64,000 bases of DNA from Acorus gramineus (taxonomy: Eukaryota; Streptophyta; Magnoliopsida; Acorales; Acoraceae). Location: assembly GCA_030737835.1 (NCBI GenBank), contig CM060852.1, positions 3,959,813 through 4,023,812 of the forward strand. Reading direction: 5' to 3'. The first letter of the stretch is position 1. Each line of letters starts with the position of its first letter. The translations under genes and the position numbers were made by a program. Under the pieces are notes generated by a model that ran no database searches, was not told where the DNA came from, and saw nothing but the letters and a program-made list of their open reading frames with translations. Of the stretch, positions 1 to 64,000 are shown one piece after another.

Positions 1-583
1 TTGTGTTTCCTGGTCCCCTTCCAAGGCAATGGACAGAACAACTCATTTTGAGTATTATTTAGAAGCTTTTCGAGTGATACTCCATTTGTGGACATAACGA
101 TAATAGATTGTTTGTTAAGGTCCTGCAATTGACACTTTTTTTTTTTTTTTTAATTCATGAAGAAGAAACCATCGGCACTCAGTAGTAGCTCTTGGCCATT
201 AATTTGCACTCGGGATGCTGGACGTTTTATCAGCTGCAAATAACATTATAACAGATTGATGAAGAGAACAAGAACTCAATTGTTTTCAAATTTGCATTTC
301 ATGTTGATAAGGGGGTCAGGTGTACTATCATGACAGACAATCGAAACAGTTATGATACATCTTCCATCGAGCTTATAACTCAACAAAGATGAAATCCACA
401 AGACAAGATTTGCATTCCAGTCGAATATGAAGCAGGCTCTGACAGGATTATAAGCCCTCCCCAACAATAATGGAAAAAAAACCATAGTCATTTTGTCATC
501 AGTCCCCAAAATGCAACACTAAAGCTGCCACACGACACAAATAATCATGTACTCCAAGTAAATCAATTTTCAAGCAATGAGCT
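1..583. other. 3' flank of the pfkB kinase gene
   Basis: This is non-coding sequence downstream of the minus-strand kinase stop codon, probably including its 3' UTR. It holds a poly-T run near 130-150 and no convincing exon. Short open frames here have no recognisable domain. Confidence 0.5.
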
Positions 584-3565
584 TTAGACATTCTTGGCAA
601 ATGGAGGAATTGGAAGGCCCTTGGCCTGCATCTGCTTGTACATCCACTGCCAGTTCTCTGGTCTGACCTCACCACCTAAAGAGCGGGTCACGGAGCCGCC
701 ACTGCAAGTGCCAACCTTGCAGCACTCATCGAGTGAGAGACCATTCACTAGTCCATATATGAACCCACTTGCAAACAAGTCACCTGCTCCTGTGGCATCA
801 GTTGCATGCGCTTCTCCTACAGCAGGAATTCGAGCAACCTGAAACAGCAAGATTGTATGTAGATCACGAGGAATCAAGGATTGCACCAATGGCCTGGATA
901 TTTTGCTTGAATTTCATCAAGGACAAGAGTAACTAATTGAGCATAGAAAAAAGTGAGGGCCAATGTGAATTCAATGATGCATTTATGTTATTTTTGTTCA
1001 TCTAATTACATAATATGTGTACATATACATATAATTAATAACATGCAGTGCAACAAGTAAATGAGTTTCTGTATTCAGAAAACTTGATACAGTGTATCTG
1101 GATCCAAGGAAAGGCAGGGCCACTGAGGCTATTTCTTGGATCAGTACTTTTATCTAGATAACCTATTTTGGCATGAAATCTAGCAAGCACTAAAAATTGG
1201 CTTCAGTTATCCAAAAAGAGTTTAAACTTGAAATATTACTGGAAAAATGAAAATAAAAAAGAAATCAAAAGAGAAAAGAAGGACATGCTTTCAATTGAGA
1301 AATACAAGGTGGGGCACACCTCTTTCTCATGTTTTGCAATGCATCCTTTGGAACCAAGGGTTATCACGGACCACCGACAATATTTGGCCAAGAACGCTAA
1401 AGCAGCCTCAGGATCCGTGTTTGATTCACCCCTGAAATATTGGAGAAGCTAAAAAAAAACCATGCACCACGCAATACTCGCAGTTTTACATTAGGGATAC
1501 ATTCAACTAAATGGAGTTGCAGTTAAATCACCTCAGCAGCTCTCTGGCTTCATCTTCATTAGCGAAACACAGGTCTATATTCCCACTTTCCAATAGCTCT
1601 AGAAGAGGTGTCCTGTACTCTCGAACCATCTGGAAAATAGTTGAAAATAGGTTTAATTTTAATATTACCCATAAAAAAATGAAACAAAAAAATTAAAGTC
1701 TAGTTATACCTCAAAACTGGCCAAGTCAATGGATACAGACATTCCCTCTTGTTTGGCAATCTTCACAGCCGTTTGAATTAAGTCCATATTGAAATATGCA
1801 TATCTCATCACCAACCACTGTATACATTTGCACTCATCAAGAAGCATGAAATCTCAGGAGAGGAAAAAAAAAGTCTAAAAGGAAAGAAGCTACATGACGA
1901 GAAGGATAGTTACCTTTGCACCCTTAAAATCCCCTGTTCTCAACTCACTGGCCTGGAATGGGAAGAAAAGATGTTAGTATAATTAGGTGGTGGTACCTAA
2001 ACAGCCATAAAGCATAATCAGAAAATCCAAAACTGCATACCTGAAGCCTAACTGCGGAAGAAAGGCATGGTCGCATGGTACGATTGCCTTTAGCATCAAC
2101 CAAACATGCACACTGTAAATGTTCATTAGTTCATGATCTTTTTGGAGTCTGATAATGCAAAAGTTGAGGCAGTTGTGAATATCCATTGATTTAGCAAACA
2201 ATTGTAAGCAACTCAGAAACTTTTCAGTGCAGCTCACCTGAGCAGTATGCCCCTTCTTTGTTCTCAACCTTGAAAGGTCAACCCCATTAAAACTCATGTT
2301 ATCGACAAATAATTGGCCCTGATCGTCATCCCCACAGGCTCCAATTATTCCACATAAAAGCCCAAAACCTGCAGTCAGGCCACGGACAGTATTGGCAATG
2401 CTACCCCCAGCGATTGTTCGAATGGGAGAGATGTCCTCAACCAATGGGAGGATGTGGGTATTCACTTCGCTCAGTATATGTTCCAAGTCTTTGATTGCTA
2501 CCTGCTTGCCGTTTCGTAGTATACCAAATATTTATTACATGGAGAGAGAGAAAGGGGAAAAAACAAGACCAGAATGGAAGCTTAAATTAAGCAGATTATT
2601 GCAATGCTTGATCAGTACAAAACACAAATTCAGAGAGTTTTCATTCAATCTGCCTGTCATGGAGACTACCCTCATAAACTCATTCAATTCATGAATACAT
2701 GGAAGACATAATAAGAAGTAATGCAGCCTTAGGAAAGATTTATCGTTGACAATTGTATAGTCCATTATGCTGTATAACCATACAGAGGCAATGTTAAAAC
2801 AGTGTGTTTGATAACCGAATTAGTCAAGCTAACAAGAAATAGAAGACCATTAAACCCAAAAAAGGGGTTTTTTTTATTTTTAAGTCCCTACAAACCATCA
2901 TATTTAGTGATCGATCCCTCACTTCTTCGTATTTGGGTTTTAGTCCCCAGATTTAAAGGATAATTCATTTTTAGTCCCTGAAAGGGACCTATCCATAAAT
3001 TATGTACTTTTCTTTTTAGTCTCTGATGGGGACTAAAAAGGAATTATCTTTTAAATCTGGGGACTGAAACCTAAATACGAAGAAGTGAGGGATCAATCAC
3101 TAAATATGATGGCTTGGGGGACTTAAAAATAAAAAACCCAAAAAAAAAAAACTATTACCAACAAGAAATCGAGGCATTAGTAAGACCCATTTTCCTCTCA
3201 ATTCAATGATATAATTTGATCAAAATTGTCAATTTGAAATTCTTCAATTCCCTAAGCATCCCACAAAATCGAATCAAAGCAGACACCCACATCAACAAAA
3301 ATCACAAATACACATACACATACAGAATCTAGCAATGCATGACCACGTAACGCTATCAATTTAAAACAACCCCAAGAAACAATCCTCCCAACTAAAAAAA
3401 AAAAAAAAAAGTGAAGACGACCTGTTGAGAACCGCCAATCTCGCCGGGGATGCGATCGAGCAACGACCAATCGACCCTCGCCACGTGGTCGACCAAAGCC
3501 GACGGCTGCAGCCCCAACACCACCACCGCCGACCCTCGGACCTCACCCTCCGTTTCTGCCCCCAT
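584..3565 (-). CDS. pfkB-family carbohydrate/nucleoside kinase, 8 exons
   Basis: Predicted 363-aa cytosolic-type kinase of the pfkB/ribokinase superfamily; from memory it is closest to Arabidopsis At1g19600. Coding exons on the minus strand are 3422-3565, 2238-2501, 2041-2112, 1914-1952, 1710-1817, 1532-1629, 1320-1431 and 584-838. All junctions are GT-AG and phases agree throughout. The start ATG at 3565 begins MGAETEGEV. Exon 2 carries the N-terminal pfkB glycine motif (AGGSIANTVRGL, near residue 80). Exon 8 carries the C-terminal pfkB signature ATDATGAGDLFASG, whose Asp near residue 299 is the expected catalytic base. The family transfers phosphate from ATP to a sugar or nucleoside; this subgroup's substrate is not established as far as I know. 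The gene looks intact. Intron 1 (2502-3421) holds a foldback repeat. Confidence 0.9.
2865..3139. repeat. Foldback (hairpin) MITE in kinase intron 1
   Basis: An inverted repeat of about 275 bp. The left arm, from GGGTTTTTTTTATTTTTAAG through AGTCCCCAGATTTAAAGGAT, is mirrored almost completely by the right arm, which ends ACTTAAAAATAAAAAACCC. Each arm is about 110 bp around a short centre. This is typical of a Mutator-like or foldback MITE. No clean TSD was identified because the flanks are A-rich. As it lies in an intron, it would be transcribed into a long RNA hairpin. Confidence 0.75.
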
Positions 3566-6288
3566 CTATCTATTTATTTATTTATTTATATATAAATTTT
3601 ATTTTCTTGCCCAAGAAAATAATAAAATTAGATAAAGCAATGGCCTTTCCCCGTCTCTTTGGGTCTTTGGGGAAGGAGGGGGGAGAACTTTCTCACAATC
3701 CTTTATTTATAGGGAAAAAAAAGTTGACTAAATTACATATACTGCCACTGCGTCATTGATCGACTAGGTTTTATAAAACCAAAAATTACGAGGATGCCAC
3801 TGCACATAAAATATCTCCGGGGACCATATTTTCTTTATATTAATTCCGGCTGCACGCGTGAATAAATTAGTGGAGCATTATTGATTCTATAATCTACCTT
3901 CCGTTGATTGCGGGGTTTACCTGTAGAAAACCCACCGAAAAAACTCTTAATTTTTTTATTTATATTTTTTAATATAATTAGTTCTAAACAAACCTTTTTA
4001 TAATTTTTTTTTTTTTTTTTGGTCTTTGTTTGATTCTCTAACCTTCTTTACGGATAGGATGGGTGCTAGCCGACTTACTAAAGTTCGGTTCTCTTAAACA
4101 AGTTTTTTAAACTTTATTTTTTTTTAAATTTATATTCTGTTTTTTCATGGAATCAATATAATTTTTATGAAAAAAATTGATTGTAGATGTAGTAATGACA
4201 AAAATTTAAAAATCAATTCATAACTTTTGTTCATGTTTCCACCAAACATAAAACATAAATATTAATAGTGGTACAGTTCATACATGGACTGTGAGAAAAC
4301 AGTTGCAATTATTTTAATGGGCACGATGATCTCTGTTTAAGTTGCAAGAATTTCAAGTTAATCGTAACCATTTCTTCATATGAATTATTACAAATTTGTA
4401 GCTAGATGCACTTTTTCTCTTATCTTTTTTTTTTTTTTTTTTGAAAATTTTTGTTGAGTTGCCTCAAAAAAAAAAAAAAAAAAAGAGTAGTTGAGAATGT
4501 AGCCATATAGAGTAGCCAGAATCTTTGGCAGTTGGAGCCGTTTGCCATCTACAGTACTAGTGACATAGCCGGCAAAAGTATAACCTAAAATGTAGAGTTA
4601 GATTTATTTAAGTTACAGTAGAGAATGCGCTAAGGAGAACAAAACAAGGGAAGACTCACTGTTGAAAAGAATCACATGTAAATCCAAATGAACAGAGATA
4701 TTCACAGGAGCTGTTGAAAAGTCTCACGTATGTGGCCCACCCCTGCAAATTTGTTATCAAGTACTGTTCACAAGAAGAAAAAAAAACTCCCTGTATTACC
4801 GGCCGTGATAGAATGAGGTTACATCTATTATGTTATTTGATTAGAAAATGATACTGTGTTTCAAGTACACTATCATTCACAATCCACACTTTTTAAACCA
4901 CTCTCGCTTTTATTGAAATACATGTTATATAAAATAAAATATATACTGAAATACAATATCATTTTTTTTTCTATTTTGAAAAAATATTTTTTTTTACGTC
5001 ATATATTATCATAGAATCTTATACACCATGATAATGTAATATAATGGAGTTGCAGATCAGCCTGTAAAATGGATTAATTAAGTGTATCGGCGTTTATTTG
5101 ATTTAGTTTCCTTTTAACATTTGAAATACATATCATTTTGTGAAGAACATATAATAATGACTCTTATTTTATGTCTCTTGTGAAATTAAAAAAAATGAAT
5201 GTAGAGCTGATTAAAAAAAAAAAAAAACTCAATAATCTAATAAACAAGCAAAGGCTAAAGATGCAGATGTAGGACAGATTTGGAAAGAAATCATTGCAGA
5301 ATATTTGATTTCAAATCTGTTATCAAAATAAATTTTTATGAGATTTTATTTAGGAATTTAGGATTTTTAGGATCTTATGTTTTATTTTATTAAATTTTAA
5401 TTATTGTCATTGTAATTGTGTCTTTACTATTTTTAGTAAAGTCATAAAAAAAAAAAAAATTTTTATCAATAATATTTCGAATTTCCTCTATTTTGGGGCT
5501 TTCTTCCTTGTGGATTCAAGGATTCCTTGTGGATTCAAGGAGCTTATGAGATCTCAACGCTGGTTGGATCTTTTTATTAGTTTCACGCTGCGTTATGCAT
5601 GAAAACCATCTTCAAAAGATCTGAAAAAACACACATGTTCTTTCTCTTCCCATCAGTCTAAAGTGCAGACATTTTCAATCCCATTTTGTAAACCCATTAA
5701 TGGATTGCACATATAAAAGAGAGCACAAACTATGATATTAGGATATGAAAGAAAGAACAATACTAGTCATATAGAGTCAATAATCTAAATCTAGAGCCAG
5801 ACTCGGCACTATTATTTGGAATAGTTGTCTTTGAATGTCACCAAACCACACAATGAACATCAACCCAATCTGGATTACCACCTGCTCCATCTCCAGATTC
5901 ACACATCCGCACTTGAAGTTAAACAGTAATCCAGCTTTTTATTATTATTATTATTTTATAAACATGAACAACCCAATGTTGCTTTCTCACTGGCTAAACA
6001 ATATAATCAAAGCAAACTTGCTGTCAATCTTAAATCTTAATGTAATAAAGTAGCATCAATTTTTCCCCAAAAGGGACCATTCAGGTCCTAGGAAACAGAA
6101 ATGTTTTAAGAAGAGTATACGTTTGAATGGAAAACATGGCTTTAGCTTCAAAAACTACTTGGGGAAGATGGTATAAGTACAAGAATGCTCAATCATTGGG
6201 CGCTGTTTTTTTTTTTTTTTTTTGAAATAAGGTAGAACTTGCTACCAACACTTCTATTATAAAATATGTTAGTCATTGGATGCTGTTT
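3566..6288. other. AT-rich intergenic region
   Basis: This is the 5' flank of the kinase gene followed by AT-rich DNA with many A/T homopolymers (near 4010, 4430, 4470, 5215, 5450). The stretch 5270-5610 contains TTCCTTGTGGATTCAAGG twice in tandem, followed by sequence resembling the R/U5 part of an LTR. This is too weak to call. No coding sequence was recognised. Confidence 0.4.
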
Positions 6289-7126
6289 AAGTCTGTCAAC
6301 AGGTCGGGTTTGGGCCGGGTTGGGGTGGACCCGGACCCGACCCGTGGCAAGACCCAGCGGATCTTTGAAAATGTGGACCTGGACTCGAACCCAGCCCGGC
6401 CCGACCCGACCCGAATACGGTTAATAAAAAAAAAAAAGAGCTCATGAATTTATTTGCCTTATCATTTTATTAGAAAAATTTTGTATAAAACATTAGTTTT
6501 GAGCTTTCTAAACTGGTATCCTAACATTATGTTTGAACATATTTTTGTACAATTCAAAACAATAAACACTAACATATAACATTCAAAGTAAACAAAAATC
6601 TAAACAATATAACAATGAACTAAAAGGGAGAGCTAATGGTTATTTGTGTCACAAAGTAAAAGTTCAAAACAATAGACTCTACATATTAATCGAAATATCA
6701 TTCAAAACAGTAAACACTAACATATTAACCTAAACAATGAACATAAATCATGCAACAAACCAATTAATTATACAAATTCAAAAGCTAATAAACTAATAAG
6801 GTTTGTCAACATGTGGGTTTGGTTGGTTATAGGTTATGATTTATGGGCTTCGTTATAGACTTATGGATACAAAAATGAGTTAAAACTTATACATGTAACT
6901 TGATAAATAAGAAATAAAATTATGGATCAACTAATACTAATAGTCTTGTAATATATGAGCATATATTAATAAAACAGTCGGGTCTCGAATCCAACGGGTC
7001 AGGGCAGGGTGGACCCGGACTCGACCCGTTTGTTTGTTCGGGTCCACCGGGTCAGATCCAAATCGGGTCGGGTATATTACACGTGTAATCGAATCCGAGT
7101 CTGGACCCGACCCGTTGACAGGCCCA
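6289..7126. mobile_element. Non-autonomous hAT element, family A copy 1
   Basis: An 838-bp element with imperfect terminal inverted repeats: left GTCTGTCAACAGGTCGGG; right, reversed, GGGCCTGTCAACGGGTCGGG. Clusters of GGGTCGGGTCCGGG-type subterminal repeats flank an AT-rich core. No transposase is present. The 8-bp TSD is degraded (TGCTGTTT against GTGTTGTT at best), suggesting age. A second copy in the opposite orientation lies at 22899-23722 and shares internal sequence such as ATTACACGTGTAAT. Confidence 0.75.
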
Positions 7127-8520
7127 GTGTTGTTACACTCAATTTTTTTTAATCTAAAAATATATATTGTCATATATGTATCGTTGGAAATCCAGTGAGA
7201 CATGCATCGATGGACGAAGGATATACATTGTTAACATTTTTTTTAACTTTTACTAAAAATATGTTCATTCAATTTGAAATGAAGTGATATATACTTTTTA
7301 TCAAAACATATATATCAATAGATAATGTTTACTATTTTTAAAAAGGAAAAATTACTTATAATTCCCTATAAACTGCTCGAAATCCATATAATTCTCTGAC
7401 TTTTCTTGAAGTCCATATGACCCCCTGAAAACACCTATGTAAATCCAAATATCCTCACATTTGGACGGATAACATGACTTTAGTTTCAAAAACTACTTGG
7501 GGTTAAACATGACTTTAGTCATTCTAAAATATAGTCCTATATGCATCTTTAGAAATCTGATGAAACATATGCGCTAATAAATGAATTATATGAATCGTTA
7601 AGTTTTTTTTTACATCCACTAAAAATTGGTTCATTCAATTCGAAATAGAGTGATATACAATTTTTTTTATTAAAAACATATACATCGTTAAATAATATTT
7701 ACTATTTTAAAAAAATAAAAACATATATGATATGTATTTTAAACTGTAAAAAAGATTAAGTCTAACATTTTCCTTAATCATGTGATGAAACCAATCTAAC
7801 TCCAACCCCTTTCGACCCACCAACATGGGAAGCCCAACCCAAACCCAAATTCAAAAAGTATTAAATTTTAGATAAAAATAAATTCAACGATTCAACTTTT
7901 ATTTCAAAATTAAACAAGACTTAAAACATTTAAGTTTACCACTCATTAATTTAGGTTTGGGTTATTTGACCCTCAACATGAATTAGGTTCGGGTTGAACT
8001 CAGATCAGTTCAAAAATCATGTTCGGTCGGGTTGAACCAGCCATAGTTGCACTCAGTCCAACTAGGCATGGCCCAGGTCATCCTGGTCCGCCTTCTATAG
8101 ATGACGATGGGCCTGCACGGAAATATGACCCATCAAACTGACGAGCCAGGCCCGTCTTGCACCTCTAGTCCTCCTCTATCATGACCACACCACAGGAGTC
8201 AGGATCAGGGGGCCACTGATTAGTAAATTTAGCATCGCCGACAAGGACAGAAAGGTAATTCCGGCACTGAAGTTTTTCTTCTTCCGCTCCTCCGCCTCTT
8301 CAACGCCTTCCTCTTTAGAATATTTTCGATCAACCCCAACGAAACCCTAATTTCGTACTCCCATTTGTGTTCTTCATCACAGATCCGTCAGTGAAGCCTC
8401 AGATCAAGCACCGGTATTAGTCGATCTCCTCTCAGAACCACCAGATCCAGGTTTCTAGGTTTTTATAAGGTGATCTTACCAGTTATTCTTCTCTAATTGT
8501 CAGATATCGTTCGGACATTA
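7127..8520. other. Intergenic DNA and RER1 5' region
   Basis: AT-rich DNA holding a stretch at 7340-7460 of the 'ATCCATATAA'-type repeat family seen again at 23940, 28700 and 41630. From about 8260 the sequence becomes pyrimidine-rich (CTTCTTCCGCTCCTCCGCCTC), which fits the 5' UTR of the RER1 gene. No clear TATA box was chosen. Confidence 0.4.
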
Positions 8521-11500
8521 ATGGAAGGACTCTCAGAGGATCAGGCGTCGGAACCGTCGGTTCCTCTGGCGAAGTGGAGGAGGGACTTCTCGAGGGCTTT
8601 CCGGTATTACCTCGACCGATCGACGCCTCATCCTGTTGGGAGGTGGCTTGGGACACTAGCCATCGCGATCATCTATGTGTTGCGGGTCTATCTCATTCAG
8701 GGCTTCTACATCGTCTCTTACGGCCTCGGGATCTACTTGCTGAACCTCCTCATCGGTTTCCTCTCCCCGCAAGTCGATCCGGAGCTGGAAGTGGACGGGG
8801 CTTCACTCCCGACGAGGGGATCTGATGAGTTCAGGCCTTTCATCCGCCGCCTCCCTGAGTTCAAGTTCTGGTAATCTCTTATGTTGTTTTTTTGTGTTCA
8901 AAAGTGAGTTTTTTTTGTCTGGTGACTTTTAAACGGGAGCTCTTTGTGTGTATTTAGAGTGCATTTGGTTTCTGTTTCTTTAGGATGGATGTGTAGCGCT
9001 TCATTTCTTGCAAGAAGAATCTTACTTTCTGATCTGCATTATTATCTTTTATAATACGAAACCTGCATGGGGATTGAAATGGTGTCTTGCTTCTTGTACA
9101 TGTCATACGTAGGGATCAAGGTTGGGACTTTGAATGTGATTGATATGCATTTTCAGTTTTTACCCTTGTAACTTGCATTTAGGTGTTGCATGCAATTTGT
9201 TTATGTTTGTGGCTCCTGAGCAATGAACTTGTCTCTCAAAGGAGGGGAGAATGTGTGGATACGTATCACTTCTTTATTGAAGGACTGGGGCTGAGGGTGT
9301 GTTGCAACAAGTGGGAATGGGGTGGTTGTTGCCGTGAGGGTAGGGTCCGGTAGTATTTTGTTGTTGGATTTTTTTCTTTACTTTATTTTTACCTTTTGTT
9401 TTAAAACATTGTGTAGAGAGGGACCTCACATCTCCTCTTTGGAGGTATTCCTTTACATCAAGCATTGAAAAATATCCCATCTTTTCTCAAAAAACTTGCA
9501 TTTAGGTGTCAAATCACTCTTTTGTTAGTTCTATTTGATGTGAATGAAATGTAGATTAATCCTTCATTTTTCTGCCATTTCAGACTGGATATTATATTTT
9601 TCTGATGGGTGACAACGATCTGGGTTTTGCTGTATGACTGTATCCGTGATTAGAAATTCATTGGATTAGTCCAGTTGAATATTCACTTGTGGATATCACC
9701 GTTAGGCGAAAGGCGCGAATTTGTGGAAAATATGGGATTTTGGATGGGTAACTGGTTGACTTGAAATAATATAGATAGATTTTGAGTTGTTCAGTGAATG
9801 CATGAGTTAAAATCTGTAACAAATCTGATGGGACATGGCATTATGGAGAACTAAATTGCATGTTTGACACTTGACTACTAAAGAGTGTCAGGCTCAGGCA
9901 TATGCCCAAGTGAAGAAGTTATAGCTGTCCACAGAGAGACAACAAAGCTTAGCTCTTTCCATTCCCGAGTAACAGAAGCTATACATCTTTTCTCACTGAA
10001 AATTATAATCGAAGCAAGGGCTCACAAACTTATAGCTAAGTCAGAGTACACCAACCATGACTTAATACATTTAAGGGATGATTCTCACGTTTTGGATCTA
10101 TTTGGAGAATGGAGTGTCTTGACCCAAACCTTCTAGTCTACCAATCACTAGTGTCAAGCATTGGATTTTGGCATTGACTACCAGTGTGTTTAGTTTATAA
10201 TTGCATATCTGAAACTGTCATGATTGATTGAAGGGCATGATTCACAATTAATCTACTCATTGCTGGGACATTGAGTATCTTTTAATGTTAGGCATCATTA
10301 GCTTCTTCTCATTCCCTTTGAGAGAACTTTTGAAACAGAAAATTTCTGCCCTTGCTAATTCCTATCAACTGCTAAGTGATGATTACTGAAATTTATTCAT
10401 CTCAAATTTCAGTAGCTTATTTGATTTTTGAATACCATGCCTTCATTCTTTGTTTGTCAAAAAAAAAACCATTTTATGCTTTTTTCTAAGAAAGATATTG
10501 CTCACTCTGGTTTTTTTTTTTTTTTTTGGTGGTTGGGTGGGGGGTGGTTCCACTTTTGCCCACTTTCATTGGTGGGATCTGGTTGGGGGATATAAGTATC
10601 TCCCACAATTCCTAATAACCACTCCTACCTGCTTCTATTAACTATCTTAGAATATGTGCTTTATTTAATAAGTAATCTCATATGATATTCCATCCTTCTT
10701 CAAAGAAAGTGTCCTCAAGGTCCAATTTCTGTCTTCAGATCCATATGAACAACTGTCAAATAAGATATGACCACTTCGTGGGGTGTTCCTCCTTACAACC
10801 ACTTTGAGAGGGTTGTTTCCCACACCTTTGGTCTACACAATGCTCGATGGTCCATCAAACTCACTGACCTAATAAAGTAGCTCTGATACTAATTATTATG
10901 TTTTTTTTGTTCATAAGAAAAATACTGCTCTTAGAGGGAACCAAAACCTCCAATGTTGCCCACTGTGAGGGTGCTAAACCTCAACTGTCGTTTGCAAAAG
11001 AGGCAAGAAACTCGAAACTGAAATAACTCTTTTATTCATGATAGCGAAACAGCATTTAGAACTCTTATATATAGCAAATACAAAATCCCATGACCCTTAG
11101 TAACCACCCACTCTTACCCACCATCTATCCTAAAGTGTGGCTTTATTTTAGTATGATATATGCACACAACATGAACTTATTATCTTTTAAATAGCATCAC
11201 GTCATGCGTGTCAAATCTGATGAATTAATTTTTTTCAGGCTGGAGAAGAGAACACTATTTTCAAATTCTAGTGTCAATTTTCTTTCATGTGCATGATTCT
11301 TCAATTTGGTCTGATAAATATACTTCTGGAAAATATTTACAATATTCCTATAATAGTGGCAATCTTTATTACAGATGGTTGGTTCTTGAATTGGAAGAAG
11401 GATTATTTTGACGGTTAATAATGATGGTGTTATCTTTTGGCATGCTAGAAATAGACAAGTAGCTTGATTTTATTATGCATTTCTTTTGTTTTCAGGTATG

Positions 11501-11845
11501 CAATGACAAAGGCCTTTTGTGTAGCCTTTGTTATGACCTTCTTCTCTGTATTTGATGTTCCGGTCTTTTGGCCAATACTTCTGTGCTACTGGATTGTTCT
11601 TTTTGTCCTGACAATGAAACGTCAGATTCTACACATGATCAAGTACAGATATGTGCCGTTCAACTTTGGGAAGCAGGTCTGTTCTTGCTATGGCTCTATT
11701 ACTGTTCTTTTATGATTGCCCAATTCTTCTTAAAATCATTGTTGTTGACTACAACATTTATTTGCTTGTTTTTATAATGTTATATCAGAGGTATGATCGA
11801 AGGAATGCTGCTGGAAGCAGTAACAGCTTATCAAGGGACAGATAA
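8521..11845 (+). CDS. RER1: RER1 Golgi-to-ER retrieval receptor, 3 exons
   Basis: Predicted 195-aa membrane protein, the usual length for plant RER1. Exons are 8521-8870, 11496-11676 and 11789-11845, joined with GT-AG introns in phase (TTC TG|G TAT). RER1 sits in early Golgi and recycles escaped ER membrane proteins in COPI vesicles. Visible hallmarks are HPVGRWLGT, then hydrophobic segments around residues 42-80 and 122-160, the acidic QVDPELE loop, and the tail FNFGKQRYDRR. I chose the ATG at 8521 because it gives the canonical MEGLSEDQ start; upstream in-frame sequence lacks an ATG. Intron 1 is 2.6 kb and contains a small LTR fossil. The C-terminus ends SLSRDR; I saw no KKxx retrieval signal. 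Confidence 0.92.
10450..11170 (-). mobile_element. Fossil TRIM-like LTR element in RER1 intron 1
   Basis: Two diverged direct repeats, about 10455-10690 and 10897-11170, share end segments. The longer copy has TATA-like and AATAAA-like elements when read on the minus strand. Between them, at about 10879-10891, lies a primer-binding-site-like stretch resembling the complement of initiator Met tRNA. No coding domain is present. Size and layout fit a terminal-repeat retrotransposon in miniature. The divergence between repeats suggests an old, broken copy. Boundaries are approximate. Confidence 0.5.
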
Positions 11846-12390
11846 AGAAGATGCACCACCAGGATGATTATTAGGGTCCAGGAAGAGTAAACACGCACCT
11901 TGCACCCAGATTCATGTTTTTTTTAGATTCAGAATGAACAATATTCTGTCATTTGAAATTTGAAATACTAATGGCCTTAGGTTTTTAGTTCATTTGCCTG
12001 CCTGTGTTTGTGGCATACATGGCATATGAAACTGGAAAAGATCTGTGTATATATATGGTAATTCTTTTCGTTTGCTCTTCTGGATTTTCTTTGGAAAAGG
12101 ATAGACATTTAATATTCTCTCCCCTTCACTGGAGCTGGGTTTTTTTTTTTTTTTTTTCTTGAAATAAAAATGGGTTTATGAATTCTTTTATTCGAGTCTG
12201 CAGTGACTTTGAACGTTATAGAACTGTATAGTCAATTAATCGAATTCGAAATATATGTATCACTCTTTTATTGGATGTTGATGGTATTACACAAATTCAA
12301 GCTTTTATTTTAGTTGGTAACATGTCCATTTCACGTTTTTATTTTTTATTTCTTGGTATCGCGTTTTTTAATTTTTGATTGATCGGTAGT
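11846..12390. other. RER1 3' UTR and flank
   Basis: Downstream of the RER1 stop codon. An AT-rich 3' UTR is likely to end by about 12060-12200. Nothing else is recognised apart from poly-T tracts near 12140. Confidence 0.45.
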
Positions 12391-12560
12391 TGATGCATCC
12401 CATCCCATGCTGCCCTCGTGAGAGCCCTGACAACTATATTTTTGGTTGGTTTCCCCCAATTCAGAATTTTCCACCAAATCGGCTTTTTTTTAATGATCTC
12501 ACTTGTGTGGACCCACAAAATGAAAAAAAAAAGAAAAAAAAGAAGGAAGAAGGGTGAAAT
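12390..12560 (+). repeat. Duplicate of PPO upstream flank
   Basis: This stretch (GATGCATCCCATCCCATGCT onward, through the CACAAAATGA motif) closely resembles 29219-29390, which lies upstream of the second intact PPO gene. It marks the start of an ancestral PPO duplication unit, whose promoter and exon-1 remnant follow at 13.2-14.0 kb. Confidence 0.6.
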
Positions 12561-13200
12561 CGATTAAGCTATTTGAAAAGTTAATTAAATTAATTTTAGT
12601 TATTATAAAATTAAAAAACTACAAGTCTCCTGGAAAGTAAAAATGGTTAACGGATTTAATTTTCAGTTAAATTGTTCTAATAAATACATTCAAATAAGTC
12701 CTTACAAAATATGAAAAATTCGACTTAGTCATTTTGAAGATAAAAATGTCCTTTTATTTTCTATAAAATTCTCTTACTATCTTATACTCAGCAATGGTAA
12801 AAAAAGAAAAAAAATCGATATAACTCTCTCGAAATTTATGAAAATTGAAAAATGTCTATATAAAATCAGTAAATCTTTTTAAAGTTAACAATAAATCTGA
12901 TTAGTGTATTACAGTAATTTATTAAATAAATTTAAAAAGTGTATTACATTAATTTATAATATAATAGAGTCATCCACAGGTCTCGTTAATTTCGATTAGA
13001 TAGGGATTAAAATAAATATTGTCTAATAAGATAGAGACTTGAGGGGATTTACCAATTTTATAGAAACATTTTTTGATTTTCATAAACTTATAAGGAGCTA
13101 TATCTATTTTTTAAAAATAAAGGATGAGAATATTCTGATAAATTTTAATACGTAGTTAAAATTAATCGTATATAATATATATAATATATAATATATTAAG
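12560..13200. other. AT-rich DNA inside the PPO upstream unit
   Basis: Sequence without an equivalent near the second PPO gene. It contains motifs like AACTCTCTCGAAATTTATGA (12822) and their inverse near 13075, so it is probably another degenerate inverted-repeat MITE of the 41.6-kb family. No coding sequence was seen. Confidence 0.35.
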
Positions 13201-14013
13201 AGGAGGCGTGTGGGTTGGAGCAATCTAACCACAAGTAATATATATAATATATATATTTTAAAAATCTTCCCAAAATGTGGAGATCTGCGTTTGGCTTTTA
13301 TTGTGATGGAATTATATTATTATTATTATTATTATTTTGGTAGGAGGGATCACTATTGTTATATGGGTAAGTCTATCAATCGGATAGATACGAATCAGAT
13401 ATGTTATTATTGATGTTCTAGCTTTCAGATTCAGATACGGATCAGATACATATATTTTTTAAAAAAGTGGTATGTTTAAATATTAACATTAAATTGAATA
13501 ATCAAATGATATATTAGAAATGGATGAAAATTAAAATTGAGATTTTAAGGTTTATACTCTCTTTTAAATATCACACATTGAAAGTTTAATAATAATATAA
13601 TAATATATCTTGATTGTAATTAATCATATAAGATAAAAGATATGAATAATATATAAAATAAATATATATTTTTATAATATAGGTCAAATACAAATATTTT
13701 TTGAATCGGATATACTAATATCCATACGGATATTCGAATATCGGATATTTCTGATTTTTTTACATGCGAATTGGGATTGGATTCAGATTTTTATTAGATA
13801 GACGAGTTGCGCAATGGATTGTTAAGTCCCTGGCCTTCATCACGATCTATATGTCGAAGTAGTTCATAAACGGTGCCATGTCCGAGCTCTACCATACATT
13901 TCAGGTCCATCCCATCCACCATGGATGGCAAGCGGTGGTTGTCTGTGGTGGTCATCTTTTTCGTGTTGATTCTAGTGGGTTTATTCTTCTATGTGATTGA
14001 TTTTAGAAAGTAG
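13200..14013 (+). pseudogene. Polyphenol oxidase remnant: promoter plus truncated exon 1
   Basis: A third PPO start in the array. The block GTGATGGAATTATATTATT (13302-13320) and the leader GAGCTCTACCATACATTTCA match the upstream regions of the two intact genes. The ATG at 13921 begins MDGKRWLSVVVIFFVLIL, nearly identical to both intact copies. Homology breaks after GLFF, and the frame ends at 14013 (30 codons); no copper-binding exon follows. About 440 bp (roughly 13360-13795) between promoter block and leader has no counterpart and looks like a later insertion. Whether the remnant is transcribed cannot be told. Confidence 0.8.
13360..13795. mobile_element. Probable non-autonomous insertion in the PPO remnant
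   Basis: The segment interrupts an alignment with the promoter of the PPO gene at 29.8 kb. It is rich in ATCGGATA/CAGATACGGAT repeats at both ends (GATACGAATCAGATATG at left; ATCGGATATTTCTGATT at right) around an AT-rich core, as in short hAT-like elements. No clean TSD was found, so class and edges are uncertain. Confidence 0.45.
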
Positions 14014-14454
14014 CTAATATTCTAAACTATTCGACTCGAATTTCATATTACCCATTCGATATGCTCTAGTCGACACTTGCTCTTATAAGTCAATAGGCCT
14101 TTTGAAAAATGATTTAGACTGGATCCTGTCGAACTGAGTAGTGAGATTAATGGACTGATTTTTTCCATTTTATTGGGTTGTGGATAAAATAAATAGAGAG
14201 GTGGGAATTGCTTTGCCCTTATTAATAACCACACGTGCTAGCACGTGGATTTGGAATTAACTACTGGGTATAAGTAATAGCTCAGTTTGGGCCTTTTGAA
14301 AAACGAGCGCTGATACACGCATCCCATTTTTGCAGCCCGTTTGATATGATAGAGTAGTATATACTAAACTATCATAGTGTATAGGATTCTAACATAGTTG
14401 TAGAGGTAAAAATCATCACCGCAAGTTGTGGAGGTAAAAATCATCACCGCAACA

Positions 14455-15260
14455 TGTGTCATGTCAGGGCTGACGTGTCACACCAAGACGGATATGGGCC
14501 GCCTGTGGGACCCGCGAATCTGAATCCAAATCTTTAGTCATGATGACGCTCCCGAATGTGTCGGCACGACTAAATCCATGGTTTAGGCGGACAGTCTTGC
14601 AACTCACAAAAGGATACCACCGCGAGTAGTTTAAGGCACGACCAGACAAGAGGTCTGGTCGGGCGACCTTACTCCTCGAAGACGAGCAGTCTAAGGCACG
14701 ACTAGACAAGAGGTCTAATCGGGCGACCTTACTCCTCGCAAAATGAGCAGTCTAAGGCACGACCAGATAAGAGGTCTAGTCGGACGATCTTACTCCACGG
14801 GGATGAGCAGTCTAAGGCACGACTGGACACGAGGTCTGGTCAGTCGACCTTACTCCTTGTAGACATAATATGAATCATACGGGCGAGCATATCAAGAGAC
14901 CCCGAGCAGAATGGAGAAACGGTCAGAAGGCCACTAACGCCTCTAACTGCCAAGTTGGCATTTAAGGCCCACTACCAACAAAACGCGAGTAATCAAGGGC
15001 TGACGTGGAGCATAAACACCAGAGACGTTTCCTTGGAAAAAAGCCCACTAAATACTTAGTGGCAAGGCGGTTACAAAGGTAAAAAAGAAACTACGTGTGA
15101 CTTGATCCCCAAGGGGTACGTAGACAGCCTATAAAGAGGTTGCGAAATAGCACTCTAAGGGCATAGTCATTCATTGAGTCAAGCACAGTCAAGCATAATC
15201 AGTCATTGAGTCATTTCTACATACCTAGCCAGATAATTCCAGTAAAATACAGCAAAAAGT
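14455..15260. mobile_element. Fossil solo LTR (probable Ty3/Gypsy-type)
   Basis: About 0.8 kb without coding potential has LTR-like features: a start near TGTGTCATGTCAGG, a CCTATAAAGAGG TATA-like site near 15130, and then an R/U5-like stretch. It includes a four-unit tandem repeat (14628-14868). It lies in the upstream region of the first intact PPO, between sequences that are adjacent at the second PPO. No internal domains are present, so it is probably a solo LTR. Edges are approximate. Confidence 0.5.
14628..14868. repeat. Four-unit tandem repeat, period 60-61 bp
   Basis: Units start at 14628, 14688, 14749 and 14809, each opening AGT(C/T)TAAGGCACGA. Each unit contains a short inverted repeat of the form CCAGACAAGAGGTCTGG and then CGACCTTACTCC. 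Units differ by several substitutions, so the array is not very recent. It lies inside the probable solo LTR. Confidence 0.9.
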
Positions 15261-15269
15261 TCATATAGT

Positions 15270-15635
15270 CTAAGTCCATTTTTCAAAAGATTCACAAATT
15301 TAATTAAAGGGGAAAAATATCTACCTCAATAGTATATGACCCAAATTGTTTTTTCATTTTTTCACCATGAAAAAAAATACACTAATGTATCTCAGTATAT
15401 ACATCACTTCATATAATAGCATGCACTTCAAATGATGAGTGCATAATTTTATAAAAAATGAAAAACGGGTTAGACTACAATTGAGACTGCAATGAGGGCT
15501 GCGTATATCTTTTTTTTTAAAAAAAAACACCTTGGTTGGAACAGCAAGACTTCAATTAATATATTATTATTATTATTTAAATCTTCCTAAACGTGGGAGA
15601 TACGCCGTTTAACTTTTATTGTGATGGAATTATAT
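15270..15635. other. PPO upstream flank between LTR and MULE
   Basis: AT-rich DNA. From about 15530 it aligns with the second PPO's upstream region (TTGGTTGGAACAGCAAG, then TTATTGTGATGGAATTAT at 15618), showing that it is original PPO promoter sequence pushed apart by insertions. Confidence 0.6.
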
Positions 15636-15644
15636 TATAATTTA

Positions 15645-17696
15645 GTGTGAATTGCCGTACTGCCCATGACCAAACCACCCATTTTTTCAATGCCCTTTGA
15701 CTTTAATTTTTTTTATACCCCTACGGACCTCATCCATTTTTTTTTATCCCACCCCTGCCACATCATTTTTCCCTACAAAAATTATCCCGCATAACCCCCA
15801 CCCCTAAAATTACACATACCTTGCTCCTCTCACCACGATGTTCCCTCTCCCCACTCTCCCCGGCAGCCCTCCCCAATTTTTCCTCTCCCCGGCACAACGT
15901 TGTCCCTTTTCGGTGAAGATCTACTCTCCCGACACCCTCTCCCCTTGTTGAAACCCTAACCTAAGCCTATATGAACCCCCTTTACCATCCCACCATGGGC
16001 GAATCCCCCAATGACACTCTGGAGAAGAAGAAATACCTGAATCCCAAGGGAGGTAGGTAAATAATTGATTATAGAATTTCATATTTGTACATGTTTCATT
16101 AGGGCTGCAACTCGGGCGGGTTGGGTTCGGGTTGACCCCAACCCAAATTTCAAACTACTCAACCCTAACTAGACCCAACCCGATTTTCAAACCGAATTGG
16201 ACCAACCCGAACCTAACCCGTAATTAAATAAACCAACCCGACCCAACCCGAATTGGACTAACCCGATTTTCAACCCAAATTGGACCAACTCGACCCAACC
16301 CGAATTTCTAACATGACGTGCAAATTAAATAAATCAACCCGACTTAACTCGTAAGATTAACTAGGTTTACCTAAAATTTGGACTACCCATATTATAAGCT
16401 ATAGAATGAACGGCCATGATCTTTTTTTTTAACTATTAGTTTATGGGTTCGGGTTGGATCGGGTTGTGAGTGAGATCAACCCGAACCCAACCCGATTTGT
16501 GAGTCAACTCGAATTGGCCAACCCGAACCCGAGGTCAACCCAACCCATGTAAAAATCGGGTTCAACCCGTCGAGTTCAGGTTCAACCCGACCTAAATTGT
16601 AGCCCTATGTTTCATATATTTATGTAATTGGTTAGTTGAATCATGTAATTATGCATTACATTATAGTTTCTGAACATATTCAGACATGCTCTATAATTCA
16701 AGTTGTTAATTAATGAGTACCACTTGATAGTATGTTCATGGTATGTTGCATGTCTAAAATTTTGTAAATGCTGATTTCATTATGTAATTGGGCGTACACG
16801 ATTGATCTGTAATTAGTTATTCCTTTTTGTATGTCTTTGTTACAATCACTAGTATAGACTGTAAAAAAATATTGTATTTGTAATGTTATCACTAGTATAT
16901 ATAAGTTGTGGTTCATTGTGTGCAAGTGGCTAAATTACTGTTATTTCCATACGTGATGTATGTATTCATTCTAGTTTTCAATTTTATCAGTTGTTGATCA
17001 TTTTATGCAGTCTGTTTGACATTCTGTAAATTATGGATGACATTTTGTAATTGGTATGTTAATTCTATAATTGGTTATTATATTTGTGTACGTGGTCATT
17101 ACATTTCTGTACTTAGTCTACCATAGATGTTATCTTTATTTTTGTAATCAATGATATACATTCTTTAATCTTACGGTTGTTGCATTGTTGTTATGTAAAT
17201 CGCAGCCATGAATGGGATAGTACTTCATCGTGATTTGCAGTGAATCCAACTTTCATCTTGAACACAACTTAACAAGCAAACTTTGAAAGTCAGTACCTTC
17301 TCTAACATTTTCCATGTATGGTTCTCTTTGTATTAACAAAGGATAGGTAGTTAAAACATTGGTGAGGAGGGTAGGTAGATCGGACGGTGTGAATGACGCC
17401 TGGTGGACAGTGGAAGGGGAGCGGTGACAGCCAGAACATGGAATGGGGGCGACAATGGCCATGGTGTACAATGGGGGCTGTAGCAGTTGATTTGATTGAG
17501 GTGGTGGCGGGTGATTTGGGTAAGAAGAAGAGGGGATGATAATGAGTGTGGGTCTTGAGAAGGGTAAAACGGGGTTTATGAAAAGTGGGAAGGAAAAAAA
17601 TTTATGAGGTCGGGAGGGGTACTGAAAAAAATTTTAAAACCAAAGGGCACATAAGAAAAGAGATGTTTGGTGGAGGGGAAATAGGGCAATTCACCC
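15645..17696. mobile_element. Mutator-like element (MULE) in the PPO promoter
   Basis: A 2052-bp element flanked by a perfect 9-bp TSD, TATAATTTA (15636-15644 and 17697-17705). Termini are GTGTGAATTGCC at left and, reversed, GGGTGAATTGCCC at right. Similarity between the reversed ends continues for over 100 bp (for example TACCCCT...GACCTCAT in both), so these are long Mutator-type inverted repeats. No MURA transposase frame is visible. Interior sequence near 15830-16050 is GC-richer and contains short gene-like stretches (ATGGGCGAATCCCCCAATG) that could be captured host DNA, not recognised. A hAT element is nested inside (16100-16607). Confidence 0.88.
16100..16607. mobile_element. Non-autonomous hAT element nested in the MULE
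   Basis: A 508-bp element with a perfect 8-bp TSD, TGTTTCAT (16092-16099 and 16608-16615). Termini are TAGGGCTGCAACTCGGG and, reversed, TAGGGCTACAATTTAGG. The subterminal zones are crowded with AACCCGA/TCGGGTT repeats. No transposase is present. This family differs from the GTCAACGGGTCGGG elements at 6.3 and 22.9 kb. Confidence 0.9.
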
Positions 17697-17727
17697 TATA
17701 ATTTAAAAGGTCTTTTGTTCTATACGT

Positions 17728-17734
17728 TATAAAT
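17728..17734 (+). promoter_or_regulatory. TATA box of first intact PPO gene
   Basis: TATAAAT lies 107 bp upstream of the ATG, at the same place as TATAAATA upstream of the second PPO (29665). The MULE's right end is 31 bp further upstream, so the core promoter is intact but everything distal has been displaced by 2.05 kb. Confidence 0.65.
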
Positions 17735-17834
17735 GAGTAGATAAGTGAGTGAAGTCCTTGGCCTCCATCATTTTATATGTGAAGTATTTCATGTACGTTG
17801 CCTTGTTAGAGCTCTACCATACATTTCATCCGCC

Positions 17835-19770
17835 ATGGATGGCAAGCGGTGGTTGTCTGTGGTGGTCATCTTTTTCGTGCTGATTCTAGCGGGTCTATTC
17901 CTCCATGATGATCTCCCAGAAGCCGCTTCTTCATCCCTATCAATCCCAGCCTCTCTTTTTAGGTATGTGTGTATTGTTTTTTTGTCACTTAACAAAGCTA
18001 GAAACTATCGATTCAAAATCTATATATATTAGGTTATGAGTATACTCACCGGACTCTTTTGACTTTTTTTTTTGTTGTTGGTTGTTTGTCATGTGTAGGA
18101 GGGATCAACAACAGCAGACTACTACTTCCCTCCCAGCCTCGTTTGCATGGCTGATGAACCTCATCCAAGGAATCATAACAGGGGATGACGTTAATACTAA
18201 TTCAGATCCTCATACAAGGCTCGGAGGGGCTCAAAGCCCAAACCTCACAACGTGCCACTTGTCACTCTCCGATGCGGACCGTCCCGTCTACTGCTGCCCC
18301 CTAAAACCAGAGTCGGAGGAGCCCATCATCGACTTCGAGTTCCCGAGTCCCTCCGACGAGCCCATCAAGATCCGTCGACCCGCCCACCTCGTCGATGAAG
18401 CGTACATCGCCAAGTACACCGAGGCCGTCCACCGTATGCGCCGCCTCCCCCCGGACCACCCACACAACTTCATGCGCCAAGCGAACATACACTGCATCTA
18501 CTGCACGGGTGCATACAACCAGGCGAACTCGTCGGCCCTCCTAAAGATCCACCGCTCGTGGTTCTTCTTCCCCTGGCACCGCATCTTCATATACTTCCAT
18601 GAACGCATCCTCGCTAAACTCATCGGGGACGACACGTTCGCTCTTCCATTCTGGAACTGGGACTCCCCGGAAGGAATGGTGATTCCGGATATTTACATGA
18701 ACTCCTCATTGAACGATGTGGATCGGGACCTGAATCACTTGCCCCCCGCGGTCACCGATATAAACTTCCACAAACCAGTCGAGAGCGGGCTGAGTCCTGA
18801 GGCGCAGGTTTCATCGAACCTGGCGTTCATGTACAACCAGATGATCTCTGGCGCGAGGAAACCCGAGCTTTTCATGGGCTGCCCATCGCGTGCCGGTGTG
18901 GATGGCGCGTGTGATGGTCCGGGTACGATCGAGCTCGCGCCGCATAATGCCCTGCACTCTTGGGTAGGGAGCGCGGGCCAGCCCGAGAGGGAGGACCTTG
19001 GCGCGTTCTACTCCGCAGCGCGGGACCCAATCTTCTACGCCCACCACGCAAACATCGACCGCCTCTGGACCGTGTGGGAGGACCTCCACGGTGGGCGAGG
19101 CGTGGCAGGCGGAGAATTCCTGAACGACCCGGACTGGCTGGACTCGCACTTTTACTTCCACGACGAGAACGCGCGACTAGTCAGGGTGAGAGTCCGCGAC
19201 TGCCTTGACCTAAGCAAGCTTCGGTATCGCTATGAGGAGGTGAAGCATCCCTGGCTCGACGCAAAGCCTAAGCCCTCCATCCCCCCCTCCGCCGCCGCAC
19301 GAAGAAACATGTTATTGTGGCAATCGATCGACTTTGGTCCCACTGGGCGGACGCTTGACGCGAAGTTGCGGACGAGCGTTCGGAGGCCAAGGCCGCACAG
19401 GACCAAAAAGGAGATGGAGGAGGAGGAAGAGGTGCTCGTGGTGCACGGGATCGATATAAAAAAGGATATGGACGTGACATTTGATGTGTATGTGAACGCG
19501 GTAGATGAAGCGAGGACCCTCGAATACGGACCTAAAGCGAGGGAGTTTGCAGGGACATTCGTGAACGTGCGGCATGGGGTGAGGCTGGTGAGGAGGGAAG
19601 GGGACTCTGAAATGAAGATGAAGAGCACTCTCAAGTTGGGGATCTCAGAGCTGCTTGCGGATCTTGAGGCAGACGACGATGAGAGCATACTGGTGACAAT
19701 TGTTCCTAGAGGCGGCGGGACAGGTGTCAACACCACTGTGGATGGCATCCGCATCGAGTACATCCAGTGA
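17835..19770 (+). CDS. PPO: Polyphenol oxidase, first intact copy (599 aa, 2 exons)
   Basis: Exons 17835-17962 and 18099-19770 (GT-AG; join AG|G). Type 3 copper enzymes of this family oxidise o-diphenols to quinones. CuA site: HCIYCTGAY near residue 174 (its second Cys forms the thioether bridge in the family), then IHRSWFFFPWHR with His near 194 and 203. CuB site: PHNALH near 325-329 and FYAHHANIDRLW near 358. The DWL domain (DWLDSHFYF) and the tyrosine motif KLRYRYEEV follow. The C-terminal domain has VTFDVY where the family has KFDV and the sister gene has VKFDVY. The N-terminus (MDGKRWLSVVVIFFVLIL) is a hydrophobic signal or anchor, not a typical chloroplast transit peptide. A MULE occupies the promoter. 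The gene looks functional. Confidence 0.95.
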
Positions 19771-20520
19771 TCCGGTTGAGATCTTTAGCTTGTTTTTATA
19801 CACCTGTATGATGTTTAACTTTCATTGTAAGATCGCATATTTCTTATAAGCTGATTTAAATACTGTTCATTTGCGTCCTTGTAATCCACTGTGTGCTCTG
19901 TTACCGAAACTTTCATTTTTTTTTTAGTGTTAATAAGAATAAGTTATTTTCTATTCAATTGTATTTTTTAGAAAGGTCTATTCCAAAAGTTACGAAGTCC
20001 TGAGTTTTTTCTAAAGTTCAAATTGAGCAGACAAAAATTATTTTAATTTTTTTTACATTCGCTACAGTTGAAATAAAAAATAAATGTATATGAAACATTA
20101 ATGTTAATAAACTACATTTGCCCCTGCAATAAAATATATATTCAAATAATATATATAATATTTTCAAAATTAATTAATATATATTACAACGAAAGCAGTC
20201 CTTCCTTCCTCTGTATTGATTTTCTTTAAAAAAAGCCCAAAATAAAAGCGCTGTTAAAGAACTCTCATTATCTTGTTAAAGAATTCTCCTTATCTTGATT
20301 AGAGTCTCTGTTCAAACCAAATCAAGAAATTCTTTGATCTTATAGTGCGAACACCCAACAGCAAACAACATAAAACAAATATTAAAGAGGCAAATGAAGT
20401 TTTGCCCAGTTTACTTAATTGATTATGTTGCTTATTCATTTATAAGATCTGGATATATATGAAAAATCATTTTAAGATTATTTGATAAGAGAGGTGCCAC
20501 AAGCTGAGATCTGAATTGTT
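19771..20520. other. 3' flank of first PPO, AT-rich
   Basis: 3' UTR (to about 19870) and AT-rich intergenic DNA with no recognised feature. The 3' UTR is unlike that of the second PPO, so the duplication boundary lies near the stop codon. Confidence 0.4.
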
Positions 20521-21167
20521 TAACATAGTCTCGAGCATGTTGGGAAGCGATTCGCAGAAGTTATCAATAAAACACGGGATTGAACACACAAATGGAACAC
20601 AATCACATGAAGAACACAAAATATATGGTTCGGCCTAGGCCTGCATCTACAGGACGAAAACAAAGAATCACTATAATAATTGAGAAACAAAAAGCCTTAC
20701 AAACTCTCTCATAGAGTTATCCTCTTTTGAATCTTCTCTTAACATCTCTTCTATAGATTCCTACATTTTGTCTGCTTATGCCAAGTTTTACCATGGATCC
20801 TTAGAGGATATCTGTATAGATTAATAACTTCATCTCCAAGTAATCTCTTAACAAATAAATCTAATTAAGATCAAATTTTAACTAATTTACCAATTAGATG
20901 CCTACCCCAATATGGTTTCATCATAGTTATCCGATGTTGTTACACCGGATTAAGACATAATCCTAATTAACAATCTCCACATTGACTCAAATCCTGTAAA
21001 CTCAGACTTCTTGAACCACAACTTGCATGAGCCCCAATAACTTTTGTCATGTGTGGTTTGACATTTTTTTGGCGCATATGATGTTGAAGATGCATATATT
21101 TCAAATATTTGTTCATTGAAATTGAAGTTTGCACATATATGTCCGCCAACTTGCATGAGCAAGTTTA
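20520..21167. mobile_element. Probable LTR retroelement fragment (Copia-type fossil)
   Basis: The stretch containing ATATATGGTTCGGCCTAGG (20623) and, further on, AACAATCTCCACATTGACTC (20969) resembles parts of plant Copia LTRs and adjoining sequence. No open reading frame or second LTR is present. It is a decayed fragment with uncertain limits, and the family assignment is from memory. Confidence 0.35.
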
Positions 21168-21175
21168 CACGTATG

Positions 21176-21599
21176 TAGGGTTGGTAAACGAACCAAGTCG
21201 CTTGGACTTAGCTCAGTTTGAGCTCGTTCAGGCTCGTTCAACTAGACAAATGAGCGAGTTTGAATAATTTTTAAAGCTCGGTTAGGCTCGGGACATGGAT
21301 CGAGATTCATTTTGTGTTCAAACTCGACTCATTTGTGTTATAAAAAACTTAGGTAAAACTTGACTCAACTCCTTTGTAAAATTAGAACATTAAATCAATA
21401 TAAAGTTATGCTTGTTTAGGCTTACGAGCTTGGCTCATTTAGGCTAAAATTTTATTTTCAACCCCTCAAAAAACCTTAAAATGAAGAAGAACACTAGACT
21501 CGTTTAGGCTCGTGAGCTTGGCTCGGTTTGATAAATTTATAAACGAGCCGAGCTTGAACATAACAAAGCTAGGCTCATTTGGCTCGTTTTCCACTCCTA
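21176..21599. mobile_element. Non-autonomous hAT element, family C
   Basis: A 424-bp element with a perfect 8-bp TSD, CACGTATG (21168-21175 and 21600-21607). Termini are TAGGGTTGGTAAACGA and, reversed, TAGGAGTGGAAAACGAGCC. Subterminal GGCTCG/CGAGCC repeats are abundant. No transposase is present. The perfect TSD suggests fairly recent insertion, here into the fragment described at 20520. Confidence 0.9.
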
Positions 21600-21607
21600 C
21601 ACGTATG

Positions 21608-22430
21608 ACTTTCAACAAATTAATTAAAATTAATTAAAAAATATGTATTAATCAGCAAATTGTATTACATTTTAAAAAAAATTATAATTTTAATGCATAT
21701 ATAAATAATATTTTATGTAGGGTTTGAAAATCATTTTTTCTAAAGAAAGTACACAATTTTCTAATTGAAAGAGACTTCTCAATGAAGATGATAAATATAT
21801 TCTAGGTATTTCGGTCATAAAAGGAACTAATTTACATTTATTAGTTTCTGAGGGACTTATTTGTATGCTGTTTTTCAGATATTTTAGTTAATCAAATGGA
21901 ATATTTTTAGAATGTGTTCCTTGCACTAACGGAATGTTAATTCAGGGACTAAAACCAAGAATAACGACAAAAGATAAAGAAGATTTATGGTTTTTAGAGG
22001 GATGCTTTTTTTTATTTTCATAAGTTCCTAAGGAGATCCATCGATGTTTCCCCGGAAGAAAAGAAAGAAAATCTCGTAAATCTCGTGTTACATAGATTAT
22101 TGGAGTGTATATCTTTTTCGAATTACTTAACTCATTAAACCCAATGCAGGTCAGGTTAAGATTTCGGGTTGAATCTCAAAAAATGATGACTTTACGTAAA
22201 AGATGTCATTCGAAGTCAATATCAGCAGTTTTTTTTTTTTTTTTTGGTAAGAAGTCAATATCAGCAGCTCTTACCAAATTTTTTTAATATCAGCAGTTAT
22301 TCCATAAGGAAAGTCATTATGAGTAGCAGGTGCTCGACGGATTTTTTTTTTGTTTTGAGAAAATCGAATCTGGGAGCTAGATGAGCTCTATCGTACGGTT
22401 TACAAAAAAAGCCAAAAATCCATCAAGTGG
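21608..22430. other. AT-rich intergenic DNA
   Basis: No gene was seen. The stretch 21820-22030 (GGGACTTATTTGTATGCTG, later GGGACTAAAACCAAGAATAA) has weak inverted symmetry reminiscent of the hairpin in the kinase intron. Poly-T tracts occur near 22230 and 22340. Confidence 0.35.
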
Positions 22431-22830
22431 ACGGCAGGGATCGCGTCTAATTGTGTCCTATCGTCCATACCTAACCCACACGACTGGCTCGGACATGGTT
22501 GAAGCCCTCCGGGGAAACCATGCATGATTATCAAAGAAAGGCTGAGCGAGATATTCATTGGGTCGTCTGGTGTTGGTGTCCGTGCGATCATAATTGTGGA
22601 GATTGAGAGATCCCGCGCGGATGAAGATATATAACAATATTACGCGGACAAAATCACTCCTCTCACCGACTTCAATTCAATGAGCGGATTAACAAAACAT
22701 TACACCTCTCACTTTAATCAGAACATGCAATTTTGAGCGAGGGCTGAGGCTGAGGCCGACGGAGATTCGACAGATGCGTGAGACACGCGGAACACGTGCG
22801 CAATCCAAGGAAGTTAATAACTAATCTCAT
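22430..22830. repeat. Intergenic duplicated segment, copy 1
   Basis: Shares blocks in the same order with 24600-25100: a TCGTCCATACC / CGTCCATCCGTACC block; ATCAAAGAAAGGCTGAGC; TTGTGGAGRTTGAGA; CGCGCGGATGAA; and CGCGGAACACGTGC, which contains a G-box core (CACGTG). Neither copy contains a recognisable frame. The origin is unknown; a decayed gene promoter or an unclassified repeat are both possible. Confidence 0.55.
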
Positions 22831-22898
22831 TATAAAAAAAAATTAAGTAGAGGGGTTTTTTTTTTCAAATTTGTTTTTCCATGTGGGCTACTTGCAAC

Positions 22899-23722
22899 TA
22901 GGCCTGTCAACGGGTCGGGTCCATACTCGAATCTGATCTGACTCGAATCCGATTACACGTGTAATATACCCGACCTGATTTGAACCCGACCCGGCGAACC
23001 CGAACAAACAAACGGATCGGGTCCGGGTCCACCCCGCCCCGACCCGGTGGACCCACCCGATTATTTTATTAAAATATGCTCATATATTATAAGACCATTA
23101 GTATTAGTTGATACATAATTTTATTTCTTACTTAACTTATTTTTGTATCCACAAGTTCATAAATCATAATCATAACAAGCCCATAAATCATAAGTCATAA
23201 TCATAACATTTTTTTTTGTTGTGTTGATGTTGCAACTTGCAAGAACTTGATTGTTTAATATGTAATAAACTTAGTAATGTATTGTCGTCGGTTTGTTTTG
23301 GATAATTAACTTATTAGCTTTTGAATTTGTATGATTAATTAGTTTGTTGCATGATTTATGTTTATTATTTAGGTTAATATGTTAGTGTTTATTGTTTTGA
23401 ATGTTATTTAGGTTAATATTATTTTGAATGTTTGTATAATTAGTTATGTTTATTATTTAGGTTAATATGTTTTTTATGTTAGTGATTATTGTTTTGGATA
23501 TTGTTTAATAATTTATTTACTTCTTTTGAATTGTATAAAATTATATTCAAACATAGTCTCATTAATAATAATGTTTTATTACAAAAAAATTCAAATAGAA
23601 TGATAAGGCAAACAAATACATGAACTCTTCTTGCTTTTTTTTTTATTTTATAAACCATCCGGGTTCTGCCACGGGTCGAGTCCGGGTCCACCCCGACTCG
23701 ACCCGGACCTGACTCAGGCCTA
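22899..23722. mobile_element. Non-autonomous hAT element, family A copy 2
   Basis: An 824-bp element with a perfect 8-bp TSD, CTTGCAAC (22891-22898 and 23723-23730). Left terminus is TAGGCCTGTCAACGGGTCGG; right end, reversed, is TAGGCCTGAGTCAGGTCCGG. It shares termini and interior sequence with 6289-7126, in opposite orientation. No transposase is present. It sits between the two copies of the intergenic duplicated segment. Confidence 0.9.
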
Positions 23723-23939
23723 CTTGCAACACTCATCAAAGATGGAAGTTGTTGAATAAATAATAATTTCAAGGTTTTTGTGGATCTATTGATAAAAAAA
23801 AATGAACACCCATTCAATGCATCATAAAAATATACATTTTTCCTAATAAAATAAAATAAATATAATTCATTAGAATTGAACTGTGATGCTCACTGTTAAC
23901 TTTAATAATTATACAACATTACGTGGACAAAATCCAAAT

Positions 23940-24455
23940 AACCACCTCTAAAGTATCTGAAATCTATATAACTCTGGTTTTTTCTAAAGTCCATGTAACC
24001 TCTCTAAAAATATCTATATAAATCTAAATAATTCCTTAAGTTAAATTTACCTTAACGGATGAGTAATATTCTACGAATATTCTGTTTTGTTGAACCTGAC
24101 TGAAAACACAGTATAACAAAATAATGTACCCTTACAATTTATTAAAAATGTGAAAAACCTTATATACATAACGACTTCTTTAGTAGTTTATCAAACCCTA
24201 TCCGAAGGGGTAAAATCATCATTATAGATAATTTTTTATATTTTTAACACATTACAGGGAGTTTTTGGTATACTATGTTTTTAATTAAGGTTAACTAGAT
24301 AAAATATTAAAAAAATAATCATAATCTGTCAACAAAAATTGAACTCATGGGCCTATTTAGATTTACATAGGTGTTTTTAAAATATTATACTCTTAGAAAA
24401 GTCAGGGGATTATATAGATTTCAAACAATTTACATGAGATTATTTAAATTTTTTC
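23940..24455. repeat. Foldback MITE of the 'ATCYATATAA' family
   Basis: Left-arm motifs (AAATCTATATAACTCTGG; AAAGTCCATGTAACCTCTC; TATATAAATCTAAATAATTC) recur inverted at right (TTTAGATTTACATAGGTGTT; GATTATATAGATTTCAAAC). Total length is about 500 bp, more diverged than the similar structure at 41.63-42.13 kb. It is probably a long-TIR MITE. Limits are approximate. Confidence 0.55.
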
Positions 24456-24599
24456 TTAAAAATATTTCATGACAGAATAGAAGTGCACCAAACTTTTAGT
24501 TCAATGATAGAAACAATAATTGTCCTTTCTACAATTTGGGTTAGGCAGACGGGTGGTGGGTTGAGACTCGACCCGATAAAAAAACATAAAATACCACGG

Positions 24600-25100
24600 A
24601 GATAATCACACCTCTCATGGTGTCCTGACGTCCATCCGTACCCGGCATGTTCGTAAAGCATGCAAGATCATCAAAGAAAGGCTGAGCCGGTGCTCGATCG
24701 GAGAGAATCAGAAGGAAGGGGGGGGGGGGGGGGGGGAACCATGCAAGGTCATCAAAGAGGAAGTACCTTCAATGAGACTTGGTCAAGGAGACTCGGGAGA
24801 GGGAGAAGATAAATTAATGAGCGATAAACAGAGGAACAGGCCTGGACACAGAGACTATGTGATCCGCGGAGATATGCATGCTGAGACATGATTGTGGAGG
24901 TTGAGATCACAGTAACAGCTCGCGCGGATGAACAAACCATCACGATGACGAATTCACACTTGTCACTCACTTTAATCATCGCCAACCAAAGAAACCATCA
25001 CGTGGACATAATCACACCTCTCACTCACTTTAATAGTTTAATTTATTGATGCGGGGGTGGTGGGACTCGCGGAACACGTGCACAATCAGGGCATCTACCT
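24600..25100. repeat. Intergenic duplicated segment, copy 2
   Basis: Counterpart of 22430-22830 with the same block order, ending in a G-box stretch (CGGAACACGTGCACAATC). A G-homopolymer of about 17 bases sits at 24720-24736. No recognisable protein-coding frame. Confidence 0.55.
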
Positions 25101-25203
25101 GTACGGGACCCGCCAAGAAAAAAAAATCCCTTGACCCTTCGGATGCCATTAAAGTCGCGTATGGTGTATATGGACAGCCATTGAAACATCATGAAGTTTA
25201 TTA

Positions 25204-25656
25204 GCCTCCGTTTATAACGGGAACAAATCCCTAGATAACTTGATATAGATTAAAATAAGGGTTTTAATCCGTTTATTTGTCTGGTATATCCTGAAATATC
25301 TTATGCAGAATAAACTGGTATAAAGTGGTATATGGATTTCAACCAGTCACTGGAATTAAAGTTATTATAGGTTGTTCTACTCAAAAAATATGTGGGCCCA
25401 CTGTCAAATCAATTGTCATCACCTCCTATAAATTCCTGTCAAATCAACTATCATTATTTTTTCACCTTTTATAAATCCTTATCCATACTTTATTCACATT
25501 TTACCTAAACAACAAAATATTTATTCTTACGTTTACCAACGAGAATAATTCAAAACACAACCAAACACAAAATCACTTTATCCTTATTTATATTAACTTA
25601 TATCGGAATAAATGTATACCCAAGAATAAATCATATTCCCGTTCCAAACGGGGGGC
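25204..25656. mobile_element. Tourist-like (PIF/Harbinger) MITE
   Basis: A 453-bp element bounded by TTA on both sides (25201-25203, 25657-25659), the Harbinger TSD. Termini are GCCTCCGTTTATAACGGGAA and, reversed, GCCCCCCGTTTGGAACGGGA. The interior is AT-rich and non-coding. Confidence 0.75.
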
Positions 25657-25659
25657 TTA

Positions 25660-26560
25660 CAGTCATTCTAAATCCTTATAACATTTATAAATCCATATAA
25701 ATCTGTATAAATTTAAGGTAGAATATGTATGTCCTTGTAAACATAAAAACTATTATATAAATTCATAACTTTAACAGTTACTAACTCACCATGGGTTAGA
25801 ATTAATTATGGGGATAATTTGACTATTTTACCCTCTAAAATTTAAAAACCATCTCTTATATGATTCTTGTTGAAGCTTAAAAACTTGCTTAGGGGAGTCT
25901 TCGACAGTTTGCCGTTCATCTTCACCGAGCGTCCCTCCAACCTTTCAGTCACTCTGGTTTGTTCAAATGTTCTTTACAAATTAAGATTTTTTTATATTGG
26001 ATGAAGGGGGCGTTTGGCAGCACTTAAATAAAGTGATCATGCTTTTAATTAAACAGAAAACTGAAAAGTGCTGTTAAACGCATTCTAAAAAACAGGCTTA
26101 ATTAAAAAGTTACTTATAGCTTTTAATACAAAAAAACTTGTTTTTAAAAAGCTCAGAAAATATGATTTTCATGAATCAAGTCTATTTAAATCACTTTATT
26201 AAAAATCTTATTTTTCAAACGTGTTTCCAAATTGACATGTAGTTGATTGTTTTGAGGGATGAAACACTCGCCAACCAGCACCCGCAAGTCACCTAAAGGT
26301 GTTGATGTCGACATATAGTAGTCACAAATAGTGCCCTTCGAAAATAAAGTCTTGTCTATAGGGGCCTAGCCCAGGAGGCGTTCTGGGGTTAGAATTTCTC
26401 CTTCTGTTTAGCGTATCCTTGTTGTTTATCTTTTCTCTTTTCATTCCCTTCTCATCTCTCTTGATGTGGTGTTAATTCCAAATTAAAGCTTCTCTCCAAA
26501 AAACTTTTTTCTTTTTGATATGCACCTTTTACTTACATTTTTTTTTCTAATTGCACTCTT
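25660..26560. other. Intergenic DNA with MITE-like pieces
   Basis: 25680-25860 again carries ATCCATATAAATC-type motifs. 26005-26220 opens GGGGGCGTTTGGCAGCACTT and is AT-rich, and may be a further MITE without a clear partner terminus. No gene was seen. Confidence 0.35.
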
Positions 26561-27420
26561 GTTTAAACTGAATGGGACAAAGATTGGGGGGGGGGGGGGG
26601 TGATTTCTGGTCTCTCCCTCCATGTGGTCGGATCTCGAAGGCGATCCAGACTTCGAATATGGATCCGAAGGGGGCTGGACAAAGCTCTCCGTTAAGGTCA
26701 GTGGATCACGTCGATGAGTTCCTCGCTCCACCTCCTACTCCGACAAATTGCAACTCACACCAGTGTGGTGCCGGCTAACGTCCCTCTGACACTCAAGTCA
26801 GTATTCAAATTTGCTTAAGTTTCAGAGGATCCCAGGAGGTGTGTGTTTGTGTCCCTCATTTTTTCTCCTCCCTCCCGGAGATGACGATGTCTCTCCTTTT
26901 ATACTTCAAGTGGGCGTGCCGTCCTCACTCCTTAGAGTGAGATTAATAGAGGTACAGGCAGAATCGTCCTGGTAGCATCGGGATCGACAACCACGTATGT
27001 TCTTGCAGCGTAGCCGTTCCCTGGTAGCCGCCGGTCACCGCGATGTGAGAGGATATTCTCTGCAGTCGCCGTTATCTCCATGATGTGGACGCGTTGTCCC
27101 CTCTCGACCTGATCTGTCTCCTTGGTCGGGCTATGCTAAGCCAACTGAGATCCCCTCGCTCGACCTCTCTCTTGGTCGGGTGGTGGTCCCCACCGATCTG
27201 GTCGAGCACTTATTAATGCCCGACCAGCCTAGCCTCCAATAGGCTTTCTTTGGACGGGCGCCCTTGCCCCCTACTTCAAGTCTGCTGGGTCGGATAGCTG
27301 CTTCCTGGTGGCAGGCTTTCTTTGGACGGGCGCCCTTGCCCCCTATTTCAGGTCTGCTGGGTCAGAGAGCTGTTACCTGGTGGCAGGCTTACTATTTCTA
27401 GTTCTTCGTGCAGATTTGGC
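26560..27420. mobile_element. Probable LTR retroelement fossil (LTR-like stretch)
   Basis: GC-rich, non-coding DNA unlike its AT-rich surroundings. Stretches such as GACACTCAAGTCAGTATTC, CTCCCGGAGATGACGATG and TTTTATACTTCAAGTGGGCG resemble plant Gypsy-type LTRs. A direct repeat of period 73 bp begins at 27241 and 27314 (GGCTTTCTTTGGACGGGCGC). No internal protein domain was seen. Edges and family are uncertain. Confidence 0.4.
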
Positions 27421-27429
27421 CTTCCACAG

Positions 27430-28000
27430 TATGTACAAGGCAATTAAAATCTCTTGTATAAAGGGTTTTGCGTGGAGTTGTATTTTTGGCTTTTCTATTT
27501 ATGGAGATTCTTTATTTGCTTTTCCTTGTTTCTGGTGTAAAACATTGTGGGTCTTTTATCTGATTTTTTTAGTGCAATAATCTCTTAAATCGGTTATTTT
27601 ACTGTTTTAATGTTTTGTGATCTTATTTCTTAAATATTGTTTCTTTCAGAGATTTTTTAAAGAAGGAGCGTAACAGTGTAACAATACATGAGCTTCCAAA
27701 TTATTCTTTTGAAAAAATTTCTCCCAGCACGCATATCAAGATGCTAATGTCTCATTAGACTACCACGTGGACGTCTCGCTCAATATGTGAACTTTATTGG
27801 ATTATTTATTATTGTTGTTAATGCATTTTAGTGTCTAGTTTTTTCTCCCTAATTTTTATTTTCCAAAATCAAATGATTATGTTATTTTCGATATGCAGTG
27901 TATATGAATTTTTTTTATAATCCAATGGCTAGGAAACTCGCATGCAAAAATATTTGAGGTGGATTTCTCAAAATGTATATTTTATCTTGGATGTGTACGG
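27430..28000. other. AT-rich intergenic DNA
   Basis: No gene or recognisable element was seen between the LTR-like stretch and the CACTA end. Short open frames lack domain similarity. Confidence 0.35.
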
Positions 28001-28039
28001 ACAACTTTAGGAAAAATTACTGGTTAATTATAATTTAGA

Positions 28040-28417
28040 TATATGTAAATGTTAAAAAAAACATTTCCCAATGAACTTTTCCCGTGTAATATAAGCAAAA
28101 TTTCCTCAGTAAATATTGATATTTACCTAGGAAAATTTTTTACTGAAAAGTTCTTAAGTATTACCAACAGATTAATTGTTTTAGCCATGAATATTTTACT
28201 TGTAGCAACCAAATATTCTGTCGGTAAAAAGTCTTTACCAAGGATATGTAATTCGTTGGTGATTACTTACCAAGGAAGAGTAAGACTTTCTTGGAAAACA
28301 CTATGGGCGATGGGGTTGATAGGACGAAATTACCAACGAACTGCTTTGTCGGTAAAACAAAATTTTGATCATTGGCAAGGAAACAGTACCCTAGAAAAAC
28401 GCTTATTTCTTGTAGTG
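28040..28417. mobile_element. Truncated CACTA transposon end
   Basis: The right edge (28401-28417) read in reverse is CACTACAAGAAATAAGC, a CACTA superfamily terminus. Inside lie subterminal repeats of the TTACCAACGAA / GTCGGTAA type at about 28140-28360. No matching left CACTA terminus was found upstream, so this is a broken or solo end. It is a different family from the 53.9-kb element, whose subterminal repeat is TTTCGTAGC. Confidence 0.65.
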
Positions 28418-29214
28418 CTAGTATGTTGGTCTCTTTCTTGCATGATCTGTGTATTTGATTTGATTCTTCTTCTTTAATTTGGATCATCTTCGAATATGAA
28501 TATTTGGATTGAAATTGATTTATATAATCTTTCTTGTCTTGGAATTAAAAAACTTTAATTTCACATATTTACCATAGAAACATCATTTTATTAATTATTA
28601 CAATAAATAGAAATAGATGTGAAGGGGTTTGAAGAGGGGGGGGGGGGGTGTGAATGCAAGAGAGGAAGATTACAAGAGAAGAAAAATGAAATGGGTTGAC
28701 AAAATGGTCAGTTAAAAAAGATGTATATGTCATTTTCAATATTTTCAAGGATTTATATGGATTTTTTTATTTCATATGGATGGAATATTTTGATAATATT
28801 CTATTAAATTGAAAGAAAATTTAACTTAAAGATTAAATTTACTAATCAAAACAGTATAAGAAATGTGTATGTTCCACCACAAGTTTATAAGGATTTATAT
28901 AAATTTATACATGTTAAAAGTTATTTACAACATGTTATAAGATATAATCTAAAGAGATTAGGTTTGGTCAAACGCTATTTAGACAATTTGATTATCCAAT
29001 ACATCCGTGACTGTCAGATCTAATTATTTCAGGATAAAATATTAAAGTTTAATATGACTTTTTTAAATTGTTTTTTCTTTAAATAAGTTTCAATAAATTT
29101 AAATAAACTTGTCACAACCTATTGTTTATTTTATCCCAAAAGTTATAATATGTAATTTAGAAGTTTAATGAACAGGTACATTTCACTTGTTTGTTTATTT
29201 GTTTTTTTTTTTTT
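28418..29214. other. Intergenic DNA
   Basis: AT-rich with a G-run at 28639. 28700-28960 resembles the ATCCATATAA foldback family (GGATTTATATGGATTTTTT; AAGGATTTATATAAATTTA). No gene was seen. Confidence 0.4.
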
Positions 29215-29664
29215 TTTTGATACATCCCATCCCACGCTAGTCTCGTGAGAGAGCGCCTGACCTTTTCAACTATATGTGCGGGTTTCTCACAATTCAGAAT
29301 ATTCCATCAAATCGGGTTTTCATGATCTCTCTGTTGTGGACTCAGTGACCCACAAAATGAGAAAAAAACCCAATGAAGAAATTTAATTTAGCTTCCCAGG
29401 TAAACAAGGCAACATAGCATGCACCATCAGATTATTAATAACCATGTCAGCACGTGGGTTGGAGCAACCTACTGGGTACAAGTCAACTGTGTATAATAGT
29501 CCAGTTTGTCTTTCTGAATAAAAAAAAAAAAGCACGTGGGTTGGAACAGCCAGGCCACGAGCTCTACCAAATTAATTTTTTTTTCAAATTCTTCCCAGAT
29601 ATTTATTTGGCATTTATTGTGATGGAATTATAATTCAATTTAGAAGTCCTGTTTATCCATACGC

Positions 29665-29672
29665 TATAAATA
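29665..29672 (+). promoter_or_regulatory. TATA box of second intact PPO gene
   Basis: TATAAATA lies 150 bp upstream of the ATG at 29815, within the promoter block shared with the first PPO (TTATTGTGATGGAATTATA upstream, GAGCTCTACCATACCTC downstream). Here the distal promoter (29215 onward) is uninterrupted, unlike in the first gene. Confidence 0.6.
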
Positions 29673-29814
29673 AATAGGCAGGTGAGTTGGGCAATGGGTA
29701 GTTGAGTTCATCATCTATGTACAAATAGATAGGTGAGTTGGGTAAGAACATTGTATGTGAAGTGTTTCATATACGGTGCCTTGTCCGAGCTCTACCATAC
29801 CTCTTTCATCGGCC

Positions 29815-31710
29815 ATGGATGGCAAGCGGTGGTTGTCTGTGGTCGTGATCTTTGTCGTGCTGATTCTAGTGGGTTTATTCTTCCATGATGATCTCCCAGC
29901 CTCTCTTTTCAGGTATGTTTGTATTGTGTTTTGTCACTTAACAAAGCTAGAAACTATCAATTCAAAATCTATATATATTTGGTTAAGATGAGTATACTCA
30001 CCGGACTCTTTTGACTTTTTTTTTTTTTGTTGTTGGTTGTTTGTCATGTGTAGGAGGGATCAACAACAGCAGACTACCACTTCCCTCCCAGCCTCGTTTG
30101 CATGGCTGATGAACCTCATCCAAGGAATCATAACAGGGGATGACAATACAGCTGATTCAGAACCTCATAAAAGGCTCAGAGGGGCTCAAAGCCCAAACCT
30201 CACAACGTGCCACTTGTCACTCTCCGATGCGGACCGTCCCGTCTACTGCTGCCCCCTAAAACCAGAGTCGGAGGAGCCCATCATCGACTTCGAGTTCCCG
30301 AGTCCCTCCGACGAGCCCATCAAGATCCGTCGCCCCGCCCACCTCGTCGACGAAGCGTACATCGCAAAGTACACCGAGGCCGTCGACCGTATGCGCCGCC
30401 TCCCCCCGGATCACCCACACAACTTCATCCGCCAAGCGAACATGCACTGCATCTACTGCACGGGCGCATACAACCAGGCGAACTCGTCCGCCCTCCTAAA
30501 GATCCATCGCTCGTGGTTCTTCTTCCCCTGGCACCGCATCTTCATATACTTCCACGAACGCATCCTCGGCAAACTCATCGGGGACGATACGTTCGCTCTT
30601 CCATTCTGGAACTGGGACTCCCCGGAAGGAATGGTGATTCCGAACTTTTACATGAACTCATCATTGAACGATGTGGATCGAGACCTGGGTCACTTGCCCC
30701 CCATGGTCACCGATATAAACTTCGACTACGTCGAGAGCGGGCTCAGTCCAGAGGCGCAGGTCTCATCGAACCTGGCGTTCATGTACAACCAGATGGTCTC
30801 TGGCGCAAGGAAACCCGAGCTTTTCATAGGTTGCCCATCGCGTGCCGGTGAGGAGGGCGCCTGTGACGGTCCGGGTACGATCGAGCTCGCTCCGCATAAC
30901 GCCCTCCACACATGGGTCGGGAGCGCGGGCCAGCCCGAGCGGGAGGACCTTGGCGCGTTCTACTCGGCGGCGCGGGACCCAATCTTCTACGCCCACCACG
31001 CCAACATCGACCGCCTCTGGACCGTGTGGGAGGACCTCAACGGGGGGCGAGAAGTGGCAGGCGGAGAATTCCTGAACGACCCGGACTGGCTGGACTCGCA
31101 CTTTTACTTCCACGACGAGAACGCGCGACTTGTCAGGGTGAGAGTCCGCGACTGCCTTGACATGAGCAAGCTGCGGTATAGGTACGAGGAGGTGAAGCAT
31201 CCCTGGCTCAACGCGAAGCCTAAACCTACCAACCCCCCCTCGGCCGCTCGAAACACGTTGAGGCAGTCGATCGACTTTGGTCCCACTGGACGGACGCTTG
31301 ACGCGACGTTGCGGACTAGCGTGCGGAGGCCGAGGCCGCACAGGACCAAAAAGGAGATGGAGAAGGAGGAAGAGGTCCTCGTGGTGCACGGGATCGATAT
31401 AAAAAAGGATATGTACGTGAAGTTTGATGTGTACGTGAACGCGGTAGATGAAGCGAGGACCCTCGAATACGGACCTGAAGCGAGGGAGTTTGCAGGGACG
31501 TTTGTGAACGTGCGGCACGGGGTGAGGCTGGTGAGGAGGGAAGGGGACTCTCAGATGAAGACGAAGAGCACTCTCAAGCTGGGGATCTCGGAGCTCCTTG
31601 CGGATCTTGAGGCGGACGAAGATGAGAGCATATTGGTGACTATTGTTCCTAGAGGCGGGACCGGGGTTAACACCACTGTTGATGGCGTCCGCATCGAGTA
31701 CATGAAGTGA
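29815..31710 (+). CDS. PPO: Polyphenol oxidase, second intact copy (584 aa, 2 exons)
   Basis: Exons 29815-29912 and 30054-31710 (GT-AG, join AG|G). It is a close tandem paralogue of the gene at 17.8 kb with the same architecture: hydrophobic N-terminus (MDGKRWLSVVVIFVVLIL), CuA (HCIYCTGAY; IHRSWFFFPWHR), CuB (PHNALH; FYAHHANIDRLW), DWL domain (DWLDSHFYF), tyrosine motif (KLRYRYEEV) and C-terminal domain with canonical VKFDVY. It is shorter by 15 aa: 10 missing at the end of exon 1 (EAASSSLSIP in the sister) and small deletions in the linker after the CuB domain. All copper ligands are present. The promoter lacks the MULE, making this the likely reference for ancestral expression. Confidence 0.95.
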
Positions 31711-32727
31711 TCCAGTATAGTTGCATTTTTTTAAAAAAATATTTAAATATAAATCATTTAGATCTAGTATAGTTGCATTATGCACACTTCTTTGTGAGTT
31801 GGTTTTCAATACGATTCACATGTACTCTCATTATTATTATTATTTTTTTCTCCTGTATGAATAAAAAATAAATCATTTTTTATTTAATTATGTTTTTAGT
31901 TATTTTCATTTAAAAATATAATAATTTTTTTTATTTGATTATAAATAAGTAATGGATAAAAATGTGAATAATATGCAGTTAAATATTTATACAAGGTAAA
32001 AAATAATTTGATATGTGAATTTTTTAATTTATAAGAAGTGATGACATGTGATTTGATATATGTATCTTTTGAATGAAATAACACAAATTCAAAAGAGATC
32101 TAAAATGCCAATACCAATTTATTCCCACATATTTTGTTATAGCTGTACCTATTTATTCCTTGCAAAAATATGTTTTTAAGCTTATTCCCTCTATTCCATC
32201 ATATTCAAACCCCACTTATTTTTTTTGCAGCCACATTAATGTCACCATTGAAGTTCACTAATGCAGTACATGAAATTGTCTAATGAAGCATACAATCAAC
32301 TTGCTCTATTACATAAAACAAAACAAAAATATATGTATGAATGTAAACTATTTTTTTATTTATAAAATAATGTATTTAATTAACTAAGTATATACAAAAG
32401 AAAAAGAAAAAGGAAAAAAATAAGAAAAAGAAAATTAAAACATAGGCTGCACAAGGGACGGAGAAAAAAGACTGTGCCTAACATTTTTCATTGCTATTAA
32501 TGGGCTAAGGTGGGTCATTCTTCCCTTGCCCGATTTTCAGCTGTCCTATTCTGCAAGCGTAGTATAACAGCCAGAGGGGAATTAGCAAGTGATAACCAAC
32601 CTTATCTTCACAACATTCCTAGAGTTTATGAGAAGCACACCTTCCATCAAAAATATCTCAGTAGAAGTCAGGCTTAACATCGTAGATGCTCATCTGCATT
32701 TCCCCTGTATTGTGAAATAGTGTTAAA
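31711..32727. other. PPO-PPR intergenic region
   Basis: PPO 3' UTR, then AT-rich DNA without recognised elements. From about 32500 base composition becomes more balanced, probably the PPR gene's promoter and 5' UTR. Purine-rich A/G tract at 32395-32440. Confidence 0.4.
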
Positions 32728-34608
32728 ATGGCAGCTATTTTATTCACTCCAACAAACCAGTTCCCTTTGAAAATATCCTCAAAGATCGAAAGCCTCTCTC
32801 TTTTGGAAAGATGTTCAGCTATGGAGGAACTGAAGCAGATTCATGCCCAGATGATCAAAACAGGACTCATTCTGAAAACCATACCAGTCAGCAGGCTCTT
32901 GGCTTCCTGTGCAATCTCCAACTATGGAAGCCTGACATATGCCATCCGGCTGTTCAAGGCAATCCCACGGCCAAACACATTCATGTGGAACACTGTTATC
33001 CGAGCTCATTCGACGAGTAACAATCCTGAAGATGCTATACTTTTGTACTGCCAGATGCTCCATAGTTCAAAATCAGCTCCGTCTTACAACACTTACACCT
33101 TCCCTTTCTTGCTCAAGGCTTGCTCGGCTCGGTCTTCCCTGGAAGAAGCCAAGCAAATCCATGCCCACATTATAAAGAACGGACTCGATTCAGATGTCTA
33201 CACTGCCAATTCGCTCCTCCACGTCTATGCCAAGTCAGGTAACCTTGCCTCAGCACGCATGCTCTTTGATAGGATCTTGCATCGTGATATTGTCACTTGG
33301 AACTCCATGATCGATGGGTATGGAAAGACCGGAATTGTTGAAGCAGCAAGAGAGCTCTTTGATCAGATGCCAGCCAAGAACATAATATCATGGACCTCAA
33401 TTATCACTGCCTGTACTGAAGGTGGAATGTTCCAAGAAGCCTTAACCCTTTTCCAAGATATGTTGTCCGTGGGCATCAAACCAGATGGCGCTGCGCTCGT
33501 TGGTGTTATCTCTGCTTGTGCACAGCTTGGAGCATTGGACGAAGGGAAGTGGATTTCCACCTACATAGAAAGAAATGACGTTCAGGTGGACCCAATCCTC
33601 GGGTGCAGCCTTGTGGACATGTACTCCAAGTGTGGTGACGTGGAGGAGGCTCTCAAGATCTTCAAAAAGATGAATCGCAAAAGCATCACTGCTTGGACAG
33701 CCATGATCACTGGCCTTGCAATACATGGGCGGGGTCAAGAAGCACTTGATCTGTTTGCAGAGATGGAGAAAACAGGAGTAAAGCCCAACCAAGTGACCTT
33801 CACTGGACTTCTGACAGCATGCAGCCATGCAGGATTAGTGGATGAAGGGAAATCCCTATTCCAGCAAATGGAGAAAAAATATGAAGTAAGTCCTTCTGTT
33901 GAGCATTATGGGTGTATGGTTGATCTTCTTGGCAGGGCTGGAATGTTGCGGGATGCGGAAGAGCTGATAGAGAAGATGCCCATAAGGCCAAATGCTGCCA
34001 TTTGGGGAGCATTGCTCAATGCATGCCGAATCCATAAGAACTTTGATATGGGCAGGCGTGTAGGGAAGATTTTGATTGAATTGGACCCTGATCATGGAGG
34101 CAGATACATCCACTTGGCCAGTATTTTTGCGGCGGAGGGTCACTGGAATGAAGCAGTGAAGCTGAGGAAGATGATGAAAGACAGGGGAGTGTCAAAGCTT
34201 CCTGGCTGTAGTTCCACGGTTCTGAAAGGTGTTGTCCATAATTTCTTTGCGGGTGACGACTCTCATCCATTGACCAAAGAGATTTATCTTGAATGGGATC
34301 GCATCAATGAGAGGCTAAGAGAAGAAGGCTATGTACCACTGACTGATGATCTGCTTCTTGATCTGGAGGAGGACGAGAAAGAAAAAGCAATCCATCATCA
34401 TAGCGAGAAACTGGCCATTGCACTTGGTCTCATCAGCACTGATACAGGGACGACAATCCGAGTCGTCAAGAACCTCCGTGTGTGTGAGGATTGCCACTTG
34501 GTAACCAAGCTTATTAGCAGAGTCTACAGACGTGAAATTATAGTGCGTGATCGGACTCGATTCCACCATTTCAAGGATGGGAATTGTTCCTGCAGGGATT
34601 ATTGGTGA
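32728..34608 (+). CDS. PPR protein, PLS class with E and DYW domains (626 aa)
   Basis: Single-exon gene. DYW-type PPR proteins act in mitochondria or plastids, where the PPR tract binds RNA one base per repeat and the DYW domain deaminates C to U. The N-terminus (MAAILFTPTNQFPLKIS) is a plausible organelle transit peptide. PPR repeats fill about residues 35-450, with signatures such as DIVTWNSMIDGYGK, NIISWTSIITACTE, SITAWTAMITGLAI and VEHYGCMVDLLGRAG. The E region contains the PG box (LPGCSSTVLKGVVHNFFAGD). The DYW domain has the HSEKLA active-site motif (near residue 557), zinc ligands CEDC (near 585) and the C-terminal CSCRDYW. No missing catalytic residue was seen. The editing target cannot be read by eye. 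Confidence 0.95.
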   Translation: MAAILFTPTNQFPLKISSKIESLSLLERCSAMEELKQIHAQMIKTGLILKTIPVSRLLASCAISNYGSLTYAIRLFKAIPRPNTFMWNTVIRAHSTSNNPEDAILLYCQMLHSSKSAPSYNTYTFPFLLKACSARSSLEEAKQIHAHIIKNGLDSDVYTANSLLHVYAKSGNLASARMLFDRILHRDIVTWNSMIDGYGKTGIVEAARELFDQMPAKNIISWTSIITACTEGGMFQEALTLFQDMLSVGIKPDGAALVGVISACAQLGALDEGKWISTYIERNDVQVDPILGCSLVDMYSKCGDVEEALKIFKKMNRKSITAWTAMITGLAIHGRGQEALDLFAEMEKTGVKPNQVTFTGLLTACSHAGLVDEGKSLFQQMEKKYEVSPSVEHYGCMVDLLGRAGMLRDAEELIEKMPIRPNAAIWGALLNACRIHKNFDMGRRVGKILIELDPDHGGRYIHLASIFAAEGHWNEAVKLRKMMKDRGVSKLPGCSSTVLKGVVHNFFAGDDSHPLTKEIYLEWDRINERLREEGYVPLTDDLLLDLEEDEKEKAIHHHSEKLAIALGLISTDTGTTIRVVKNLRVCEDCHLVTKLISRVYRREIIVRDRTRFHHFKDGNCSCRDYW

Positions 34609-35200
34609 AAAGTATGTAAAAAGGTCCATGTGAGTCATCTTTCCATCATCAAGAAAGGAAAAACAAAATGTAACAAACTCAAAACATAAAAAAATATCAT
34701 GGAAGGCATAGCATAAGCCCTCACTTTGTATGCTTCCACCCTCCAATTCCTAGAATGAAATCTGCGAAAGTTCAAAAACAAAGGCAGGAAAAGACACAGT
34801 ATAAATGAAAAATGGGCTCCATATGGCAATTAGGATGATTGTTCAGTAAAGAAGTCTTCTGATCACCAAACCATTAAACACCAATTTTTATAGTCTGAAT
34901 TAAATTCTAATTACAATGAAGGATCAATGAGCTATCTCTCTCATCTGTGTCTCAGCATTCTCCAACTAGCCATTCAAATAAATTAATGAATTGTTCTATA
35001 TTGCAGTGCTTATCATTAAATAGGATGCATATTTTATAGCAATGACAGATAATACGACTCAGCATATAAGTTACAAGCCACCATTCTAATACTATTTCAA
35101 GTACATGATAAACTCAAAGATTATTTACATAACATGCAAGGAAGAATTATGAGTTTTATGTTGTTCACAGCTATAAACAAAAAGATGGTTGCATTTAATT
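34609..35200. other. PPR 3' flank
   Basis: Probable PPR 3' UTR and intergenic DNA. On the minus strand there is an acceptor-like TTTCGCAG before an AATTGGAGGG stretch (about 34740-34770), so a minus-strand transcript running from the unit at 36 kb into the PPR 3' end is possible but unsupported. Confidence 0.3.
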
Positions 35201-36065
35201 GCCTGTTTGCAACAAACAACAGAATTGTTAGCTCAACCTAAACCATCATGAACTGAGTTCAGCAAGACCTTTGCTAGCCCTCCATCTCCCTGCTTTTTCA
35301 AGCATGAACCATGACATGGAATAGATGCTAACTTCAACTACAAACACAAAAGGCGGAACTTTTAAATAATTTTTCTTTTTATCAAAAAACCAGTTTTAGC
35401 TCAAAGCCTCAAATAAATAGATTTCAATTTCAACAAGAAGGCCCAACATTTTGGTGACAGAGTAAAAAAAGAAACTTGTAAAATAAAGCACGTTCAGCAA
35501 ATCATTGATAAAAGAGTTATCCATCATGTAAGCACAATTCAACCATAAAGATTTGAATAAAAAAAACAGAAGTGATCAAAATGCACTAATAACACAGGAG
35601 ATTGATATGAAAAATAAACGTCCTTGGACAGTAACAAAACCTAAGAAAGTCAATTGCTTGATAAATGTCATAATATAAGCATATACAAAAAAAAAATCAG
35701 AAGCGCGAACCAGAACTAGGGCGTTTAGGGGGAAAAGAAATGCACCTATCAGATTTCCAGTCATCGATGGATGATAAGAACAAGTGAACAAATTACACAA
35801 AACTTGAAGAGAGAGAGAATCGCCTATTAGTAACTCAAGATACATCAACACATTTCAAAAAAAGATTCAAGATTCTGTCGAAATTGGGAATTATAAGTGA
35901 TTGAACAAGCTCATTCATGAGAGAGAAATGGATCGATATAATTACACACACACATATAGAGAGAGAGAGAGAGAGGCTCACCGATGGCAATGGAGATGGG
36001 GACGGTGGTTTGTGGAAGAGGTGGTGCTTTGGAATGAAGAAATCCTCACTTCAAACGTCCCTATT
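35200..36065 (-). repeat. Conserved unit U, copy 1 (start of first duplicated block)
   Basis: Aligns over about 850 bp with 44730-45560 (for example CCCAACATTTTGGTGACAGA, AAGAAAGTCAATTGCTT, AATCGCCT and ATTCTGTCGAAATT in both). Read on the minus strand it begins with a GC-richer stretch like a 5' leader, ending CATCG followed by GTGAGCC, a good splice donor at about 35978. This looks like a non-coding first exon plus intron of a minus-strand gene, though no coding exon is recognised here. A GA-microsatellite lies at 35957-35974. Confidence 0.6.
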
Positions 36066-36442
36066 TTTCGGTTGCTTTTGTTTGTTGTATCCAGATTTGC
36101 CCTTAATTTTGATTTCCAATTAACATTTTTTTAAAAAAATTGATTAGGATTTATTAAATGTTTATTTAAAGTAGTCCGTCAACCCATGTCTATCTTGACA
36201 TTTTTTATTTTTACTGGTTGTTATGCATGTGGAAATGCACATGTAAATTTTAATATATTTTTTAAAAACATTAATCTAAAGTAATTTAATTACATTGATG
36301 TGAAAGATTTAATAAGTTTAATTTTATTTTTAAAATGAATTATATTATAAAAAATTAAAATATTATAAAAATATATATTTTTTTTTATAATTTTCACATC
36401 AATATAACCCCTGTTTGAAAAAACAACCTGTGCGCCGCTCAG

Positions 36443-36546
36443 GCGGTTCGGTAAGGCTACCGAACCGCTTAGGCCAAAAATGGCCTTATATGCGGGTTTT
36501 GCCCGCATAGACGCTCAAAAACCGTCTGTGCGCCCGCTTAAGCGGG
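36443..36546. repeat. Cluster of four short perfect hairpins
   Basis: Within 104 bp: GCGGTTCGGTA/TACCGAACCGC (11-bp stem, loop AGGC, 36443-36468); GGCCA/TGGCC (36471-36484); TATGCGGG/CCCGCATA (36489-36509); and the palindrome CCCGCTTAAGCGGG (36533-36546). The segment is GC-rich in AT-rich surroundings and is followed by GGGTCAGGGCCTCCCGACCC. It may be the subterminal region of an unclassified transposon; no matching second end was found. Confidence 0.8.
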
Positions 36547-36974
36547 AAAATTTAAATGGGTCAGGGCCTCCCGACCCGTTTAACACTAAACACCATAAAA
36601 AAAAAAAAAAAAAAAACAACGCAGAGGACCTCCACTTCTTCTGATTCTTCAGCCGGTCCTAACGAAAGGGTCTTCTTCTTCGACCGACTACTCCTCCTCC
36701 GACCACCACCGCAGCGACCTCCCCTTCTTCTTCTATCGACTCCTCCTCCTCCGATCACCCCAGGCCGCAGCGAACTTCCCTTCTTCTTCGATCGATGCTC
36801 CTCCTTCGACTACCGCAGGCCGCAGCGATCATCTTCTTCTCCTCCTTCGACCCACCGTAGACAGCAACAATCTCCCCAGCGATCACCCACCCATCATCAT
36901 CATCATCTTCTTCCGATCTCCCCTTCTTCTTCTTCCGATCTCCTCCACTTCTCTATCTCACTCACTCTCTGTTT

Positions 36975-37025
<51 letters not shown>

Positions 37026-37699
37026 TACAAATTAAAGCATTAGAACTTTGAAGGGAACACTCACCGTATCAAATTGTAAATGCATTGACACCTATTCTCT
37101 TGTTTTTTGTTTTACCATTGTGATCTTTTATTTATTTATTTATTACATTTGTGACACTTGAGTGTGTATAAACCATTTACACCAGGACAAAACTTTTGAG
37201 TGTTCGTGGATATATATGTATTGATGATCTAAAATATCAAGGTCGTATTCTCCGTACTGTAACAATTTAGTTAAAATAGAATATCTTGGAGACTTTAATA
37301 TTTTTTTTTGTATATATGTCTTTAATATTTATTTTGATATGTTTAAAAATTATATGTTTTATTAATAAAAATATATTTCCACATACCGCACATACTCCAT
37401 GAGGTACTCTAACCGCATGTAAACAACATCCTGCATATCAGAACACTGAATATAACTACTATAAATATAACTAAATTAATGTCAATGAATCCATTAGCTA
37501 AAATATCCACTTTATATCCTATGATTTTTTTTTTTTTTGAAGAGTTTTGATTCAGCCCATTCTATTTTAATTACTAGCTCCAACACATATAAAATGTGAT
37601 GCAGGAGCATTCTACTCAACTATAGATAAACCAAATGCATCTATCAAATGGTTAATTTTATGGAGCAAAATGGAACTCAAACATGTCCAACAAGACCAA

Positions 37700-38340
37700 C
37701 TCATGGTTTGACCATTTCAACCCAACACTTAGTCAAACAAGTCCATGAATATTGTCCATCTAAGATTCTCTAGAAGCAGCTTTTATTATCTTATAAGTGT
37801 TAAATGAGTCCTTGACTTTCGCTTGAAAGAGGATATTTTGTAAGTTGTGTTTCAAGCCTTGGAACATAACACATTCTCTTTATATTTCCTAAGTCTTGTA
37901 AGTCGTAGACAAAATTTTGAAAGTTATAATATCTATTTCCAAAGTTTTGGAATTGTTTTCTTTTTGTTTCAAGACATTGGAAGAGTGCAAGTCAACCTAG
38001 AGTTTGTTGCCTAGTTATGATACTTATTTCGTTCCTTTGCCTATATAAGTTTGTAAGATTGAAATGAAAGTCAAGTCAAGTTAAATTAATATTATATCTT
38101 TAAAGTGAGCATAAGAGTGGACTCTCTAGTACAAACTTTATCTCTTATATCCTTCTTCTTGTGAGAGTTGAAGGTGGTGAAAACCAATCTCTTATCCTAC
38201 TTACATTTGATCGTGACTGATCTATTGAAGGTGGCAAACATCCTCTCATCCTTCTCCTTTCAATTAACCGATTCGTTTAAGGTGACGGGATCCCTATCCC
38301 CAATCCCTATCAAAATGTATATATACAAACTATAATTAAA
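37700..38340 (+). mobile_element. Possible solo LTR fossil
   Basis: Non-coding stretch with an LTR-like run: GCCTATATAAGTTTGTAAG (TATA-like, about 38040), then a stretch ending GGTGACGGGATCCCTATCCC. No internal region or second repeat was seen. Family unknown, limits approximate. Confidence 0.3.
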
Positions 38341-38927
38341 ATAAAGAAAGATAATCCGTCAAATAACTACTATACCAAATTGTCACCATCTTCCATAAAT
38401 CTATATTCTCATGTTATAATCATATTTACATAATATTCTTATTTCTTTCTAACATTCAAAATGGTTCGACAATTTCATACCCCATGTACTTATCATCTTT
38501 AAGCTTTCATTTGCACTTTTACAACATTAGCTTAATGATTTGTCAGTCTTTTTAATTTTAAGAAAATTGTCTCGTCGGCCTACTCGCTCAACATAGAACT
38601 GTGAATCGATTTCTTCTACTAATTTTTTTATTTATTTCTTCTGGAAAATACACATTGTACTAAATACATGGATTTTGTCCCTATGATTACAGTGAGTGAC
38701 AAGAAATGACATTGACAAAATAAAATGCATTTCTTTTCCATTTGATTTAAAATTTTTATTCACACATAATGGCACATAATCCCTTCTTTTTTTTTCTCCC
38801 ATCGTGGTGGGTCCTTGTTGTACATATGATTAAAGCTCACTCTAACCCCTGCAACTTACGCAAAGGAGCAACAAAACGCAACCAAAGTAATCAAGAACCC
38901 AAAAAACTTCTTCGGGTCATCGCGAAT

Positions 38928-41186
38928 CTAACAACGGGGAAGATCCGCGGGTGGGGGAAGCACAGATTCATTGGGACTTTTGCCATTCTCTACCACAAAT
39001 GCCATCTTCAATCCCCACATAGTGTGCAACTCTAGATGACAGTGCATGAACCATACACCTAATCATCATCCACCAAATTCAATTTAATTTTCATTTTGTA
39101 AAAAAATAAATCAATAACAACATAAAAAAAAAATCTAGAATCTGACCTGGATTATCAGCCCTGAACCTGATGACAGTCCAGCCTCCCGTGGGAACACCAA
39201 CCGTATTTCTCTCTGGAGGATCTACCAAGTTGAATTTGGCGGGGTCCTTGGCCTTATCGAAATTACCAACACCAGTTCCAACCACAAAGAAGTTGTAGCC
39301 GTGGAGATGGAACGGGTGCGACTCCACGCTCAACAGGTTGGTGTCCTGTAGCACAAGTTCCACCGTCGAATTGAATGCCACCCTGCTCAACTTCGTCCCC
39401 ACATTGGTCCTCAGATTCGCCGTTAAGGGCACTCCCGTGTAGTTGAATGCCTTCGGAGGTCTATCTGGGAAGTCGGTCGTGAATACTCCCTTCATGTTGT
39501 AGTAGTGGGCTTGGAGGAGTCCGATCTTCGGCATCACGAAGCTTATGTTGTTCAGTGAAGCGGTGAGTTTGGTCCCGTTGAGGCACGTCGGGCATGCGTT
39601 CTGGCCAAGACCGATCGTGTAGAAGAGCTTCCTGTCGATCGTCAGTGGCACGTTCGCGGGGAATTTGGCTGTGTTTAGGCTTCTGAGCTTCTTGTTATAG
39701 CTCATGACAAGCTCTGTGTCATTACGCGCGGGAAGTTGGGGTGAGATGGGGATGACTGTATTAGGGACACCTTTGTATTGAAGGATGGCCATGGCTGTCT
39801 TGTTGTCCACAGCGATAGGCACGTCCATGAAGGCACGAGCGCCAATGAAGTAACGCCCTGGGCTGCGTTCAGCGGTCATTAGGACGTTTGTGGTCTGTCC
39901 TGGAGCGATGATCAGGGTGTTTGTGGTGAAGGGTTTCACGTAGACTGCGTCGATCTCCACCACGGTCATGTTGTGGCCGGCGATGGTGAAGAAGAGCTCA
40001 TCATCGAGGGCAGCATTGACGATCCTTAGGAGGTAGGTCTTTCCCGATTCAACCTCCAATGCATAAGTATCTGTCAGGGTAAATAAATAAACCATTTATC
40101 AAGAAAAAAAAGGTATTCTTACACTAGCTAGCATTTAGTACACTTGTATGATATACAAATCTCTTTTGAATCATATTTTCTACCAAGAGCATAATATACT
40201 CAAATTAGATTACAGTGAAATGCATGTTGGAATGGCTAAAACTTACGTTTCTCGGAACATGGGAAGAGAGGTCCTGGCTTGCCATTGATGGTGTGCGCAT
40301 CAGACATTGCTGGTGGTAAACCCAACTTGTTGCCCTGCTTGACTGCCTCTTCCACATCTCCATTCCACCATTCACCTATACATACACCAGTAGAAGAGAA
40401 ATATAATTACAAAAATATTAGCACAAGTTTTCACAGATTTATGCTTAGGAACTTTATGCGCACTTAAGACTAGATTGGCTTCCTGGTAAGGTTGAGGAAA
40501 TGGGAATGTCCCATCTTTAGGCTTGATTACGATCACCCCATGGACGGTGGCCCTCAACCACAGGATGTGTGCATGCCACCATAGGGTTCCTCTTTGACCT
40601 GTCACTGTAAAATTATATACATAGCTTTGCCCGCTTTGGATCGGGCACTGTGTTATGTATGCGGGTCCATCGGCCCAACCATTACGGAACTGCTTCAATC
40701 CATGCCTACATCATACTTCCTACATTACCCAATTGTAACAATATATATGTGTATGCATGCATGAAAATTAATGTGTGTGTATGTACAAGTACACTTAAGT
40801 GCGGATATTCTATAATAATTCTAGTGTGTTATATATCAATGTATTCATACCAGTGGATCGACATATTGTATTGCGCATAGTTGGTGACATTAATGATGAC
40901 ACTGTCTCCTTCTGTGACATAAATGGTCGGTCCTGGAAACATCCCATTTACAGTGACAATCGGTTTCGCATGGCACAACCGGCTCATGTTCTTCACAACC
41001 ACCTGAAAAAGAGGGAGTCTTACATGTCAATACCAGGAAGAACATACAGAATGAGAAATCCTAATGACTTGCATCAAACTGGTATTTCTTCAAAGCAGCT
41101 TCACTCGCAGGGGACAAAAGAGAGAGCGTAATAAAGCCAATAAATAGAACGATGGATCGCATGAGAAGACTGGTTTGTGGCACCAT
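38928..41186 (-). CDS. Laccase, first copy (563 aa, 6 exons)
   Basis: Plant multicopper oxidase, secreted to the cell wall, where the family oxidises monolignols or flavonoids. Exons: 41073-41186, 40851-41002, 40464-40705, 40247-40375, 39147-40070, 38928-39058. Phases agree throughout. Signal peptide about residues 1-30 ([24 protein letters not shown]). Copper motifs: HWHG (88-91), WWHAH (131-135), HPFHLHG (about 464-470) and HCHLELH (about 526-532). Stop follows LPRC. Intron 1 begins GC, not GT (GAT|GCAAGT), whereas the sister gene has GTCAGT at the same place. The exon 3 donor (TTAA|GTGCGC) is also weaker and changes a Gly to Ser. If intron 1 splices from the GC site the gene is intact. Confidence 0.92.
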
Positions 41187-42782
41187 TTTTGAGAGCTGGA
41201 TGTATTTAATTTGTGAGAAAGGTGATGGAGCCTGAACTGGTTGGAGATGCAGAGCTGAATGGGGTCATATATATACACACATTCATGAGGGGGTGTATTT
41301 GTGTGCGAGCTTGAAATTGCACCATCAGTTTGTTGGAGGTGGTTGTTGTTGTTGATATGGTACATGATCACAGATTAGGTAAAGGATGTGAAGGGATGGC
41401 ACCACGGTGCTTAGAAGGAAGTTGATGGAGACAAACATACATGGTGGGAAATGGTAACAGTTTTGTTAAGCTTTATTTTAATAATAGTATATATGGCCCA
41501 TCAGCTATGAGAGGTATGTGAAGCCAAATAACAAACTCAGCTGATCTTTATCGTTAAGGAAAAGTAAAAGTGACATATTAAAAGTGACATATTTCCTTTC
41601 ACTTTTCATCATACATACATATATATAGAAAAATCTATATAAACCCATGTAATCTTCCTGATATCTATATAACCCTTTATAATCTCAATATATTCATATA
41701 ACTCCTGTAAACACATCATAAATGTAAATAACCCCCCGCGGTTAATTTTATTTTAACAAAATTGAAATATTTCAGATATATTGCATTATCTAAACCATGA
41801 TTAACAAATATGTATTCTTTCAATCCTGAAAAACGGTCAATATTTAAAAAAAATCCTCATATTTTTAATTTTACACTCTTTTAGGATTTTTTTTTTGAAG
41901 TATTGGTTGCTTTCAGAGGGTTAAAAAAATACATATTTATTAACCATGATTTAGATAACGCAATATGTCCGAAATATTCCAATTCCACTAAAAAAAAATT
42001 AACTGCGGGGGATTATTTGCATTTATGGTGTGTTTACAGAGGGTTATATGGATATATTGAGATTACAGGGAGTTATATGGATATCAGGAAGATTACAAAG
42101 GATTATATGGATTTTTTCCATATATATTTAACAGGAAGGGTAAACGTGTAGCAGAGGACACGAGTGTCTTCTCCAAACAAAAGATTGCTTTTTGAAATGT
42201 AGTCATTGTCTTGATGAGTCATTTGTGTAACGCTTAATTAAAATTTCATTTAATGTTTAGGACTTCATTTAATTTTCTCTTTTAGATTAATTAGAGAAGA
42301 ACAATTGGCATTCATTTAAATTATGTCCAACTAGTGAACCGAGTTGTAAAAAAGTCGGCTAGCACCCCCCTCTCCATAATCAAATCCTGGAGGCACTAAT
42401 CTTCAAACAAAAAAAAAAACAATTCTATCCAATTACTCTTCAAGTGAGCTAATGTTGATGTAGAGTATGGACATTTCCTGATCAGTTATCACACCAACAT
42501 TACTTTTAGACATGTACATAAGCACTGGAAAATTATATACAAGCGTATATGATTTTAGGCATGCACAGAGACGAGAGAGTATGAGGTCCACAGATCATCA
42601 TGTCTCATAAGACAGCTTCATAAACCATTGGGCTATGAGATTATGAAGATGAATTTCATTCAATATTTTGTTTATAATTATACAATCAATTAATGTTGAC
42701 AGAATCAATTGTACAATGAATCGGTCTTAACAGCAATCCCACAAAATCATCACACTATTGGATGGAGCTAAAACATTCCAAC
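41187..42782. other. Laccase 1 promoter region and intergenic DNA
   Basis: Promoter and 5' UTR of laccase 1 (to about 41500), partly alignable with the upstream region of laccase 2 (50258-50600: ATGGTACATGATC, GTGAGAGGCATGTGAAGCC in similar order). Then the foldback element at 41627-42127 and featureless DNA up to the pectinesterase pseudogene. Confidence 0.5.
41627..42127. repeat. Long palindromic foldback MITE
   Basis: About 500 bp made of two near-complementary arms of over 200 bp: AACCCATGTAATCTTCCTGA at left returns inverted in the right half (ATATCAGGAAGATTACAAAG), and CATGATTAACAAATATGTAT (41797) is mirrored by ATACATATTTATTAACCATG (41929). The turn is near 41865. No transposase is present. 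Transcription would give a very long hairpin RNA. It lies between laccase 1 and the pectinesterase pseudogene. Confidence 0.85.
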
Positions 42783-43915
42783 TCTTAACTAACTAGTAAA
42801 TTGTCATCCCTTTTTTCAGCAATATGAGTGCAGGCGCATTTGAAATGAGATGCCATGGGCCACCTGAGCCATTGTTGACCGTCGATCATTGATTGTGCAA
42901 GGAATGGTGCAGCTTCTTTGTAGGAGAGACCATGAATCCATCTGGTTCTCGTCTGAGACTTGACCCAGTCCATGGCACTTGAAGAGAGACTTAAGAATAT
43001 CTTATGAATGAGGAATAGAAACAAAGTATAACTTGCATAATCAATAGCTCCTTCAATGTAACAGTTTCTGCAATAATGCCTTCCCCTGTGGTCAAACAGA
43101 ATATCCTGATAACTGGTGATCCTACAGGCACAGAAAGAAGCTTTGTCTCCAGACACTCTCAGTGCAACTGATGGGTTGCCAGGTCCATGCATGTTCTACG
43201 CAATAAACACCACATCATATGCAGGCATGTTATTTATAAAAAAAAGGACCAATATTGTTTCCTATGAACAAATGAAATCAAGAATATAGTGTATAAAAAC
43301 TGAAAAGGGACAGAATCAGAAGAGGTAATACCTGAATGGTAAGATATTGTCCCACACAATTTGAAACCAATATCGAGACAGACAGACAGTCTCATACCAG
43401 ATTGTGTTCCTGCCACCACTTGAAGATAGTTGACTTTGCCTTTGAACCACTTAATGTGACGAACATCTTATCAACTGGAACAATGATCTCCTCTCTGTAA
43501 ATAGATGGAGCTAGACATGATGAAGCAAATATAAGACACACTACATAATTAATATTCTCTTGGTACACTTCCATTTATGTTAAGTAGTACATAATTTTTC
43601 ATGTGATTCATTACGTGCAATGCTTAGTTTTTTTTGTGGCAGAGGCGGGTGGGCGGGGTAGAGGCTTGCCTGTAAATACCAGGTATGATTGAAATGAAGA
43701 CCAAGGCTGAATTATTAGAGGAAACTGCATTAATGGCGTCTTGAATCTTTATGTAGTCTCCGTTCCCAGATTGTTCAACTTTCAGTAGTATAGCTGAAGT
43801 TCTGTCAGAGGATCATGCAGGTGCTACAGTCATGATCAAAGCAGTTGTCATGCTGAATGGTATAATGGGTGAAATGTACATTGGAGTCCTCATTTTGTTA
43901 TGCATAAACAAGCAG
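42783..43915 (-). pseudogene. Pectin methylesterase pseudogene
   Basis: Broken duplicate of the intact gene at 59.0-60.97 kb. Recognisable: exon 1 (about 43680-43915, MHNKMRTPMYIS), exon 2 (about 43325-43498), exon 3 (about 43010-43196) and part of exon 5 (about 42784-42985). Exon 4 is missing. Exon 1 has a stop (TGA where the intact copy has TGC, after APA). Exon 2 has indels shifting the frame. The catalytic stretch ATDFIFG has become AIDYASY. Exon 1 still ends ACAG|GCAAG as in the intact gene. It is the pectinesterase of the first duplicated block, next to an intact laccase. Confidence 0.9.
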
Positions 43916-44174
43916 TTCTTCATTTCTTAGTGTACATTTTGAATCTTTATATAGTTAGCACCGTGCATATGAGCTGTTTTCTTTCATCATAAGATCAAAG
44001 ATTGCTATTGGTTATCAACAGTAAATGTTTCTGTGTGTTCTGCAGCAGGATACATAAATTTATATAGGTTCTGAGATTTGAATGTTCAATCCTACAAATA
44101 TTTCTCCATGAGATGTTTCACTCATTTCTTCTGTGTGAGATATACCAAGGCTAAACAATACAGAAAATGCTTAC

Positions 44175-45560
44175 CTATCTTTCAGACCAAGTGAAGAATT
44201 AACAGGATGTGGATTCTTGTTTAGTGTTTTGCAATGTTTTAGACCCTTGCATGATGGGCCCATTACAAAACCCTGCAAAGCAATATCAGGGAGCAATGGC
44301 TTCTTCTCAGTGTTTCCGATAGTTAACATCACTGTGGGACTTGCAATTTAGCGTGACCTGCAAATTGTTATATAGAATGTCAATGACAGTGAAATATGGC
44401 ATGAAAAATATGAGCAATTATAACAAGGAAAATGACAATGATTGACAACTAAGGCTTATTAATATCAGATAAAGGGGAAAAAGTGATCTTAGAATCTTAA
44501 GAAATATACCATGCCAAGAAAAGCTAAAAGAAAGAGAAGATTTCAATTTCAAGAAGCATGTATCCTTGCATACTAAAATATGCCCAGGAACAAGAAATCC
44601 CATATTATTTGTTAATCTGATTTGTGGGGCGTATGGGAAGAAAAAGCAAGAAAAATCCTCGACAAACTTCCAAAATTACTGATTTATTGGCTCAATATAT
44701 GAGCAGATTTTGCCCAAAAGCTTACCTACCATTAACTGAGCTCAGAAAAAACATTTGGTAGCCCTCCATTTCCCTCAATAATTTGCATCTCAGAAGAAGC
44801 AGATTCTTGAATCAAGTTAGGATGAGAGGTCCATTTTCAGTATGAACTATGATATGAATAAGATAATTTCAACTACAAACAGAAAAGCTGACACAAAGAA
44901 TATTCTTTTTATCCAAAATACAGTGTTAGCACAAATGGGTAAAATTCAATTAAAACAGGGAAGCCCCAACATTTTGGTGACAGAGTAAGAATGAAACTAG
45001 TAAAACGAAGCAAGTTCGGTGAATAACTAAACAGAATGAAGAAGGGCAGCAAATCATTGATAGGAGTGTTATCTATCATATAAGCACAATTCAATCATAA
45101 ATCATAACGATATCAAAAGAAAATTAAAGTGCAAAGGGTACACGTGATCACAATGCAATAATAACACTGGAGATTGATTTGGGGAATGAAAAAGGTCCTT
45201 CGACATCAACAAAACTTAAGAAAGTCAATTGCTTCATAAGCATATAATATTATTCTATGAGCATATAGAAATATCAGAAGCACATAACGAGAACGATTGA
45301 ATAAATTATAGTATAAAGATGAGTGAGCAAATCACATAAAAAATGAAGAAAGCGTGAATCGCCTGATGAGCGTCTAAACTATATATCAATAAAAAATTAA
45401 AAATTCTGTCGAAATTAGGAATCCTAAGTGACTGAAGAATCCTACAGATATGAGATAGAGAGAGGGCTCACTCGGTGGCAAAAGGAAATGGGGACGGAGG
45501 TTGGTGAAGAGATGGTGTTTTGGATTGAAACCATCATCACTTGCGCCGTCGCCATTTTCT
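44175..45560 (-). other. Possible minus-strand gene: leader exon plus short coding exon
   Basis: The second copy of unit U (44730-45560) contains a leader-like exon ending CCACCGA|GTGAGCC at about 45473. On the same strand, 44175-44357 behaves like an exon: acceptor AATTTGCAG at its start, an ATG at 44329, an open frame MLTIGNTEKKPLLPDIALQG continuing for 51 codons, then donor GATAG|GTAAGC. No further coding exon was identified before the pectinesterase pseudogene, and the protein is not recognised. The equivalent of the coding exon is absent from the first unit. It may be a gene fragment, a short peptide gene or a lncRNA. Confidence 0.35.
44730..45560 (-). repeat. Conserved unit U, copy 2 (start of second duplicated block)
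   Basis: Homologous to 35200-36065 in the same orientation, with scattered indels and substitutions. With laccase and pectinesterase it gives the order U-laccase-pectinesterase in both blocks, supporting one tandem duplication. Matching stretches include AGCCCTCCAT, AACTACAAACA, CATTTTGGTGACAGAGTAA and AACACTGGAGATTGAT. Confidence 0.7.
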
Positions 45561-45680
45561 GTTGCTTTTTTTCCCCAATCTTGAGTGATAAATATTCGAT
45601 TCACAGTAGTAGTAATAATAATAATAATAACAACATATATAAAAAGTACAAATGTGAGCCAAAGGCTTCTATGTACGTAA

Positions 45681-46074
45681 GAGCAGCATTTTCAATGGAT
45701 ACGGTTGTTAACTGAGATGTTAAAATATTATGTTAATATTTTATATCTCAATTACACATTTATTTACTATATTCATATTTCTTTAGTTGTTGTTGTTTCA
45801 ATGGATTAGTTAAATAAACTAATTAAAATAAAAGTGGGCCCTACACTCACTCAACCTCTCAAATATTTTTTTTTAATTCTTTTGAATGAGAACAATTAGG
45901 TGGGGCTCACCTTTAACTAGTTAAAACACTAGTCACAGTTAACTTGAAAGATAACACATGATAGGTGGGCCTACATTTAGCTTTCTTTTAACACTTCCAT
46001 TGGAGCAACATTTTTACATGTTTTATAAAAATCTGACACTAACTAGTTGGTTAACATGTCTATTGAAGATGCTC
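45681..46074. mobile_element. Tourist-like MITE
   Basis: A 394-bp element with TAA on both sides (45678-45680 and 46075-46077), as for PIF/Harbinger. Termini are GAGCAGCATTTTCAATGGA and, reversed, GAGCATCTTCAATAGACAT, a family common in plants. Non-coding. Confidence 0.7.
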
Positions 46075-46077
46075 TAA

Positions 46078-47969
46078 GTAACTGATTTTGCTGGGCTAAG
46101 GCTTTGAAAATAAATTGTCTTCATTTTAAAATATAAAAAGTCTATGGATTATATTTTTATTTATATTTATCAAAATTAAACAAAAATTATAAATAAATAT
46201 TTTCATGTTTTAGTGAAAAAAATGTTTTTATTTTTTATTTAAAATCAAAACAGTTATTTATATTTTATCTTCATTTATCTTTACAGCTATTTTTTTATCT
46301 CACTATTTATTCTCTTATCAAATTATTCTAAAAAGTACAAATATATCTTAAAAGGGACGTTGCCCCTCCTAGTCTTAGGGGTCTTTTGTTGGGTTACAGA
46401 ATCTCTAATTAGCTAGAAAGACTGAGGTTATCACATACTTACTGTGAAACTAAGCCTACAAAATCAACTTAAAAGGATTGTATATATATGTATTTTTTTC
46501 AAACTTGTAGATGGTAGGACTCAAAATTGGTTCATAACCATTAAGCCATTACCTAAGGGGACAAAATGATGAAATTACCCGTCCACCAAGTGTCATGAGA
46601 ATTTTTGGACCGGACATGAGGGCCTAGTTTGGTATGGGGGGTAAGGGATTGGGATAAGGAAAAAAATTGTGTTAAATCACTTATTATTCCATATGACATT
46701 AATAAAAAGGGATAAAACATGGATAATTATCCACATTTTGAGATAAAAAATAGGGATAATTTGTTTTGGGTAAAAGGTAGAACAGACTTTGTTCCAATTT
46801 TTTATCCCTATTTTATAAAATTGGGATAACATTTATGACTACTCTTCAAAAACAAAAAAATAAAAAAAAGAAGGAATGTGTTCTACCAAACAATATTAAT
46901 ATCCCATATTAAAGTTATCCCATATTTGATCTGAAAGGGTAGATCTGATATTTTTAAAAAAATTTAAAGTTATCCCATATTTGATTCAAATACAAGATTG
47001 ACGATAAGAACATAAAAAATGAGGATAATAAAAAGTATTATCAAATGCAAATATGGATAAAAATAGTGATTTTTTTTATCCCTATAAGTTAAGCTAACTT
47101 ATCTTAAAAATTTATCCATTTATTAAACTAGACCTAAGTGACTCTTATTGTGTGAAGAGGTACTGTAACAAAAAATTTATTGAAAACTTTGAGGGATAAT
47201 TAAACAGTAAAAGTATATATGATAATTAATTCCATTGGATAACCATTTTTTTTTATTTATTTTAAGTTGGTCAATGATTGTACAAGGGCAGATATGATAA
47301 AGAACCACTTTTAATAAAATATTCATATGTATCACATCATATATTTATTTTATATTAATTTCGAATATGTGTTAGGCATTAATTAATTGGTTCACAAATA
47401 TTGAGAGTTAGTAATTTATTTATCATGATATGCAAGTATATCCACTAAAATGAAAACATTGTAGAGATACTCATTCGTTTTTACAGCTCTATCTGTAATC
47501 CTATATATTATGATTATACATATACAGTATGTTTGGATCACCTTTCGACTTCTGATACATATTGATTATGCGGTTCACTACCACCAACTAAATCATATCC
47601 TTCGCATATCCCCAGACGGCAACGTTCTACACTTTGGGTTGTATTTTTCGTCATATTAAAATGAGTCATAAGAGTTAATCAATGACATCATTACCAACAA
47701 AATAAATTTTTATTGATTTTTTTGTTGTTTTAAAAAAAAAGCCACTTCCATTCCATTGATGGATACAATTTTTGTTCACTTGTACAGGGTCTTCCACGAA
47801 CCTTGCAACAATCATCTTTGTTTCTCTCACTCTGATGGTCAGTTCTTGTTCAAATAATCAAACCTCATCACTTTTAACCATGCAACTTATGCAAGGAGAA
47901 ACCAAATTAAACCTTCACAAAGAATTAAAACAATGGTCAGCCCAAGATCTTTTTCAGGTCATCGCGAAT
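46078..47969. other. Intergenic DNA downstream of laccase 2
   Basis: AT-rich. A probable MITE lies at about 46621-47137 (left GGCCTAGTTTGGTATGG; right, reversed, TTAGGTCTAGTTTAATAAA) with AT-rich, ATCCC/GGGAT-rich interior. The remainder (47140-47780) holds nothing recognisable; 47780-47969 includes the laccase 2 3' UTR. Confidence 0.5.
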
Positions 47970-50257
47970 CTAACATTTGGGAAGATCCGCAGGAGGGGGA
48001 ATCACAGATTCATTGGGACCTTTGCCATTCTCTACCACGAATGCCATCTTTAACCCCCACATCGTGTGTAGCTCTAGATGGCAGTGCATGAACCATACAC
48101 CTGATCATCCAATAAATACAATTTTTAGTTATTCATAATTTTATATATATAAAAAAAAATGATCAATATCATGCATGGATGGTATTGGTATCTGACCTGG
48201 ATTATCAGCCCTGAACCGGATGGCAGTCCAGCCTCCGGTGGGAACAGCTATCGTGTTCCTCTCTGGAGGATCGACCAAGTTGAATTTGGCGGGATCTTTG
48301 GTCTTATCAAAATTACCAACACCAGATCCAACCACGAAGAAGTTGAAGCCATGGAGATGGAACGGGTGCGATTCCACGCTCAACAGGTTGGTGTCCTGCA
48401 ACACCAGCTCCACCGTTGAATTGAATGCCACCCTGCTCAACCTCGTCCCCACATTGGTCCTCAGATTCGCCGTTAATGGCACCCCTGTGTAGTTGAACGC
48501 CTTCGGAGGTCTGTCTGGGAAGTCTGTAGTGAAAACTCCCTTAATTTTATAGTAGTGGGCCTGGAGGAGCCCAATCTTTGGCATCACAAAGCTTATGTTG
48601 TTCAGTGAAGCGGTGAGTTTGGTCCCGTTCAGGCATGTCGGGCACGCGTTCTGGCCTAGACCGATCGTGTAGAAGAGCTTCCTGTCGACCGTCAGTGGTA
48701 CGTTCGCGGGGAATTCGGCTGTGTTTAGGCTCCTGAGCTTCTTGTTGTAGCTCGTGACAAGCTCTGTGTCATTACTCGCAGGAAGTTTGGGTGTGATGGG
48801 GATGGCCGTATTGGGGACTCCTTTGTATTGAAGGATGGCCATGGCCGTCTTGTTGTCCACTGTGATGGGCGCGTCCATGAAGGCACGGGCGCCAATGAAG
48901 TAACGCCCCGGGCTGCGATCAGCGCTCACTAGGACGTTTGTTGTCTGTCCTGGGGTGATGATCAGGGTGTTTGTGGTGAAGGGTTTCACGTAAACTGCGT
49001 CGATCTCCACCACGGTCATGTTGTGGCCGGCGATGGTGAGGAAGAGCTCGTCATTGAGTGCAGCGTTGATGATTCTTAGGAGGTAGGTTTGTCCCGATTC
49101 AACCTCCAACGCATAAGTATCTGTTATGATGAAAAAATATATATATAAGAAATAGATTCAAAATTCCAAAATAAAAGGTGTGAATATTTTATTTTTACCT
49201 ATATACATTACACTAGTATGTATGATACAAATTAAATGCTTTGTTACATATTTTCTATCGTGGAAAGAGCAAATAATATAGTCAAATATAACTGCAGTGA
49301 TAGCATGTGGAAATGATTAATCTTCATACGTTTTTTGGAACATGGGAAGAGAGGTCCTGACTTTCCATTGATGGTGTGTGCATCGGACGTTGCTGGCGGC
49401 AATCCCAACTTGTTGCCCTTCTTCACTGCCTCTTCCACGTCTCCATTCCACCATTCACCTGTATACACACCAGTAGAAGAGAACAAGATTAATCAAAAAA
49501 ATTATCTTATATGAATTAAGAACACAAGTTTTCACACATTTTTCTTTAGGAACTTTGTGCCTACCTAAGACTAGTTTAGCTTCCTTGTATGGTTGAGGGA
49601 ATGGAAATGTCCCATTTTTAGGCACGATGACGATCGCCCCATAGACCGTGGCCCTCAACCATAGAATGTGTGCATGCCACCATAGCGTTCCTCTCTGGCC
49701 CGCCACAGTAAAATTATATGCGTAGCTTTGCCCGCTTTGGATCGGGCACTGTGTTATGTATGCCGGTCCATCAGCCCAACCATTACGGAACTGCTTCAAT
49801 CCATGCCTGCATCATACTTCCCATGTTATCCAATTGTAACAATATGTATATGCATGCATGAAAATTAACATTTATGTGTGTATTTACATGTATATAATCA
49901 TACCAGTGGATTGACATATTGTATTGCGCGTTGTTGGTTACATTAATAAAGACATTGTCTCCTTCTGTGACGTAGATTGTCGGTCCTGGAAACTTCCCAT
50001 TTACAGTGACAATGGGTTTCGCATGGCACAACCGGCTGACGTTTTTCAGAACCACCTGTAAAAGAGGGAGTCTTACATGTGAATGAATGCGAGGAAGAAC
50101 ATACAGAATGCATGCTGAATAAGAAATTCTAATGTTTAGTACTGACATCAAATTGATATATCTTCAAAGCAGCTTCACTCGCAGGGAAGAGAGAGAGCGC
50201 AATAAAGCCGATAAATAGAACAATGGATCGCATGAGAAGACTGGTTTGTAGCACCAT
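47970..50257 (-). CDS. Laccase, second copy (562 aa, 6 exons)
   Basis: Tandem paralogue of the laccase at 38.9 kb with the same exon structure: 50147-50257, 49904-50055, 49565-49806, 49330-49458, 48197-49120, 47970-48100. Exon lengths equal those of copy 1 except exon 1, one codon shorter. All introns are GT-AG; intron 1 begins GAT|GTCAGT. Signal peptide about residues 1-29, then HWHG, WWHAH, HPFHLHG and HCHLELH copper motifs. Stop follows LPKC. Many potential N-glycosylation sites (NVTNN, NMS, NFT, NNIS), as usual for wall laccases. No defect was seen. Substrate and tissue cannot be inferred; closeness to a pectinesterase suggests wall modification, but neighbourhood alone does not prove shared function. 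Confidence 0.94.
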
Positions 50258-51368
50258 TTTTGAGAGCTGGATGTATTTAATTTGTTAATGGAGCCTGAAC
50301 TGGATGGAAATGCAGAGTTGCATAGGGTCGTGCATATATACACATTCACGATGTGTGTGCGAGCTTGAAAATGCAACATCAATTTGTTGGATATGGGGGT
50401 GGTTGTTGATGTGGTACATGATCCAAGTTTAGGTGAAGAAAGGGCTGGTACAACAGCGCTTCGAAAGAAATTGATCGAGACTTACATGGAGGGAAATGGA
50501 AGTAGTTTTGTTAAGCATGATTTTTAATCATGTATGGTATATCAGCCGTGAGAGGCATGTGAAGCCAAACAAACCAACTCCCAGCTAATCTTTATCTTTA
50601 AGGAAAAGAAATAGCGACATGTATACATTTACTTTCACTTTTCATATGTACCTTCTAGTTCTACACAGTTGGGGGTAAATGTGTTGTTGAGAATAGGTAG
50701 TTAACATTGTGGTCTGCTCTAAAACAAAAGATTGTTTTTTGAGGGGTAGCTATTGGCTTTTTTTGAAAGTTTGACGAGTCCTCTTTTTTTTTTTTTTTTT
50801 TTTTGGTCAAGTGTGTTAAATGAATCATTTGTATAGCTTTAGTAGCTAAATAAACTATTAGAAGATTGATATATTTTAATATAAATAATTATATAAGTGG
50901 AATAAGTCATTTTCTGTTTTGATATGTTTTTAGTTATTATTTTGTAGAGATGTAATGATAAAGTTTTTTATTTAGTTGATTATTAATAAGTTTTAAATAA
51001 AACATTAGATGTAAAAAATAATTTATAAAAGATAAAATTATGATTAGACTTGTACATACATCATTTAATTTATAAAAGGTGATGATAGATTTAACATTTG
51101 AGTCCAATACACCAGTGTAATAGATTGTGTAAAAATAAATTTATCAATATCAGTTTATTTCCACTATTATAACAAAGTTATACACTACACACACGTATCT
51201 TTTTGCAAAGAAAACAGTTTTTTTATTATTATTATTTACTTACTATATTCTACATCTATTTTTCTATCCAAACAGAGGCTTACCAATTAATTTACTCTAT
51301 GGAGTTGATAAGAGAAAAACAAATTGGCATTCATTAAAAAATTTAAATAATGTCCAACTACTATACCC
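50258..51368. other. Laccase 2 promoter region
   Basis: Promoter and upstream DNA of laccase 2, the proximal about 350 bp alignable with laccase 1's. Distal part is AT-rich with a poly-T run at 50786. No other feature. Confidence 0.45.
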
Positions 51369-54279
51369 TTGGGACCCGTTTGGATGGGGGAATAAATGAT
51401 GGAATTATAAGAAAAATAAAGGTAAAAAAACTGTTTGGGTGGGTGGTATAAAAGTAGAGGTGTCAAACGGGCGGGCCGGCCCGGCCCGGCCCGTGGCACG
51501 GCCCGTTAAGGGCCCGTGCCGGCACGGCACGGCACGGGCCGTGCCGTGGGCCGGCCCGTTTGGGTGGCGACGCGGGCTGGGCCTGACCCCCGGCCCGCGG
51601 GCCGTTTTTGGCACGGCCCGCTAGGCCCGCGGCACGTTTTGTGCCGTGGGCCCCACCCCACCAACGGCTAGTCCAACTAGCCGTTGGCGGGCCAACGGGC
51701 CGGGCCGGCCCGTTGGCACGGCCCGTTGGCCCGTCCGAACTCAAAATTCTTCACCTATAAATACCCCACCCCATCCACCCATTTCTTCATCAATTCAATC
51801 ACAAATCTCTCTACTCCTCCACTACTACACTCTCTTCTTCCTCTAAAATTTTCTAGTTTTGTGTTGGAATTCCAAGTGTTCAAGTGCTCTCTTTCTTTTC
51901 AAGTGAAAACTTCAATCAAATTGAAGTGGTGGTGAAAGCTCTCTCTGTCTCCAATCTCCATTTCTTCAAGGCTCTTTCCAAGGGAAGTTCTCTCCAAAGG
52001 GTGGGAAGGTTCAAGGCTCCAACTCTCCAAGCCTAAGGAGATTAGGGGAAGCTCTCTCTCTCTCTCTAGTCTCTAATCTCTACTAGTCTCACACTCTTCA
52101 TCTCTAGTCTCTACTCTCTACACATTTGAAATTTCAAGTTTTACAAAGTGTATTTCAAGTTTTAAATTCAAATTAATTCCATATTTCAAAACCAAAGTGT
52201 ATTTTAAATTTCAAATTTTAACTATTCAAATAGAAGAATTTTAAATTCAAATTTTAAATTTTAAATTCAAATTTCAAATTTGTACTTTTTAAATTTCAAA
52301 TGGCCAACCCAAACATAGAATATTCACACACTGATGATGAATTTGAAATATAGATAACCTACTACATGATTCTCCCCAAGACCAATCCCAAACCCCCCAT
52401 GAATCAGTTGGAGGTGATGTTGGTGCATCATCTAGTCACCCCCCAACTGGAAAACAAAAAAAACCCTCTAAAAGAAGTAGGAAGTCTGAAGTTTGGGAGC
52501 ACTACACAATACAGAATATTAAATACCAAGGTAGAATGGAAGATAGAGCTGTTTGTAAATATTGTAACAAAAATTTTAGTTGTGCAAGCGCGGGTGGTAC
52601 CGGACATCTCAAGAGACATGCTGAATCATGTCTGAAAAGGCATCAACAACAACTGAATCCCGGTACGCAGTCTCAGATTGGGAGTTTCGGTCAAACAGGT
52701 AGTACTGAAGGTACAATGTCTACATTCTCTTATAATCAATCTAGTATGAGAGAAGGTTTATCTGTATATATAGCATCTGATGAACAACCATTTACATTTG
52801 CTGAAAGTAAAAGATTTGAACGTTTTCAAAAAAGGTACGTTAATCCACAATATAGAGCTGTTTCTAGAAATACTATTAGATCAGATATAATTAGAGTTTA
52901 CAATGAAATGAAAAATCATTTAATTCAATCATTCATGAACATTCAAAAAATTTCATGCACATCTGATTTATGGTCCGGTAGGAATGATTTAGCCTATATT
53001 TGTGTTACTTCACATTATATTGATTCTCATTGGATGTTAAATAAAAGAATGTTAGCTTTTCGTCCACTTACATTTCCACACACCGGCACAGTAATTTATC
53101 AAGCAATAATGGATATTTTTAGAGAATATAATATAACTGAAAAAATTTTATCCATAACTTTTGATAATGCTAGTAATAATGTTAGTGCTATTTTAAAATT
53201 TAAATCTTCTTTGGGTTTACCTTATGATTTTGAATTTTATGATTGTAAATGTGTATGTCATATTATTAATTTAATTGTGCAAGATGGATTAACTCATATT
53301 GAAGAATCATTAGTAAATATTAGATTAGCATTAAAATTTATTACTTGTACACCTTCTAGAGTACAAGCATTTGGTGATTTTTGTGCGACACGCAATATTC
53401 CCCCTAGAAAATTTCCTCTTGATATGCATGTTCGTTGGAATTCTACATATATAATGTTGCAAAGTTGTGAGGGTTATGAAAATTTGATTACTGAATTTAA
53501 TGAAATGTTTAACAATCGTGTTGAAATTTCTCCTATTGATTGGCAAATTTCAAAAGTTTTTGTGCAATTTTTAAGTATTTTTTATGATGCTTCTATTGCT
53601 TGTTCAGGTGTTTATTATCCTACATCAAATCTTATACTTAGACAATTATTTAATATTTCTTGTGCATTTAAAGAATATAGAGATTATAGTATACTTCAAG
53701 AATCTATTTTCTTGATGGAACAAAAATTTAAAAAATATTTTGAAGATATTCCTATGCTTTTTTGTTTAGCTGCTGTAATGGATATTACTATTAAATTAGA
53801 TACTGTTAAAACTATAATTTCAAGAATAAGTGATAATGTTAGATTTCCAATGGTTATAAGTGGTGAAGATGTAGAATTTGCTTTAACTGACACTACAACA
53901 AATTAGATTATTAGCTACGAACTTTTAGCTGCGAAACTATATTTCGTAGCTAAAGGAGACTTTTACCTGCGACGAAAGGTATAACGTTTCCCTGCGAAAT
54001 CCTAATTTCGTAGCAAAAGATATAACTTAATAGTATTTCGTAGCAATAGATGTAACTTTTAGTTACACAATCATATTTCATAGCAAAAGCTATGACTTAA
54101 TCTAGACCATCCAATCATATAACATAAAATCTCAGCCGTTCATGGAACCTAACCCTAACCCTAGGAGACTCTCTTCACTCTTCCCTCGCCGTCAAAAAAC
54201 AAACACACACACACAAAAAAAAAACTCCTCTCCTCCTTATCTCCTCACTACACAACAGAAATCACACAACCTTGCCGAT

Positions 54280-54550
54280 CTTCAGCCCTCGCGGATCCTC
54301 GTCGACCCTTAGCCCTCGCCGATCCTCATCGACCCTCAGCCCTCGCCGATCCTCGTCGATCCTCACCGACCCTCGTCGACCCTTAGCCCTCGCCGATCCT
54401 CACCGACCTTCAGCTCTCGCTGATCCCCACCGACCCTCGCAGACCCTCAGACCTCGCCGACTCTCACCGATCCTCAGCCATCGCAGACCCTCAGACCTCG
54501 CCGACTCTCACCGATCCTCAGCCATCGCAGACCCTCGCCGACCACCGGCT
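54280..54550 (+). repeat. GC-rich minisatellite in the CACTA element
   Basis: Irregular repeats of TCGCCGATCCTC / GACCCTCAGCC units. They create a low-complexity open frame (Pro/Ser/Arg-rich, 54272-54601) that is probably not a real protein. Confidence 0.8.
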
Positions 54551-55272
54551 GACCGTCCATCAGACCATCACCTCCGTCCATTTGTTGTTGTGAATATGTG
54601 ATTTGATTGTTGTTGGGTATCTATTATTTTGTTAAGTTATTGATTTGGGATTCATAGATCTAGTTTTTGTATAAAAAAAATTTGTGATGAATGTTTGTTT
54701 AATTAATTAGAGTTTGCTGCACTGTTTATTAAATATTTTTTATGATCTTTTTATGGTCATACCCGAGCCTGACCCGGGCCCGGGCTCAACCATGCTTGTA
54801 TGATCTTTTTATGATTTTCTGATTGGTCTTGACAGGTTGATATCCATGCTTATATAGAGCTAACTATACTTAGATGCTTACCTTTGGCACCTGGTTACTG
54901 CTATTGAATTAGTTGTTTAGTTCAGCCAGTTATATTCAGGTAATTTGGAATCTTTATACCATGTATCTGCTTTTAGGACAATCTTTCTGATGTCTTGCTC
55001 TCAATTAATAAAAATAGGCTAAATAGGTGTAGATCATGTATACATTCGTTCTTTGTCTTTGAGTTTGCTTTTGTCTCCTTAGATGTAATTAGAAGGCATC
55101 ACCTACTCTCTACTTGAGTTGTTTGCTGATTGTACTTATAGACAAGCAAATTTTAATTAATTTTTATTTACACCATGTACTTCCAATTGATTCATTGGAT
55201 GAAGTATGTTTTGCGTAGTAAATCAGAGAGGCACTTGTCAAAATGTTATGTGTTTCTTCTTATTTTTGGCAG

Positions 55273-56005
55273 TGTTTTTTCAAGCGATCCTGGAATGGTT
55301 TCATGCACCTCTTCTCATTCAGGAAACAAGGATCAATCTGCAGTTTCTGAGGTTGTCTAAATAACATTAAGCCTTCCTTCTGATGTGCTGTAAGTACAAT
55401 AACTTATCTACATGGTGAATGGGACAATTTTTTTATTGACTGGCCCAAATCCTGTACTGCTGTTTTTTTTTACTATATATTTGTTTATTGTTTAAAGTGA
55501 TTTGAAAATTCTATTTCACTAATGAAATATTGCACCATCTTTAAGTCAAATAACTTGTGCTGCCACTACTTAGAAAATATGTTATAGCTATTTCCTCTTT
55601 GAGTGTGTTAATGATCTCATTAACTCTATAGATGTGTTAAATTTGGAATTACAGAAATCTCAAATGTCCAATTGCTCTATAGATCTCATTAACTCTATAG
55701 ATGTGTTAAATTTGGAATTACAGAAATCTCAAATGTCCAATTGCTCCTCATATAGGTTCTAGTCACCAATCACCATGGAATTTTATTCTTTTTCTTTATC
55801 TTTTTGCACTATGTAAGCTTCATCATATTCTATGACATAGATCCCACCACTCTCTCTCTATCTATCAAAAAGAAAAAACAAGTCCTATTTGTCATGTGTG
55901 CCTTTTCATTACAGTTTTCAATTAAGCCAGTACAGGTTTGCAACAGCTGCAATGCAAATGTTTTAGGATTTGATCATCATTGTCCTTCTTTTGAAAACTG
56001 TATAG
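55273..56005 (+). pseudogene. Captured fragment of a DHHC protein S-acyltransferase gene
   Basis: Two exon-like pieces with splice sites lie inside the CACTA element. At 55273-55351, TTTTTGGCAG precedes a frame reading FSSDPGMVSCTSSHSGN and ends TGAG|GTTGTC. At 55913-56005, TTCATTACAG precedes VCNSCNANVLGFDHHCPSF and ENCIG, ending ATAG|GTATGA. The second has the Asp-His-His-Cys core and cysteine spacing of palmitoyltransferase cysteine-rich domains. These enzymes are membrane-bound; no transmembrane exons are obvious here. Retained introns imply capture from genomic DNA rather than from mRNA. The donor gene is not in this window. Confidence 0.75.
55613..55749. repeat. 69-bp tandem duplication
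   Basis: The stretch beginning GATCTCATTAACTCTATAG occurs at 55613 and again at 55682 with essentially no differences, so the duplication is recent. It lies between the two captured exon pieces. Confidence 0.9.
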
Positions 56006-58409
56006 GTATGACCCCCCCCCCCCTCTATGTATTGTGATTGGCGAAAACCACCAGCTACACTTCTGTGGCTTCAGATAAAGCTATAGACTCTATAGATCAT
56101 GAGTTTCTCGTTCGAAGGTCAGAAGAATCACCTTATGTTCATGATTCTTATTATTGGATTTCTAGCTGTTGAAGCCACCTACACCATTTGCTCAACTTAT
56201 TGTGAGCAATAATTCGGTAAATATTCTGATCATACATCTTATATTCTTTATCAAGAAATATGAGCAACTATTGATAGGTTGAGTTAGGTTACAATTTTTT
56301 TTATCTTGTGATATAGTTGTTCTTAAAATGGGGTTGATGAAATTGATATTGGCTCAGTCAGAGAACTTGAACTTGGAGCAGTTAAACAAATTGATTGAGG
56401 GCACTGTGTGTATTCATAGCAATTGATGCCATTTAAGGATATTATAACAATTTGTAATTTATACAATTGATTTTTATGTTAAAACTTGAATTGGTTTTAT
56501 TATTATTGTTATAATTAAATATTTATTTAATTGTAATATAAAAGTTTTTATATGAATATGTGATCTTTTCCTGTGAATGGTTTTTTTTTTTATTATATTT
56601 ATACACTTTTAGCTGCGAAATAATGTCGTAGCAAAATGTTACTTTTTGCAATGAAAGTTAGTTTCGTCGCAAGAGGTAACCTTTAGCTACGAAATGATTT
56701 GCGTCGCAAAAGGTAATCGTTTGCGACGAAAATAAATTCTCGTACCAAAAGGTTATCTGATACCAGGCAGTTGCAACCAAAATAGCAACGAAGTTATTTC
56801 ATCGAGAAAAGCCCTTTGCTACGAAATTACAGTTTTTTGCTACGAAATAGTTCACAGCTAATGCTCATATTTCTTGTAGTGTGAAATGTATAAAAAATAT
56901 GAAAATAAATATGCAAATAGAACTAGAGCATCATCCTCCACTTCATCTATTAGTTTATTAGGCAAAGGTAAGAAAAAAGATTATTTCTTTGATTTTGTTT
57001 CACAAAGTTCACACACTTCACATGATTCTAGTAGTGGTAGTTCTAATCTTAATGAACTGTTTAAATATTTAGAAAATGATTGGAAATCCCTTTTAACTGA
57101 AAAGGAGATGGAAAATTTTGATCTCTTGCAATGGTGGAAAGCACATGAAGTGACATTTCCTGTGCTTTCTATAATGGCAAGAGATTTACTAACTCCTCCA
57201 GTGTCTACAGTGGCTTCAGAATCTTCTTTTAGTACAAGTGGGAGAATATTATCTGAGAGGAGGACCAGGTTGGCAGCAAGTTCACTGGAAGCTCTTATTT
57301 GTCTGAAGGATTGGAGTGATGCTGATGAAAGAAATCAAGAATTTGTAGATAGTCTTGAGGTGGATTTTACAAAATTCAACATAGATGATGATCAATGAAG
57401 ATTTCACATATAAATCTTCTCATTGTTGTATTTTTTTAATTTTTTGAAAGGTGAGTTGCAAGTGATTGATAGTTTTAATAGGTGCCAACCTAGTTGGGAT
57501 GTATTAAAAACTATAGTGATGCAATTATTACTCACTTTTTAATTTTTTGTATTTGTCAATGTATTTTTTAAGAATTGTATAATTTATTTTTATTCATCAA
57601 TGTACTATTTGTGTATTTTTTATTCATTTTATCATTTATTTAAATATTGTTCATGTACTCAAAGAAATTCAATATTCAATAAAATAAGTATTTGTATTCT
57701 TAATTCTTTTTAGTTTTCAATTTTTATAAATGACTTATGTATATTTTTTTAATTTTTTTAATTTAAAGGAACTAGTAAATTAAACATGGAATTAAATATT
57801 AAACTTAAAAAATTTTAAAAAAATGGACATTTTAATGGGCCGGCCCGTTGGCCCGTCAATGGGCCCGGCCCGTTGGCCCGCCGGGCTAGCACGGCACGGC
57901 ACGGTGACCCGCCGGGCTGGCACGGAGGGCCGGGCTGGGCCGCCCTCCTGCGGACCGTGCCGTGCCGGCACGGCACGGTTACATGAAACGGGCCGGGCCG
58001 GGCCGTTAGCCCGTTAGCCCGGTTGTTTAGCGGGCCGGGCCGGCACGGCACGGCCCGTTTGACACCTCTATATAAAAGAGTATAACTATGCAGAATTAAG
58101 TGAGAATAAGTTTGTATTTATATTCCAAGTTTCCTCATGAATTATGTTATTGTTCCACTAGTACAAGGGGATCCACCTATTAAATCATATGTCATCACTT
58201 CTTATAGATTAATAGAGCTCACATCTCAAATCAACTTTTTACACATTATTCACATTTTATTCTTTATTAATCAAACACTCCAACATTTATTATTACGTTT
58301 CCTAACGAAAAGAACTGATAACACAATCAAACAAAAAATTATTTATTTAATTAAATAAAGTTAACCATTCATAATCTTATAATATTTTATGTCATTATCC
58401 AAACGGATC

Positions 58410-59029
58410 TTGAAGTGGAATGATGTTCACGTAGAGTATCAACATTTTCTGATCAGTAGTCACACTCAGATTAGATTTAGACGTGAAAAGAATCGTTGGG
58501 AAAATCACATAGAAGCGCCGTATGACTTTAGGCATGCACATTAGATGCGGTCTACATATTATCATGCCGACGTGGCTTCATACACAATCCGAATTATTTT
58601 GCCAAGCCATTGAAGTTGAACATGGAGATCATGAAAACAACTTTATTCAATGCTTTTATTTATAATAAATTATTACACAATCAATTGATGTACTAAAAGA
58701 ATGTACAAACGAATTGGTCTTGTGCGCTGTTACACCCAGATTTATTTTTAGCCCCAATTCTAGACATAAATGGATCGATAAATTTCTATCGACGCATATA
58801 CTCATCTTAACAAGGCATATGGTTCCAAAGAATTTTTTTATATTTTCTATAAATACATCCATGCAATTCATTGTAGTATATGTTTTATTTTTTATAAAAA
58901 CATGTAACTCATTAGATAATGTATATTATTTTAAAAAAAAATTAAAACACATATAAACTTGAATTGAGATTGACAATGGGACTGAATGTAACATTATCTC
59001 CTGTTCTATCGGATACATTCAATAACTAA
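58410..59029. other. Intergenic DNA downstream of the intact pectinesterase
   Basis: Aligns in part with 42430-42780, next to the pectinesterase pseudogene (ATGTTGATGTAGAGTATGG / ATGTTCACGTAGAGTATCA, then TTTTAGGCATGCACA / TTTAGGCATGCACA), confirming the extent of the block duplication. No other feature. Confidence 0.55.
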
Positions 59030-60967
59030 TTAATATTTTCCATCCAAAGTTTTTACTTTTATGGGGCGTTTGAAAAGGGATGGCATGGGCCTGAGCCATT
59101 GTTGGCCGTCGATCATGGAATGTGTGAGGAAAGGTGCAGCTTCTTCGTAGGAAAGAGCGCGAGCCCATCTTGCCCTCTTCGAGAGACTAGATCCGGGTCC
59201 ATAGCACTTGTACTGCCCATAGAACGCCGTCCTGTGGGGACACACCAACATTCAAGACATGAGTGCTCAATGTTAGCAAACTAGCTAGTCCCTTAGCAAT
59301 TGATATATGCCACAAATGATTTATTTATGGGGATTAAACCACAATTAGTTGAGTGTGTACTTTTGGTTCAATGGATTGCCCCAGTCATTCCATCCTTGAG
59401 GGGCGATGACGCGTGACATGTAGGTGTAGGCAAACACCACCCTTGAGTAAGGACCCCATGGCCTTCCTAAAATGGTGGAACCCCTGCCTGTTATCTTGCA
59501 ATTGATGAAGCTGTAGCCCGTGTTATCCGTGGGCGATGATCTGCGTTGTGCAGTGATCGCTCCACCCTTCTTCGAAACTGAGTGTATACGGCATTTCTGT
59601 GCACATAGATCTCCCATTGAAACACATTTTCTAGCCATTAATTTGAAAGTTAGCTGGTTAATTCAGATCACTTACTTCAAATAAAGAGAGTCCATCACCG
59701 AAAATGAAATCAGTAGCTCCTTCAATGTGACAGTTGCTGTAATAATGCCTCCCGGTGTGGTCAAACAGGGTATCCTGATAACCAATGAATCTACAGGCAT
59801 AGAAAGCAGCTTGGTCTCCAGTCACTCTTAGTGCGACTGCTTGAGCACCAGATCCATACGTATTCTACGCAGCAAACATCAAATCACACATATGTAGGCA
59901 TGTTAATTATAAAAACAAAAGGCAATTTGAAAAATTAATCTCATGGTTCTGAATATTTACAAAAATAGCACCCCCAAATGCCTATTAACAAAAGTAGCAT
60001 CGGATCTAATTAGCGCTGACCGTTTTTTTTTTTTTCTTTAAATACTGGAGGCGCCAAATCTTTATGTACGGGATAGAAAGAACTCTTTTTTAAAAAAAGA
60101 AAAATTGAATCTCCATGCTTAAAAAAAAAAAAAAATCGGTCAGTGGCAGCACTGACATGATCCAATGCTAATATTTACTTGAGGTACTAATTTTGTAAAT
60201 ATTCAATCTCATGAGACATATTTTGTAAATTGCCCTAAAGCAAATTGATATGGACCAACGCACAGCGCAATAGAGAAAAACAAAGTATATTTACAACTGG
60301 AAATGAAGGGAGAGAATCAGCAGTAGTAACATATATATATACCTGAATGGTAAGATATCTTCCCACAAAATTTGAAGCCAATATCGAGACAGTCGCATAC
60401 CAGATTGTGCCGCCACCACTTGAAGTAATTATGGTTGAGTTCGCCTTTAAGCCACTTAACGTGATGAATGGCTTGTCAACTGGAACAATGATCTCCTCTC
60501 TGAAAATTGATGGAGCATACGGTTATAAGACAGAGTCATCTTTATATGGGGCAGGATTAATATACACAATTGCACAATTAATATTCTCTTGATGCACTTT
60601 CATATTTATGTAAGTAATACATAATTTTATGTGATTCATTGCATGCAATATTTTGTTTGTTCCCCTGTTTATTTGCTGTGGCAGTGTCTATGGATGAGGG
60701 GGTTGCAGAGACTTGCCTGTAAATTCCAGGCATGATTGAAATGAAGACCATGGCTGAATTATTAGAGGGAACCGCATCGATGGCATCTTGAATCCTTGTG
60801 TAGTCCCCATTCCCGGATTGATCAACTTGTAGTAGTAGAGCCGAAGTGTCCAAGGAGCATGCAGGTGCTATAGCCATGATCAAAGCAGTTGCCATGGCAA
60901 ATGCTATAATGGCTGAAATGTACATTGGAGTCTTCATTTTGTTATGCATAAACAAGTATTTCTTCAT
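59030..60967 (-). CDS. Pectin methylesterase, type II (344 aa, 5 exons)
   Basis: Carbohydrate esterase family 8 enzyme that removes methyl esters from wall pectin. Exons: 60717-60967, 60343-60499, 59676-59864, 59361-59596, 59030-59231; phases agree. N-terminal signal or anchor ([19 protein letters not shown]) and no inhibitor (PMEI) domain. Active-site motifs: QAVALR (Gln144), GYQDTLFDH (Asp167), GATDFIFG (Asp188) and [10 protein letters not shown] (Arg244, Trp246). Intron 1 begins GC (TACAG|GCAAGT); the pseudogene copy has GCAAGC there, so the GC donor predates duplication. Two nearby start codons exist (60967 and a Met six codons on); the first is used here. Intron 2 holds a MITE-like inverted repeat. 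Confidence 0.93.
59920..60237. mobile_element. Mutator-type MITE in pectinesterase intron 2
   Basis: Inverted repeat of about 318 bp: left AGGCAATTTGAAAAATTAAT and, reversed right, AGGGCAATTTACAAAATATG, followed by matching TCTCATG...GAATATTTACAAAA segments and CGGTCAG/CTGACCG near the centre. The arms resemble long MULE inverted repeats. No clear 9-bp TSD. It is absent from the pseudogene copy's equivalent intron (43197-43324). Confidence 0.6.
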
Positions 60968-63525
60968 TTGTTATTGTACATTTGATTTATATATAGTGGG
61001 CGATGTCCAAATGAGCCGTTTTCTTTCATCATTAGATCAAAGGAGTAATACTTAAGTTTTTTAGTTAATAAGATCAACCTGGATTGAAGTAATCCAATGG
61101 ATGAATGTTTTTCTTGAATGAAACTCATGTCAAAGCCAATTGCTTGGCATTTGATAAATTGTCCAAGAAAAGCATTCCTTTTTTAAAAAGTCAAAAAACT
61201 TAATCCAGGTGTTTATGTGTTTGCTTGGAATTGAATTTTGTTGATTAGCATGTTGAAGAGCCTCATGGGAATTTATTGTTAAATGAGTAATTTGTTTTCA
61301 TTTAATTATGCAAGTCTTAAAAATCTAGTGTTAGTAGAGGAGCGCAGACTAGGTACAAATGTATCAATTCAGTAACACAAATGATAGGTTTTCTTTGTTG
61401 TTGATTTTCTTCACACTAAAAGTTATTGATTTTATGTAAAACATGAAGTTCTGAGCATAGATGAAACTGTACAACATAAATCTAAAATTTAAAAGGAATA
61501 ATCTAGTTTTGAATATTGATCCCTGGAAGTGGCACATCTTTTTTCATTTGTGAGCAGTTGCTTCTCAGCACACGCTGGATTACAAATTACGCCGTGCACT
61601 TTGGTTTGAAATGCTGGGGATGTTTGACTTGGAATGGTAGCCACATCACATTAATTAAGAAGGGGCATTAAAAGCTTGTGTTTCAAGGGTTAATACTGCT
61701 CTTCTGCATGTGAGCTGTGTATATATATGTTCCTTAATTAGCTGTTTAACGGCTGTACGTGTTACTTCCATACAAGCAACCCATGCACCACACATAAAAT
61801 CTAAGCCGCTACAAACCATGCTTGATTCTGAAGTGAAACAACTTCAAGACGATAGATTGACGTGGACCCTAGAACTTCAATTGCAGTGCAGATGGATGCA
61901 TTCATTCATTCATATCTTTGGAAGATTTTCAAAGAAATCCAAAGATTAATAAATTTTACACTCAAGTTCAGAAAATTTTATCTTTCATGTCCTGTTAAAT
62001 TAATCTTTATATTGATCTCATTCAATTTTGAAAAACAACTTGCGTTCTAAATTTATTGAAATAATTGATTAAAAAAAAAAAACTATTCTCAATCATTTTT
62101 TTCATAAAAATTGTTTTTGTTGATTTTTAAAACATAAAAACCAAAATTTAAAATTCAAAAATACCACACAAAAATGCAACACCCATTTTATTTCGCTTGG
62201 AAAACATACATAGTAAGACTTTTGAGTTCATGCATCTTATGTATAGTTCATGTTTGCATACGTGTACTGCCATGTCCACCCTGGCAATCGTCAACGATGT
62301 CTCACTCATTGCATTATGATTGAATGAATATATTGAACATTTCAAGAAGTATTGTAAGACGTCACCTATGAATGAAGTTGTTCAATTTCTGCCCATGCAC
62401 TCATATACATGAAACAATGACGCGTATGCAAATTGATATTTCACTGTGCAATCTATTTGTCCTCTCCTCCCTTTTCCTTTGGAGCTCACTCTCTTGTCTT
62501 ACCTTTAATTAGCAAAAAAGGAAGAAAAAAAAGGTTCAATTAGCAAAGAAACTACTCACATTTAGACCAACCATTTTGCTGTTTTTTCACAGCTGCGTCA
62601 GCTGACCTAACATGAAAAGCTATTGAGAACTATATGAAAAATTGACATGTGAAAAATTGAACAAATGAGATTTTTGCAATTCCTATATATAATTAAACAT
62701 TGGAAATTTTTACCCATGCACAACCCAATGTTAGAAGTCAGTAATATTATCTTAACCCTTATTTGGTAATTTTATAGGCCTCATGTGCTTTTTCAATTTT
62801 TTTTCTTGTATGTAATGAAGCATGTACACTCATAAAAAATTAAAATATAAATTTCAACAAATTATATAAATTTTCTTATACAAAAATTAAAAATTTTATA
62901 TATGGTGAAGCACATATGTCATTAGCAAAATAAAATTACACGCAAGGCTGCATATAAATATTATGAATAATATTAATATTCCTACTTTGATCACTTATAG
63001 CTGATTGGTTGGGATTGAAGAGTGTCACGTTCATGTGCGGTACACACGAATGGGCAGTTATGTTTTTTTATTTTTTATGAATTTGTCCAATTATTAATAA
63101 CACATGGATAGGCATCAACAGAGGGCCGGGCCGGGTTGGACTGGCCAGCTAATTTTGGCCGGGCGAACCCGCTGGTAGAATCCAGGCCAGCGGCCCGTCC
63201 AGCAACCCCCACCCAAATAAAAGAGAGAAAAGGAAAAAGGTACCCTCCCCCAACCCCCACCCAATTTCGAAGGGAAATGCAAATCTGTGCGATAGAGCAT
63301 TGCATCTGTAGTTGCCATATAATATCTAACAGAGCCTAGCAAAAATTAAAGCAAACTTTGAACATTGAGTCTTATTCATGTATTAAAATGATAATATGTT
63401 TGTGATGTGTTTCATCACCCGTTACATTGTGTACTGTTATTGGACTTATTTACACATGCCGATGGCTGCTGAAACTGAGAGTCTCATTGTGGTCAACTCT
63501 GTCCCACTTTTTTTTTTTTTGTTAA
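60968..63525. other. Intergenic DNA
   Basis: Pectinesterase promoter (TATATATAG near 60993; the pseudogene has TATATAG at an equivalent place near 43950), then AT-rich DNA. A short GC-rich stretch at 63120-63210 (GGGCCGGGCCGGGTTGG, later CCAGCGGCCCGTCC) resembles a hAT subterminal region without identifiable ends. No gene was seen. Confidence 0.45.
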
Positions 63526-64000
63526 CTACATCTCAGCGGGGTTGAAGCGGCAACCATGTCGACGAGGCTTCTGAGGGTTCTCTGGATCTGAGTCGCTGGG
63601 CTCGTTGAAAAGGCCTCTGAGACACCTCCTTCTCACAATGGGTTCAGACGCCAACTTCCGACAAGGGTTGCTGTTGTGACGACCCTCCATCGACATCGAC
63701 TCCTCCCTTCCTTTCAGCTTGACAGATTCAGCATAATTTCTGGAGAGGACCAGGTGTACACCGGAGTTCTTTCCACTGCAGGAGCTGTTGTGTAAGATGG
63801 AGTTGTTGACGCTCTGGACGTTGTTGTTAATACAAGCAGTAATTGCAGGTGGAGCTGCATCACTTGCATGGGCAGGCTTTCCCTTGTCTTCGTTGTCGTC
63901 GTTCAACTTGTAGCCTCGGTGGATAGGTACAATGCCATCTCTCTTTCCGGCATCGGAACCGATGTGCATGGACGCTCCTCTGTTTTCTCCAGCCAGTGTA
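63526..64000 (-). CDS. Unrecognised protein, C-terminal part (runs off window)
   Basis: Open frame of 157 codons plus stop, continuing past the right edge; in-window sequence begins TLAGENRGASMHIGSDAG. It has a basic C-terminus with RRRCLRGLFNEPSDSDPENP and KPRRHGCRFNPAEM. A low-complexity middle is rich in Asn/Ser. No transmembrane segment or named domain is recognised. Codon usage and composition look like host coding sequence and the frame is uninterrupted, so a real last exon is likely; the gene's start is outside the window. Confidence 0.7.
   Translation of the reverse strand, partial: TLAGENRGASMHIGSDAGKRDGIVPIHRGYKLNDDNEDKGKPAHASDAAPPAITACINNNVQSVNNSILHNSSCSGKNSGVHLVLSRNYAESVKLKGREESMSMEGRHNSNPCRKLASEPIVRRRCLRGLFNEPSDSDPENPQKPRRHGCRFNPAEM

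What the first reader, a model, noticed from the sequence alone, without database searches (positions are those of the whole stretch)
51372..58409. Transposon nest: captured gene in a CACTA, in a hAT, in a MITE
Each layer has its own diagnostic ends: TTG flanks for the outer MITE-like element, an 8-bp TSD TATAAAAG and perfect 18-bp TIRs for the hAT, and a 3-bp TSD TGA for the CACTA. The order of events is fixed: MITE first, then hAT, then CACTA. The CACTA brought part of a host gene with it, so one locus records at least four steps.
Basis: seen in the sequence. Interest (0 to 1): 0.75.

Follow-up and report, generated by a model that had tools for sequence, protein, structure and literature searches.

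The report
Three transposons nested in one another
In a plant chromosome a small old transposon was split by a younger one, and that one by a third carrying a stolen piece of a host enzyme gene; it is a clean example of an ordinary kind of event in plant genomes.

Summary
The outer element (51372-58409, TTG on both sides) is a copy of a high-copy, ~430-bp MITE family. A 6,616-bp hAT (51455-58070; perfect 18-bp TIRs, 8-bp TSD TATAAAAG) splits it. A 2,991-bp CACTA (53891-56881; TSD TGA) sits in the hAT transposase frame. Eight of 8 fetched hAT copies match the joined CACTA flanks over 80 bases without a mismatch.

Larger sister CACTAs also carry stretches of a probable kinesin gene (donor on C2, ~8% diverged); this copy lost them by internal deletion. 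It is a Pack-CACTA-type element. hAT and CACTA are young (2-3 substitutions in ~1,840 bases to five of seven hAT copies; 6 in 1,702 to the closest full CACTA, interior only), the MITE older.

One correction: nesting proves hAT-after-MITE and CACTA-after-hAT, not that the CACTA arrived in situ; a loaded hAT could have jumped into the MITE. Nested elements and gene-carrying CACTAs are well known: a new member of a known kind.

The parts
51369..51371 (.). TTG, left target-site copy of the outer MITE
   Evidence: TTG again at 58410-58412
51372..51454 (+). left part of the MITE (83 bp, includes one copy of the hAT TSD)
   Evidence: aligned with family copies
51447..51454 (.). 8-bp hAT TSD TATAAAAG, left copy
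51455..51472 (+). hAT left TIR, 18 bp perfect
   Evidence: same terminus in other copies
51455..58070 (+). hAT element, 6,616 bp with the CACTA, 3,622 bp without it and one TGA
52300..52353 (+). start of the hAT transposase frame, closed after 17 codons by a frameshift; three of seven other copies read here are open
52347..53890 (+). hAT transposase frame, first part (zf-BED, hAT-like RNase-H)
53888..53890 (.). CACTA TSD TGA, left copy
53891..56881 (+). CACTA element, 2,991 bp, without a transposase frame, carrying host-gene sequence
53891..54100 (+). CACTA left terminus and subterminal repeats (approximate end)
54817..56442 (+). segment shared with the S-acyltransferase locus at C5:6785886-6787845, exons and introns
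55273..55351 (+). captured exon, reads VFSSDPGMVSCTSSHSGNKDQSAVSE (splice borders inferred from the sequence)
55613..55746 (+). 69-bp tandem duplication, absent from the three places that cover it (C1, C3, C5 donor)
55936..56005 (+). captured DHHC exon, reads VCNSCNANVLGFDHHCPSFENCIG (splice borders inferred from the sequence)
56438..56442 (+). junction of a 1,641-bp internal deletion relative to the C1 copy, GATAT microhomology; the missing piece matches the kinesin locus
56600..56881 (+). CACTA right subterminal repeats and terminus (approximate start)
56882..56884 (.). CACTA TSD TGA, right copy
56885..57398 (+). hAT transposase frame, second part (Dimer_Tnp_hAT)
58053..58070 (-). hAT right TIR, 18 bp perfect
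58071..58078 (.). 8-bp hAT TSD TATAAAAG, right copy
58071..58409 (+). right part of the MITE (first 8 bases are the second TSD copy)
58410..58412 (.). TTG, right target-site copy of the MITE

Best explanation
Three cut-and-paste DNA transposons inserted one inside another. (1) Shown: a 414-bp MITE of a high-copy family sits between TTG duplications. (2) Shown: a hAT of a recently amplified family lies in the MITE and duplicated TATAAAAG. (3) Shown: a CACTA without a transposase of its own lies in the hAT transposase frame and duplicated TGA; its flanks equal intact hAT copies. (4) Shown as sequence relation, direction and donors inferred: an ancestor of this CACTA took up about 1.9 kb of a DHHC S-acyltransferase locus and pieces of a probable kinesin locus, with introns, so by way of DNA and not of RNA. 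(5) Shown by comparison with sister copies, direction inferred: this copy lost the kinesin part by a deletion with GATAT at the junction, lost about 0.2 kb more near the DHHC exon, and gained a 69-bp tandem duplication. Inferred: the CACTA was moved by a transposase supplied in trans, and this hAT copy, frameshifted near its start as four of seven other copies are, was probably also moved in trans. No function for the host is proposed; the exons look like decaying passengers.
For: Termini and TSDs. MITE family. hAT family: 73 matches listed, of which 13 cover codons 1-684/685 with no stop and 11 of those lie in open frames of 712-715 aa. Of six copies with both ends fetched, four have exact 8-bp TSDs (L002/L081, L004/L075, L005/L076, L008/L073), one (L006/L080) is shifted by a base at an altered TIR, one (L003/L074) lacks the right TIR. 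Pfam zf-BED, hAT-like_RNase-H, Dimer_Tnp_hAT and DHHC, all over cut-off. CACTA empty sites 8 of 8. CACTA sisters. S-acyltransferase locus: 123 mismatches in 1,600 ungapped positions to the window copy; neither CACTACAA nor TTGTAGTG in 14,001 bases around it; DHHC exon at 39.8 bits. Kinesin locus: 75 mismatches in 939 ungapped positions to the C1 copy; neither CACTA word in 6,301 bases. Deletion junction. Youth, substitutions only: hAT 5' part 2-3 in about 1,840 positions for five of seven copies, 7 and 20 in the other two; CACTA interior 6 in 1,702 (C1), 18 in 1,742 (C3), 4 in 1,070 (C2).
Against: The MITE's TSD is TTG and its right TIR is one base shorter than the family's, so TTG could be partly chance; no empty site for the MITE was found. 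hAT copies also differ by 28-66 gapped positions over that 5' part, and their 3' parts by 2-18 substitutions in about 690-790 positions; the CACTA's outer parts are only 89-96% identical to C1, C3 and C2. No Transposase_21 match lies within 33 kb of 35 other places with CACTA-family sequence, so the helper is not identified. Donors are best matches in one assembly without full gene models. Of four frames of the kinesin locus scanned, two match Pfam Kinesin, both under the curated cut-off (27.1 and 16.6 against 29.3), and two match nothing of it; the rest of the kinesin reading rests on motifs recalled.
Confidence: 0.94

Rival explanations
1. The CACTA entered the hAT somewhere else, and the loaded 6.6-kb hAT then jumped into the MITE as one unit.
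For: Nesting alone does not exclude it; hAT and CACTA are both young.
Against: None of 35 other places with CACTA-family sequence listed lies within 39 kb of any of the 72 other transposase matches (both lists are capped). Four places where matches break or resume near the same codons were fetched and hold no CACTA terminus word. A second jump is an extra step.
Confidence: 0.1
2. The outer inverted repeats are chance, and the hAT simply landed in unique DNA.
For: The TSD is only 3 bp, TTG rather than TTA/TAA, and the TIRs are imperfect.
Against: The right 331 bp matches 39 other scored places at 77-85%, and many copies of about 430 bp share both ends.
Confidence: 0.02
3. The DHHC segment is a piece of a resident host gene interrupted by transposons, not cargo of the CACTA.
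For: Introns and splice sites are retained.
Against: The same segment lies between CACTA ends at C1 and C3, and in part (without the DHHC exon) in the C2 copy, with other flanks; the hAT flanks close perfectly without it.
Confidence: 0.01

Closest known systems
Pack-CACTA / Pack-TYPE elements (PMC8903248; passages seen)
   Different: This copy has kept only one of two cargo genes; donors named here by DNA similarity only
Tgm-Express1 of soybean (PMC1947982; abstract and passages seen)
   Same: CACTA element with exonic and intronic pieces of unrelated host genes
   Different: Five genes and a flower-colour mutation there; here the insertion hits another transposon
Plant hAT families with 8-bp TSD, such as Hatvine of grapevine (PMC2528002; passages seen)
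   Same: 8-bp TSD, TIR of similar length, intact copies beside defective ones
   Different: Sequence relation to Hatvine not tested
Tourist-like MITEs of PIF/Harbinger (PMC2836001; passages seen)
   Same: Short, high copy, 3-bp TSD
   Different: TSD here is TTG; other copies show GTG, GTA, TAC and TAT besides TTA; the likeness of the TIR is recalled, not tested

Membership tests
hAT superfamily | 8-bp TSD | tested here: met
hAT superfamily | short TIRs shared with other copies | tested here: met
hAT superfamily | transposase with BED finger and hAT C-terminal dimerisation domain | tested here: met
CACTA superfamily | termini beginning CACTA and ending TAGTG | tested here: met
CACTA superfamily | 3-bp TSD | tested here: met
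CACTA superfamily | subterminal repeats | tested here: met
CACTA superfamily | mobilised by a Transposase_21 protein | tested here: inconclusive
   one search lists 95 matches in the genome; one search finds none within 33 kb of 35 CACTA-family places
Pack-CACTA | host-gene exons between CACTA termini, no own transposase | tested here: met
MITE | short, non-coding, TIRs, high copy number | tested here: met
Tourist-like (PIF/Harbinger) | 3-bp TSD of the TTA/TAA kind | tested here: inconclusive
   identical 3-mers in 6 of 19 copies, 2 of those 6 TTA; the window copy is TTG
Tourist-like (PIF/Harbinger) | autonomous PIF/Harbinger element with the same TIRs | not tested

The most novel reading that the evidence does not exclude
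Both inner families are still moving in this plant, and the S-acyltransferase exons, in sense orientation inside a hAT transposase unit, are spliced into chimeric transcripts as in Tgm-Express1, so that sister CACTAs with S-acyltransferase plus kinesin cassettes act as a mobile source of exons.
Probability: 0.12. Interest if true: 0.45.

Novelty: new member of a known kind. Interest (0 to 1): 0.24.

Why it matters
It is a tidy record of about seven events in relative order, and it points to a hAT family with many intact, nearly identical copies that may still be active and to a two-gene Pack-CACTA family whose probable donors can be named. As a kind of thing it is ordinary for plant genomes.

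Tried and rejected
Rejected: that the S-acyltransferase donor is missing from the assembly. Searches then showed that C5:6785886-6787845 matches only the captured part and has no CACTA ends, so it is the probable donor. The wrong note stands in the notebook.

Rejected: that the kinesin capture is clearly older. BLAST identities of the C1 copy (86-89% against 89%) hinted so, but without gaps both are about 8% diverged (151 of 1,871 and 75 of 939). The C3 copy gives 144 of 1,795 and 89 of 935 (9.5%), so a small difference in age is not excluded.

Led nowhere: an empty site for the MITE; a transposase near CACTA-family places; papers with CACTA, captured, kinesin and transposon (3 papers hold the terms, 1 listed, on another subject; listing and start of abstract seen) and with palmitoyltransferase (21 papers hold 3 of 4 terms, the 8 listed do not hold palmitoyltransferase; listing seen). 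Searches were listings too; of PMC8978399 passages were seen. The species was not identified.

Full report
Setting. The window is C6:3959813-4023812 of a 398.6-Mb genome in 137 contigs. Its gene content (polyphenol oxidases, multicopper oxidases, a DYW-type PPR protein) points to a land plant; the species was not identified.

Check of the observation. Reading and scripts place TTG / element 51372-58409 / TTG; TATAAAAG / 51455-58070 / TATAAAAG with perfect 18-bp TIRs; TGA / 53891-56881 / TGA with CACTACAACAAAT and ATTTCTTGTAGTG ends. Only one place in the window has perfect 18-bp inverted repeats within 12 kb flanked by identical 8-mers.

Outer layer. The right 331 bp matches 39 other places at 77-85% (a lower bound, since 40 of 3,000 candidates were scored). 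Alignment of 29 of these with the joined window flanks shows a family of about 430 bp with GGGYCYGTTTGGATAG-type ends. Ten copies were dropped for an end with more than 4 of 18 mismatches; of the other 19, 6 have identical 3-mers outside both ends against 1.06 expected, while a 1-bp tolerance removes the excess, 7 against 6.33. The window's TTG fits a 3-bp TSD but not the TTA/TAA of Tourist-like elements (mPing in PMC2836001, passages seen); GTG, GTA, TAC and TAT also occur. The class MITE is safe, the superfamily likely but not settled.

Middle layer. The hAT frame carries zf-BED, hAT-like RNase-H and Dimer_Tnp_hAT domains. One search lists 73 matches in the genome: 13 cover codons 1-684/685 without a stop, 11 of them in open frames of 712-715 aa. 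Of six copies with both ends fetched, four have exact 8-bp TSDs, one is shifted at an altered TIR, one lacks the right TIR. The window copy's frame closes after 17 codons. Of the seven other copies read there, four (L002, L003, L005, L007) share that frameshift and have a second difference, and three (L004, L006, L008) are open. In the 5' part, substitutions are 2-3 in about 1,840 positions for five of the seven (L002, L003, L005, L006, L007), 7 for L008 and 20 for L004, with 28-66 gapped positions besides; nine 3' parts show 2-18 in about 690-790. Amplification was recent and, for the frameshifted copies, probably in trans (inference).

Inner layer. Without the CACTA and one TGA the transposase frame is continuous, and eight of eight fetched hAT copies match the 80 bases across the junction exactly. 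That is the paralogous empty site. For the hAT, 11 of 29 MITE copies run in the window's orientation (counted by eye) and align straight across its target: one has TATAAAAG, three differ at one base, the rest at two to four.

Cargo. No transposase frame was seen in the CACTA. From 54817 to 56442 it matches C5:6785886-6787845, exons and introns. That C5 locus has neither CACTA terminus word in 14,001 bases, and its DHHC frame scores 39.8 bits against 29.6 for the window frame (cut-off 28.7). The window exon reads DHHCPSFENC, the C5 exon DHHCPAFGNC. Sister elements at C1 (4,793 bp, TSD TTA) and C3 (4,512 bp, TSD AAT) run on beyond the window copy's junction into sequence whose best match outside CACTAs is C2:14734862-14738844. 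I read that as a kinesin gene: of four of its frames scanned, two match Pfam Kinesin, both below the cut-off (27.1 and 16.6 against 29.3), and two do not; frames reading GTIFAYGVTSSGKTHTM and GTFVEGIKEEVVLSP are kinesin-like by recall. The C1 copy differs from the S-acyltransferase locus by 151 of 1,871 positions and from the kinesin locus by 75 of 939, about 8% each, so the two captures may be of one age; C3 gives 8.0% and 9.5%. Relative to C1 the window copy has a 1,641-bp deletion with GATAT at the junction, lacks about 0.2 kb more before the DHHC exon that the donor also has, and has a 69-bp tandem duplication.

Order and age. MITE relatives are 77-85% identical, hAT and CACTA relatives far closer. 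The CACTA's interior (54600-56440) differs by 6 of 1,702 from C1, 18 of 1,742 from C3 and 4 of 1,070 from C2; its outer parts are only 89-96% identical, which I did not explain. Nesting and ages agree. No absolute dates are claimed. Nesting does not exclude a CACTA-loaded hAT jumping into the MITE, though none of 35 other CACTA-family places listed lies within 39 kb of the 72 other transposase matches listed.

How it works. Insertion by hAT and CACTA transposases with staggered cuts of 8 and 3 bp is established knowledge. Capture in Pack-CACTAs has been proposed to follow from tandem insertions and aberrant excision (PMC8903248 and PMC13317346, passages seen); nothing here tests that. The deletion with microhomology fits ordinary repair after a break (inference).

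Known or new. Pack-CACTAs with DNA from several loci, intron-bearing cargo (Tgm-Express1; grapevine elements) and nested elements (mentioned) are in print. This is a new member of a known kind. Two searches for kinesin or palmitoyltransferase in this context listed nothing on this family; that is no proof of absence.

Noticed in passing
window 18040-19770 and 29992-31710 (+): Two closely similar polyphenol oxidase (tyrosinase) frames of 576 and 572 aa, apparently a local duplication.
   Followed up: partly
window 39091-40095 and 48141-49157 (-): Two closely similar multicopper oxidase (laccase-like, by recall) frames, apparently a second local duplication.
   Followed up: partly
window 32716-34608 (+): A single 630-aa frame of a PPR protein with E, E+ and DYW deaminase motifs.
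   Followed up: no
window 28406-28417: A lone CACTA-type right end, TTTCTTGTAGTG; its other end was not sought beyond the exact word search.
   Followed up: no
window 58721-58998: Another dispersed repeat just outside the nest, 39 further scored places at 83-85%.
   Followed up: no
L002, L003, L005, L007 (hAT copies): Very similar hAT copies with a frameshifted transposase start, next to many intact copies: a case for movement in trans.
   Followed up: partly
L072 (C2:14733600-14739900): The probable kinesin donor has a tandem duplication of about 340 bp covering part of the captured stretch, and 2.7 kb that the CACTA copies lack.
   Followed up: no
C1 and C3 CACTA copies (L014, L017, L022; L011, L018, L030): Sister CACTAs hold a stretch of roughly 0.4 kb (C1 element 3465-3831) inside the kinesin part that the C2 donor lacks; origin unknown.
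   Followed up: no
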